This document shows positions 1 to 64,000 of a DNA stretch of 64,000 bases, piece after piece. The stretch covers positions 1-64,000 of the forward strand of contig LLEY01000061.1 of NCBI GenBank assembly GCA_001414485.1. Reading direction: 5' to 3'. A program made the position numbers and the translations under genes. This DNA comes from Calycina herbarum. Taxonomy: Eukaryota > Ascomycota > Leotiomycetes > Helotiales > Pezizellaceae. Every line of letters begins with the position of its first letter. Position 1 is the first letter of the stretch. The notes under the pieces were generated by a model. It saw nothing but the letters and a program-made list of their open reading frames with translations. It ran no database searches and was not told the DNA's origin.

Positions 1-2
1 CA

Positions 3-2681
3 CTACGCCTTCTCCCCCTTCATATCCCCCACCAACCCCCTCGAAATCCACTCCGCAATCCCCATATTACAAACCATAGGATTAACCCCACTAGCACTCG
101 GCATCACACTAGCATCCGCCACCAACAGCCCCTCGCGCCCCCAAACCCGTCCCTTCCAATCCACAACCCCCTGTGCCTCACTAACACTCATCCGACAACT
201 CCCCATCTGGTGCGCACTAGAGAAAGCTCCCGTAGGCGGTTTATTCCCCACCCTCCTCAACTCCTCGATCCAAGCGCGGAAATGGGGGTCCGTGATTCCT
301 GGGTCGATAGCTGTAGTGCTCTCGTCAAGTGGCGATGGTAAAGAGGAAGAGGAACGGATGAAGGGCGCAAGACCTTGGATGAAAGGATGGATTTCCAACG
401 CTCCCGTCACGTAGGCGATTTTACTCGCTCCCACAAGTCCTTCCATAAGATGCGCGCGATCAAAAGCGCTGGGTGTATATTTAATCGCCGGCTTTCCAGT
501 ATCGACATTCTTATACACCACCCCCGTATCCCTATCGCGTGCAATGGCGATGAATCCCGCCATGTTGCGGAGTTTAAGGGCGGTCGTTTTGAATGATAGA
601 CCCGAGGACCAGGGCATGAGGGAGAGGAAAATGGAGGGGAGCATGCATGTTGTTTCTAGTTTTACGCCGTATCCCGTGAGGGAGAGGTTTTCGAAGGTGT
701 TGCATACTGAGGTTAGGATGCCGCCTGAGAAAAATGTGTTAGTAAATGGGGGATAGGAGGGGAGGAGAAAAGGGGGGGACTTACCTTCCCATGGTCGGGT
801 TTCTTCTTTGTAGACTGCTGCTACGAAGTTTACGGGGTGGAGATGGAGGTTACGTCCAATTTGGGGGTTCTAAAAAGGGTATCGATCAGTGAGAGTCCAA
901 GAAATGAGGGATGAGATCTTACCGTGAGACCGCTATTTTGAAGGAGAATTGGACTCCAAAGACTCCCGGAAGATAAGATGACTTTCTTCGCATTAATGAT
1001 AACTTCCCTCGTCGTCCGCTCAGAAAGCACCCCATCAACACCCCCACGACTATCTCTCGAAGTCCACAATCCCCTGACACCAACAGCTTTATTAGGATTC
1101 TCCTCATCCCAAATGACATGATCAACCTTAAAGCCTTCCGCAAACTTAGCTCCAGCTCTCGCAGCATCCGGCAACCAAGAAGCTATAGGTCCCTGCTTCT
1201 CATTCGACCCACATCCCAACGTACAATGTCCACAATAATGTTCCTTCCCCCCCGTATTCTGCGGAACATCTTTAGCAGTATACCCCAATTTCCTACTGCC
1301 CTCCAACAAAGCTCTATTAGCATGATTATGTCGAATAAACTCCGTGGAAACACCCATCCTCTCGCAAACCGTATCAAGACACTTCTGAAACTCCAAAGTC
1401 TCAAAAAACTCCAATCCCTTTTCCTGGGCCCATTCCTTCCTCACAAAATCTTGAGGCTGTAATGAGGCGGACCAGTTCACAGTTCCTCCCCCTCCCCAGA
1501 TACTACCGGAAGCTACATTCATGGAACCGTCATCTGTTCCGAGAGCACCGCCGCTTTCGAACATGTATCCGGCGGCGGTTTCTTCGGGGAGGGGAAGATG
1601 TTTAGGGGAGAAGTAGTAGCCTTTGTCGAGGACTAGGACGCGGTGACCGGCTTCTGAGAGGTTCTTTGCGCATACTGCTCCACCGCAGCCCGAACCGACT
1701 ATTACGATGTCTGTTTCTATGATTTCTGGTTCGGGGCCAGCGGCGAATGTTATAAATTCATAATCATATCCTGCTCCGGGTTGGTAGTTACTAGCAAAAG
1801 TATGTTAGAAGAGAAGAATAAATCCATAAAATCTGGAGTACGAGATATCACCACTAAGTGAGTGCAAGCTATAACATAACCAAGCGAAAGCTTTGACAGC
1901 ATAGCGGTAAGAGCACTGGCTCTTTCCCCAAGCAAAAGATAGCCAAAAATGGGCAGCATTTCCCCAGCTCTTCTTGACCTTCCCAAAAACTCGAGATAAA
2001 ATAGATACACCCCCAAAAAACAAAGTAAATAAAGTAATCACTAACTCAGGCACCTCCGGAACGCCAGAAAGACTCCGATAAACAGGACTACTCTTCAACC
2101 AAATATTCTTCGCCAACGTCGTCATCTGTTTATGTATAAGATTGAGGGTCGGTAAATAAGACAGTCTCCAACCATCAAGAATCGCCTCGCGGATATGTAC
2201 GGGTTGTTCGTGGAAAGAGGTCGTGTAGCCGGTGAGTAGCATACAGCCTACTCTCGTACTAAAACCCCATTTTAATTAGTTATTACTACTTGCAGATGGA
2301 TCGTAAGATTGGGGTTATGTACTCTAAAGTTGACAAAACAAATGCTAGTCCCTTCCTCGCCTTTTCAGGGACGAGGAGACTGAAAGCGCTTTTTAGAATA
2401 TCTTGGAAGACTTTGCTATCTGAAGCTTTCTCATTCATATATTTCTCCAACGTTTCGCTTGAGACATCTACAGGTATTAATTTTTGTATCTTTGAAAGCG
2501 CGGTATTGTAGTCTTGCGCCGAGAGCGCGAGGCTGGATTTCTGTGCCGTGGCTTCGGGTTGGATTGAGGGGATCACGGTGTCCATTATTGACATTAGGGT
2601 TATCCATTGGGAGTCTGTGAAGTGGGTGGTGAGTGGACCGCTCATGTGCGGGGTGGGGATGGGCGCGATTTGGGATTCCAT
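3..2681 (-). CDS. Long-chain fatty alcohol oxidase, FAO-type GMC oxidoreductase
   Basis: Predicted to oxidise long-chain fatty alcohols to aldehydes with FAD and oxygen, at peroxisomal or ER membranes as known for FAO enzymes. Five exons on the minus strand: 2681-2323, 2258-1842, 1790-923, 869-785 and 724-3; the lengths sum to 816 codons plus TAG. The N-terminal third has the FAO hallmark LLTGYTT and PVHIREAILDGW. The FAD dinucleotide-binding motif VIVGSGCGG is at about residue 280, followed by AKNLSEAGHRVLVLDKG. Next come SGSIWGGGGTVNWSAS (flavin-proximal loop) and a CGHCTLGC cluster. The C-terminal GMC domain has SSAHQMGSCRMS (catalytic His region) and SGVNPMVCNMG. The first intron uses donor GTACAT, chosen over a closer GTAGTA because it restores the family sequence LSTxxGxxLLTGY; the closer one would leave a 31-bp intron. 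No break is seen. The stop codon lies 3 bp inside the window edge, so the 3' UTR is missing. Family assignment is firm; substrate is inferred. Confidence 0.9.
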
Positions 2682-5600
2682 GGTGATGAGAGAGAGCTCT
2701 GGATTGGAGCTGTTGTTCTTAGGGATTGAAAGAGCTTTGCGCGTTGGGAGATGTGGGTTTTAGGGAGAGTCTCGGGGGTGAAGCGCGTAGGAGAGATTAA
2801 ACACAGTCTGCGGCATCAATGTTGTGGGAATATGGGTATGTTGGTTGTTGGTTGGAGGTTTGTTTCTTCTAACATCTTCGTTCATCCATACGGCGTAGAG
2901 CTCAAGACGAAGCTATCCCGAGGACATACCCCTGTATGACTTGAAATGCGGGGTCTGTCTGCATTGGGAGCGACTTCCTTTTTCGTTTGCTGTGCCCCTT
3001 TCTCAAAAACACGACCAAACATTTCGATATTGAAACCTCGAAGAATCTTGGGAAATGAATTCAAAAGATGGAGATATTTGAAGCTTTACAAATACCGAGA
3101 GAAGGAGAATAAAATCCAAAGAAAACGGCATCCTACCGGTATACACGGGAAACGCCACCATTTCTGACACTCCCGTCCCACGCGACCTTGCAAACAGTGT
3201 TCGTCCCAACAACATGTTCTTTCAAAACCAGCATCAACCCAACATCGCCTCATCGCCTCAAGTTTGAAGGATCATGGTAGGAATTTGATCACCACCAGGG
3301 ACTTGCTTCAGGTATACACCCAGCGCCAGCCTCGAAATTCGGATGTGGCCGAGGTTGGGGAGTTTCCATTAATAACGGGAATTGGATTCTTACCGGTATT
3401 GTTTATTATTTTTTAGACGCCGAGGGAATTGTTGACTGGGATTTTTGATGCGAATCTTCCTTCAAGCCGGAGGGAGATTAGGGAAGAGAGGCGGATGGAT
3501 TTTTGAATCATGTTTTTGGGTTGGAGGTCGTTAATTACTCGCGTTGTGTCATTTTGGTCATGGATGGCGGGTTTGTCGCCGAAGTCAATTGATGCATGGA
3601 TGGCGATCAATCCTCTGCGGCTCTTTTTCTTTCGTCTTCCGTTCTTATTGATGCTGTTATTTTCTGCTCCAGTCTTCTTCCAATTTATCCGCATGTATTC
3701 TAAATCTACTTTACTATTCCTAGTGGGACTTATTTCTATTTCTCTTTGATAGTGAAGAATTATTGTCGTCGTCATGTTGAGATTACTCTGCAGAGGGCAG
3801 TACCTTTTGGTTGCAGTAGCATCAGCAGCAAGTCTGAGGAGGATGCATTTGATATCTATTTGCGTTACTGTTTTAGGGGCCAATTAATTTGCACTACAGT
3901 AGTCTGTTGTCTTGTTGTCTTCATCTCAGCTTCTTCATTTCCTTCTCAGCTCTTCCTGAGCTGTCCGACACGAGACACAATACTACTTGTGGGTGTCATT
4001 GATACTCTCTGAACGATCAGATCTCGTCCAACCTCGGATAAGATACGCCTCTCTGAAATTGCTTCGGCCTTACAGGCTGTTTAATCAATTTCACATTCAC
4101 ATCATCGAGTAACCCTTCTCATCCATCGCCATGATATAACTATCCGTAGCGCCATATAGTGAAACTGTAACGTCCGGTCGAGCATGTCGGATACTCTTTC
4201 CAATCAACCGTCAGAAGACGTATCTTTTCTTTAGCCGGCCATACACATCTCCCAGATATCATCCTCCCATGTTCCCTCTTCCCCACACAATGTTATATCT
4301 ACCGGCACATGTGTTTTCTGCACTCCGCAATACCGAACTTGGGCTTGTTTGTACAATCCAACACAACAGATAGAGGCTCCTTTTGGAACGGAACGGGACT
4401 TGTGTCTCCGATTTCGTAGGAGGTTGTCTCTCTTTACCTGCGAACCGGCGAGGGTGGGATGAGTTTCACGCTTCCTCGATCTCGCTCTTGTGCTGAAATG
4501 CGCCAAGACATGCCATTAGGATACTATCCCAAAGCAAGATAGCGCGTCCGAGAAGCGGAACCGTCATGTCATGCATATGGCTGTGGCTGTAGTGACGATT
4601 CATAATGACGCCCCTCTTGGGCTCACTTGAACCCTCTCACCGCCGAGGACGCCACCTTTGACGAGTCAGTCTTCGCCCGCGAGATTCGGGCAGGCTGTCG
4701 ATGAGGGGCAAGGTTCTGTGCCCGTATCAATGGAAGCAGTGTTCTGCATCAATAGCCTCTCAGATTAGGGCGATAAGCCGGTGCTACTGACCAGTGAGAG
4801 GGAGGACAGTTCGTGGCCGCACGCGACAGTTTGCTTGGCTGGGTCGGGAGTCGGGCAGCACGGCGACGATCCAAAAAATGTATCTCCCAGGTGCCCAGGT
4901 GCCCAGGTGCCCAGGTTCGCCGTTCAGTCGGTTTCCTGTACACGAAGGAACTACGAAAGGTACCGGCCAGAGAGGCGGTGCGGCTCTACCTGATTTCATC
5001 GAGTCATCATGATGATCACGATGGTTCGAAGCTGATAGATAGCGGTTGTCGACGGCATAGTCCACAAGCCAAAGTAAGAAGTAATAAGTGACGAGGGGAG
5101 CTGTGTATTTACTCATGGAGGTTTTGGCAGAGAAATGGCCGAGGGGGCAGGCTGGTAGGCCACCCCGTATATGGCAACGAAGGAAGAGTCGAAGACCCGG
5201 TTTGGGGAGGGTCTTTTTTACCTTTGCCTCTGCAACAAGTTCCTTGCGAGGGACGAATCAAGGCGACGATTCCAGCCATTGGGGCCGATATGGTGCAGAT
5301 GGAGAGGGAATAGCACCAATCAGCACTGCCGAGTTGACCGTTTCTGCGTAGATGCTTGTAGGCTGGTGGAGCTCAGCGAGAAGACGAAGACCCTCTACGT
5401 CCCTCCGTCTGTGCTCGAGTCCATGTCCATCTTTGGTTTTGGTTGGAGTCTTGCTTAGTTTCCCCCTCCATCGACTCGACGCCAGTGACGCTTGCCGTAC
5501 CGTATGGATTTCTCCCCTCTGTAAGAAAGTACCTACTGTCCCTCAACACCATACTTTACATTTCTCCGTCGATATACCTCACTTGAGACTTCTTCACTTT

Positions 5601-5800
5601 GTTCCTCTCCTTCTACAACGTGTTGGACTTCACTGTGAGACAGGCTTCACTTATCGATTATCAATCTCTCCGATCCCTGCCAATCGCGCCGGGGCGTCAT
5701 TTCCCTCAGAAGCAACTCACCACACCTTCCATCACTTTAGAGTAGTCGGCGTCAACACACGATCCTCGTCGACCAGACGCTTGCGATAATCATCTCACCA
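2682..5800. other. Intergenic stretch without a recognisable gene
   Basis: About 3.1 kb between the divergent FAO gene and the leader of the FYVE gene. Several open frames of 60-156 codons exist on both strands, for example 3413-3883 on minus and 4231-4506 on minus, but none has a recognisable domain, consistent codon choice or convincing splice partners. Between 3130 and 3500 on the plus strand there are coding-like runs, such as one ending at a stop near 3506 with many Arg/Glu, which might belong to a small unrecognised or decayed gene. I cannot assemble a gene model there. Confidence 0.4.
4886..4917. repeat. Short tandem repeat, 4 x 8 bp
   Basis: Four consecutive copies of CCCAGGTG (the last ends in T) in non-coding sequence. 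The array is in the intergenic region upstream of the FYVE gene leader. No function is evident. Confidence 0.85.
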
Positions 5801-6372
5801 CCTCATACGCAGCGTATCCCCCCTGCCCCCTTTTCCTTTTCCTCCCGAACGTTGCACATCGCAGATGGACGACGTGGTGCTCCAATTCAACCGCTAAACC
5901 AAACCTACCTTTTTTCCCTCCATCAGCCGCCAGCCATTGCGAGTGTGCACCCTCGGCCTGCCTCGAGGAAATTCGGTACGACGAGGCTGTCCCACCACCA
6001 ACACAGCGACCAGAGACCAGACCCCAGGTCGATAAGCCAATCCACCCCCCCATCGTGACTACTTGAACACAAAAACTTCACTGGGGACGCATTGTCACCT
6101 TCGTCTTCCCGTCGCTCCTCCCAGACGAGCGCACCAGAACCCGACGGGCACTCACTCCCTACCTCTCTCCTTTCTTCCTTCACTCTCCCAATCGCAATCC
6201 CACCTTTGATGCCTCGAGGCCCAACCTAAGAAGCGCCCCCTTTCTCACTCCCTCCTATCCTCGAATCGACAGCAGCAGTAGCGACAGCAGTATCAGAGCG
6301 CTGTGCACAAATCCTCCCCTCACTCGCCCGATAAGCCCCCTCAGCCGTCCTCCTACCATAACTCGACGAACC
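5801..6372 (+). promoter_or_regulatory. Pyrimidine-rich leader or promoter of the FYVE gene
   Basis: The roughly 570 bp before the FYVE-protein ATG are strongly C/T-rich on the coding strand, with long runs of CCCTC, CTTCCCT and CCACC. Such CT-rich tracts are common around transcription starts and in long 5' leaders of highly regulated filamentous-fungal genes. Open frames in this stretch (for example 5352-5789 on plus) are best read as low-complexity by-products. The transcription start itself cannot be placed. Confidence 0.45.
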
Positions 6373-7571
6373 ATGGCCACCGACTTTGCAATGCCGGTGC
6401 AACAGTTCACGGCATCTCCCTCACAATATACCCTCTACAATCAACAATCGCAGCACTCGCAGCAGACCAGTCCCATCAACTCGGCTGAGGCGACGCCCAA
6501 TAATGCTTCACCGACTTCTCCTCGTTCCACCCTCCCGCCTCACCTCCCTGCGCATACTCGACAACTGCGACCTCCAAAGTCTCCCTTGTATGTGCCAGCT
6601 GTTCTGCGGCCAACAGATCCCCCCAAGAGAGTCACCAAAAACTCCCCCTTGACCCCGCCCCAGAGCATGCACAGCAGCTTTGACGACTTGGAGAATGCGC
6701 GAACATTGAATCGACGATCGACCGATGACAAGAAGTTGAGCTTGGGTTCGATTGTGGAGGCGGAATGGAGCGATCAAGGACTGGCGACCGTGACGGCATT
6801 GCCCTCGAGAGCACACTGGAAGGTACGTTAGCAAAGATCTCTTATAATTGTTTTGGATGCGGGACAGGCAGATGATATATACCCCGGGCTGCAAACGAGT
6901 TGGGACCACCGCAATTCTTGATGCTGCAATACCCTGAGGGTGATTGCGTGCTGAGCATGTTTGTAATCCATGTCACAATCTAACCTCACCCCATCATTTG
7001 CTTGGCTGAGAGGTAACTTGCATGTTTGAGAATTTTCTCTCCTCAGCTTTCTCGTTTACTCCGCCATTTGCTCGCATGCTGCCCATGCGGCTCCTTTATT
7101 CGTGGTCCAATGCCTAACCAGGCTTTGTTTTTCTTACGTACTCGGGAAAAGATGCTAATAGCCTTTGCTTTCTAGCCCGATGCTGAATCTTCCATCTGCG
7201 ACGAGCCTTCCTGCACACGATCCTTTACATATTTCACTCGTCGACACCATTGCCGGCGCTGTGGAAATATTTTCTGTGACCTGCACTCAATGTTCAATAT
7301 TCCCCTCGACCAAGATTCGAATTATCATCCTCGAGGATTCCGAAGTCGATCGTGCGAACATTGTTGGAAAGAATACCGAAGTTGGCAGATGGCACGAACA
7401 AGTCGATCGAATAGTGAGAGTTCGCACGATGAACCCACTACACCAACCGTTAGCTGCGCCGGCAATGCTGCTCGTAATGCTCTCGGTGGTGTCTTTGGAC
7501 AAAAGCTTCCAGGGGCACCTGAAAGCCTAGGAGCCAGTGTACCACGAGACTGGAACTGGAGCACGTTTTGA
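6373..7571 (+). CDS. FYVE-type zinc-finger protein
   Basis: Predicted 281-residue protein that binds PI3P on endosomal or vacuolar membranes, as FYVE domains do. Two exons, 6373-6822 and 7176-7571, separated by a 353-bp intron (donor GTACGT, acceptor TTTCTAG), long for this genome. Residues 1-150 are low-complexity, rich in Ser, Pro, Thr and Gln, ending HWK. Exon 2 opens the zinc finger at once: CDEPSC, then the signature RRHHCRRCG (the PI3P-binding R(R/K)HHCRxCG motif), then FCDLHS, and a final CEHCW pair. This gives the spaced Cys/His ligands of a FYVE finger, with an HS in place of the usual CS, a variation I associate with fungal members. The tail is short and polar, ending NWSTF. The start has a good context (ACCATGG). 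I recognise the domain but not a specific orthologue. Confidence 0.85.
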
Positions 7572-9232
7572 AAGAATCCAAGTACATATTATGAACCCAC
7601 CGGTTACATACGTTACCTACATACCACCTACCCATCATGACGACGAACACGGCCGGAATTAGAAAGCATCGACATTTCTCTTTCGTTGAAGACGGTTCGT
7701 TTCCTTTTTTGGGAGGTACTGTTGGCCTCTTGTTTCGAGATCTTTTTTTTCTTGGGCGAATACTCCCCGATTGCTGCGTCATTACGTTGTTTGGTGGATA
7801 ATCTTTATATACCCCAGAATTATGTCGGATTTGTTGTTGTTTGTGTTTTGCTTCATCTGTCTTAGCGTTTTATTTTACAAGAGCCAGTATATCGGCAAAC
7901 CAACCAGATATTTGGGGGTTTAGCTTACGAGCCATTGAGCTTTTTAGACACGATTTTTCTTGTCGGGATTTTTTGTTGTTTTGATTTTATGTGCTTTTTT
8001 TTCCGAGGGAGGGTTGCTCAGGTATTTTATCTGTTCCGAATTTCGAGTGCGGGTTTAGCGTAAGTCAGAAATAGAAGGATGGAATGGGTAATGGATTGTG
8101 AATACACCTTTGCCTCTGGCCTCATTTGGGATGGCGTTGGGATTTATTTTTGCGGGATTTTCTTGCTCGGGCTTTGGTTTGGGTGAGGGATTTCTGGAGG
8201 GAAGGCATTTGCAACGGAGGGTTGATATCCAGGATGGACGGAGGTCTGGGCGGTGGTGGGGACTGGATGGTGGTGAGGTGTTTAATTTTGCCTTTAATTT
8301 GGTTCGGGGTGGTATGGATGGAGGATGGATGGCATTTAATTGCTGATGAAGATGGCAAAGAATTTGCTTGAGTGATGAATGGCTAGGAAGGGGGATGGAT
8401 AGGCAGGGGATGCATTAGATTTATTAACTAGCAATTGATTGTGTTGATCGTCCTTTTAATGTGCATGTGTGTCTCGGGGAAAAATCTTACTTGCAGGTAA
8501 GTCAATGTCTTTGCGTTGTGTCCGGTGACCTTTTCGGATTTTTCATCATGATGATGATGCTAGCTTTGCCGAATTAGGGAGGCGATTTTGGCTCATATCC
8601 CACGGGAATATCCCACGAGGAGGGGGGTTCGATTATGCAAGTGGCTTGCTTTAGGAGACGTTCCCCCACGTAAGATTGTGTGAGATTGGAAGGAGGGGGG
8701 GGGATGGGGTAATTGAGGGGTTGACGTTGACGTATTCTGCTTATGTTTTTTTTCTTTTTCTTCCTTCTCTCTTTACCTTTTTGTCTCTTTTGTCTTTTGT
8801 CTCTTTACTTTTTTGTCTCTTTTGTATATGGATGGGGAGGTAGAGTGAGGAGTGAGGAGTGAGGAGTGAGGAGTGAGGAGTGAGGAATTTTGGGATGGTG
8901 GCGTTTTGAGGATTCGACCCTGATTTTTGTTGGTTGTTGGAGTTCGTCCTGTATTATTTTGGGGTTTGGGGGGCGGGAGAGGGGTGAGGGGGCGGGAAGG
9001 GGGAAGGGGCGCGGGAACGTCTACCCCTCCCTCACCTTACTTGAAAGAGATTTCTTTTTTTGGTTTTTTTGGATAAGGAGTTGTATTTGAAGGTCTCTCT
9101 TTCTATCCTGAATCCTGCATATATTTCTGTCACTCTTCTGATTTTCACGGTGGGATCGGGATTTTCTTTTCCTTCTTTCTTTTCTTCAAAACGTGGTGCA
9201 GTTGGAAATCGAGAGGACTCAGAGGAGAGAAG
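7572..9232. other. Intergenic G/T-rich sequence and 3' UTR of the FYVE gene
   Basis: About 1.66 kb of strongly strand-biased (T/G-rich on plus) low-complexity sequence, including poly-T/pyrimidine tracts near 8745-8825 and a minisatellite at 8843-8884. Open frames here (for example 8098-8346) are composition artefacts. The first few hundred bases are presumably the FYVE gene 3' UTR, and the end is the promoter of the carbonic-anhydrase-like gene. Confidence 0.5.
8843..8884. repeat. Minisatellite, 6 x 7 bp
   Basis: Six perfect head-to-tail copies of GAGTGAG in non-coding sequence upstream of the carbonic-anhydrase-like gene. All copies are identical, so the array is either young or undergoing slippage; it would make a length-polymorphic marker. 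Confidence 0.9.
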
Positions 9233-10630
9233 ATGGAAGCGAGGATTGATGATTTGAGAAAGGGAAGGAATGGAATGAGGGGTGGGAAAGGGAAGGGGAA
9301 GGGGTATGAAGGTGATGAGAGGGTTAAGGGGTATTTGGAGGAGAATCGGTATTACTTGCTTGCTTGCTTTTCCCTTTTCTTTACTCGCGGATTTCCTATC
9401 CTTTTTTTTATAATTTTTATCACGCCCTTGAACTCGGACTTGGACTTGGAGCTTTGGTTTATTTCGCGATTTTTTGAGGTTTCTTCTTCTTCTTCTTCTT
9501 CTTACAAATTAAATTCATTTATGTTGGTGAACTGATAATCGAGTAGGAAGTGGACGCGATCCGGGGACTATGAGCCTCCAATCAGCTTTCTGGAGATGCA
9601 GGAGAAGGGGAGAGCGAATGAGGAGGGGACCGTTATCGTCCGTAAGTTTCTAGTTCTCTTGTTCTCTTGTTTTGTGTATTTGGAAAGACTGCTCTGGATA
9701 GGAAGGGGAAATTCCTTTTCCTTGGATACTGGTTTGATTTGATTTTTGAAAAGTTCACTTCTATCCATCCTCCTTGGACAGAAAGAAAGAGGAAGAGGAA
9801 GAGAAAGAGAAAGAGGGGAAGGCTAATACAATCATCTAGTGGCATGTACAGACCCCCGCTGTACACCAGAGGAATACCTAGGAATGTCTTGCAAAGCAGG
9901 GAATAGTAAGGTCCCTTTCTACCCCATCATTCGCCCTCTCTCCCTCTCACTCCCTCCTTTCTCGCTACCCCAAAACTCCTAATTTTCAATTCCACTTCTT
10001 CTACTTTCCACCTGCTCCTTCCACCTCCCCACCTCATCCCTCATCAAAATTTCCCAAGCTAACAAATCCCTAGAAGCAACCATAATCCGCACAGCCGGAG
10101 CGCGCGCCACACCCGCCCTATCCACGCTCCTCGTCCTCTCGGCAGTAGGCAATAAGGGTAGAAAGGGAAGTATCATGGTGATAGGCCATACAGATTGTGG
10201 ACTACAAAGTGTGGATGATAAGGAGATCAAAACCCTCCTCGTGGAAGCATTATGCGAGAGGGAAGAAGCCCAGGATAAAGGGGATGGGGATGGGGGAAAG
10301 AAAGAAGATAAGGAGAATTTCATAGCTGGGGGGCTAGATGTTTTGAGGGGGATGGAGTTTGGGAGTTTTGTTTCGTAAGTTGTTGAGAAAGAGAGTGAGG
10401 AAAGGGGTAGAGGGAGCTAGACTAATGATAGATTTAGGCCTGATGAAAGTGTCACCGACGATGTGGAGATGTTGAAGAAAAGTCACTTTTTTAGGGGGAT
10501 GAGGATCGAGGGGTTCGTACAGGATACTGAGACGGGTGTTGTTTGGGAGGTTGAGAAATGGAGGAAGGAGATGAAGATTGATGAATTGGTCCAGGTTGAT
10601 GAAAGGAGGGGACGGTTGTTTGATGGTTGA
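9233..10630 (+). CDS. Beta-class carbonic-anhydrase-like protein
   Basis: Predicted to interconvert CO2 and bicarbonate with one zinc per active site. Five exons: 9233-9348, 9547-9641, 9840-9905, 10074-10374 and 10438-10630, giving 256 codons plus stop in consistent phase. The zinc-site residues of beta-CAs are visible across exon joins: CTDPR at about residue 72 (Cys ligand and the Asp/Arg dyad) and GHTDCG (His and Cys ligands). TIIRTAGAR sits between them, matching the conserved RNAG segment of the fold. A Lys/Glu/Gly-rich insert (DKGDGDGGKKEDKE) follows the second motif and makes the protein longer than the bacterial type; the N-terminus (first 35 residues) is also very Gly/Lys-rich. The C-terminal FFRGMRIEGFVQDTETG matches the final strand and helix of the family. 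Introns 1 and 2 are about 198 bp each. The upstream start is uncertain because the first exon is low-complexity. No organelle-targeting signal is obvious. Confidence 0.8.
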
Positions 10631-11478
10631 TTTGATTTGTTTCTCTTGTAGATAAGGATGGAGGTGGAGACGGTTGAACAATGAAGAATAACCTTTTGAA
10701 TGTTTACACTGTTGTTGAACAGAGCGCCTGCTATCGACTGTTGTCTAACAGAGAACTTTCTCTGAACGTTGAACCCTCAATGGTGAACGATGGCAACCTT
10801 CTTCATTCGCGTAAACTCCCTCGCTGAAAATAATTACACCAAAAAGTTTACGAGGATGAAATTGAAACGCAAAACTTTGAAGGTAACGTGAGAAAATTAA
10901 TACTCGTTACCTCAAGTGACCTGTGGGAGTAACTCGATTTTCCTAGAACTTCTGGAGAAAATGATTAGATGAAGGTCCCATTTTCAATTTTCTTGGCCCA
11001 AAAGACGGGGTAGGGAAATGGGAAGGATATGTAGGAAGAGGGGTTGGGAGAATGAAAAATTAGAAAATGAGTTTGCCATGCAAATCTTGAGGTGTTCTGA
11101 ATTGGCGAAATAGGTTGAAAAGGACAAGAAATTCGAGGTGTAGAAATTCAGATGCAAGAAATAACGGAATAAAAGGAAGAACGATACAATACAAGAAAAA
11201 AAGAGTGAAAATAATCCGCAGTTCAAGCATTAAGTCTCTTCGAATTTTGCAATTGTTCGGAAAAGAAAAGAGGATGGAATATACAACTGCGGGCAATGGA
11301 AAGGTGCAGGTAAAACGAAGACATAGCAAAAAGAGAAGGGGGATAGTAAAAACAAGTTGTAATTCAAATCTTGATCTAAATCCCCCCCAAAATCATGATA
11401 TCCCAACGCCTCGCTATATCTATACCCGATAACTCGTAGCCTCCAAAAACAAAAAACGAACAACCCCAGAACCAGACA
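10631..11478. other. Convergent intergenic region
   Basis: About 850 bp between the 3' end of the carbonic-anhydrase-like gene and the 3' end of ARL3. It is A-rich on plus and holds both 3' UTRs. Open frames near 10984-11463 have no recognisable domain and hydrophobic, low-complexity translations; I see no gene. Confidence 0.55.
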
Positions 11479-12181
11479 TCACCTCATAACCGGCGGTCTT
11501 CCCTCCTTATTCCATTTAACCCTCGTTCTAACCCACTCCACTGCCTCCTTTACCCCCGTCCCCGTCAGAGCACTAACAGGCAAAACTCTAGAATCCCGAA
11601 TAGCACTCCCCTTACTCCCCTCAAAAACCTTCTTCACAAGCCCCTCCTTAATCCTCACAACCTCCACACAATCCTCTCTATCCTGTTTATTCGCCAACAC
11701 CAAAAGAGGCACACCCTCCGTCTCACTATGAGATAAAACATCTTCCAGCACTAATCTGCATTCTTCTAATCTGTCGCTATCTTCGTGTTCTAGGTTCCCA
11801 TCCCCGATATCTGTGCTGTCGATTACGAAAACTATGGCGTGACAGGAGGTGTAATATGACTGCCAGAGTTTACGCAGAGAGTGTTGTCCGCCTACATCCC
11901 ACATCTTTATGTACATGTCTGGGAGGGTGATGGTGGAGACATTTTGGCCTACTGTTGGGACGGTTTTGAGTTTGGGCGCGGGCGCGGAGGGGAGGAAGAG
12001 GGCTTTTACTTGTTCGTGGAAGGTGGTTTTGCCAGCGTTGTCGAGGCCGAGGAGGAGGACGGAGTATTCTGTAGACAATAATTAATATTTGGTTCTTGGA
12101 ATTGGGAGGATGAGAGGAGGAGGGGTGGAGACCTTCTTTACTTGTTGCGTACAAGTAGAGGCCTTTTGCGAGGTGATACAT
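11479..12181 (-). CDS. ARL3: Arf-related small GTPase Arl3 (ARFRP1 type)
   Basis: Golgi GTPase that in yeast recruits Arl1 and golgins to the trans-Golgi and is itself targeted by N-terminal acetylation and Sys1. Two exons: 12181-12133 and 12068-11479 (64-bp intron, donor GTCTCC), 212 residues. The first exon encodes MYHLAKGLYLYATSKE, the aromatic-second-residue N-terminus typical of Arl3/ARFRP1 rather than the Gly2 myristoylation site of Arf. GTPase motifs: G1 GLDNAGKT, switch-I Thr in TVGQN, G3 WDVGGQ, G4 NKQD, G5-like SAL. The position after G3 Gln is His (DVGGQHSLR) where most relatives have Glu. The loop around DSTDIGDGNLEHEDSDRLEE is longer than in yeast. It is divergent from the membrane-protein gene, with 474 bp between starts. 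Confidence 0.93.
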
Positions 12182-12655
12182 GGTCGCCTGCTCTCTACCT
12201 CGAGGGTAACCTATTTGATGTCGGTTTATGAAGAGAGATTAAAGACTGGAAGCCCTAACGACAGAGGCATATGCTTCTTCATATGGAATTTATCAATTTT
12301 CAGCTTTGGCGTAATTGATCTGGTGTTGTCGACTTGAAGGCTGAGGCGTAAAGTGCTTGGCCCACCTTGCTGGCCTCTTCGCAAGGCTGAGGTGAGAGAG
12401 GACGAGCCAATGAGGGTCGATATTGATCAATCTATGGTGTGGCTGAAATCTGGGTCACGAGCTGTGGCTGGTAGTTCATCTCCCCCTCAACGCGCTTCCA
12501 AGTTTTAGAGACACATCTTACTCTCATAACAAACGTTAAGAGTCTTGAAATTCTGTTGTATGACGACTTACACTCTGACTGTTCTTCCCAAAACTTCATT
12601 TAAGCAGGAGCAAACACTGGAGAGAGTATCGCAAGTTGTGGTCAATGCGGTGAAG
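12182..12655. promoter_or_regulatory. Shared divergent promoter, ARL3 / membrane protein
   Basis: 474 bp between the ARL3 start codon (minus) and the ATG of the membrane-protein gene (plus). No open frame of note lies here; it must contain both promoters and 5' UTRs. I could not assign a specific binding site. Confidence 0.5.
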
Positions 12656-14523
12656 ATGGCACCAGTGGAGATAGTCTCAGCTCCTAGGCAAGTTTATTTC
12701 ATCGCGTTTTTCTCGTTACTCTGGCCTTCTGTATCATCTCATATCAAATATATCTTTCTTTATTAGCTATCTGAAAACCAAAACTTCTCTTCCTTCAAAA
12801 GCAAACTCTCATATTCAACCTTGTGAATAAGCGCTGATGACGTATTCACAGCCGGATCCCAGCAACCATTACAGGAACCCATTTCTTCCTAATCGGATAT
12901 CTCGTCTTCGTAGCAGGTCGAACGATTTATCGATCAAAACTTGCTCTTACTCCATCTTCAGCCACTAGACTTCGTGAACCTTTGCGGCGAGGTCATGTTA
13001 GGACATTTTCAGTCTTGGCGTTTGTCAGTTTGTTTTCCGCTGCGTTCTTTGGCTTGAAGTATGCTAGTTTGTCTTATCGAGTATGGGCTGCTGAAAGAGG
13101 TGTTGAGTTGCCTTCGACGTGAGTTACTTTGACTGATTTAATAATACTTTTTGAATAACGAGTAAAATAGTTTATTCGGTGATGATGGAGCATTTCGTGG
13201 AGGTGAACATCCTGGACGTGTCCATATCGTGAGATGGCTCAATGATACGCCATTTTATCGAGATGCTCTTGAGATTATTTCCGAGAAACAACGACATTTC
13301 TGGTGGGGTCACCAAGCGAATCTTGGACTTACTTCCTGGAGCATGTTTGTAGCGATCGAAGGCCGAAGACGCAAAATCTCGAATCTATGGGTGTTTTTGG
13401 CTCTTTCACAACTTATCAACCTGTCTTTTGCCCAAAATTTGTTCTTCATTGCCGTCTTACTTACTCCCGTTCCTCTACCGGAGAATGTCAAGGAGATTAC
13501 GAAAGAATCGATGGGCGTTACTTCAAGCAGGTCAGCTGACATTCCTCTGAAAAGGGGGAATAATTTATTAATTGTCAATAGATTTTCCCAGATCAAAGAG
13601 AAGTTCATTCCGACCAAACCAGAAGGATTCATTCCCCATACTGGACTTTACATCAGTCTCCTCCTCGCAAACTTCACATCCATCTTCCTCATCCCCTTTG
13701 CCTCCAACACACCCTCATTCCCAACAATCTCCATCATCTCCCGCACCCTTCCATTCTCATTCCTTGCTCTGCCATACATAGTCCCACAATCATGGGGGAA
13801 AGTCCATACGACTCCTCATTCGCCACAATCAACCTACTCAACAATCTTCCGCACGATTTCTACCATATCCTTTCTCCTCCATGCAAAGGCTACAACCCTA
13901 GGACTTCTCTACAACACGCCGGAAGAATACACTTACAGACACTCTATTCTGCATCCATTTACATCAGATCATCATTCAACTTTAGATCGTGGATCCACAG
14001 CTATCACCAGACTTCTCGGAGCTATTGGTGAACATCCCGCTGTTAGCGCTGCAGGTTGGGACGTTCTCCTCTCGGGCCTGAGCTTAGGGATCTGGGCTGC
14101 GGTTAGGGGACTTGATGCGAAGGATATGTTGGGATCTAATATTCCGTTCTTTGGAGCTGCTGAGAAGGAGGTTGAGCAAATTGAGGAAGAAGTCGATGAT
14201 CACGTTAAGAAAGAACTGTAAGTCCCCCTCCCCCCTTCAGGCCCCAAACTAACACCCACAGAATATCCACACCCTCCCCCGCTCGTCGCACTCCAGGCAG
14301 ACCAAGAAAATCCACCAACGGGAAACGAGGGAGACCTTCTAAGAATAAGAATACTCTACCTGAAGATACTTATCAACCTGATGAGCAGAAATCAGTCGCA
14401 GAAGGTGATGAGGAGGCGGAAGAAGATTGGGAGAGCGCTGCGTTGGCTTGGGGTGGTATAGCAGTTGGGGGTTTGGGCTTTGGTGGTGCGGGAGTTTATG
14501 GCGGGGAAATTAGGGCGAGATGA
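12656..14523 (+). CDS. Multispanning membrane protein with two AT-hook-like motifs in its C-terminal tail
   Basis: Function unknown. Exons 12656-12687, 12852-13118, 13171-14217 and 14262-14523 give 535 residues. The first intron is a GC-AG intron: the exon ends AG, followed by GCAAGT, and only this donor joins the frame to the acceptor at 12851. A 51-bp GT-AG segment at 13531-13581 is open and in frame, so it is either coding or an optional intron (518 residues if removed). Hydrophobic segments include FFLIGYLVFVAG (about residue 21), FSVLAFVSLFSAAFFGL, WVFLALSQLINLSF, LFFIAVLLTPVPLP, LYISLLLANFTSIFLIPF and FSFLALPYIV, so about six to eight transmembrane helices. After the membrane core come an acidic stretch, then GRPRKST and KRGRPSK (AT-hook cores), an acidic run, and a final Gly-rich hydrophobic segment near the C-terminus. 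The family looks like fungal-specific hypothetical proteins; I do not recognise a named one. Confidence 0.72.
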
Positions 14524-16096
14524 ATTTGAAGGGTATGAGTGGTTATGGAATAGAGAGGGGGTGGAAGGGGTTGGGGTTGGGGTTTTGTTGTTGGAGGGTT
14601 TTTGATGTATGTTAAGTGGGGAAGCAACAAGGGAGCGGTGTTGTTGGATATAAATTTGGTTAACGTTATGAAAATATGGAATTGACTTTAGTCGCAGAAA
14701 AATGGGTGGGTATGTGTTTCTTGGGGGAATAACCGCACAGGACACCTGCAATACGCTTTTCTCATGGATAAGTTTTGCTCTTCGGATCGTCAAGTATGGG
14801 ATCAAACTCCCGCCTGATTGAAGCTAAGCTAATTGCTGTCAAGGTTTCGTTTACTGTCGTTTCTGGGGTGCTGTGCCGCTATGCATTAATGATGGATGAA
14901 CTAAGATAGGCATGTGGAACCTATTTTCGCGTGCTGGACATGTAGTGTGAGCGTAGGTTGTATTCGGGAATGAGAAAGGTTGAAGAAGCACACGGGACCA
15001 CCATTGAATGATTGTGGATTGAGGAATAGAAATGGTTGAAGAGGCAAAAATGTGGTTGAGTGGGAAGGCTATATATTACATCTCCAAAGCCAGGCCTACT
15101 AAATTCCTATCTTAATCTTAATTTGCGAACCTGATTCCAACCTAATGCTTTGAGTAAATGTTTTCACCAATTCTCATTCCCCATTGTATAAAATTTCTTT
15201 AAATCTATAGTCTCTCAGATCTAAGCGTACGTAAGAACAATTATTCTACTTTATTCGCTGGTTCTTAGTTATGATACAACCTGAGAGTCTTGAGTAAGCA
15301 TTTTATCGACTTTTGTTATTTATAATTATATTATTTATACTAAGTCGATTAAATAAGTTTCTTTGATAATTTAAATTATATAATACTACTTACTTTTTAA
15401 GCTTTTCCAGTTGACTTTTATTTAATATAATTATTCTCGAGTGCTTAATATAACTAAGTTAATGAAATATAGTTCTATGTTTGTTAAAAATACGTAGTAT
15501 AAGGTATCTGTCTATAAAATTAACCAAATATAATTATTTAAAATAGCTAGAAAAATTAGATTGAAGGAGGAAACTTCGAGATGTTTTAGAAAATGTAGCA
15601 ATAGATACTTATTCATACGATGTTTGTAAAATACTATTTTCTAGAAGGTCTAGAATGATTAGGTAGCTGAACAAAGTTAAGTGATTTAAGCACTTGACCT
15701 TTACTAGGGTTGTTAGAATAGAATCAGCTAGGTCTATAAATAGTGAATAAAGTAATTTAACTCCGAAAATTAACCGTCGCTTAAACTTCTGTATGCAAAA
15801 GTATAAATATTTTCTCTCAATCCACTCTCTTTCTCTCTCTTATCCACATCCTCTGGGCTCTCTAATTCACTAAAGCAAAACAACCACACCAAACAAGTCC
15901 AACAACCACAAAGTGGTGCAGATATCCCTCACTCAAGAATAATTAGATTTGGATGAAGCACCTGGAAGTAAGTACTCCCAAACAAACCACACTTCTCATT
16001 TTCATTTCATTCCCTTTCAACCCTTTTCTATTGGGAGTCAATAGTTAACAACAGAAGAAGAGAATAATATCAGGTCACACCACAATCAGAGCAACC
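14524..16096. other. Intergenic region with an AT-rich tract
   Basis: Unique-looking sequence to about 15,100, then an AT-rich tract at about 15,110-15,780 rich in TA dinucleotides and resembling the RIP-eroded transposon further on. I could not find terminal repeats or a coding trace in it. From about 15,800 composition returns to normal, with a CT-rich stretch (15,820-15,870) that probably marks the promoter or leader of the following small gene. A GTAAGT at 15,968 may be the donor of a 5'-UTR intron. Confidence 0.5.
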
Positions 16097-16507
16097 ATGG
16101 AGAACAAAATGGGGGCTTCCAAGCAAAGTTTGGAGGGGGCTAAGGAAACGACCCGAAAATCAGAAGAGGAGACGAGGGAGCTGGATGAGCTTGAGAAGAG
16201 GCACCGTCAACTGAAAGAAGAGACCAAGAAGCTGAAGGACAGGAAAAAAAGATTGGAGGAAGAGCTTTCAAGGCTACGCAAAGCGATGGGGGAGAACACA
16301 GGTCTTTGGGAAGCTGCAGTGGATATTTCGAAGGTTGGATTAAAGGCTTCAAGAGAGGGGTTGGAGAAAAATGGAAAGGCGCCGAACCTTCTAGATTCTT
16401 TCAGGGAGATTTCGAAAGCTGGCTTAAAGGTTACAAAAGAGGCATTGGGTGAGGAAGTTGGAGGAGATTCGGCGAAGAATGAGGGAGAGGATGAAGAGAG
16501 TATTTAA
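16097..16507 (+). CDS. Small coiled-coil protein, unknown function
   Basis: Single exon of 136 codons with a strong start context (ACCATGG). Residues 10-70 are almost entirely charged (Glu, Lys, Arg) with Leu at heptad spacing, for example ELEKRHRQLKEETKKLKDRK, predicting a long coiled coil. The second half has an imperfect internal duplication: DISKVGLKASREGLE (about residue 76) and EISKAGLKVTKEALGE (about residue 108), each an amphipathic helix. The tail is acidic. No signal peptide or membrane segment is seen. The gene stands alone between an AT-rich tract and the nested transposon. It could be a lineage-specific gene; codon use and the lack of stops support real coding. No function is proposed. 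Confidence 0.6.
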   Translation: MENKMGASKQSLEGAKETTRKSEEETRELDELEKRHRQLKEETKKLKDRKKRLEEELSRLRKAMGENTGLWEAAVDISKVGLKASREGLEKNGKAPNLLDSFREISKAGLKVTKEALGEEVGGDSAKNEGEDEESI

Positions 16508-17525
16508 GTGGTTTTACGTCGTCTAGCCTTAGTTTGTGAGAAGTTGAGGGTAAGGGGAAAAGACTGGTGAATATGGGAGTCGACAACATGGCTTCGGGGA
16601 CCAAAAATGAAATTCCAGTCATAACGTCTTTTGGTTTTTCCTTGAAATGCCCGACCTAATCTTGGTTGACATGAGGCTTAAAGAGCGCATTCCAATATTG
16701 AAACACGACCGTACTCGAATTACCAACTACAACGAGGCTGATGCTAGTAAACTGTGGAAGAAAAAAACGCTCTCAAAAGGTCAGAAGCCAAGGAAAGTAA
16801 TTTTTGCGCCAATGGGCAGTTAATTGTTGCATTGCGTTTATAAGAATACTTAGCATACATGTCAGCGAAGGCCGTAAGCCCCCTCAACCTAGAAGAAGGT
16901 ACAAATATCGTTATTCGAAGACAATGCGCCTACCTTGCATGTGAGGCGGAGTTGGTACCCTGCTTTTTTAACTGGACAACTGCTCTATTCTCGTTATGAC
17001 GGACGACGTCGACTAAGAAAGCAGGAGTGACCTGGAGTCTCGTCGCGTGATTGTCGAGTTAAGCAGGGAAGAACGACCGATGCATCCTGCTGAAGGGAGT
17101 CACCTGGTAGCAGAGTTAGTCGACGAGTCGAGGCCAAGAGGGTCGACAAGTTAGGGAAGGAACGACCTCGACACCCCGACTCGACTATCCTTGCTCGACC
17201 ACTGCGACCGCGGAGTTCGCTCCTTCCCTCTAACTTGACGTCGACGTCGGCCTACCACGACGAGAGCTAAGGAGGAAGGCACGAATCCCTGTCAAAATCC
17301 AGCCTACCCCCCCTCTCGGATTCCCTCCCATATACGCGGTTTCTTGTTGTCGGAAACGTATCGCGGTGGTCTGAAACCCCTCGTTGGAACTTTGGAATCC
17401 TTCTTTCCTAGACAGAGTGGCCTTTAGCTATCTACCACGGCAATACCCAAGTCCAGCTTGTCTTTCAAGAAAAATGCCTTTTCCAGGTGCTTGAGGTAAA
17501 TAGTCTCATGCCACCTCACCTGCTA
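16508..17525. other. Gene-free flank of the transposon island, partly GC-rich
   Basis: About 1 kb up to the TA target site of the Tc1/mariner element. The part at about 16,970-17,290 is GC-rich with very many TCGAC/GTCGA words and is not RIP-eroded, in contrast to the adjacent element. No open frame, domain or terminal repeat was identified; origin unknown. Confidence 0.5.
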
Positions 17526-17640
17526 CAGTCAGTTGCGAGTTAAGCTTGAATTTGCCCACTTTTTTTATAATCCGAGCGTTTTGCGTACCGTAATCGTGCC
17601 TAGGAGACTGTATAGAAAATTAGCTAAATAACCACTTATT
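17526..17640 (+). repeat. Left terminal inverted repeat of the Tc1/mariner element
   Basis: 115 bp, inverted match to 27848-27962 with a small number of mismatches concentrated around positions 17609-17627. The outer 55 bp are identical. The TA target copy is immediately outside. Confidence 0.9.
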
Positions 17641-17716
17641 CGATTGATACCACTATACGTATAATATTAAGGCTTTTAAAGATATATCCTAATCCTTCTA
17701 TATATGTAGTTCTACT

Positions 17717-18724
17717 ATAGCACCTTAAATTGATCTCGATCGTCGCGCTGCGATTAAAATAGCGATTCGAGCCGGGGTAAGGTATAATAACACCAACTTT
17801 ACAGAGATAGCTAGAGAGTTTAAATATAGTAGCGTATCTATATATAATATTAAACAAGAGCTCTTAGTAGAAGTAGCTCTTGCTCCTTATCCTCGCTATA
17901 AAGCTAAACTAGGAACTAGAACCGCCTAGAATACTACAGTAGAGGCGTTTGTTTAAGAGCTCCTAGTATAAGATAATAAGCTTATAGTAGATAAGGTAGT
18001 AGATTATATATATAACATATTCGATCTTTATCTCTCGAAGTAGCAGATTTATAGGATATATAAGAGTATAGAGATATTATATAAGAAGTTAGACTACTTT
18101 ATAAGTTAGTAGGATCTTTAATTAATATAAGCGTAGAGGGATAAATTAGCTAAGTAGAAGGGAAAGAGACTTATATTCCTTAACGAATTTGCCTCTAATA
18201 AGGCTACTAGCGTACGACGATATAGATAGGCGCTAATTAGAATAAGAGCGTGCTCTAAGAGGTAGTTAAAACGATCGAGAGTTTAGAACGTATTACTAGT
18301 ATATATGCTCGATAGATAGCTATCGTCTATCGTATTCTAGGGAGCGATTATAGCTAAGATATTCGAGAAGTAGTTAGAGGAAGATATTCTACTATAATAT
18401 AATAGAGCGTCTAGTAATTAAGATATAATTATAATAGATAATTACTCTATCTACCGAAGCTTATAAGTAGTAGAGATATACGAGAAGAGAGAGGTAATAG
18501 TAGAGTACTTACTACTATATTATCCTTAATTTAATCCTATTAAATCAAGCTTTAAAGACCTTAAGACCTCTATCTACTAATACTATAAATAAGTGTATAT
18601 CTCCCCCGATTATAATAGCTTTAAAGGCTTTTTATAAGAGTAAATACTATATATAGGTAAAGGAGAGAGTGTAAAAAAGAGAGCTAAGAGATACTTTAAA
18701 AATTACTTTTATAATATTAAATAG
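17717..18724 (+). pseudogene. Tc1/mariner (DDE_3-like) transposase remnant
   Basis: A single reading frame of 335 codons, interrupted only by in-frame TAA/TAG. The start codon itself appears mutated (ATA-GCA at 17717, expected ATG-GCA). The N-terminus reads like a helix-turn-helix DNA-binding domain, with TNFTEIAREFKYSSVSIYNIK at its recognition-helix region. The catalytic core is recognisable: NEFASN near 18182 (first acidic residue changed to Asn), IIIDNYSIY near 18437 (second Asp kept), and YP-x-FNPIKSSF near 18540 (third acidic position now Lys). All three changes and most stops are G-to-A or C-to-T. It ends 'TAG' at 18722. The protein is dead; it would have cut and pasted the surrounding element between its inverted repeats. 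Confidence 0.82.
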
Positions 18725-18744
18725 ATTATATTATATATAATTAA

Positions 18745-19556
18745 TTTAAAGGATTACGCTCGAACTATATTATCTTAAGCTACTTCTCCTCTTATAAATA
18801 TCTACTTCTCTTATATACTCTCTACTAAGCGTAACTGTTCTAAAGGTTGCTATTAGAATTAAAGCTATCGTTATATTAATTCGAGGAGAGTAGGAGGTAT
18901 ATAAGTACTCTATAATCGTCTCTAAGAAGCTTATATATATAATCGAAGTAAGAGGTCGTTCTTTTAAGGAAGCTATAGAATATATAATCTCTAATACCCT
19001 CTACACGTGTATCTACTATCTTATACTAATATTCGATATTATATATAGGTTTTTTAAGATATAAGAAGTAAAGGTAAGTATAATCGTTTTACTTTTATAA
19101 AATTAGTATAAAAGAGGAACTAGATAATAAAGTAAATATATAAATAATAAAAGTATCCTCTTTTTAAACTATGTTCTTAAAACGTCTATTAAAGCTTATA
19201 TTTAGTATATATTTATAAAAGCTAATTTTAGTATATATTCGTTAATATCTAATATTATTAATTTAGTAGTTTTTCGTATATAGCGATAAGGCTCTGTAGG
19301 CGCTAAACCTAATTAGACTATAGCTCTATAGTACTAAACTCTTTTAGTAAATTTTAAATATTAAACTACTATACTCTTACTAGACGTTCTAGTAATCTAA
19401 AATCTTTTAAAAATCGTAATAAATCTATTATTTATTAAAATAAGCTAGTTCCTTCTTTATAGGTATAAATAATATTATAAAGAATCGATATTATAAGTTA
19501 AAAAATTAATTATAATTATTAAAAATTTCTTAATTCTTCTCTCTCTCTAGTATAGA
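18745..19556 (-). pseudogene. Second ORF of the Tc1/mariner element, C-terminal portion (beyond the copia insertion)
   Basis: Continuation of the long minus-strand frame that begins at 27816. When the copia element and one ATAGA copy are ignored, the frame runs on without a shift from 25635 into this segment, again broken only by TAA/TAG. About 260 codons; readable blocks include RAFSAYRA-like and IRDYIFYSFLKRTTSYFDY. It ends shortly before the convergent transposase stop at 18724; the exact natural stop is unclear. No domain recognised. Confidence 0.55.
19552..19556. repeat. Copia target-site duplication, left copy
   Basis: ATAGA directly before the left LTR; the identical pentamer follows the right LTR at 25630-25634. 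Confidence 0.9.
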
Positions 19557-19706
19557 TGTTAGTATAACTTAGTAGCTAATAGTATAATGTAAAAAGAGTA
19601 TATTATCGTTCGTATATACAGAGCAAAGTAAGCTGCTCTGTCTACTTAAATAGACCTTAAGCGAGAAGGTCACGTGGAGTGCTATTCACTCATTATTATA
19701 CCGACA
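19557..19706 (-). repeat. Copia 3' LTR (left)
   Basis: 150 bp, identical to the right LTR except at 10 positions; at all ten this copy has the T/A state of a CpA/TpG site (see findings). Contains TCACGTGG near the 3' half. Confidence 0.95.
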
Positions 19707-19849
19707 CTGGCACTTCTTTAAAACGGTGGAAGTTACTACCTAAAAATCATTAAAATCTCTTATCTTATTCAGCTAATCATAGCCCTCTATTCCATGTCCT
19801 CGACTAATAAGAGCGTCCTATTCAGAGGTCTTATTATCTCTTATTCCGT

Positions 19850-22800
19850 TCCACCTATTCTATAAGCTTAATATCCAGCTTACTAGTATCGATTAGCTTT
19901 TGTAGGGCGTTATAGCAGTCCTTCTTTGTCATAGCGTCCGCGGGATTACTCTTGCTATCGATCTACTTAATTTCGTCGATCTCTCTTAACTTATATGCTT
20001 CTTACAAGTACATAATGTCAATTATTAAGCGCTTCTCCTTAGTAGTACCTAGTTTGGCTATACATTCGTAAATAGACTTCGAATCGGTATATATAACAAG
20101 CGCGACCTTAAAGCCTAAGATGCTTTCTAGGGTTGATTTAATAGAAGCGGTAGCGTCGAATCTAGAGCTTATTATATATAATTCTAAGGCTAAAACGCTA
20201 CGAGTAACTCTTTTATACTTGGTAAAAGACTAATGTAAAATATTAGTATTATTACTCTTATCTATAAGTACTATAACGTACCTAATTTATAACGATAAGT
20301 CCTTGTTATTCGTAAAAGAGCTATCTGTAAAGGTGTATAATTTAAGCGAGTTTTGGTCTAATTTAACGTATTTAAGCCCTCTTATAGTATTATCGATTTG
20401 CTATTGAATTCGCTTATTAAGAAGGCTAATATCGACTTCTTATAGATCGGTTATCTAGGCAGTATATAATAAATCGAATACTGCTTCTAGCTGGGACACT
20501 ATTGTTAAATATGCTCTACGAGCACGCTAAGTAATATATTAATCCTTGGTGGATACTATATAGGAAGTGCTTTTAGTATTAGATATCTCTACTAGCACCT
20601 TTTATACTAATTTCAAGTGCTTTACGTAATCCTAGGTAAGCGTAAATAAGCCATCTATATACTTACTAATTAGCCCTCTATTAAACTAGATTAGATGGGT
20701 AATAGTAAGTTCTTATCTATCCTTTAACATAAATCCAGCTTCCTTAATAGCACTTTCTTCCTTAGTTATAAAAGCATCGTTTACAAGTATAAGAGTATCG
20801 TTAGTTTAAAGTCCTACTACTCTAAAAGGTCTATTTGATCGTTTAGTATATAAAAGACAGGGGTCGAAAGTAGATTGTTCTATTATAAGCTTTATAGTAT
20901 AGTGTTTATAGTATATTATAAACTAGTGGTTTCCAGCTTCTAGAATACTATATAATAGCTTAATAACTTCAAAGAACACATCCTCCTACTATAGATATCC
21001 CTTTAGTAGGCGTATAAAGAACTTTCGATTTAGTTCTATAAGTAACTAGGTGTATGCTTATGTAATATCCCGAATATAAACTCGTAAATCCGGGTATACT
21101 AACATAAGCACAAGGATAATTCTCTAACTTACTCTTTAGATAGTAGAGGCCTAGGTAAGGACTAAGGACTTTCTATTATTATTATATGCTTAGATAACTA
21201 GTCTTAACTTTACAAAAGCAAGTACTATACCCTCAAATTTGATATTATCTACGAACCGTAATCTAAAGATTCTAACGTTAGAAGGCAGGTTATCCTAGGT
21301 AACGATCTTAAAGACGCCTCGATCAGTTAATCCACTGATTTCCTTCTAGCGTGATTCCACGTATATTATACTATTAGTAGCTATAAATACTTTAATATTA
21401 TATTCTTCCTTAATAGACGAAAGAAAAGTCTCGATATCTTCGATAGTAACGTAGTCCTCAGTATTATCAATAAAAGCATCTATCTCTTAGAACAAGATCT
21501 CGAAAGGCCTATTTAGTAGTCTTAGGTACTTTCGTAGTCTTCCTCGTCCACGCTTCTAGACTGGTTCTATTATCGATTCTAGAGGATCAGTAAGGTTATC
21601 TTATCGTACCTATGTCTAGTAAAGTTAGTATCGAGTTTATAGGCGAGATTAAAGCTCCTCTTAAGGCTCAGTTCCATCGTCTATTCCATCTCTATAAGAT
21701 TATAGTATTGTCTTAAACAACGGTGCCGTTCTAGAAATCTCTCCAACCGCCGGTACTGTTCTAGAGTCTTTAAAGATTTCTTCGAAATATAGCTTTACTA
21801 CTATAGATCTAAATCTTATAAGACCACTTAGCAGCAACACGATATAGTCTTTATTTTCGATTCCTTATAGTAAGAAGGGACCGGTCTAGGATTTTTAATA
21901 CTTATGCTAGACGAGTATATTAGTATTTAGTAGTAAGTCCTTGATTCCACTAGGTAACGGACCGTTCCAGGTGTTAAGGGTATCCGTAATTTAACACTTT
22001 ACAAGTAATTTATATACTTCTTTAGTAGCCTTTATATAAGTCTCGGATCTCTAAGATATCGATCGTAAGAGGGTATCACTTTCAGCTATTCTAGGATAAG
22101 CGCTATATATAAGTAAAGTAGGTACTAAACCATCAGGTCCTACTATGTCGTTAATAGCTCTAAAAGCTATTTAGAGGGCGGAGGCCTTTACGAAGCTAGG
22201 TTATTATTCCTAGATAATTAAGTAAATACGGCGAATCGGTCTATAGTATTGTTCTACTATACTAATAGAGTTATATACTTCTACTAGTATAGTTTTAACC
22301 TTAATTCCTATCGAATTTACATACCTCTTAAACTCCTTTATAACGAAGTTCTTTCTAGCGTCTATAGTAACATAGTCGGGAGGTCCTAAGTAGGTGTTAA
22401 TCCAGCACTTTTGAAAGGTCTCCTAGGCACTCTTTACACTCATGTCTAGCAGGAAGTCTCCGGATTAATATCAAGTTCCTTAATCTATAATATATAATAC
22501 TAGCTTTCCTTCTAAAAAGAAGACATCTATAATTATATTATAATTAAACTTAATATTATTATAAAGTGTAAATTTAAATCGACTAGGTAACTTTCCGTGC
22601 TTTTAGTAATACTTATAGTATTTAGTAAGGTGTTATAGAATATCTTACTCGACGTCGTAACTAGCACGCTCGAGTACACGCTGTAAGCGTAGTATAGATA
22701 GGTAACTAAAGCACTTATAGAGGCGCCTAATATTAACATCTGTAAGGTAATATAAGGATTCTTATATAAGGTTATATATAGCCTTATTTTAGAGCAGAAA

Positions 22801-25015
22801 GAGGTGTCTGAATCGTCGTATAATTCTAAAACATTCTACTTCCTAACCCTTTCCGTCTTCTTAAATAAGAACGTTCTAGAGGTTATTAAGCGAGACGTAT
22901 AAACAGTCTATATCGTTAATATATATAATAAATAGTGTATCTGAATATATAACATAGAATTCCGCATAGCCGATTAGTATACTAATCGTGATCGATCCTA
23001 GAAAGGATACGTAGCCTTTACTAAATTATATACTAATCTAGCCTTTAGTACTTTCGTCGATAGGGATATTTTAGACGTGTTTAGCGTACGCTAAGTATTA
23101 ATCGTATCCTATACTCGACTTTCCTCCTACGCCGGTATCGATTATAACTCTAAAGAAGTAGTCTCGTACGTACTTCTTAGCAGTAGACGTAAATACCTCT
23201 TCTATAAACTTATAAGATATAGTGTCTAGAATTAGTAGTAGAATAAATCTGCTAAAAGCATAATCTTATACTAAGTTTATTAGACTAGCTATAAGAGTCT
23301 AGGCACTCGAATTGTCGATATATCTAATAGAAGTAATTAAGTAGTAGATAACCTCACCGTTAGAATCACTTTTATAATCTATTATAATCGTCTAGAGTGT
23401 TTCGGATATATCTTCCTCTTCTATACGTTCTATAATAGTAATATAAGTACAATAGATCTTTTTAACAAATCTACTGTCTTTTCTATAGAAGCTGCCTCTA
23501 TTACTCTTTTGCTATTTAGCAAAGTAACGATCCTACTCTTCTTAAGTATAATTCTAGAATCAGTAGCCTTCCTTTCCACATATATAACACTTATTATTCT
23601 TTCTAGATTTATACTAGTAGTAGTTATAAGAGTTACTATAAGAGTTACTAGAATTGTTATACTTATAGAAGTAACAATCGGTTATTAAGGTTTCGGCATT
23701 TAAGGCGTTGTAGCTTACTTCGTAATTGCGAATAGAGCCTCTTAAAAGGGTAATAGTGCTTTAAAGTAACGAGTTTTATAGTAAGGTCGAGTATATACTT
23801 CGGCATTCTAGTACTTCCTTATATATAATAAGTAGCTTATTAGCTAATTGTCTATTGCTTTACATATCCTTAGGAAGTCTATAGCGAAGTTCTTCTAATT
23901 TAGATAGCATCTCCTCAAAGCACTAGCTAGGTGTCTTTTCCGAATATTCTAGCTTAGCTTTAGTTCGTAAGAATGTAACACGATTCCACTCAGAGGACTA
24001 ACCTCTAGAGTATAGCTCATCCTCAAAATATAACTAGATAGCAGTAGAAAGAGCGTCGTATAATTGATTGGTTCCTTCCTTAAAGACACTAGTATAAAAG
24101 TGGTTTAATACCTAACCCTTAAGCATAATCAGGAAGGCAAGGTTATATGCCAAGGGTGATATACTACAACGATTACATATATCCTTAAATATTCTCGACT
24201 TAAGCTTAAAGTTATCTCCCTTACTACTATACTTTTGTTCATCTAAATATAACTTTATAAGGTTGCTAAGTATAAAGGCAGGGTTGCCTATCTAGCTATT
24301 GCCAGAATAGCTGCCTATAGCTGGTTGGCTTACAAGAGCGTTCTAGGTTACAAAAGCTGCCGGTGGAGTTATAAGAGCTACTACTGGTAGAGTTATAAGG
24401 ATAGGAATATTGCTTACAAAAGCAGTTAAAGTAGTATTCGAAGTAGAAGGATTCGTAAAGGCGTTTAAAGTAGTAAGGTTCTAGTACCCTAGAAGAAGCT
24501 TAGAGAATCGGTTAGGGTGTTCTTTAATATACTTGTATCTCGTAGCCATCTCTCGTAATTAAGTTTGCAATTTGTATACTTAATCTCTTAATTCCTAGAT
24601 CGGCTATTTAGGCTTTATAAGTTCTTAAGACGTATTATAGAGTGCTTTTGATATAATCGCCTTATGTCCATCCGTCTCTACCTACACGCCTCTATTACGT
24701 AGTAGCTTACGCATCTTAATAAGGGTGTTTCTTCCTATGTTTACGAACTTAGCTTTAGGCCATTCGTCAAAGTCTATAAGATATATCTCCCATAGATAAT
24801 CGTCGTCTATTCTATTAACATCGTATTCCTCTATCTTTTTATTTATATAAGCCGTGGCTTCCTTGTCTTCAACCCACTATGGTTATAGTAGTGCTATGGT
24901 ATCGAAAGTGTTAAGGGCGTCGATAAAGTTATCAGTGCTTGAAGTGGTGGATGATATCTTGTCTTATACTAGGTGAATAGTACGTCGTAATCTTGTTTTA
25001 TAATTTTGTTTTTAT
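19850..25015 (-). pseudogene. Copia Gag-Pol polyprotein remnant
   Basis: Read from about 25015 down to 19850 on minus. Recognisable in order: Gag with MATRYKYIKEHPNRFSKL (24549 onward, though coding-like sequence begins upstream), a CCHC knuckle beginning CYICGKEG near 23575, a retropepsin-like VIIDTGVGGKSS near 23130, reverse transcriptase with LRVYIRDIT (near 21090) and FIRLLKG, and RNase H with LYTFTDSSF and VTRSVLALELY (near 20190). The integrase region between protease and RT is too eroded to read with confidence. Dozens of in-frame TAA/TAG codons interrupt it, nearly all explicable as CAA, CAG or TGG after C-to-T or G-to-A change. Confidence 0.8.
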
Positions 25016-25132
25016 GTGAGTTACTCTTTTAATGCTTATGAGTTATTAAAATCGGGTGAATTGTCTTTGTACAATAGCCGTTCTAAAGGGTTCAAGAGCG
25101 GTCGCAAGGGCGTTTGCAAGTAGGGTGGTATT

Positions 25133-25299
25133 ACAAGTCGAAGAGGTTGTAAGGTTATATTAGTTATATTGTAAGTCGAAGAGGTTGTAAGGTTATATTG
25201 CAATTCGGAGAGGTTGCAAGGTTGTAAGAGTGTTGTAATTCGGAGAGGTTGCAAGGTCGTAAGGGTGTTGTAATTCGGAGAGGTTGCAAGGTTGTTGTA
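25133..25299. repeat. Imperfect tandem repeats in the copia 5' untranslated region
   Basis: Five copies of a roughly 29-37-bp unit with core AATTCGGAGAGGTTGCAAGG, the first two shifted to AAGTCGAAGAGGTTGTAAGG. They lie between the 5' LTR and Gag. Translated on minus they make a spurious repetitive open frame (LQPLRI/CNLSELQ), which I do not regard as a gene. Confidence 0.75.
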
Positions 25300-25479
25300 A
25301 CTGTACTGTACGTCCCAGAGTTTGTAGTGGTATTGTCGGGGGTGTAACCAGTAGAAGGAGTCTCTTCCGAGAAGAGGAGTCTACTTTGCACAACTACGTA
25401 ACTGTACGTAAGCTTACGATTCCGAGAACCGCGATACGTATAGTCAGTTTTTCTGATCTGCGCGCGCGACACTGATCAG

Positions 25480-25629
25480 TGTTGGTATGACTTGGTGGCC
25501 AATAGCATGATGCAAAAAGAGTATATTATCGTTCGTGTATACAGAGCAAAGTAAGCTGCTCTGTCTACTTAAATAGACCTTAAGCGAGAAGGTCACGTGG
25601 AGTGCTATTCACTCATTATTATGCCGACA
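25480..25629 (-). repeat. Copia 5' LTR (right)
   Basis: 150 bp, TG...CA ends, followed by the ATAGA target copy at 25630-25634. Less mutated than its partner. Confidence 0.95.
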
Positions 25630-25634
25630 ATAGA

Positions 25635-27816
25635 CCTTCTAAATTATATTTATAAGATCTTATATATCCTTATCCTTACTTCTACTACTACTTATATTAC
25701 TTTTAAGATTAATAATCGTCTCTCTTTTATACTCTTAGGCGTCCTTTAGAGGCTTTTAAAGAGGCTCTTTTTAGGTCTCTTTTCAAGGCTCGTCTTAGAG
25801 CTCGTCTCGAGACTCTTATATAAATCTATCCTTCTTATATACTCTCTTAAAAGTACTAATATCCTTAGATAACGTCTTCTATATACTAAGAGCGATACCT
25901 AAATATACTAATTCTACTATACTTAATTTACAAAAGTCTTTAAAGCTTAGGAATTGTTCCTAAGTTACTTAGATATAATCGTTATATACTTAAATACTAA
26001 ATTAAGAAAGATTATATATACCTTTATACTATACCTAAAACATATGCTATAATTCTACTATAGACCTTACTTTATACTTATTATAATCTATAGTACTCGA
26101 GAGACGATAGGAGAAAGCTATAGGTTACTTAAATAGCGTTATAAGTAGTAGAAGAGAGCGTAGAAGTATAGGCTTCTTAATAGTATTAACCCTTGAATTA
26201 TCTCTAGTAACTACTAGAGAATTAAAGTATACGTTTAAAAGTATACTATATCCCCTACTTATATATACTAGCGGAAGTGCTATTATATCTCTCTTTATCT
26301 CTCCTTTTTTATTCGTATATATTAAATTTGTAATAACAAACGTAGGAGGAGTAGTCGTTGATCCCTAGCCTCTATATACTCTCTTTACCTATAACTTTAT
26401 ATCTAAATACCTTATTATATAGTAATTAAGAGTAGTAGGTTATACGTAGCACGTCCTAGAGAAGTTGGTACACGTATCTTTAGTATATCTAAAGTTCTTT
26501 TAAATCTCTGCCGTCGCTCCTAGCACTCCTACTTACAACGCTCTCTTAATCGCTAAATCGTTAAGCTGCCTACTTGTTATAGTAGAGCGTGCTCTCTTCG
26601 CCTTTTATGCCTTCTTTTAAGTATTCCTTTTATCCCCCTTTCTCTTACGTAAGAGAGACGCCGCCGCCGCCTTCCGCGCTGCCTTCTTATCTATATACCT
26701 CTAAGCTTCGCTATCGTTATCGCTTAAAGATTCGATAAAGGATAGATCGCTCTCGTTACTCGATTTGTTTACTACTTCGTCGTATATGTTAGTAACGCCC
26801 TTAGGCTTTTTAGCGCTCTCTTTCTCTAGAGCCTTTATAGCTTTTAAATTAACAGGATTATTCGGATCGTTGTTTACGCTATAATATACTACTAAAACGT
26901 ACTAGATTATCTTCTCTCCGATCACCTTAGTATACCCTAGAGCCTTCTTAAAGTCGTCCTAATCTCTCTAATTACTAATATCGTGTCTTTTAGGATTGCT
27001 CTTTATACTTTAAATAGCTGTTTAATAATTAGGATCTCGGCGCCCTTAATTACACCTAAAATAGCTATTAATAAATCTATCTACTACTCTATATATATTT
27101 GCTACTATATACGCGAAGTCTACCTCTCGATCCTCAAGCCCTAAATTTAAGAGCTTATTAAGAGTCCTCTCTTATATACTATCTACGTACGTCTTCACCT
27201 TAATCGCTATAACTAGCGCTTTTAAGGCATTTAATACTTTAGAGAGGGTCTTCTTTCTAGGAGTCTTTTAAGCTTTATTACTATCACTCTTAGTAAGCTC
27301 GGTAGATAGAAAGGTTCTCTTCTTTTTAGACTTCGCTAACAAGGCTATAGAATCCTCCTCCTTAAAGATTAATATATATTTAGCCTCCTTTTTAGCTTCT
27401 TTTCTCGCCCTCGCCCTCGCCCTTGCCCTCGCTGTCTCTCTCCCCCTCCTTTCTCTTATCTGGTATTCCTCCTCTCTTTCAGCATCGGCTCTTTCCTCCT
27501 CTATATATATCGTATTATCTTCCTTAATCGATTATTATAATTTAGCGGCTTTAGAGAGGGAGGTAATTAAGAGTATATGAGAGCCTAGTACTGTTAAAGG
27601 GCTCTTACTAGGAAGGCGTGCTTCTAGAGCCTTTGAGCTAGCTCTTACTAAAGCTCCTATATCGATTATAACCTTCCTTAGTAGTGGTGGTGGTGGTGGT
27701 ATATCGGTGGTGGGAGAGGGGGCCTTTTTGGTAGCTTTTTTAGTGGCTTTTTTAACTTTGGGGGGTGATTTGGGTAACTCTGGCCCAGGGCCTTATGAGC
27801 TTATATTCCTAGGCAT
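25635..27816 (-). pseudogene. Second ORF of the Tc1/mariner element, N-terminal portion, unknown function
   Basis: Starts with ATG at 27816-27814, about 30 bp inside the right inverted repeat, and stays in one frame for about 727 codons to the copia insertion, then continues at 19556. The only breaks are TAA/TAG/TGA typical of RIP. Composition: a Lys/Pro/Thr-rich N-terminus (KVKKATKKATKKAP, then a run of prolines), an Arg/Glu-rich helical block with alternating Ala-Arg, an acidic Ser block (ESLSDNDSE) followed by a basic block (KKAARKAAAA, LRKRKGDKR). A more globular second half includes RSTITSRQLNDLAIKRAL and PTTLNYYIIRYLDIKL. It is not a second copy of the transposase and I recognise no domain. 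It may be a DNA-binding accessory or a captured host gene. Confidence 0.6.
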
Positions 27817-27847
27817 ATTGGAGTATCAAAGGTATCAAGAACAAGGC

Positions 27848-27962
27848 AATAAGTGGTTATTTAGCTAATATTTCTATAGGGCCTCCTGGCACGATTACGG
27901 TACGTAAAACGCTCGGATTATAAAAAAAGTGGGCAAATTCAAGCTTAACTCGCAACTGACTG
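27848..27962 (-). repeat. Right terminal inverted repeat of the Tc1/mariner element
   Basis: 115 bp, inverted copy of 17526-17640, with TA target copy at 27963-27964. Confidence 0.9.
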
Positions 27963-28293
27963 TACTCGTGGGTGAGCTTCCTTACCCACAAATTTCAATT
28001 TTCCTATTCATCCACGATCGTATGTCAAACTATCGAAATACAATAAACTTGAATTTCTTTCTAAATTCTATGTAATAACTTACCCGAAAAATAAATGCAA
28101 TAAGAACAAGACCTAACGTAGAATCAAACGAACCAATTAAATTACAACATCCCAAACACATCCCCTTTAGACACCAGCCTGCACAAAGAACCCCCCAGTT
28201 CCAAGCAACACCTCGAACAATACACCCATTTAGAATCATGACCGCTTCTCTAATGTAGGAAACTCGTTTCCATTGCACATCGAAAAGTCATAC
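27963..28293. other. Short intergenic flank
   Basis: 330 bp between the transposon end and the stop of the secreted repeat protein; probably that gene's 3' UTR. Nothing else is seen. Confidence 0.5.
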
Positions 28294-29370
28294 TTACAAG
28301 ATCGCAACGGCAACCAAGCCAGCAACGAGACCCCATCCTGTAATCATGTTGGCACTAGCAGCACCCGTAAATTGGCCAGGAGCGGCAGTCGCAGTCTGAG
28401 ATGGAACGATAACAGTGTTGATAGAAGAGTTCGATCCAGAAGGTGGGGTGATGATGCCGGTAGGAGTCACCGGGCAGACAGTTGTGTATGCAACTTCAGA
28501 GGAGGTGACCACGATTGGAGCAGTGGAATAAGGACACTTGGTGACAGTTGGTGCGCAAGAGGAGATCGTGACAACTTTGCTGGTGTAAACTATTGAAGTC
28601 GTGAAGTTGGCACCACGGGAAGAGTAGCAAGCAGCCTGGTTTTGAGGTGGGAGAGAAGCACAATCACCACCGATTGGGCTTGGTGTTGAAGTAGGTGTAG
28701 TAGACGAGCCCGAGGCATAACAAGCTGCTTGATATTGAGGTGGGAGAGATCCGCAACCGCCAACAGATGCTGGAGTTGCGGTTGATGTAGCTGAGGCTTT
28801 GGATTGGCATTCGGCTTGGTACTTTGGATCAACACCAGCACATCCACCAATGGAGGGAGTTGCAGTGGCTGTGGAAGAACGAGATGCATAGCAGGCGGCC
28901 TGGAACTGAGGTGGGAGAGAACCACACGCGCCTCCAATTGCGCTGGTTGAGCTTGATGTTGCCGATTGCTTGGAAAAACATTCTTCTCGGTATTTCGGGT
29001 CAACACCAGCACAACCGCCAATGATGAGTGGTGTTGGGGTGGCAGTGACGGCAGAAGAGCGAGATGCGTAACAAGCGGCTTGAAATTCAGGTGCAAGTGA
29101 ACCACAATTACCCCCAATGACGCTGGCAGTCGAGCTTGGGACCACAGAGGAGGAACGAGATTTGTAGCATTCGGCTTGATTTGCTGGAGGAAGCGAAGCA
29201 CAATCGCCTCCTATAACAGATTTGGTTGCACTTGGTGCAGCAGATGAGGATCGAGATTTGTAGCAGTCGGCTTGGTTGGCTGGAGGAAGTGAAGCGCAGT
29301 CTCCTCCGATCAATGTTTGGGCTTGTGTGCTGGCGATTGCCAAAGCGAGGGCGATGAATGAGGTCTTCAT
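28294..29370 (-). CDS. Secreted, GPI-anchored repeat protein with eight Cys-pair units
   Basis: Single exon, 358 residues. Signal peptide: MKTSFIALALAIASTQAQT. Residues about 20-270 hold eight units of about 30 residues, each with two Cys: six of the type GG-x-CxSLPP-x-x-QAxCYxSRSS and two (units 4 and 6) of the type GGCAGVDPKYxxEC, joined by Ser/Thr/Pro/Ala linkers likely to be O-glycosylated. A further Cys-containing domain (SSCAPTVTKCPYST, TVCPVTP) follows, then a Ser/Thr/Pro-rich stalk. The C-terminus is SAN-MITGWGLVAGLVAVAIL, a plausible GPI-attachment site and hydrophobic tail. It is probably exposed on the cell wall or plasma membrane. The stop codon overlaps a perfect intron donor (TTGTAAGTATG), so a spliced form with a different tail is possible. 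The repeats are unlike CFEM or hydrophobin Cys patterns; I do not recognise a named family. Confidence 0.82.
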   Translation of the reverse strand: MKTSFIALALAIASTQAQTLIGGDCASLPPANQADCYKSRSSSAAPSATKSVIGGDCASLPPANQAECYKSRSSSVVPSSTASVIGGNCGSLAPEFQAACYASRSSAVTATPTPLIIGGCAGVDPKYREECFSKQSATSSSTSAIGGACGSLPPQFQAACYASRSSTATATPSIGGCAGVDPKYQAECQSKASATSTATPASVGGCGSLPPQYQAACYASGSSTTPTSTPSPIGGDCASLPPQNQAACYSSRGANFTTSIVYTSKVVTISSCAPTVTKCPYSTAPIVVTSSEVAYTTVCPVTPTGIITPPSGSNSSINTVIVPSQTATAAPGQFTGAASANMITGWGLVAGLVAVAIL

Positions 29371-31385
29371 GTTGATTAAGCGTGAAATGATATTGTAACA
29401 GCGAATGTTATAATGAAATGGTTGAAAGTCGAGAAACGGAGAGAGAAAATTCTAAGGAGAAAGTGAAGAAAAGATGGGAAGATTGAAAGACTGTTGTTGA
29501 TGATGATGAGTGCAAATAGAGGAGATTCTGGGAAACTTATATATCTTCTACTCATCTACCTCCTCATCTATGCAGTCAAACTCAGCGACATTGAAGTGTT
29601 GGTGGCGTCGCTAAGCTCGGTGCTATTCAAATTCAGGAGCCCACGATGCGGTATTCCCATGGCCTGTGGGAAATGACAAGGTCTGCTATTCCTACAACAT
29701 ATGTTTTAGCAGTGAAATGGCGGTGATAGAAAGTCCTAGGTATCTTCACATTGGGTAGCAGATGCAAGGAATGCGGTGAGTGTGGCTTGCGTAGAGAAAG
29801 TCATCGCGCTTGGCATTTGTGCGCAGACAACTATTTCGCAAATTATCATACTACAACAACTTGTTTTTGGATACCAAATTTACTTTATCAAAGTAAACTT
29901 TGGTGCAAAAAGAGCTTGGTGTTTCGTAGATACTCAAATATCGTCCTCGCTGATTATTTCTCTCAAGGAGTGATTGTTTCTTGATAATTTTATAAATGTA
30001 GTATATTGGAAGCCCAAGATGTTCGGGCTCTACTTCAGTTTTCTCAAAGTTGAGGTCGGCGATGCTATTCTAAGTCCGAGGTCGGCGATTACCTTGGGAA
30101 GACGTAAAATCAAAATAGGAAGTTGTAGAAAGTTAAAACAAGGGGCAACAGGCAGCGAACAAAATGAAACTATTCTGCACCTCTGGATAAGTATTCAGCT
30201 GCTTACAAGTTGTTGATGAGGAAGTTAAGCAGTCAGCAACACCTGATGAAGTCTTCATTCAGCGGGGCTCTTGTGATTACGATTGGCCAGCTTCTTTCGG
30301 CGGAGTGCGAACCCTGTCTGGAAGTCTGCATCAGAGACTTGGCAGTTAAGCTTAAACTATCTCTCAGCCCAAGTCCGGGGAACCCGTTAGATTCTTGTAT
30401 TACGATGTATGCGGTGTAGATATTGCTGAATCATTAACCTGTTTAGAGCTTTGAAAGTGCGAGTAGCGAGTGTTTTTTAGAGGTGGAATTGAGAAAAAGT
30501 CATGTCGAGATTTCGATGTGAGACTTCCCAAACAAAACTTAATACTTTGCAGCTGTGTATTTATCAACGGTCGAAGGAGTGTAACCGAAATTTATCTGAG
30601 AGAATCTCAAGCCACATCTTGAAGTTGGCAGGGGCGATAGAAACTGGCGTCCTTTTGAATACACCCCTTTCGCCAAAATAGCCGAGAAATTCACCTGATT
30701 CTTCGACCCCCTTCGCAGAAGAGGTTTAATTATTCCAGAAAATTTGAGAGAGAGAAAAGCAATGGTGGTTCCGGAAGAAAATCCGAATCTTGGAGATCCA
30801 GTGTCGATATATGGGACTAAAAACGCGGCAGCAAATAACTCCCCAATTTCTCGTTTTCCAAGGATTGAATCGAAGAAACTCCGCCCACCAGGGGGTGTAC
30901 TCATTCGTGAGACAGGTTATGGTTGGTGCTTAGGAACACCACAACTTACCTGAGCAGCAAACAATCAGGGCAAACCCTCTCTAAAAAAATCCAGCTAATA
31001 CTCTACTAGAGATATTCTAGCTGGAAAGGGTGAAAGGTGCAAGTAAATTCAATAATTTTGCGGTGGCTTAGTGTTCCTGAACCAAGCATAATCTGTCTCA
31101 CGGATGAGTACACCCCCTGGTGGCCTAGATATTTGAGATTTAATTGTCGTACGATGTCTAGGTCAATAATATCCATGACCCGAGAGAAAAGTTAGAACAA
31201 CGGGAGCTATGTACAGCCGCTTTTGTTGTAACCGCGAGAGAGGAAAAAACCAGCGCCCTCAGCATTTGCAACCAAGAGACCAAGAATAATAAACCAGACT
31301 CAGTCAGCAAACGACTTCGGAAGATTCTCTGACCTCTCATCCCACGACTTTAGCCGCCCGATCCTCTTCTTCCGCTTTCCTCCAA
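29371..31385. other. Intergenic region holding a foldback repeat
   Basis: About 2 kb between the divergent secreted-protein start (29370) and the 3' end of the NB-ARC gene. The first few hundred bases are the promoter of the secreted protein. Open frames (29751-29984 on plus, 30539-30904 on minus) show no domain. The minus frame at 30539-30904 begins inside the left arm of the foldback repeat and could be a gene remnant. Confidence 0.5.
30885..31123. repeat. Foldback / palindromic element with 60-bp inverted arms
   Basis: Arms 30885-30945 and 31064-31123 are inverted copies starting CCACCAGGGGGTGTACTCAT and agreeing at roughly 50 of 60 positions. Inside, CCAGCTAATACTCTA and its inverse (TAGAGATATTCTAGCTGG) form a second, central inverted repeat near 30992-31025, so the whole 239 bp could fold into a long hairpin. 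No clear target duplication flanks it. Each arm includes an outward-reading ATGAGTACACCCCCTGGTGG. Confidence 0.75.
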
Positions 31386-34300
31386 TTATTTTTTTTCTTC
31401 CCCTAGACCCAGATCATTCCCATCCCGCTTCACCAACACATGGGAGGAATCCCTACACCGTTTCCCCTTATCCCAACAAGATGTACAAACATCATAATCT
31501 CCACACACATCACAGCTCCACCGAAACTCGTCCACCTCAATATTATTCTCACAGATGTCACAATACCATTGCCCATCAGTCTGGGATGCCGGTTGCCATG
31601 CCTTGACTAATTTGTGACCCCCGATGGAGCACCCCTTTCCAGTATCATAGCACGATACACAAACAAGGCAGCGTTCAAAGGGACAGGTAGAGCACCTCCA
31701 TGCATTGTGGATTTGGGTTTCTCCATTGCAGCGACCACACTTGAGATTTTGTTCCTGGAAGTGAGGCTTGTGTGTAGAGTGAACGCAACTGAGACCTTTG
31801 TTGTGGCAGGACATGCAAACCAGACCAAACCTGTCTGCACAGCTAGGTTGTCTGCACACGCACACCAACTCCGTTGTTGGAATACCATTCTCGCATACCT
31901 GGCATTGGAAACAGCAGGTTGCTTCAGCCGGGTCTGATTCCGTCGACTCGATCGTCTCAATTGGTTGCGAGGCCGCGCCACGAAGGTCTCGAAAATCGAC
32001 TTCCCGCTGACCAGAGACAAACCCTTGGTATAAACGAGGCGTAGCTGACGCCAGGTACCACGAGCTCACACGTCGGAGAGGCTTCGACATCGTATCATTC
32101 GGGAAAACACCCTTGAAAGGAAAACATGCCTCGAACTCGCAGGATTTTGTGCGTCGGTCTGCATCAGTTAGACCCCACTTATATGTCGTTTCATCCAACA
32201 GACAACTATCACGGAGATCGTCATAAAGTTTTTGAAGAGTCGTCGAGAAGAAGTTTCCTTCCCCGAATAAAACATCCGAGCGGTCAATGGCATCTGTTTT
32301 CAGAATCTTCCACCCTTCTGGTTCGCGCTCGCCCTCCATACAGATCAAGCAGGATCCCAATATCCATGCTGCCACAAGCGGGTCGAAGGGATTGTCAGCT
32401 GCTTTAAGCTTATAGAAGTTGTGGACCCTCTCTAGAATTGGGAGGGCTTCTTTGAATCGTTTTGCCTTGACCATGACCAGCCCCAGCTGCACCTGTGTTG
32501 CCACTGTTACCATGGCCTCTTTTCCCAGTGATTTGTGGTAGCCTTCAACGACTTTTTGATAGAGGCTTTCGGCCTCCTCGAGTTCGTTCATGGCCTCGTG
32601 GTATTTAGCTAGTCTACATGCGGCTCCTAAAACGAGCAAGTCTAGCCCGTCATGGTGCTTAGTGAAATCTTCATAAACTTGGTGCATCATTGCACCGCCT
32701 TCAATGGCACGTAGTTTCTACACGGGAAAGAATCAGTCCAGGATGAACAAAGGAAGGGCGAAATTCAAGAGGAGAAAATACCACGTAGATAGCGTGTCAC
32801 TGGTGATCTGAATTCTCAAGGAGACCAAGAAAATATTGCTTACATTTGTCTCAGTTTTGTTGAACCTATACCCCATCGAAATAACAGAACCAAGGAAGCT
32901 TTTTCTGTCGAGCGTATTTTTATGAAATGGTCCAGCAACTTCTTCTAAAATCTCAATCTGTTGGTGAAGAACAATTTCCGCTGCACACCAATTACGCTTG
33001 AAAACGTAAATCCCAGCTATCGCGCCTCGGGTAATGTAAGTGTCTCGGCTATGCGTTCCAACAAATTTTACTTGTCGCTCTAATGTCGCCAAATAAAGTT
33101 TTTCTGCTTCGTCTGCTCGAAATTGAAGCCCAAGACAAATTGCGACGTCGGTAGCTGCTTTTAGAGTCGATTTTGAATCAGGTCCTAGCTCTTTTGTCCG
33201 GTTCTGCGCATTCAATTAGCCAGTCTACAAATTTCCAACACCGGAGGACGCACCTCCAAAATTGTTCGAGCAAAGGACTCAACTTTGTCTTTGGTGTCCA
33301 TTGGTGCACCTGCAATATTTTGAACTAGCACACTAAATAAACAATCTTCCAAGCGCATAGTTGTACTTGAAAATGGACCCCAAGTAACGGTAGATCGTCT
33401 TATTGCGTCCCTCAGCATTTGTTCAGCTTCAACAGAGGATTCATGCGCACTCGCCATGTGTCCAACGCAGGATAAGGCCCAGCTTGAATCCTCGCCATAC
33501 ATTCGTTGGTAATTCTTCCAAGCTCGTTCATATGCGGCGAATGCTCCAACTTTATTGCCCTCATCCGCGAGCTGAAACCCGAGCCGCAGTACTGCGAGGG
33601 TTGTTCTATGATGATCCGGACCAAGCATTTTTTCAAAGTGAGCAAGTGCTTTGCGGATTAATACTCCAGCCTCTTGAGTTCTATAGAGGCACCGCCTAGA
33701 CTGTGCTATTGCACTTTCGCATTCCATTACCAATTCGTTATTTTCACCATGTAATGGTATGATCAAATCCATAATTAGTTTGTGGGTGTCAGCAGCTTTC
33801 TCGTACTGCTCTTGACCGCTATACGCAGAAGCAAGGGCAAATAGCACGACAACAGTCCTCATGTCGGTTTTTCCAACCGACTCCACGGTAGCCTTGTAGG
33901 ATTCTTGCAGCAAAGACTCTGCCTCCTTATAATTGGCTTGCGCTATATAACCCAAAGCAACAAGGCTCTTTGCACTCGCAACATCAAGACAATGGCCAGG
34001 CAGAGAATCCGAACGGATTTTCAATACCTTTTGAGCTCTTTGCATTGGAATATTGCTCAATGATCCTTCCAAGAAATATAGCCTAATGATCTCGTCTTCG
34101 ACATCCATAGAAGAGATTCCTGTGGATATATCGCGTTTGGATAGTTCCAGTAAAGGATCCGTGATACTTTCATACAGGAGTCGCGCTTGTTGATTCTGGC
34201 CTAATAATTTTAGACCGGCCGCAGTTCGAAATTTCAACTGAATGCACCTCACTGAGAGAATATCGGAAGTACCTAAGAGGTCCAAGAAACTTTGGGAGTG

Positions 34301-36228
34301 GGGAAGCAGCTGGCGACACCTCAAAGCATCTGTTTCTGTTGGGATAAGATCGTACACCCCGAGATGAGGAAAAACGTGTAAAAGGAACTTCTCAGCAGTC
34401 GTCTCCCAATCTATCGCCTGAGGCCAAGATCGAATTGCAATCCGGACGAGACGGTGCATGCTGAAGGTTGTCGAATCAGACGATCTTTGAACGAGACTGA
34501 AGGCAATCAGAGGTGTTATGGCTTCATGAAAATCATCCTCATCTTCCAATTCATCTTGTTGGAGAAGATATTGAGGGATATCGTGATAGTGTAAGCTTCC
34601 CATAACCTTCAAAAGACTGGCACTGGCGGGCGATTCATTCTCGATTTGCTCAAAACTGATTTGCCAAGTGGTAATAACAGTGTTGCTCTGTCCTTCTTCG
34701 CGAGCAAGGTCCTCATATGGATGCTCAAGCAGTTTTTGCCGTTTCTTGCTGTTGCTGTGGTTGAACAAGCGAAGATAATTTGAAGGTGTAATTTCCCTCT
34801 CCTTCATGTAAGCCGCAGCATGGCTTATTGCCAAGGGAAGGCACTCCAAGGCTTTCACTAGTTCAAGGCAATCCTGTGAAGTTTGAGAACTATCTTCATC
34901 AAGTCTGACTTGTAAAAGCTGTTGAGCTTCGCTGACATCCATATTTGGAATGTCGACAATCATCCCGACTCCAGTCAATTTCAGCGCAGCAATTCTGCTG
35001 CGAGTTGTGAACAATAATTTGCCATGGTTGCATTGCGGTAGGTACTTTAAGAAATTGAAACCAGTGCCATGCCCATCGGATTTCGCTCCGCTCAAGCTCC
35101 GCAGGTCATCAACGTTGTCAACTACCATAAGCCATGGTACAGTTTTCTCCCTCTGTAGCCATAATTTGATCAGATCTAGGCCATCATTTTGAGGATTGTC
35201 TACCCCTTCAATCTTCAAAGTCGATGCGATCTCACGATAACTTTGAGCAAAAGTGGTGCGAGACACAGCCGAGACCCATAAGCAGCAAAAACCCACCGAA
35301 GAGGCACGATATGCTATTTCCATGGCAATCTGTGATTTTCCCACACCACCCAGACCATATAAAGCGACTCTGTTGTTCGACTTGGGTAACTCCAACTTAC
35401 GTTTCACTTCTTCCAAGACAGATTCTCTGCCTACGAAATTTCCATTTCTCGCATATGGAATACTGGTCTTTATTGCTTCAATCGTAGCGACAGATTTTGT
35501 ATCCCTAGGAACGGAACGGTAGAGAAGCTCTTGTATATTTATTTCGATTGATGATACAGTCGAACCCACCTCGTCCAATTTTGTGAAGGCACCCCGTTTG
35601 AAGCTGTCCTGCGATGCCTGGAGAGACGTCACCCCGCGATTGATCGATTCGAGTTGTGTCTGTACGTTGTATTCGAAAATGCCGTGGCTCCATAGCATCC
35701 CAACTAGAGTTACATTCGTCGCAACCCCAAGATCTCTAATTGTAAATAGTAAGCATTGGGCAACTAAGTCCAAGAACGCAACACATACCCTCGCATTACA
35801 CCCAGCATACCACTCATCTGATTGACATATGCCCCCGTTTTATTTTTGAGGTCGACAAGTTTGGGCTTGTCCGCGACCACGATGATCTTCTTCCAGAGTT
35901 GTTTGGACCTAGAAACATCCGTGGGGATCGCACGATCGATTCGGTAGATCCAGTGTTGTAGCTCTTTCTGGCAGTTCTTCAGGAGATTTGCCATTCTGGT
36001 TCTCGTCAAGAGAGTAGTTGCTTGCACCACGGAAGGCGACTCTGCCAAACGTTTCGTCTCTTCCATGAGATTCTGCAAATCTTCAAGAGATTTGGAGACC
36101 CCCTCGATCTCTTCTTCAGCAGCAGCATAGCTTGCGCAAAGGTCTCTGATCTGGATCGTCGTGGTAATGGCTTGAGCAGCGAGACCGGCAAGCCCAAGAA
36201 CCCCAGCAAAGGCTGCTGCCGTCTCCAT
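31386..36228 (-). CDS. STAND/NLR-type protein: Helo-like N-terminus, NB-ARC, TPRs, C-terminal ZZ-type zinc fingers
   Basis: Likely a nucleotide-switch receptor of the fungal NLR-like class (self/non-self recognition or heterokaryon incompatibility); role inferred from architecture. Exons 36228-35789, 35735-33254, 33203-32844 and 32717-31386 give 1,537 residues. The N-terminal 140 residues (AAAFAGVLGLAGLAAQA, then amphipathic helices) match Helo-like STAND N-termini. NB-ARC: Walker A GLGGVGKS at about 275, Walker B WLMVVDNVD at about 350, LLFTTRSR, and LECLPLAISHAAAYM (GLPL-like). Residues about 640-1200 are TPR helices, for example ADEAEKLYLATLERQ. Residues about 1375-1530 carry three Cys/His units (CQVCENGI, CGRCNGE, CDICENN, each followed by a second CxxC and His), resembling ZZ fingers. 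Intact, with no internal stop. The stop falls in an A8 run (see findings). It is divergent from the NACHT pseudogene 932 bp away. Confidence 0.85.
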
Positions 36229-37160
36229 CGCGTGTTTTGGCGACTCGAGATGGATAGCAGACTGGTGCCATTACACTTGCGCTGAAGCAGTATTGCTGAA
36301 GATCCCCAGGCTTTGGTGGGCTAGACCTAGGTGGGGATTGCAAGAAACGCGACCGCGCAAGCGCCGCCATGATTGGTGCTATGTACGAGGATTTTGGCAA
36401 GGCGATTGTCAAAATTAATAACAGACAAGGCTCCCGTCAAACTCCGAATTCATTTTCGGCAACCTCGGCCCGACTCCGATGGCTCAACGGATCTGTTGGG
36501 ATCTATTTTTTAATTTGTTGTAATCGCGCAACTGTGGAAGATTCTCTGGCCTCTTATCCTACGATCTTTATCACTTGATGCTCTTTATCACCTCCCGATG
36601 GGGTCACAGAGTCACACACGGTACGAGTATAGTGTTTGAGCTTGATTGGAATTTGAAGAACAGACAATATTGAGGGGCGTGGATTGCTGTGCGGAAGTTC
36701 TAGAGCATGAGAACGATCGGAGGTTGCAAATAAACAAGATCCGACGAGGTAATAGTTGGAAGATGGATCAACAAGGTGCTCCAAAATTCCTCTAGTTTTC
36801 CCGAATTTCCCCTATTGCCAAATTATCAACAAGAGTATGTATGTCAATTGTGGAGCTTCCATTGACCAAGAAGAGTTTCAAAAAGGGGGTGAGTCACGTG
36901 CTGGTCAATGCGTGTCAACTTTTCAATCTTTGGTCACGTTGTGGGCAGAACAAAAGTCGAAATCGAGTTGCGTCTCTTTTTTTTACTTCGGCCTATCGGA
37001 ACGCAAGCCCTGGAAGTTACAGGATCACCTATGGTTCGGAAAAATGCCACTATGTCTCGCCTGGGTTACATTGCTATTGTTAGACAAGAGCTGAAAAGAG
37101 CTCCGGTGTAACATATGCAACAGGTCAGTCACAACTCCTCTCAATTCCAACTATCCAACG
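36229..37160. promoter_or_regulatory. Divergent intergenic region between two NLR-type genes
   Basis: 932 bp between the start of the NB-ARC gene (minus) and that of the NACHT pseudogene (plus). It must contain both promoters. A stretch at about 36,534-36,590 resembles the sequence just 3' of the NB-ARC gene (see findings). TCACGTGC occurs at about 36,893. Open frames here (36554-36784, 36756-37094) have no domain. Confidence 0.5.
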
Positions 37161-40111
37161 ATGGACCCTTTATCTGCTCTCGGTGTTGCTGGAAACATCG
37201 TTCAGTTCATAGATTTTAGCTGCAAGCTGATATCTACTGGGCAAAAAATTCATGGATCAGCGAGCGGTGCTCTTGTGGAAAATCTAGAGATTGAAGCAAT
37301 AGCAGCGAGTATCCAAGACTTGAGCAGCAAAGTTGACGAGTCTTTAGTCACAATATTACGAGTTCCTAAAGCTGTCGGATCAAATAGAGCCAATGGAGAG
37401 AACGCAATATCTTCAATAAATGCAAACAATGCATCCATACTTGAGGTCTGCCAGCACTGCTCGAATGTTGGCGGAGAATTGCAGGAAGCTCTACAAAGTA
37501 TCAAAATTCGAGGTTCTCATCGGGAATGGAACTCTTTTCGTGCGGCTCTTAGATCTGTTTGGGATGAGCCGAAAGTAGAGGAAATCTTTCGTAGGTTACA
37601 GCGACTCCGCGACCAGTTGGATTCAGCCATTTTGGTTTCAATTCGGTAAGTTTATTCCTATGTATAATTCAGTGCCATACTGATGTGTTCTCAGGCAAAA
37701 GATCGACAATTCTCAACGGCAAAACCTCAAAGTGGTTGGACGAGTTGAAGATGTCATGAACAATACTTTATCTATTGAAAATACACTTCTAGGGCATATG
37801 CAACAAACCAAAAAATGGCAAGCAGACGTCATCTCAGCCATTTACCAAAGCAGATGGCAAACTCGTGAGAATGTTCAAGAATTTTCGTTGAAACTGTCGG
37901 GAATGGCAAAAGCACAGCGAGGCGACGAATTGAAATTAAAGCTACTAGACCGTCTAAAGTTTCCTGGGATGATTGATCGCAAAGCTAGGATAGCACAAGC
38001 GCATCAAAAGACCTTCCAATGGATTTATCACGATCCAGAAGGTATTCATGCTCCAAAGTTTGCTTTCCAGTGCTGTCTTACTCCCTCGGAGCGCCCTCAT
38101 GAAAATAAACTGATCAAAATAAATCTATCCAGAAGGTAAGAGACCCTGGGGGAACTTCGTAAAATGGTTAGAAAGTAAAAACCACCAAAGCGACAATATT
38201 TACTAGATCACCGGCTCTGGAAAGTCGACATTAATGAAGTAGCTCTCTGATAATAATCAAACGTGGGAGCACCTGGGAATTTGGACCGAAGATACACCTG
38301 TAATTGGTGCTGGTTTCTTCTTTTGGAATTCAGGTAAGTCATTATGGCTTTCCGGCTGCTGGATTCAAGATTTGAACTGACTTCATATAATCGTGGGCGA
38401 TGAAATGCAAATGTCCAGCCTAGGTTTGCTACAGACTCTACTTTTCAATTGCCTACGCCAAAAGCAAAGTCTTATACCAATTGTCTTTCCAGAAAGATGG
38501 CATTCCTGTCAGCTTTTTGGCGATAATTTTCATCCTTGGGGATGGGAAGAACTCAGCACAGCTATGAAAATATTTGTCGGGGAGGCCAACAAGACAAACA
38601 AGATCTTTCTCATTGTCGATAGCCTTGACGAATTCAGCGGCGACCATGATGAGCTTATCAAATTCATTCAAGACTTGTCGAAACACAACGGCATAAAGCT
38701 ATGTCTAGCCAGCCGTCCCTGGCTCGTTTTCGAAGATGCCTTTAGCCAACTACCCAGTCTCATGTTGCAGGACCTTACATACACCGATATCGAAATATTC
38801 GTGAACAGTCGACTAGGCGAAAATCTACGATTTTGTCAATTGCAGAAACGAGAGCCTTCATACGCAAAGGACCTGATTGACCAAATTACGACCAAATCAG
38901 CAGGGGTCTTTCTATGGATTAATCTTGTCGTTCGTTCGTTGCTGTCGGGTCTGGCAAATTCAGATCGGTTATCCGATCTTTCCAGACGGCTGGCTCTCAT
39001 GCCAGCAGATCTAGAAGATCTCTACACCAGCATATTGCGGAGCCTGGATCGCTTTTACCTCGACCACGCATCACAATTGTTCCAACTCGTTCGGGCATCT
39101 TCAGAACCACTTTCGCTCTTGGAACTTTCCTATGCAGATGTGGAGGATCCACACCTTGCGATACGATCAGAAATTAGGGCCCTAACACTAGACGAGGAGC
39201 AATATCGATGTGAAGGCATGAAGCGACGATTAAATAGCAGGTGCAAGAGGTTACTTGAAGTCCCAGCACTTCAAATAGCCATGACAGCCAGCTCGAGTCC
39301 TTGCAGCCCAAGGAAGATAGACACTCATATAATAACAATGACGACAGCAGCTTAGGCGAATCCTGGTCAATAATACCCACTCAAGCTCCTTCAGTATCCT
39401 TTCCCGATGAGCTCTCCTACAACCAAGGAAGGCACCACAAGTCACTTGCCCTTCAAAACACAATGTTCTATCTATACTGCAGTACAATCGCAACATCAAG
39501 CGGGCTATTTGAATACAACAGACGTGGATGGAGTTCCACTGTTGACACTTGCTCTTTTGAATTTTGAAACATTTTCTACACTCAGGATGAGACTCATCAG
39601 ACAATTGTTAGAGTGTGGGGCAAATGTCAATCAGGCATATCAAAGAGATCTAGGGGCCCATCACGATGAACGACATCGCTACCGCGAAGTAACGCCGTGG
39701 CAAGACCTCATCGCTGGGGCTGTCATTGATTCGAGATGGGAAACCCATCCTTGTTATGATCTGATAATGAGTAATTGGGTGGAGCTAGCCGTGAGTTTTA
39801 TCGCGCATGGGGCCAAGAGTGAGATTGATCTTAAAGACAAAAGCATAGAATGTATTAGGAGAGGATTCTGGAGATGGAATCCCGGAAAGGCGAGGGAACT
39901 AGAAAGCATCATCTTTGAACAAGCAAGCAATGTGCCAAAGAGTACAAACATCAAGAATTTCAAGTTTACCGGAATCTTCTCTCGGAAAGGCAATAGGTAA
40001 GTTGTTACTTATGTTGAAATTTAACAAACGGAACTTTATTGATTGTGAATTAGGTCGACGAAAGAAAAAAGATTCTCTTGGCGAGCTCTTTCTTTGAGTT
40101 CTAATAGGTGA
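37161..40111 (+). pseudogene. NACHT-domain STAND/NLR-type gene, broken
   Basis: Starts MDPLSALGVAGNIVQFIDF, the helical N-terminus common to fungal NACHT proteins. Exon 1 is 37161-37646, a 48-bp intron follows, and the frame resumes at 37695 with the usual linker (FPGMIDRKARIAQAHQKTFQWIYHDPEG). It then degenerates: the frame shifts before 38140. The P-loop segment near 38,205-38,245 reads ITGSGKSTLMK, three residues shorter than the typical ITGKPGSGKST, with TAG stops just before and just after. A clean NACHT second half resumes about 38393: IFLIVDSLDEF (Walker B) and LCLASRPW (sensor), to about 39,350. After another frame change an ankyrin-like tail (LLECGANVNQA, 39,600) runs to 39,996 and a probable last exon 40054-40111. 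Both P-loop stops fit RIP-type change (TGG to TAG, CAG to TAG). Confidence 0.8.
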
Positions 40112-40623
40112 GGTAGCCTTTTGCATTCGATATAGAACTTGTTGCGAATCGGAAAGGCTTCAGGCTCCAGCTTCAAGGCTGTTAAGCGATAGGGCCGCCG
40201 AAATACGGGAGATGTGCAGCGAAGGATACCACCCTGGCTTCCCGAAGGATGTTTCACAAGGGCTGTAGGTTGGTAGATGTCGTGCAGATTAGATGATCTA
40301 ACTCGGAATAGTGGTGAAAACTGCTTAGCGAGGTAGCACGTTAGACACTTGTGTGCTGTACTAATGGTCTCTCGTCAACAATATATGCTTCGTATCCAGA
40401 GTTGGAAATTTGTCGAAGATTGCATATCTTCTTGTATACGAGCTGAAAATACAGCTGTCGGCAGCCGCCTAAATAAGAAATCAATTCGCAACACCAAAAC
40501 TTGCTTTTTCCCGCCACCGTCACACAGCTGTAACCCCGCTTCTCAACGCCAACTTCACAAGCTTTCTTGAATTGTAACTGATTGCCGAAATAATTGCTGC
40601 CTTCTTGTTATCAATTGCAACTA
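40112..40623. other. Intergenic
   Basis: About 510 bp between the NACHT pseudogene and the glycosyltransferase start; promoter of the latter presumed. No gene is seen. Confidence 0.5.
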
Positions 40624-41748
40624 ATGTTCCTTCGTAATTCGGTATGGCCCAGCAATTTAGCGGGTCTAAACATTCACTTAGCAATTCTTCCGCTCATTTT
40701 ACTCTTCTTTGCGTGGTGGTCTAGAAGTACAGCCAACTCAGCCGCTCAGCAAGCCCATAACGCAGCAGCAAATAGAACCCTAGGGGTGAGTGAAGCTCCC
40801 CACGAAAACCGCCTCATTCCTCAAAAACTAATCTTCTCAAACAAGTTCCAAAAGATTCTCGCGATATCCAAAGAGCCCAGCTGGCGAACAATCGGACTCC
40901 TGGCAGCAGCAGATCCCACAGGCCTAGATATCACGATCCCAACCCAACCACTGAACCCCCCAGCCTTCGTGTCAGCATTCTCCAAACTCGGCTCAGGGGA
41001 ACAGGGGGTGAAAACACCAAAACATGGCTCGGCTTTAGCATGGTTAGCACATCTCGACATGATTAAATTCGTTATCGCTTCTGGATTTACTAGTGCTTTA
41101 ATTCTAGAGGATGATGTTGACTGGGATGTGGATATTTTGAGGCAGATGCAGTTGGTTTCTATTCATATTCGGGAATTGACGAGTATGGATTCGAAGGATG
41201 GGACTCCGTATGGGAGCAATTGGGATATTTTGTGGTTGGGGCATTGTGGCGAGAGGTCTGATTTGGAAATCAGACATGTGCAATATCCGGATGAGACGAG
41301 GATTGATGTTCAGTTGTACTCGGGTTGGTCGAAAAAATACTGGATGAATGATATTCCACCTGGTCATCGAAGGATACAGAAGGCTATGAATCCTGTTTGC
41401 ACTTTTGCGTATGCCATCACCAAGGAAAGTGCTCAGAAAGTACTTAATTCCCTTGGTCGCGGGGCGGATGAGGCTTACGATGTTGCTATGCAGCATCAGT
41501 GTGTGGTGGGCAATTTGAGATGTTTGGTTGTCACTCCTCAATTGTTCAATCACCATGAACCTAGTGAGGAATCGGGGTATATCAGTATTGTAGGAGAGGG
41601 AGATGGTGGAGGCACTTCTGCCATTTTGCAGTACGCTGAGGGGATGACGGCAAACATTGCACAGAGTGCTCGTTGCAAAGCATTGTTTAACGATACATGT
41701 CTTGCACCATCAACCGAACCAAATTTTCTTGATCCAGTGCCGGGTTGA
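40624..41748 (+). CDS. GT25-family (LPS-type) glycosyltransferase, type II membrane protein
   Basis: Single exon, 374 residues from the first ATG at 40624. Residues 17-33 (LNIHLAILPLILLFFAWW) are a signal anchor, so the catalytic domain should face the Golgi lumen. The enzyme core includes NKFQKILAISKEPSWRTIGL (fold start), SAFSKLGSGEQG, and HLDMIKFVIASGFTSALILEDDVDWD, whose EDD is the DxD-like metal and sugar-nucleotide site of the family. This is followed by WDILWLGHCGER and CTFAYAITKESAQKVL, then the His-containing ending VVTPQLFNHHEP. These match fungal proteins annotated as glycosyltransferase family 25. Substrate and product are unknown. In-frame codons upstream of 40624 lack an ATG. 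No sign of damage despite lying between NLR pseudogenes. Confidence 0.85.
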   Translation: MFLRNSVWPSNLAGLNIHLAILPLILLFFAWWSRSTANSAAQQAHNAAANRTLGVSEAPHENRLIPQKLIFSNKFQKILAISKEPSWRTIGLLAAADPTGLDITIPTQPLNPPAFVSAFSKLGSGEQGVKTPKHGSALAWLAHLDMIKFVIASGFTSALILEDDVDWDVDILRQMQLVSIHIRELTSMDSKDGTPYGSNWDILWLGHCGERSDLEIRHVQYPDETRIDVQLYSGWSKKYWMNDIPPGHRRIQKAMNPVCTFAYAITKESAQKVLNSLGRGADEAYDVAMQHQCVVGNLRCLVVTPQLFNHHEPSEESGYISIVGEGDGGGTSAILQYAEGMTANIAQSARCKALFNDTCLAPSTEPNFLDPVPG

Positions 41749-42235
41749 ACGAAGATGGTAACGATGAAAGGTTTTTTTAAACTTAGTAAGTCACTTCAAC
41801 TACCGTGGCCAATTGTACTAAGTCTCAAAAGAAGGGGAGAGAGTTCGAGGGGATTTGTTACAAATCGCTTCACACAAAAGATTTAGAGATTTGTCGACGA
41901 ATCAATTATAAGCAGTAGTGACTTTTTTACCCCTAGTAATGTTGTCCATCATTGCATTTGAAGGGCACTTGAAAGGAAAGATCCAATTGCAAACGCGACC
42001 AGAAACTCGATTTGAAAAGCAACTGAAAAGAAAATACAGCATGCTTCCTCATTTTCGTGTTGCGATGAAACGCGAGAAAGTCGGGATTGAAGACAACCCA
42101 AAGCCTTCGAGGGAATCTTTAATGAGGACACACCACGATATGGTCGACTCTAAATGGGTAGTGACATCGGATCCGCACTCATGTTCCAGGCCAAAGACCC
42201 GAGTGAGTTCGACGGGAGCGTTGGGGTGTCGCAGT
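41749..42235. other. Convergent intergenic
   Basis: About 490 bp between convergent 3' ends of the glycosyltransferase and the ExoX-C-like gene. An open plus frame at 41918-42319 overlaps the latter antisense and has no domain; taken as spurious. Confidence 0.5.
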
Positions 42236-43081
42236 TCAAAAGGGGCAGGAGCGAGAGAAGGTCGAGCGTCGAGGTGGCAAGTGGAGGTGACGAGGTCGAG
42301 GTCGAGGTCGAGTCATTGATCCATAATCCAAGTTCTCCACAATCTCCCTCTCCCTCTCCTCACTCTTCTTCTTGAACTCAATAAGCGCCCTGTTCGCGGC
42401 TCCCTCGGAGAACTCGGATTTGACGAGCTCAAAAGCATGATACAACCAGTATTTCGTTGCGCCTTTTGTATTGCCATGATATGCTTTTGGTAATACCTCT
42501 AAGTTCCGATGAGATTGCTGGAAGTATTTCCATGCGTCTTTTCCGGTGATCCTGAGATCTTCTTTCGTGAAGTCGTCGCGGAATTGGGAGGGTGCCATCT
42601 TTAAATCAGGCGGGATGAATGATTTGGTAACAGGTAGTGAAGTGGCAAGAGCTGTGGACCGCGAGTTTTGGCTGACATTTTGCTCTCGAGGTGCGGTCGC
42701 TTTTATTTCTGGTTGGGCCGAAGGTTGAGGCAAAGGTCGTTTCGGAGGTTGAGTACTCTCGATTGAGGATGAAGGGGTCAGGTAGGGAATAAGGGCTTCT
42801 CGTAGATCTGGGCGCGTCTTTCCAATACGTGCTTTGATTAACCAGTCGATATAAGGAGTGTCACGTCTCCAGACTTCCTCCAATGTCTTTCCCTTGTGCT
42901 TTCCGAAATTTAGACGGTACTCGTTGATATCTTGAGGTGCATTCCCGACTCCATCTTCCGCTTCGCGTTTGTAAGTAGTAGGGGATGCGACATTCTGCGT
43001 GAAGAGAGAAGCACTTGCTTGATATGATGCGAGTGTTTCATTGCTAGGAGCTGAGAGAGGGTCTGAAATGTCGGACTTCAT
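42236..43081 (-). CDS. Protein with an ExoX-C-like domain
   Basis: Single exon, 281 residues. Residues about 53-90 (RLNFGKHKGKTLEEVWRRD and TPYIDWLIK) match the small domain found at the C-terminus of exodeoxyribonuclease X-like proteins, where it is thought to aid DNA binding; there is no exonuclease domain here. The middle is a Pro/Ser-rich linker. The second half (LRITGKDAWKYFQQSHRNLEV, KAYHGNTKGATKYWLYHAFELVKSEF) is helical and charged. The last 25 residues are Arg/Pro-rich, produced by a 6-bp GAGGTC tandem repeat (about 42,285-42,312), and may be a recent frame extension. Such proteins are common and uncharacterised in fungi. Its upstream region contains a MITE 243 bp from the start codon. 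Confidence 0.7.
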   Translation of the reverse strand: MKSDISDPLSAPSNETLASYQASASLFTQNVASPTTYKREAEDGVGNAPQDINEYRLNFGKHKGKTLEEVWRRDTPYIDWLIKARIGKTRPDLREALIPYLTPSSSIESTQPPKRPLPQPSAQPEIKATAPREQNVSQNSRSTALATSLPVTKSFIPPDLKMAPSQFRDDFTKEDLRITGKDAWKYFQQSHRNLEVLPKAYHGNTKGATKYWLYHAFELVKSEFSEGAANRALIEFKKKSEEREREIVENLDYGSMTRPRPRPRHLHLPPRRSTFSRSCPF

Positions 43082-43323
43082 GGCGTTTGCCTAGTTTGAA
43101 GGAGAATTGGTGATTTCCTGGATGCAGAAGAGTGGAAGGAAAATAGCGACGCGCAAGGGAATTGATAACAGAAGCGCATCTCTTGAAAGTAAGGACGGCC
43201 AATGCTTATTATTTTGTAAAAACCAATCGTAATCGTGTTCTTGAAGGCTCATCGTTCACCGACTGCGAAGTTGCCGACCAGAATTAGGCGAGTCTGCTTG
43301 ACTATGAAGGTGAATTTAAAGTA

Positions 43324-43618
43324 TAGTGATATTCTGGTCTATGTTTAAGAAGTGGTCTATGCGTAAAATCGTGACTTTTTGAATTATGAAAATCTCGACT
43401 GGATTTATAGGTGTATAGCATTATAATATAATAACCACGTTATAGAATTAAAAGCTACAAGAAATATAGATTCTTTACTATATAGTTTAATTTTCTATAT
43501 AATTAGAATATTAACTAGAAGTATATTTATATATACTTAAAATATAATTTTCTAGAAATATTTTTTTTACGATTTCTATGTATGGACTATATCTTAAACA
43601 TAGACTGGAATATCACTG
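43324..43618. mobile_element. MITE with TA target duplication (Tc1/mariner-like)
   Basis: 295-bp AT-rich element. The left end TAGTGATATTCTGGTCTATG and the inverse of the right end, CAGTGATATTCCAGTCTATG, match over about 28 bp except for C/T and G/A changes. TA flanks both sides (43322-43323 and 43619-43620). No coding capacity. The ends differ from the 17.5-28.0 kb element, so it belongs to another family. It lies upstream of the ExoX-C-like gene and downstream of the MFS gene. Confidence 0.85.
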
Positions 43619-43858
43619 TAATTATTGCCCCCTATTATCGCTTGTTCGATTTTTGAACCAATTACAGCCTAAACCTCGCGTAACTTGCAATTTACTCCTT
43701 TTTAAAGGGCCTACAACCAAGTCAACTATCCTCGTTAATATATACACGCATGCATCTCAAAGCCGACAAAGTCTTCTTGAAGTAAACATTATTCTATACT
43801 CAGCAATAGCTGCTTTTACACCTAATTTATCAACTCCTAATACACAAACAGCACAATC

Positions 43859-45584
43859 TCATCGCCCTAATTTTGCAGCCTTAGCAGCAGCCCTTTTCTC
43901 AATCCACCCAATTCCAAACCCAGTCCATACCGTCAAAGCAACGACAAAAGCAAGCGCACTGGCATACCCATGCGTCTTCTTGTAAGCCGGCGCCTGACTA
44001 CTTGGAAACTGATACTGTTGAAAAGGAATAACAACCGCCTGTCCAAAACTACCCATAAATGCCAAAGTGAAAGCTCTCAGTTGAGAATCGCCTCCACAGA
44101 CAATGTTCACCCATCCCGCGAGGAGTGGAGAAATACATCCATAACATCCAGCCAGACAGTAGACAAAGATCTTGAGTCCACTTGGTACGTTCCAGATTGT
44201 AAGGACGATATAAACGAATGTGAGGATGATACCGATGCCAGCGCATACCGGTCCTCGTTTACCAATTTTATCGGCCAAGAAACCAGTTCCGATCATGAAG
44301 AAGAAGTTCACCGCTCCAATTATGGTGGGTAAGTTATTTATCTGAGGAACGGAGTAGGTCTTCTCAGCTTTCAACCACAGACCGAAGAATTGCATGATGT
44401 AGGAACCAGCTGTTAACGTCCAGAGTCCCCATCCGATGGAGAAGGTCCAAAGTTGCCAGGATACCGCAATTCTTTTGAGGGCTGTCATGTCGAGTTTTCC
44501 GACCGGGGTGCGGCCTTCTTCGGCGATACGTTCTTTGGCTCGGTTTATTTCCCATTCGTTGAGGTAGAAGGCTTTTGTTGTTTCGGGGGTGTCGGGGAAG
44601 AAAATCTTTGACATGTTAGTAATTCATTTTTTAGATTACTTTTTTAAAAGGGGAAGAAGGCACTTACGAAACCATAGATTGCGATGGGAATCGCGAGGAT
44701 GAAGTCAAAGATGAATAACCATCTCCAAGCACTCATTCCGCCCTTGCCTTCCATACCGGTGTATAAAGCGGATTGAAGATACCCCGAAAACATCTGGCCG
44801 AGAACGCCAGAAATCACAAAAAGTGAACTGCGTCTGGCGAGCTCGGATTTTCTGTACCATGATCCGAGGACGTAGTGGATTCCTGGGAACGCTGCTGATT
44901 CGAAGAAACCGATGCAAAATCTGAGTGCATAAAACTGTCCAGCTGTATTGCACTTATAGAGGAATAATACTGTTTAGGTTAGCAATGGCTCAAATATTTT
45001 TGGATAATTTATTCCTCAGACTATGAGATAGAACAAAAAAGGCTTACCGAAGAAAGACCAAGATAACATGCAAGAGGGCAACCATATACGTGGCGGAACA
45101 ACTGTGATGACCAAATTTGAAAGGGGACCACCGATAATATAACCGATGAAAAAGTAAGTGTTCATCCAGCTCAGCTATATTGCGAAGGTTGTTAGCTTGA
45201 ATTCCTCTTTCACCAAGATCTCTGATATCCGTTGAAGTAGTTGGTCGAACATACCTCGTTTGCTTTTCCAAATCCAAGTTCTTCGGACATTCCAGAAACG
45301 TATGCGTTTGAGATGTTCGTCTGATCCAGGTACTTGTTGAAAAAGCAAAGACAGCTGTAACTCAACAAAAACCAATCGAGTTTGAATATAAGTCTTTTTT
45401 CCTGCTTTGAGGTTCCAGGTTCATGCCAATGAAACCATCTACCCCCCTCCTTCGTCTCATTGTTTACCGGTGTAGATTCGGTATTCTGTGCTGCAGTGCT
45501 GTCGGAATCGTGGCTATCCTTTACATCAATAGACGTCTCATGAGAAGGAGCTTTATTGTCCGATAAATGATTAACGGTCGCCAT
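43859..45584 (-). CDS. MFS transporter, anion:cation symporter (Dal5/Liz1-like)
   Basis: Proton-coupled uptake of a small organic anion or short peptide at the plasma membrane, as known for the ACS family. Four exons: 45584-45255, 45174-45048, 44969-44668 and 44605-43859; 501 residues in consistent phase. The N-terminal 65 residues are hydrophilic. TM1 begins KLDWFLLSYSCLCFFNKYLDQTNISNAYVSGM, the characteristic opening of pantothenate (Liz1/Fen2)-like members. GYIIGGPLSN (TM2-loop) and RFCIGFFESAAFPGIHYVLGSWY (the TM4 RFxxG..E motif) follow, then a central loop with the FFPDTPETTKAFYLNEWE motif. Six further helices end before a basic tail. No lesion. It is divergent from the alpha/beta hydrolase with 412 bp between starts, and its likely cargo is something the hydrolase and oxoprolinase next door can use. 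Confidence 0.9.
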
Positions 45585-45996
45585 TTTGAAGTCCTGAGCA
45601 AGGATACGCGCTCTAGATGTTGACTACTTTATTTAGAAAAAAGTGGAGAGTAACATCAGAAAGAAGGTTGAGGTTGACCATCTTGGTTGTTTTATGTATT
45701 CCCAGTGTAACATCGGATTTACACCAGGATAAAATCGAAGCTCCAATCGCGTGCTAAAGAAATCTTTGTCGCGTTCGTAATCAGTCCCAACGAAGTAATT
45801 TTTCGTCGGCAATTCATCTTGTTGACCCCGCTACGGGCCCGCTCCCGATGCCTTTGCGAACCCGCCAACGCAGATGGGCCGCCCCCTCCACCCTTGAAAT
45901 TGAGACCCCCGTAACAAGTATCGGGGTCGTGATATTGATAGTCCATAAGCCAAAAGATTGAAAGGAGTTATCCCATACGCAAAGTGTTGAATAAAG
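45585..45996. promoter_or_regulatory. Shared divergent promoter, MFS transporter / alpha-beta hydrolase
   Basis: 412 bp between start codons of divergently transcribed genes, a layout that allows co-regulation. It contains a GC-rich core (about 45,830-45,915). No specific operator could be assigned. Confidence 0.5.
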
Positions 45997-47051
45997 ATGG
46001 TAGACTTTGTCGAAATAAATGGTGCTCGTTTGGCCTACCGACTTGAAGGCCCGGGAACTGCCCCATTATTCATAACGCTGCATGGAGGGAGAGGGTTTGG
46101 TTAGTGTTTTTCGTGGATGCCCGAAAATCAAAGTATAACAAACTAATTGCTAGTTTTAGGTGATCATAAGTCTGACTTCAAGGCTTATTCGCCTTTGAAT
46201 GACAAATATCGGGTGCTTTCCTTTGATTTTCGAGGCCATGGCCAGAGCTCCGAAAATGGGCCATACACCTTCAAGCAATTGGTAGATGACATTGACGCAA
46301 TGAGAATTCATTTTGCTGGTGTAGAAAGCCAAATAGTCCTATGTGGAGGCAGCTTTGGAGGATATCTGGCGCAACAGTATGCGATAGAATATCCATCCAA
46401 GGTCTCACATCTCTTCTTGAGAGGAACAGCGCCTTCTTATCATCGTAGGACTACCAAGCCCTTCTATTGTACAAGATCTGACAATTCCAAGACGAGGAAC
46501 ATGCAACCAAGACATTAGAAGAGAGGCTGGCACTGGCACCTTGCGCATCGAGAGAGATGCTAGTTGGAGGGGTATTCGGAAGCTTCAAGAATGACGAGGA
46601 GTTCAGGCTCGTCATGTTCGCTTTGGGACCTCTGTATAGCGAGTCCTACAAACCCGACGCAGCGCTCCAGAAGTGTCTTGAAACAGTATATCGCTCGAAA
46701 ACACATAGTAAGAAATATTGTCCGTATTACCAGCTATACATGCTTGCTAATATCAGTACAGATGATCTATATTCGGAACGTGAGAAGTACTTTGATTATC
46801 GAGAGAAGCTGCCAGGAATCGCGGCGGAAACTCTGGTGATAGTAGGAGAAAAAGATTGGATATGTACACCAGGTAAGAAACTTCTGAAGTCTGAAAGAGA
46901 TCACACTAAAGAGATTCATCCAGATCAATCACGCTTCATCGCTGGTGCTATCCCCAAGGCGACACTTGTCGTTTTCCCTGGTGCAAATCATGGAGTGCAC
47001 CTCGAGAAGAACGCTGAGGTTTTGGAGAAAATCCGGGAGTTTTTGAAGTAG
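45997..47051 (+). CDS. Alpha/beta-hydrolase, proline-iminopeptidase-like
   Basis: 298 residues from exons 45997-46099, 46160-46444, 46492-46872 and 46924-47051; introns 60, 47 and 51 bp, all after the first base of a codon. Fold landmarks: ITLHGGRGFG (oxyanion region), YRVLSFDFRGHGQS, DIDAMRIHF, and the nucleophile elbow CGGSFGG (Ser in GxSxG). The acid and histidine are in LVIVGEKDWICTPDQSRF and VVFPGANHGVHLE. The spacing and the YRVxSFDxRGxGxS / VDDIDxxR pattern fit proline iminopeptidase-like enzymes, which remove N-terminal residues, but esterase or lactonase activity is equally possible. If intron 3 were retained the frame stays open and adds 17 residues; splicing gives the better family match. 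It precedes the oxoprolinase gene by 487 bp on the same strand. Confidence 0.82.
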
Positions 47052-47538
47052 TTCGAACATATGACATGACTGTACTAGAGCCGATAAGTACCATATCGAC
47101 TGAAATGAATCTTGTTCTAATCATCCAAAAAATATGTGTTCGTGATGAGAAGCGAGTGGCGGAGAGATGCCGACAGCGGCGATTCAGTTGATTTTTAGAG
47201 CGTGTCGCTAACTTCGCACCTTGCGAGTTAACCCAAATCCACCCCATCTTTGCAACACTGCAACTCTCCCGTCCATTTTGGCATCCCATTTTTGACCATA
47301 TTAATAAACAATTGTCGGACTAACCCCGACTCATACGCTAGCAAGACGGGCAAGGCTATCTTGAAAATGAATCCATGCAAAGCGTTGCCTCGAAAAAGAA
47401 TTGTGGGATGGGGTGGAAGACATCTTGAATCGCAATAATGCCGTACAAGTGTACGCACCCAACCATCAACCCAAGATTTGTATTTTCATAGTGTGATTCC
47501 GTCATTTTTTCCTTCGTTGTTTATATTGAGCTGAAGAA
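47052..47538 (+). promoter_or_regulatory. Promoter region of the 5-oxoprolinase gene
   Basis: 487 bp between the hydrolase stop and the oxoprolinase ATG, holding the 3' UTR of the former and promoter of the latter. No independent gene is seen. Confidence 0.45.
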
Positions 47539-50500
47539 ATGTCTGCCAACACCCCAGATATCAGAATATCCATAGGTAAGACCATCACTCCTGATTTTGG
47601 CCTTGCAACAGAGCTAATTTTCAGTGTTATAGATCGTGGAGGAACATTTTGTGACGCTCTTGTCCAAATCGCGGGGCAGAAAGATATCATCTTCAAACTC
47701 CTTTCCGAAGATCCCCAAAATTACAAAGATGCGCCCACCGAAGCCATTCGTCGAGCGCTCGAATTCGCAGAGGGGAAACCTATACCAGGAGGGGAGAAAT
47801 TGGATGGTTCGAGAATTGGTTCGTGGAATATACCCAGATAAAAGACCTACGCTCATCCTGGGGGGTAGAATCATGCCGGATCGGCACAACGGTCGCGACC
47901 AATGCCCTGTTGGAACGAAAAGGGGAGCGATTTGCGCTACTCACTACAAAGGGGATGAAGGACGTCTGCGAGATTGGAGACCAATCTAGACCGGAACTCT
48001 TCAACCTCAATATCCGCAAACCTGATGTTCTGTTTTTGAAAGTGGTAGAACTCGACGAGAGAGTGACGATTGAAGATTACGACATGAATCCATACCCGAA
48101 AGACTTTTCCGGAGACCTTACACATGACCCAGAACTGGTCCGGACAGCGAGTGGGGAGGTTATAAGGGTACTGCAGAAACTCGATGTGGAAGAAGCCCGA
48201 AAAACACTTCTGGAATTACGAGAAGATGGGTACAACTCAGTCGCTATTTGTTTTATGCACTCTTACATATTCCCGGACCATGAACTGGAAGTTCTGTCCA
48301 TAGCAAAGGAAGTTGGCTTCGAGTTTGCTACGGCTTCCTCATCGATAAGTTCGTACATCAAAATGTTAAGGAGAGGGACTTCAGTATGCTCCGAAGCATA
48401 TCTGTATCCAATAATCCGACGTTACGTGGACAACTTCCAATCAGGATTTAAAACCCTACCCCAAAGAGTAGAGTTTATGTGCTCAGATGGTGGTCTTAGG
48501 CAAGCGCAAAAGTTCTCGGGCAACGAGGCACTTCTAAGTGGCCCTGCAGGCGGGGTGGTTGGAATTGCCCGATCATGTTATGACGATGTGGAGAAATCTG
48601 CTATTATTGGTTTCGATATGGGTGGTACAAGTACCGATATTTCTCGGTACGATGGGAAATATGAACATCTAATGGAAGCCAAGATCGCTGGCCGGACAAT
48701 TGCTACCCCAATGCTGTCAATTCAAACTGTCGCAGCTGGAGGTGGCTCGATATTGTTTGCAAGAAATGGACTCTTTGTAGTAGGACCTGAAAGTGCTGGA
48801 GCGCATCCAGGTCCTGCGTGCTATCGAAAGGGCGGTCCATTAACGATAACTGATGCCAACCTATTCCTTGGACGCTTAGTCGTGTCCTCGTTTCCATATA
48901 TATTTGGTCCCGGTGCCGATGAGCCTCTCGATGAGAAGATTGTTCAAGAAAAGTTCCAAGAAATTACCAAAGAAATCAATTCGCAATCCAACCAAAATCT
49001 GACGCCTGAAGATGTGGCTCTTGGATTCTTAAGAATTGCGAATGAGAGTATGAGCAGACCTATCAGAAACGCAACCGAAGCTCGAGGTTTTGTGCCAGAC
49101 CAACATAACCTTGTCAGTTTCGGTGGCGCTGGTGGTCAACATGCAACAGCTATTGCGAGTAACCTTGGGATCAAGAGAGTTCTCATCCACAAGTATTCGT
49201 CTATTCTCTCTGCATATGGAATATCCTTGGCTCAGCTACAGTCTGAGGCATCTGCTCCATATTCAAGCGTCTTCAGTAAGAGTGTACTACCAGACATCCG
49301 AGAGAAAATCTCAAAGTTACAGTCTGAAGTCCGAGATTCCTTGCTGTCTCAAGGAGTCAACGAGTCCTCGATAGCTTTCGAGATCACTTTAAGCATGAGA
49401 TATAAAGGTTCCGATACCAATATCGATATCAGGCAATCGGCGGATGATGAATATGGGGAAGCTTTCATTGCCACCCATTTCCGAGAATTTGCCTTTTCAC
49501 TTAGTCGAGACGTCATCGTTGACGCTGTTAAAGTTCGAGGTATCGGAAGCTCATATACGGGATCTGAAATGTCCTCACCTCTCGGGGAATTAGAGAAAGT
49601 ACGTACGACTGGTACTCGACCCCTGGCTGCCTCTCAACAGTGTGTATATATCGAAGGATCATGGACTTCAGTTCCCATCCATAAACTTGAGGATCTTCCT
49701 AACCACTCAATAATCGAGGTTTGTCCATCCACTATCCCTTACCACGACATTTTTAACATCATAGGGACCTGCTTTAATTATCGACAAAACTCAGACGATC
49801 TTCGTTGAGCCACTATTTTGTGCTTATTTGGCCACGGATCATGTTATTATTGATCGAGTCGCAGACCAAACAGTTCTCGAACCGGTGGTAGCGACTGCTA
49901 TTAATCCTATTCTGCTGTCAGTTTTTGGACATCGCTTCAGTTCAATTGCTGAGCAGATGGGGAATACGCTTCAGAGGATTTCTATTAGTACTAGTATTAA
50001 GGAGAGGTTGGATTTTTCTTGTGCTATTTTCTCGCCTGGTAAGTCACCTCCAGTAACTCCATATATTCGGGGCTAAAACTTTGGTACAGACGGATCTCTG
50101 GTGGCAAATGCTCCCCACATCCCAATCCATCTCGGAAGCATGCAATTTGCAATTCAACACCAACATAAATTATGGAATGGGAAGCTTCAGGTGGGAGATG
50201 TACTATTGACGAACCACCCAGAATGTGGAGGTACACATTTACCAGATCTCACTGTAATCACGCCTGTTTTCTTCGAAAACCAGCTAGTCTTTTATGTGGC
50301 TTCCCGAGGTCATCATACAGATATTGGTGGCAAGGGAATTACCTCGATGGTTCCAGACTCTAAGGAGCTTTGGGAAGAGGGTGTTAACATCCGGTCGATG
50401 AAAATCGTTAGTGGTGGTACGCTTATGGAGAACGATATTCGGGCGGCCTTTGATGCTGCTGCAAATTTCCCAGGTTGCAGTGCAACGAGACGTATTGAAG

Positions 50501-51552
50501 ACAATCTTTCCGATCTCAAGGCTCAGATATCTGCGAATCAACGTGGTATCCTACTTCTGAACAAACTCTGCTCCGAGTTCACACTTCCCGTTGTACACAA
50601 ATACATGGATGCCATTCAAGGAAACGCTCAAGTAGCAATTGAAAATTACCTACGCGAGATTGCTGTCAAACACCCCGAACCTTTAACAGCAGTAGATTTC
50701 TACGATGATGGCACACCTGTCAAACTCTCCATCACCATCGATGCCAAACTCGGAACCGCCACCTTTGACTTCACAGGCACTGGTCCCCAAACCCTAGGAA
50801 ACATGAACTGTCCCATCTCCATCACCCACTCAGCGGTAATCTACGCCCTCCGCTGTCTTATCAACCTGGAAATTCCCCTCAACCAAGGCTGCCTAAACCC
50901 CATCACTATTATAGTCCCTAAAGGTAGTATCCTCAACCCCACCAGCTCTGTGGCCATTTGCGGCTCCACAATTGCCTCCCAACGTATCACTGATACCATA
51001 TTCCGAGCATTCGGAGCTTGTGCTGCCAGCCAAGGATGTGCAAATAGTTTCGGTTGGGGCATGGGTGGAAAAGACAGCGTCACAGGAGAAGTCACTAAAG
51101 GCTGGAATTACGGGGAAGCAATCGGGGGCGGTAGTGGTGCAGGACCTGGCTGGGACGGCGCAAACGCTGTCAATGTCCATGCTACCAATACTCGGAACAC
51201 CGATCCAGAGGTCATAGAGAAACGCACTGCTGTGTTAGTTAGACAATACTCCATTAGACGGGGTAGTGGGGGAAAGGGAAGGTGGAAAGGGGGAGATGGA
51301 ACGATTAGAGAGATTGAAGCGAGGGAGAAATTGAGATTCAGTATTTTGAGTGAGAGGAGGGTTTTCCAGCCTTATGGCATGGAGGGGGGTGAGGCGGGGA
51401 TGGTGGGGTTGAATTTGGTGTGGAAGAGGAATGGGGAGGGGGCGTTGGATAGGATAAGTCTTGGGGGGAAGGGGGTGGTGGAGTTGGATGTTGGGGAGAT
51501 TATTCAGATTAACACTCCGGGTGGTGGGGGGTGGGGGAGGGTTGGTTCGTAG
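47539..51552 (+). CDS. 5-oxoprolinase / hydantoinase A+B fusion (ATP-dependent)
   Basis: Full-length eukaryotic-type protein, 1,269 residues, expected to hydrolyse 5-oxoproline to glutamate using ATP; related family members act on hydantoins. Exons 47539-47575, 47633-47818, 47869-49718, 49765-50038 and 50090-51552 (introns 46-57 bp). HydA half: ISIDRGGTFCD at the N-terminus, IGTTVATNALLERKGER (about residue 75), GPAGGVVGIARS, and the ATP-site motif GFDMGGTSTDISR. The junction reads GPALIIDKTQTI, showing A and B are one gene, not two. HydB half: SVFGHRFSSIAEQMG, STSIKERLDFSCAIFSPDG, ANAPHIPIHLGSMQ, NHPECGGTHLPD, and a final PGGGGWG. Taken separately, the A half would appear to end at 49806 and B to start later, but the intron at 49719-49764 restores continuity. 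Intact. Neighbouring transporter and hydrolase suggest use of pyroglutamyl compounds (inference). Confidence 0.92.
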
Positions 51553-52393
51553 ATGAGAAGAGGGGTTTTTAATGGAGAATCTCTAGATTTAAGATAAGCG
51601 AGCATACTCTGCGAACAACCCGTACTGGAGTAGCTCTCGTATAATTACGAACATTATTCCAGATGACTTAGGAAAAATCGGGTTCCATTATTTGGTACGG
51701 AAGTCGTATAAAGCATGTATAAAGTCTAAGCTAGCACCACAACGCCATAGGCATAATTTATACGGTCGCTAACACAACACTATAGTCAATAAGTAGTGCA
51801 CGCCAAAAATCGACTTGCATTTAAGCGTGACTTACCGTAGCCGCCCCGCGTCTTCCATAGCCATAGCCTCCACCAATTAGCAATTTCGTACCAAATAATC
51901 GCACCCGAAAAATCGAATCTCAGGGGGGGGGGGGTTCACGTGGAAGCCCTGCCATCTTATCACGTGTCCTATTTGATCTATCCCGCACGTCCAAACATTG
52001 ACCATTTTTCTTATCTAGAAAAATAGTCTTATTTGCCCTGCTGCAGGGCTGTGTTTTATATTACTTGAAGTTCGAATCAGATGACGATGATCAGGCAAAC
52101 GCGGATAGCCTGCAGCTGGCACTCAGCTGGGCGTATTGGGGGCCGTGAGAATCCACGACTTCACGACGAGCCTCACGACCCCCCCTCTCTTTCAATATAT
52201 CATGCAACCACAATTCAGATTCTAGGACCAAGATACTACCTAGCCATTCCTCTTGCCCCGCTAGCTCGGTCTTTGGCGACGCAAAGCTATTCGTCCACGC
52301 TGGCATTCGGGTCTCCATGCCACCCCGCAAGGCTGCGAAAACACAGCCGGATTTTCAACATTTTGATGGTATATCCAAACTCGTCATTTCGAT
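51553..52393. other. Intergenic with a 12-G homopolymer and CACGTG sites
   Basis: About 840 bp between the oxoprolinase stop and the start of the NACHT-ankyrin pseudogene. Notable are a run of 12 G at 51923-51934 and CACGTG at about 51,938 and 51,961, possible bHLH (E-box) sites in the former promoter. Nothing else supported. Confidence 0.5.
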
Positions 52394-55300
52394 ATGGCAG
52401 GTCCTCTTTCAGTTGCCGGTAGCATTGCTGGACTCGTTTCCATAGCAGATTCTGTTTTTACTCGCACATATCGCTATGCTAGAGGAGTCAAGAACGCTGA
52501 AAAGGACATAGCCGAATTGGCGTCAGGAATCCGATCGTTGTCTGGGCTTTTGCATGGCCTAGCCTTGGTTATAGAAGAACTTCAAAAGGATACAACATCA
52601 GAGACCAACTTCCGACTTCATCACATCAATGCTTGTCGCGCAACTCTCACGAAGGTCGAAAATAAACTTGAAAAGCTCGATCCAGCCACGCCTCGAGACA
52701 GCAGAACAGTGACGCTTTCAAAAAGACTAAAATGGCCTTTTTCTAGCTCCGAGACGAAGGAATTGATTGTTGAGGTTGAGCGACACAAAACAACTATTAA
52801 TATCGCACTATCCGCGGATACTCTGTCTACCGTATTCCAAGCGCTGTCACGCCAGAACGTGATCGCTGAAGAGCTTAGCGAATTGAAGAGCGAGTTGAAG
52901 TCGAGGTGGGCCACGGAGACACATATATCTGTCGGTAAAGAGCGAAAAGAAGTCTTGGAATACTTCGGAAGAGTTGATTCAACCTTAAATCATCAAGCAA
53001 ATCTCAAACTCCGCCACCCTTTAACGGGGTTGTGGGTGACCGAAGGAGAGACATTTCGCAGTTGGCTTCGGATTCGCAATTCAAAATTGTGGCTCTCAGG
53101 TGTCGCTGGTGGTGGAAAAACGATTCTAGCGGCCTCTCTGATCGAAGAAACCATGGACGATAGTAGCTCTAACCAAGCTGTTGCCTTTTTTTATTGCGAC
53201 TATTAAGACCCCGAGAAACAAAAGCCCATCAATATCATCGGTTCTTTGGCGGCACAACTCGGACGCCAAGCAGAGGACGCATTTGCATTACTCCAAGGTC
53301 TTTACAAAACCTGCCATCCAGAGGATCGAGCCTCTATTTCTCCAGAACTTACTCATCTTACCGCGACCGTGCTGGAGATGGCCAACCACTTTGAAGAAGT
53401 GCCGATTATTGTTGACGGCCTTGATGAATGTGGAATAAACACTATCACGGTGATTGAATCACTTAACAAACTTGTGTCCAACCATCAAAGCAATATTCGC
53501 CTCTTGGTACTCGGTCGGGAAGATCTTGGAATACGTGAGGTGCTTGAGAAAGAATACACTTATTTAGCAATCGCCGCAAAGAGCAAAGACCTAGAGCTTT
53601 ACGTCGCTGCCGAGTTGGAGGCAAGAAAAGGAGCTGGGAGAGGAAGATTGCGTATTAGGAACCAGGAGCTAAAAGAACATATCATGAAGACTCTAGTTGA
53701 GCGGGCCCCTGGAATGTAAGTCTCGGGATTTCGAACAAAAGCGCTATGGCATCTGGAATGGGCTTGTCTTTTTTCCTTTTGGTTCCGTCCTGTCTTGGAA
53801 TTCACACACCAAAATCTCATATCAATAGGGTACTCGTACAGTTGAGATCTTTGTGCGAAGCTCTTTGGCTACATAGGATCTGCAATTTCAAGCTATCATG
53901 CTAAATCAAGCCTAGAGTTTTATTTCTTGACCCCTGTTGATTTCATTTCGCTAATAAGTGATCTCTCTGTTAGGTTTCGCTGGGTGTCATGCCAAATCGA
54001 TTACCTCCGCCAAGTTCCTACCGACGCTGAAAAGCGAAAAGCGTTGACAATGTTGCCACCAACACTCCATGAAACTTACGAGAGGATTCTTGATGGAGTA
54101 AATCAAAGCGGCCAAGGTATTCAGAAAATGGTCCAAGCCACCTTGCGATGGGTTGTGACAAGTCAAGGTGGAAGTCTCTCGGTTGACGCGGTCTGTGACG
54201 CCATATCGATTCAACTGGGAAACAAACGCCTTGATAAAGAGGCTCTGTATGACGAGGAAGCCATCCTGTCCCACTACAGCAGTCTCCTTCAAGTGGGGGC
54301 CGATCCCCAGATCGAGGGCTTCGAGTTAGCTCATTTCACTGTTAAGGAGTTTCTCACATCGATCAAGCCTGAGTCGCCCTTTGCCCAATATTCGCAAAAC
54401 GAGCGAGACGGGCATCGATTACTGGCAAAGGCATGTCTCACCTACATCATGTCAGAACCATTCCAATCCGACATCATAGAAGATTTTGACAAGTGGAACC
54501 TTCAGCAAATGGTATATCCTCTCAGAGCGCACGCTGCTCGTTACTGGTTCAATTATGCCCAGCATAATTGGGACGACGAGCAAATGCTTTCATTAGCTCA
54601 AGAGCTTTTCAACCCCTCCAAAACCTCATGTTTTCTCTCCTGGGCTCGGGACTATCTTTATATATACAGTTCTGCCTTTCTCGACAATTCACACAATCAA
54701 GGCAGCGTTTTCAAAGCTGCCACATATCACGTGTTCACCGGACGTGTAACTCCCCTGCACATTGCAGCCGCGTTGGGGGCATCTGAGCTATGCCAGTGGC
54801 TTATAATGTCCGGTACCCAGATCAATCAAATAAGCGACCTAGGTACACCGCTCCATTCAGCACTAGCGGTAAGTTTCCTTTTCTATCACACTTTGCCTGG
54901 TGTCCTTGACATGAATCTTCCAAGTTGAATTAGGCTGACTCCAATGCGGTTATCTAGGGGATCGATTTACTGTCGGGGCTTTTTGTTAACCCAGAATTGT
55001 TTTTGTTGCATTCTCAACCACACTATATGGTCGATAGTAGAGTGAAGGTTTTGCGCTTGTTGATCGACAAGGGTGCCGATTTCAACAAATTCTACAAGGA
55101 CCCCCGCGGTCGAGAACATTCTTGCGCATTGTTAGCTCTCCACTCAAGTACCATGAACGGTTCTAACCATCCACTTAATATTCTCGTTCGGGCAGGTATC
55201 AAGCTTGAAAAGGATTTCTTGGCATCTTTCGAACAATTAGTGGAGAATGATCATCACGATTCCGGTCAAGATAAAAATGCTCATCGAGAGTTTATCGAAG

Positions 55301-58300
55301 CTCTTGTTAACAATCTTGAGCAAAATAAAGAAGAGGACGACGTCAGAAGCGCTCTTCTTGATATCACTTTACATTTGAAACCATTTTCTGGCTTGGACTG
55401 TACTGGTAGGAACCGTAAAGGTCTGTCTCAGCTCCCGTTGGAAGAGCTGCAGCAAAGATTTTTGCGTGCCATTCGATATGATCAAACGGAAACCATGGAA
55501 TTTCTATTGCGGAGCTCTCATTTGAAATTATCGTTTACATATGGGCAGTGGGAGCGAACGCCACTCCACAAAGCCGTTGCTTGGGAGGCTGTTAATGCCG
55601 TTAAGCTGCTGCTATCCTTGGGGGCAAGTGTGGATACCACCGACAATGAAGGAAGTACTCCTTTACATGTAGCTGTATTTACAAACAAACGGAACGATGC
55701 GTGTATATCCATTCTCCTCGACCACGGCGCAAGTTTTGTGGCTGCCGACCAATATGGACGTACAGCATGGCATGTCGCTGCTAAGCTTGATGACACAACT
55801 GCGTTGACGGTGTTCTTAAAACGAGATAAAGACAAGGATAAATCTTTAGCGACACCAGAAGAGGAAGGACTGGTCCCATTGTTTTATGCAGCAGAGCACG
55901 GAAGCTTAGGCAAGTCACTTTTGTCTTTAATGATTTTTTGAAAATACGTATTAATTTGGCAGTTTTCTCTTGTAGCCATTTCATTGTGTAGGGACAAAAT
56001 TCATGTTATCAATGATTTTATGAAAGCTAGCTAGCTAACTTATCTTCGTATAGATGCAGTAGAACTACTACTTTCTCGGCCCTCCAGTCCAACCAAAACG
56101 CGTCCACGTGGAATGAGTATTGTACATTACGTGGCTGGCATGAATTCCCTAGATCTGCTGAAGAATATCCAGAGCAAAGAGTTCTCACTACAAGAAAGGA
56201 CAGCCGATGGAAGAACTGTTCTACACTTCATCCCGCAAAATGTAGATCCAGCTGTCATCCAGTTCTTTATTGATTGCGGCGTAAATCCTACAACAGCCAC
56301 ACATGATGGCCTAAGTCCGCTCCACAGGTATGCAATCTCTTTTTTAGCATCTAAAGGGTATTCTTCTTATCGTAGCCTCTTTTATCGACAGTACCCTCTG
56401 ACTGACTTCTTTCTAGGCTCGTTCTTGATGAAATCTCCGATGACATGGAGGTCATAAATCTTCTAGCTACCAATGAGACAATTTATCTACAGAACAAAGA
56501 AGGTCACACACCATATTACTACGCTCTACGAGACGCAACTTCAGACTCACGCTCTCCCTCTACTCGGAAAACCTACGTTGAGTTTTTGAAAGCTAAACGC
56601 GTAGACCTGACAATATGCTGTGGCAAAAAGTCTCTCGACGTACTCATCGGGTCGTACACAGGTGGGATTCTGGGATCAGATCACCACTTCTTCAAAATTT
56701 TACGGTATATTCTTGAATCTATCACGGATGTTGAAATATTGAACCAACGATTCCCATGGAACTATCATGACGAACCCTCTTTGACAACTCTCCTCTACTT
56801 GGCCCTTACTTGCAAGGCTGAAACCGTTGCTAAAGAGTTGTTGTCAAAGGGTGCGAGTGTTGACTTGGTTGTCGGACCACTCAATTACTCTGCTGTTCAT
56901 TATGCCAGCCTCCATCAAACTAATATAGACCTATACAACGATATACTTACCAAATCCAAGAGAGTAAACTCTTGCAGCTCAAAGGGATACTACCTACCAC
57001 ATCTCATTTGCTTCAAAGCTTCTGCAGCCACCGCACTTCACATGAAGGAACTTGGAAATTTGAGTATCGACATCAACCTTCAAACCACGAACACCGAGCG
57101 CCCTACTCCTCTTATGCCGGCTGCCGAATCAGGAAATATGGCTCTCGTTGAATGGCTGCTCGAACAAGGTGCTGATTTCAATGTAACTGACCTTCATGGA
57201 TGCCAGGCTACCCACTACGCGTGTTTTGAAGATGTTTTCTCTGTGTTACCAGCCTTTAAACGCTTTCCAGTTCAATGGGGTAGTATGGGAGAAGTTGAAA
57301 TCGGTGGTGAATATTTAGGGGGTTGCACTGTTCTCCACTTAGCCGCTACCAATGATGCACAGTGTTTGCAAATTGTCCTAGAGAACAACTTCCTGGTAGA
57401 CATAAATTGCCTCACCAGTAATGGCGAGTCTGCTCTGCATCTCGCTGCCAGATTTGATGAACCTATCAACGTGGAATAATTGCTCTTCGCCGGAGCCAAT
57501 ATCGAAGTTCAATCATCCAACGGGGCCGGCCCAGTGCATGTCGCTGCGCAGAATGGAAACCTTGAGGTCGTCCGAATATTATTGAAACATAAATGCGACT
57601 TGCGTGCGGATGCTAACGGCCTTACACCTGAACTTTACGCTTTGAGAAATGGGCATTCGGAGATTGCCAGGCTTTTACAGGAACGGCGATTGAAACAAGG
57701 TAAGCACTTGGTTCATAAATCGCTTAAGGGTCGTTTGTCACGGTTGAATCTTTCGGGCAATTGCTCGCGACATCTGCTTTCTTGTTTTTTTCTTGAGAAA
57801 TTACCTATTTTTAAGATAGGCGTTCCTTCTCATAATTGGTTATTGCAAGTGGATATGTACATTGGAGGCACAAAGTTTAATTATTATCGTATTGTTCTGT
57901 ACCTTTCTTTTATCAACTTCTATCTGTAATTTTGGAGCTCCAATCATTTATTGGTACACCACCAATCATTAACGATGGAACAAGGTCTTCTACAGTTCTC
58001 ACATATCTAAGGGATTTACTGATTGTATTGCAGGAAAGGTGCCGATCAGTAATAGCTTGCGCCCTATAAAGACGCAAACGTCTGATGAGAGAAGACAGAC
58101 TAATTCACTGTCCGAGTCTCTTGAGTTCGCCATTGGCAATGGAGATTTTGACCTTTGTAGGAGTCTCGTTGATGCAGGTGCCAACGTTAGGCAACCTTTC
58201 CGGGATTGCAAGGGCTGCAGCCCTGTCCTCCTTGCTCTTCTTCGTAATCAAGGTCAAATAGCACGCTATTTGGTCGATGAAGGAGCCACGACCTTGGGTG

Positions 58301-59815
58301 AAATTTGCAACCATCTAGTTCCCACAAATCCGGAAACGCCATCCTTGTTGGGTTACACTGCTGTCCACCTTGTTTGTCGCAAAGATCCTTCGGGACTTCT
58401 GCCATTGCTTCTGGCGGAGGATCGCAAAGCCGGATTCCCGGCTTTTCTTGCTCCAGTTAGTCCATTACATGTGGCAGTTGCCTGTGGGAATCATGGAACA
58501 GTCAATGTTCTATTCGAGCAAGAATCAAATTTACACCAGGGGATACAAACTACCTCAGAAACGAAGATTTCACAGCTGCTTCGACGCGAAACTGTCGTTA
58601 CATCAATCACAGACATGCAAATTGAGCCAAAGAGACTCAAATGGACAATGGGTGCTTTCCAACAACCGCCCATCAGGCGAGATTGATACCAATTGCCGGC
58701 TCCGCACAGCCTTGCATCTGGCCGCGTTCCTCAATAACTACGCTATCACCAAAACACTTTTAGAAAACGGGGCCAAAACAAATTTAGTGAATTCGGCGTC
58801 TGAGAGCGCTCTGCACATCGCTGCATTAAACGGATCGACAGAAATCTGCAACCTCCTTCTTCAATATGGTTCGAATCAATTCGCACAGACGATATATGGA
58901 CACAATACAGTTGATCTAGCGATCACCAGTAGCAGAAGTTCTTCATTAGAAATCATGTCTCTTCTCCTAGATCGGGGGACTTGGAACCCTGATGAATACT
59001 ACTTTCTTTATCCAGCAGTTTACAGTCCCAGCAAGTTTTCATACTTGATTTATCGGGGGGTTGATCCGTATTCAAAAATTTCCAACGTTTGTTACAACCC
59101 AATAGAAATTGCTATTCACAACTTGGAGGATACACGCACACCCGGAGTCCTGCCATTACTGTTAAACTTGGGTATTGACTTTAGTCGTTGTCAAAATATA
59201 TGTAAGACCGGCTTTGCGTCATGGTCTCTAAGTAGCCTCAAGCTTGCTTTGAAATGTATGAGGGACAACATGATAAATATAGAATACAATAGAGGCGTCT
59301 GGGACAGGAGCTGCAGAACTCCGCTTAGCAATGCCGGTCAAAGAGGTCGGGTCGACGTCTTGGAACTTTTCATTCAGACGGGAGCAGATCTGGAACTTAT
59401 TGGGGATTCTTATGGGACTCCATTGATGTCGGCTTGTGTGAGCGGCAGATTTAATTCAGTCAAGTGCCTCGTTCGAGCCGGTGCGAGTCTTGTCAGCACC
59501 CGACAAGGCAGACATTCAAGTGCATTAGATGCAGCAAAACACTTCGAAGAGATCGTACATTGGTTACTGGTTGGGCGTTTCACCGATCAATTTAAAATTG
59601 ATTCCCATCCTCATGCGTCGTCAGAACAGGAAGTTCAATGCTGGACAGGAGTCAGAAAAGCTGAGGCAATTGTCGATGGGTGATATGTACCGTTGCATGC
59701 GCCCTCTGCACTAGAGCGAGCGAAAGAGCTATGTGAGTTGAGACAAAACCTGCGAGGTCAGGCTGTTGAAATTCTTAGCTTCGTTGACCCTTATTTGGAG
59801 ATGTTGTATACATAA
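52394..59815 (+). pseudogene. Helo-like / NACHT / ankyrin-repeat STAND (NLR-type) gene with three in-frame stops and a frameshift
   Basis: N-terminal MAGPLSVAGSIAGLVSIADS is a textbook Helo-like STAND start. The NACHT follows: Walker A LSGVAGGGKT at about 53,100, IIVDGLDECG (Walker B) at about 53,405, and RLLVLGRED. A winged-helix region begins MFRWVSCQIDYLRQ after an intron (53716-53973). Ankyrin repeats then run to the end, for example TPLHIAAALGA, TPLHKAVAWEA, TALHLAAFLNN. Further introns: 54869-54957, 55910-56053 (GC-AG), 56328-56416 and 57700-58033. In-frame stops at 53204-53206 (TAA in FFYCDY*DPET), 57477-57479 (TAA in NVE*LLFAGAN) and 59681-59683 (TGA in VDG*YVPLHAP) each sit in otherwise perfect sequence, which resumes in the same frame. 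Between about 58,560 and 58,690 the frame changes. After the last stop it continues to TAA at 59813. Readable length exceeds 2,000 codons, so loss of function looks recent. Confidence 0.85.
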
Positions 59816-61368
59816 CGTGGCCATTGTCCGATATCAGAGGACAAGGATGAGGAAATGAGCTTGGAAGAAAGGAACGATTGACTCTGATAGAATTTTGGGG
59901 GTTTCGAAATATAGAGTGGATTTTAAGATGAAAGTAGTAAGATTATCGAGAGTTTTGAGGAATCTACTTCCTAGTATTTAATAGGGATCTAGTATCTACA
60001 AAATTACATAATCTTGGGAGGGTGTAGGTTGCGAATCAGGTTCAGGGGCAATAGTGATCATGTCTAGATTCATTGTCGTGAAAAGAGAGGTTTCAACAAG
60101 TACTTTGGCCAGTTTCAACCATTGGAATCCAGCAGTTGGAAACAAACCTCTGTTTTACATTTAGCTATCGGGAGAAGCTTCTCAGAAATTGTGGCAGTGG
60201 TGAAAACCTGGAGCACGGAGAGAAAGACACTGCTTCTTCGTACAGAAGCTTGAAAGTATCCGGATAATTCCGATTGCGATAATTTCATGAGATTTTTTGA
60301 AAGAGGAAAGATGGACACTACTGGAGTGTAATTTGTAGACCGGATGGAGGCGAGTGGGTGGAAAGTTTATCTAGCTAGAATGGTGTTGGAATTCAAGAAA
60401 TTGTCAGATCTGGAAGCAGTTGAAGATCTGACTGATGGTTGCAGAGTCTCATAGGTAGCAGTAAACACGGGTGAACCATATGGAGAAAGTAAGTAGAGTG
60501 CGTGAGAGTGATACTGAAATATAAAATCAGGAAAGGAGGTCAGTCACGTGATGCCGTCACGTAGATGCTATGAAGCTTCATTCTTCCAGGTCCCCGGCTG
60601 GGAATACTACAACGGGACTCAAAAACTGGATACCAGATTAACCTGGTCTGAAATTGGGTAGCAATTAATCAACCTTCTAGATTCCCAATCACGTCACGAA
60701 TTTTTTCACCGCCAGAAAGCCACGCCACTCACTAGGTACAATGTTACACTTTTCAATCTACCGCTTATCCCACAACCCAAGCTGAACAAATTCCCAATAC
60801 TCCATATTTTTCTCTCAATCAAGCTGACTAAGTCCTCCTTCTTGACGAAAAATACCGACTTGGAATCACGTCAGACGACCGATATCCCGCAGCCAAAAAT
60901 CTGCAAGTGAGACGCGAAAAACCTGTTGTTCCACTTCTTCGGGCCTTTTGAATGGTGTTGGGGGCCATTGGGGTCCCTTTGCGGCTCTGGAAAAGTCAGA
61001 TCATTGGCGTAAGAATCAAGCTGAGAGGCGCGGTAAGCAGACTAGAGGACTTAGTAACGAGGCAAATCCACACCGCGTGAGATGGTCTTACCTCAGTTGG
61101 GGGAGTATATAGGGGATCTTGGTTTCTGTTGAAGATCTGTTATCCGTTTTGCAAAGATTTGAGTCCTTCATTGGAGTTACGTCCCCTATTTGCGCTATCC
61201 CCTACTTTAAGCGAAGCATTTGAGGGTTACACCACGAACACATTTGAATTTGGGAACCAAAGTCAGCGAGTCCTTTCTTTCCATTGCTTACTTCCATATT
61301 ACTCTGACTAACACCTTTTCTTCACAGACACCTACCCTAAAACACAACGTAACGATGAGAGTAGTGAT

Positions 61369-61551
61369 ATGGCAATGCGTAAGCGACATCTCCAATTCTT
61401 GACGAGCGTTTTACTAAGCCAGCTCTCTCAGTGCAAATGCCAGGCAAACTGGATGCAAATAAACAAGCATCCCAGATGCGTCAAGTGCGACGAGTCACAA
61501 TGCAACGAGTGTGATACTCAATATACTGTTGTGAGGGAGCAAAAGAAATAG
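61369..61551 (+). CDS. Possible small Cys-rich secreted peptide (weak)
   Basis: 60-codon open frame from a true ATG. The N-terminus MAMRKRHLQFLTSVLLSQLS has a basic start and hydrophobic run like a weak signal peptide. It is followed by six Cys (CKC, C-x-x-C, C-x-x-C) within 30 residues and a charged tail. An overlapping reading uses ATG 61354 with a GTAAGC donor. No homologue recognised; coding status uncertain. Confidence 0.25.
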   Translation: MAMRKRHLQFLTSVLLSQLSQCKCQANWMQINKHPRCVKCDESQCNECDTQYTVVREQKK

Positions 61552-61871
61552 ACTGGCGGGGATTGGTTCCTTTCGATGTTTTGGGGAAAGTAATTGAGTT
61601 GCTCGGATATAATATTGCATGTTTCCAAAATTCTCGGAATACGATCATACGATGGGTGTTCTTTTTGGGTATTTGTGCTTGGTGTTGAGGGAGGTACAAA
61701 TCACGATTTACGACAACTCGACTCTGTCAAGAACATATCAAAACAGATATATTTACATCAAATCGAAGCTTCAATAGCTGTAGCACCCAGGCATACATCT
61801 CCAAACTGAGCCACGGTCTACCCAACCCTAATGTGTATCTCTAACGTTTTCTCCTATTCTCCCTTGTCAAC

Positions 61872-62065
61872 ATGGCTATGCACATTGGTAAGGAGTGAAT
61901 CAAGCAACAATCACAATACGAAGCACCATCCGTTCAATTATTTCAGGTCAATTCATCTACAAACTATCTCGATGTGACCGGCCAATTCTGACGATTGATC
62001 CTCGCCCGGGCATTTTTCGAGAATATCGTCCCCCATATGCCATTCTAGCCTCTGTAATTTTCTAA
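61872..62065 (+). CDS. Possible 44-residue spliced small ORF (weak)
   Basis: ATG at 61872, exon 61872-61887, a 59-bp GT-AG intron (GTAAGG...TTTCAG), exon 61947-62065. The product starts MAMHIGQFIYKLSRC and contains ILTIDPRPGIFREYRPP. Splice sites and frame agree, but short chance ORFs of this kind are common. It is convergent with ARP8. Confidence 0.2.
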
Positions 62066-62257
62066 TCCTACATTCATACATGATCGCAAAGTTTTACTAT
62101 CCCATTTTCGCTAACCGCTGAAAACGCCTTTAGTATGATATCCCTCCCCCACCTCAAAAACGCCAATTTTTAATTTCGATCATATCAAAACTCCCCACGA
62201 ACAAAAACGCCCTCGCTCAAGAAAAATAGAATCCAATATGCACCCAAACTCAAAGCT

Positions 62258-64000
62258 TCACCAATTCCAAAGAACCTTGTTATGTAGAGCTCGATGGCCA
62301 TGTCTCTCATACTCCAACGGAGTCACCCAACTCTCGTGTGTTTGGAAACGGCCAAAGATACTAGCCCCCTTCCAAATGACAACTTGACCATCCATCTCTC
62401 GAGGGCTGACACCAACCAGAATCTTGTCGGCTAGATCAGGTCTCTTGGCTCGGAGTCTCTTCTCAAGGAACGGGCCGAATCCAGGTGTCTTCGCGCCGCC
62501 ACCAATGAGCATGATTCCGCCGAAAAAGTCTTTTACCTTCTTGTCCTCTCCAGCGGCACCCTTGACTGCGTTGGTAATGCTGGTGATGATAGCGGTATCG
62601 AGTGGCGCAATTGGAAGAACGGAATCACGCTCGATGGCGATATCCTTGCGAGTACGTTGATTTTGGTCGACGAACATGCCCGCAGGTGGGTTAGGCGTGC
62701 CGGCATTGCGTTCAGGAGAACCACCATTCGTGCCATTAGCACCAAAGACGAACGGAACGGGTGTATTGGCGCCTTCTGGAGCAGGTGAAGCGGCCGCAGA
62801 TGTGACTCGTGATGTGCCGTTTGCCTCGCTCTCCATTCGAGAAAGAAAATTAAGGGGGTTTGCTTTCTCCTTGGATGGTGTAGCGACTTCGATGTTTCCG
62901 TTGCCGTTCATGGAGATGCCAGTTGCGTTCGTAGCAAGTGAGGGCCTAATAGAGGTCAAGATCTCCAATTGAGCTTTAGAGGTTGGGTCATCCGGCTCAT
63001 CGGGATCATAAGCATTGTATGAGCGATCGATAAGTGTATGACGCCCTTCAAGCTTTTCACTGTTGTCGAAGATAGACGGGTCAACGAATCCCATAGGAGC
63101 GAGGAAAATCTCATCGTAACTCTTGAAGGAATACTTGCGAGTATCTTGATTCGGAGCGCGAAGGTGGAAATCGTGGGCTACAGCAGCAACGCTCGGTAAA
63201 TTGAGTGTACAGAAGTCCTTCTTCAGTTCCTCGGCAAGCAAGAAATCATGGCGTATTGCAAGATTCATGTCGGCATAGGGAAAGTGGTCATGAAGCATCA
63301 TTTTGATAAAGGTTTGAGTGACGTCGTTTCCGCCGTACTTGAGGTTGATGCGGGAGTCTTCAATGCACATTCCATCTTCGACGCAACAAATGGAGGTCTT
63401 TTGAGCGCCGACATCAACAATGCAAGCAGTTGAATAACCTGCGCCGTACGTTGCCGCCAAGCTTTCTTGGACGAAGCAAACCTGCTTGAATTCGGCAACG
63501 GTCAAACACCAATCGAGGAGGTGCTGAACATAGGCTTTGTCATAGAGGTCAGGAATGACAACAACACAGTGATACTGTTCCCAACTGCTCATAAGCTCCA
63601 ATCCAAGTTCCTTCTTCAGAGCAGACTCGAGAACAGTCGTGAAGTCATCCACCAAATGCTCTCGACTAGTGTAGTCCTTCTCATGAAGCCAACCTTGTTG
63701 GATCGGATAGTAAATTCGAAATTCTGGGTCCGAACCTTCTGGCACACGTAAAGCCTCCATGCCAGTAAAGCATGCTGCTGCGGAATCGTCTTCGAGAGTT
63801 TTGACGTCGGTCCACTCGACCCGAATAGGATCATTATGTTCCTTAATAACCTCGGGTGTGGCACGTCTATTGAAGTTAATGACCAATTCCTTTGAATTGG
63901 GTAGAACTCGGAGCTTGTTTGCCCGCATCTCCAGCTTCAATTCGCTGGACATCTTGGTAAACTTCTTAGAAAACTCCTCGCCAAACATTTCCTCTGGACT
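62258..64000 (-). CDS. ARP8: Actin-related protein 8 (Arp8), INO80 chromatin-remodelling complex; 5' end outside window
   Basis: Nuclear actin-fold subunit of INO80 that with Arp4 and actin binds linker DNA and nucleosomes. Open from the window edge at 64000 (reading SPEEMFGEEF) to the stop at 62258, about 580 residues without an intron; the N-terminal part is missing. Arp8-specific landmarks: KLRVLPNSKELVINFNRR, IRVEWTD, YYPIQQGWLHEKDYTS, CVVVIPDLYDKAYVQ, CFVQESLAATYGAGYSTACIVDVGAQKTSICCVEDG (the actin phosphate-binding region) and LKYGGNDVTQTF. A low-complexity Ser/Ala/Asn insert at about residues 350-450 precedes the C-terminal actin lobe (GGIMLIGGGAKTPGFGPFLEKR, VIWKGASIFGRFQTHESWVTPLEYERHG). 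The insert is an established feature of the family. No lesion is seen. Confidence 0.93.
   Translation of the reverse strand, partial: SPEEMFGEEFSKKFTKMSSELKLEMRANKLRVLPNSKELVINFNRRATPEVIKEHNDPIRVEWTDVKTLEDDSAAACFTGMEALRVPEGSDPEFRIYYPIQQGWLHEKDYTSREHLVDDFTTVLESALKKELGLELMSSWEQYHCVVVIPDLYDKAYVQHLLDWCLTVAEFKQVCFVQESLAATYGAGYSTACIVDVGAQKTSICCVEDGMCIEDSRINLKYGGNDVTQTFIKMMLHDHFPYADMNLAIRHDFLLAEELKKDFCTLNLPSVAAVAHDFHLRAPNQDTRKYSFKSYDEIFLAPMGFVDPSIFDNSEKLEGRHTLIDRSYNAYDPDEPDDPTSKAQLEILTSIRPSLATNATGISMNGNGNIEVATPSKEKANPLNFLSRMESEANGTSRVTSAAASPAPEGANTPVPFVFGANGTNGGSPERNAGTPNPPAGMFVDQNQRTRKDIAIERDSVLPIAPLDTAIITSITNAVKGAAGEDKKVKDFFGGIMLIGGGAKTPGFGPFLEKRLRAKRPDLADKILVGVSPREMDGQVVIWKGASIFGRFQTHESWVTPLEYERHGHRALHNKVLWNW

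What the first reader, a model, noticed from the sequence alone, without database searches (positions are those of the whole stretch)
17526..27962. Tc1/mariner element carrying a second, convergent ORF of roughly 1,000 codons with no recognised domain
Ordinary Tc1/mariner elements encode one transposase. This one is 4.36 kb without the nested copia. It has a normal-sized transposase frame on plus (335 codons) and, facing it, a minus frame that starts about 30 bp inside the right inverted repeat. That frame stays open (apart from RIP-type stops) for about 727 codons to 25635, then about 260 more after the copia insertion. Frame conservation over 3 kb in such eroded DNA argues it was a real gene within the mobile unit. 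It has a Lys/Pro-rich start, Arg/Glu helices, an acidic Ser block and a later globular part. It could be a captured host gene, a regulator or a mobility accessory.
Basis: partly seen in the sequence, partly recalled or inferred. Interest (0 to 1): 0.75.

Follow-up and report, generated by a model that had tools for sequence, protein, structure and literature searches.

The report
Dead two-gene Tc1/mariner transposon family
This is a dead family of jumping genes in a fungus that, besides the usual transposase, carried a second, oppositely directed gene of about 740 codons with no relative found in the searches made; comparable two-gene elements have been published, so it is an unusual variant rather than a new kind.

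Summary
The core observation holds, with one correction. A Tc1/mariner element lies at 17526-27962: 115-bp TIRs (95% alike), TA outside both, a DDE_3 transposase on plus, and ORF2 facing it on minus. The genome holds ORF2 stretches on 24 contigs. Of 13 copies laid side by side, 12 carry ORF2 and middle nearly whole, in the same order; 1010 of 1072 variable columns are only C/T or G/A (RIP). ORF2 looks like a real gene: 20 stops in codons 1-569 against 55.3 expected (0 of 500 shuffles as low), the most protein-like composition of six frames, and 7 of 7 indels shared between copies are multiples of three. But it is about 740 codons, not about 1,000: it ends just past the nested LTR element, and the further 260-codon frame lies in an indel-prone spacer, out of register in 3 of 4 uninterrupted copies (mixed in the fourth). 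ORF2 matched nothing in Pfam, PDB sequences or the protein set, and in its own genome only the family; RIP blunts all these searches. Its transposase groups with two others here, one of which (C341) also faces a second ORF, but homology of the two second ORFs was not shown. A two-ORF Tc1/mariner is published from Pyrenophora tritici-repentis, so: new variant of a known kind.

The parts
17524..17525 (.). left TA target-site duplication
   Evidence: sequence; TA outside 22 of 22 TIR ends that a pattern scan found in the window and fetched copies
17526..17640 (+). left terminal inverted repeat
   Evidence: 95% to the right end over 117 bp including TA; 77 nt at 99%
17698..18724 (+). transposase gene, RIP-broken; start approximate, DDE_3 match about 18170-18574
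   Evidence: Pfam DDE_3 E 3.8e-07; one indel event in 1011 bp among the copies compared
   Evidence: 11 of 40 indel events are multiples of three; no protein-like frame; against: the minus frame there is mildly stop-poor, 18 against 30.1, 2 of 500 shuffles as low, with an open run of 76 codons, z 4.4
19519..19554 (-). last codons of ORF2 and its probable stop, left of the nested element
   Evidence: same reading ending TAA TAA in L009, L010, L011, L014 and in the window
19557..25640 (.). nested insertion with 161-bp direct repeats (later, private to this copy at this place); not studied
   Evidence: repeats; the other copies run through or are interrupted elsewhere
25636..27816 (-). ORF2, first 727 codons
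27848..27962 (-). right terminal inverted repeat
27963..27964 (.). right TA target-site duplication
   Evidence: sequence

Best explanation
A family of Tc1/mariner transposons (DDE_3; DD34E spacing by my reading) whose full unit, about 4.4 kb, encodes a transposase and, convergent to it, a second gene (ORF2, about 740 codons) starting about 32 bp inside the right TIR. Shown: TIRs, TA duplications, both frames, collinear copies, RIP erosion, and ORF2 as an ancestral part of the unit. Supported: ORF2 was kept in frame while the family was active. Inferred: the transposase moved the unit by cut and paste, and ORF2 made an element-encoded nuclear accessory protein (Lys/Pro- and Arg/Glu-rich start, acidic Ser block beside a Lys/Arg block) that helped transposition or expression, for example by binding the ends or chromatin or by opposing silencing. 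Nothing here chooses among these roles. RIP and nested insertions then killed the copies examined.
For: 12 of 13 copies laid side by side carry both TIRs and at least 2427 of 3050 columns of middle plus ORF2, same order. 1010 of 1072 variable columns are only C/T or G/A; RIP indices shifted. Stops 20 against 55.3 in codons 1-569, 0 of 500 shuffles. ORF2 frame has the most typical amino-acid composition of six frames in both blocks. Indels shared by two or more copies: 7 of 7 multiples of three in ORF2 (two 18-bp ones may be one event). L033: no indel over 530 columns of ORF2, 17 over about 840 bp of the middle. Five of seven other intact transposases picked in this genome sit in units 1.25-1.44 kb long with no room for a second gene. 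The nearest other transposase, C341, also faces a second ORF.
Against: No classic third-position excess of transversions (94/60/79 by codon position, including 148 bp before the ATG). An antisense frame has 18 stops over codons 1-569 and a 102-codon open run. Composition of ORF2 is no closer to typical than shuffles in codons 1-569 (z 0.2; z -2.1 in 570-727). Outside repeat tracts 8 of 19 indels are triplets, not significant. 26 of 36 stops are stops in every copy compared. No homologue, domain or usable structure, so the accessory role is unproven.
Confidence: 0.55

Rival explanations
1. ORF2 is a captured host or foreign gene carried as a passenger between the TIRs and multiplied by transposition, without a role in it (transduplication).
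For: A Tc1/Mariner family with a sequestered ORF, 46 members, is described in Pyrenophora tritici-repentis (PMC3538342, passages).
Against: No parent gene in the own genome: 49 of 49 matches at E <= 10 lie on contigs with family copies. Older, diverged copies also carry ORF2 pieces with the TIR (L031, L034, L035, L037, L039, L040), so it is not a recent pick-up.
Confidence: 0.35
2. ORF2 is a chance open frame in AT-rich, RIP-eroded DNA, or the antisense shadow of something else.
For: Antisense frame equally stop-poor over codons 1-569 (18 stops); no third-position signal; codons 570-727 not stop-poor alone.
Against: 0 of 500 shuffles reach 20 stops; triplet indels among shared events; composition singles out the minus frame among six.
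Confidence: 0.07
3. ORF2 is a Fanzor/TnpB-like protein, as in some Mariner elements.
For: Fanzor1 proteins occur in Mariner elements (PMC3627910, passages).
Against: No Pfam family at E <= 5 in 11 of 11 copies and no solved chain at E <= 5; I see no C4 zinc finger in the reading (by eye). RIP could hide one.
Confidence: 0.02

Closest known systems
Tc1/Mariner element with a sequestered second ORF in Pyrenophora tritici-repentis (Manning et al. 2013, PMC3538342; passages read)
   Same: Fungal Tc1/mariner; an extra ORF between the TIRs, copied many times (46 members, 31 nearly identical with both coding regions).
   Different: Its extra ORF carries PF08946 (osmosensory transporter coiled-coil); ORF2 matched no Pfam family. 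Orientation and size of that ORF were not in the passages seen. Those copies are largely intact, these are RIP-eroded.
Fanzor1-bearing Mariner elements (PMC3627910; passages)
   Same: Mariner transposase plus an additional protein within the TIRs, TA duplications.
   Different: The extra protein is TnpB-like; ORF2 matched nothing.
Ciliate Tec/TBE elements (PMC7325037; passages)
   Same: Tc1/mariner-type transposase with extra ORFs, one of them on the complementary strand.
   Different: Three ORFs, TIRs of about 700 bp, a site-specific recombinase; different host.
C341 locus of the same genome (L029)
   Same: DDE_3 transposase nearest to this family's, facing a second ORF about 60 bp away.
   Different: The second ORF is about 415 aa, belongs to a family with 108 members in the protein set and showed no profile similarity to ORF2; no TIRs found there.

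Membership tests
Tc1/mariner superfamily | TA target-site duplication | tested here: met
   TA outside 22 of 22 TIR ends found by pattern in the window and fetched copies
Tc1/mariner superfamily | terminal inverted repeats | tested here: met
   115 bp, 95%
Tc1/mariner superfamily | DDE/D transposase of the Tc1/mariner type | tested here: met
   Pfam DDE_3 above cut-off. DD34E spacing is my count; in the window copy the first and third triad places read N and K by my alignment with C341
Ordinary one-gene fungal Tc1/mariner | a single ORF in a unit of about 1.3-2 kb | tested here: not met
   about 4.4 kb with a second ORF; compare and Verticillium elements of about 1.9 kb with one ORF (PMC3441728, passages)
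Pyrenophora two-ORF Tc1/Mariner | second ORF with PF08946 | tested here: not met
   no Pfam family at E <= 5; that the library copy holds PF08946 was not checked, and RIP may hide a match
Fanzor/TnpB-bearing Mariner | TnpB-like protein with RuvC-type residues and C4 finger | tested here: not met
   no Pfam or PDB match; finger judged by eye only
Second-ORF family of C341 | detectable homology to the 108-member family | tested here: inconclusive
   profile comparison no better than a reversed control; the ORF2 profile is thin (Neff about 1.3) and RIP-degraded
Transduplicated host gene | a non-mobile homologue in the host | tested here: not met
   none among 49 matches at E <= 10 in the own genome

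The most novel reading that the evidence does not exclude
The window family, C341 and C102 are one lineage of fungal DD34E-type transposons that travels with a convergent, fast-changing accessory gene, perhaps an end-binding or anti-silencing factor; ORF2 and the C341-type family would be far-diverged forms of one gene or repeated acquisitions into the same slot.
Probability: 0.25. Interest if true: 0.65.

Novelty: new variant of a known kind. Interest (0 to 1): 0.4.

Why it matters
Tc1/mariner elements are the textbook one-gene transposons. A fungal lineage that kept a second gene would let one ask what a minimal transposon gains from an accessory protein, above all in hosts that destroy repeats by RIP. 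The case also shows how copies of one family can separate a real ORF from a chance frame in RIP-eroded DNA, and where that fails (the 260-codon tail).

Tried and rejected
Homologues of ORF2 in the large protein set: two alignment searches, no hit (at E <= 0.01; at E <= 5). In both, about 8000 candidates filled the list, so low-complexity words may have crowded out true relatives. Viral contigs with the ORF2 alignment A4 and with the C341-family alignment A2, and bacterial/archaeal contigs with A2: none. Structure of ORF2: mean pLDDT 32, no use. The C341-type second ORF folds better (mean pLDDT 72) but has no PDB match at E <= 0.001 among 582 at E <= 10; the weak ones have low TM-scores and were set aside.

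By eye the C-termini of ORF2 and of the C341 family look alike (a VA-x-EQFL-like stretch, then GIAL). Profile comparison gave nothing above a reversed control, so this is dropped as evidence. A possible remnant of the C341-type ORF beside the C102 transposase scored E 0.82, not significant.

A third-position test for selection on ORF2 gave 94/60/79 transversions: no support.

Papers: seven answered searches; passages only of eight papers (PMC4188875, PMC3441728, PMC4112212, PMC3562529, PMC7325037, PMC3627910, PMC3538342, PMC3017866). They gave one fungal Tc1/mariner with a second ORF (PMC3538342) and no description that I recognise as this ORF2. Closed journals are not covered.
Full report
WHAT IS THERE. 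The window lies in a 68.8-Mb genome of 379 contigs. Its RIP signature and the relatives of one of its proteins point to a filamentous ascomycete; I do not know its name. At 17526-27962 sits a transposon with 115-bp inverted ends, 95% alike, with TA outside both. The left part encodes a transposase that matches Pfam DDE_3 in spite of 30 stops in the stretch read. The right part encodes ORF2 on the other strand, from ATG 27816 down to 25636, where an insertion with 161-bp direct repeats begins.

OTHER COPIES. The genome was searched with the left end, the right kilobase, ORF2 and the transposase (the lists are capped, so counts are lower bounds). ORF2 matched 62 stretches on 24 contigs (my count). 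I fetched 20 stretches and laid 13 copies, the window's included, on one copy that measures 4.88 kb with a 462-bp insert. Order and orientation agree: transposase, middle, ORF2. Twelve of 13 show both TIRs and cover at least 2427 of 3050 columns from the middle through ORF2. The thirteenth (C112:522000-530000), of which only part was fetched, covers 1208. Insertions lie at different places in different copies.

WHY IT IS DEAD. Of 1072 variable columns (those seen in at least six copies), 1010 show only C/T or G/A. TpA/ApT is 1.50 and 1.68 in the two halves against 0.68 in the flank 28000-64000, and (CpA+TpG)/(ApC+GpT) is 0.22 and 0.37 against 1.29. This is the mark of RIP (established knowledge). 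Of 36 stops in the window's ORF2, 10 are sense in some other copy, 9 of them with a codon from which RIP makes a stop; 26 are stops in all copies compared. Saturation explains the 26 but does not prove it. Every copy examined is broken.

IS ORF2 A GENE. For: codons 1-569 have 20 stops against 55.3 +/- 6.8, 0 of 500 shuffles as low. The ORF2 frame is nearest of the six to typical protein composition in codons 1-569 (0.139; others 0.220-0.309) and 570-727 (0.239; others 0.387-0.530); the transposase frame passes the same test (0.214; others 0.286-0.380). In four copies, window included, ORF2 matches as one frame over at least 717 of 727 codons. Indels seen in two or more copies are multiples of three in 7 of 7 cases (two 18-bp ones may be one event, and several lie in repeat tracts). 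Of all 57 indel events 31 are triplets; without those private to the most decayed copy L031, 26 of 38 (p about 1e-5 against one third); outside repeat tracts 8 of 19, some of the rest being one-base pairs that cancel. Copy L033 has no indel over 530 columns of ORF2 but 17 over about 840 bp of the middle. Against: transversions by codon position 94/60/79, no third-position excess; an antisense frame with 18 stops and a 102-codon open run over codons 1-569; ORF2's composition no closer to typical than shuffles there (z 0.2); codons 570-727 not stop-poor by themselves (16 against 20.5). On balance I hold ORF2 as a gene of the unit at about 0.9.

HOW LONG IT IS. In the four copies read whose ORF2 end is uninterrupted the frame goes on 12 codons past the window's insertion point and meets TAA TAA, hence about 740 codons. 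That stretch is mildly stop-poor (18 against 30.1, 2 of 500 shuffles as low) and has a 76-codon open run (z 4.4), but it is not the most protein-like frame there (0.417 against 0.327 for the best), and 11 of 40 indel events are triplets. I read it as spacer. An intron joining the two is not excluded.

WHAT ORF2 MIGHT BE. Pfam found nothing in 11 of 11 copies at E <= 5, PDB sequences nothing at E <= 5, the protein set nothing. In this genome the 49 matches at E <= 10 all lie on contigs with family copies, 47 with stops. AlphaFold gave no usable model. The readings show a Lys/Pro-rich start, an Arg/Glu/Ala stretch, a Ser/Asp/Glu block next to a Lys/Arg block, and a C-terminal half. A nuclear protein that binds nucleic acid or chromatin is my inference from composition. 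Function as an accessory of the element is my first choice, a passenger gene the close second.

A LINEAGE OF TWO-GENE ELEMENTS? Outside the family the window's transposase is nearest to those at C341 (62 bits) and C102 (51 bits). A tree splits these from seven other transposases with support 100/100, but the program warns of long branches and of odd composition in the RIP-eroded rows. C341 has an open transposase frame of 380 codons and, facing it about 60 bp away, a second ORF broken by a frameshift. That ORF has 108 relatives in the protein set, many from Pseudogymnoascus, Colletotrichum, Leptodontidium, Cadophora and other ascomycetes. In this genome it was found only there (C-terminal piece at E <= 1). 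No TIRs were found at C341. Comparison of ORF2 with this family gave nothing above a reversed control, and C102 has no clear second ORF. So the clade and the facing ORF at C341 are results; a shared second gene is not shown.

CONTROL. Of seven other transposases with open frames, picked from 149 DDE_3 matches, five sit between TIRs 1.25-1.44 kb apart (in two the outer TIR touches the edge of the fetched stretch), with room for one gene; for the other two the stretch ended too near the gene to tell. So the two-gene unit is unusual in this genome.

KNOWN OR NEW. Manning et al. 2013 describe in Pyrenophora tritici-repentis a Tc1/Mariner family of 46 members with a second ORF between the TIRs (PMC3538342, passages). 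Fanzor-bearing Mariner elements and ciliate Tec/TBE elements also carry extra ORFs (PMC3627910, PMC7325037; passages). My searches found no description that I recognise as this ORF2. Hence a new variant of a known kind.

Noticed in passing
L029:1215-2463 (+) and 2524-3666 (-), C341: An open Tc1/mariner-type transposase frame facing a second ORF (one frameshift) of an ascomycete family with 108 members in the protein set and no Pfam domain in the members scanned. AlphaFold gives a fairly confident model (mean pLDDT 72) with no clear PDB match.
   Followed up: partly
P0107 (Phialocephala subalpina protein): A C2H2-type protein whose C-terminal third is 78% identical to the C-terminus of the C341-type second ORF: possibly a fusion of host gene and element gene, or a gene-model error.
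   Followed up: no
window 28294-29451 (-): A 385-codon open frame just right of the element, with a signal-peptide-like start and repeated Cys-containing units; no Pfam match at E <= 1.
   Followed up: partly
window 8001-9000: Strong strand asymmetry (GC skew 0.47, AT skew -0.29), with short tandem arrays at 8746-9017.
   Followed up: no
window 15001-16000: A separate AT-rich block (GC 0.308) left of the element, perhaps another RIP-eroded repeat.
   Followed up: no
window 25129-25295: A 35-bp tandem repeat, 2.8 copies at 93%, inside the nested insertion near its right direct repeat.
   Followed up: no
L010, L011, L016-L018, L022-L025 and other copies: Copies of this family are often interrupted by further insertions, some sharing the 462-bp segment seen in C314:322246-327126: the family lies in nested repeat blocks.
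   Followed up: no
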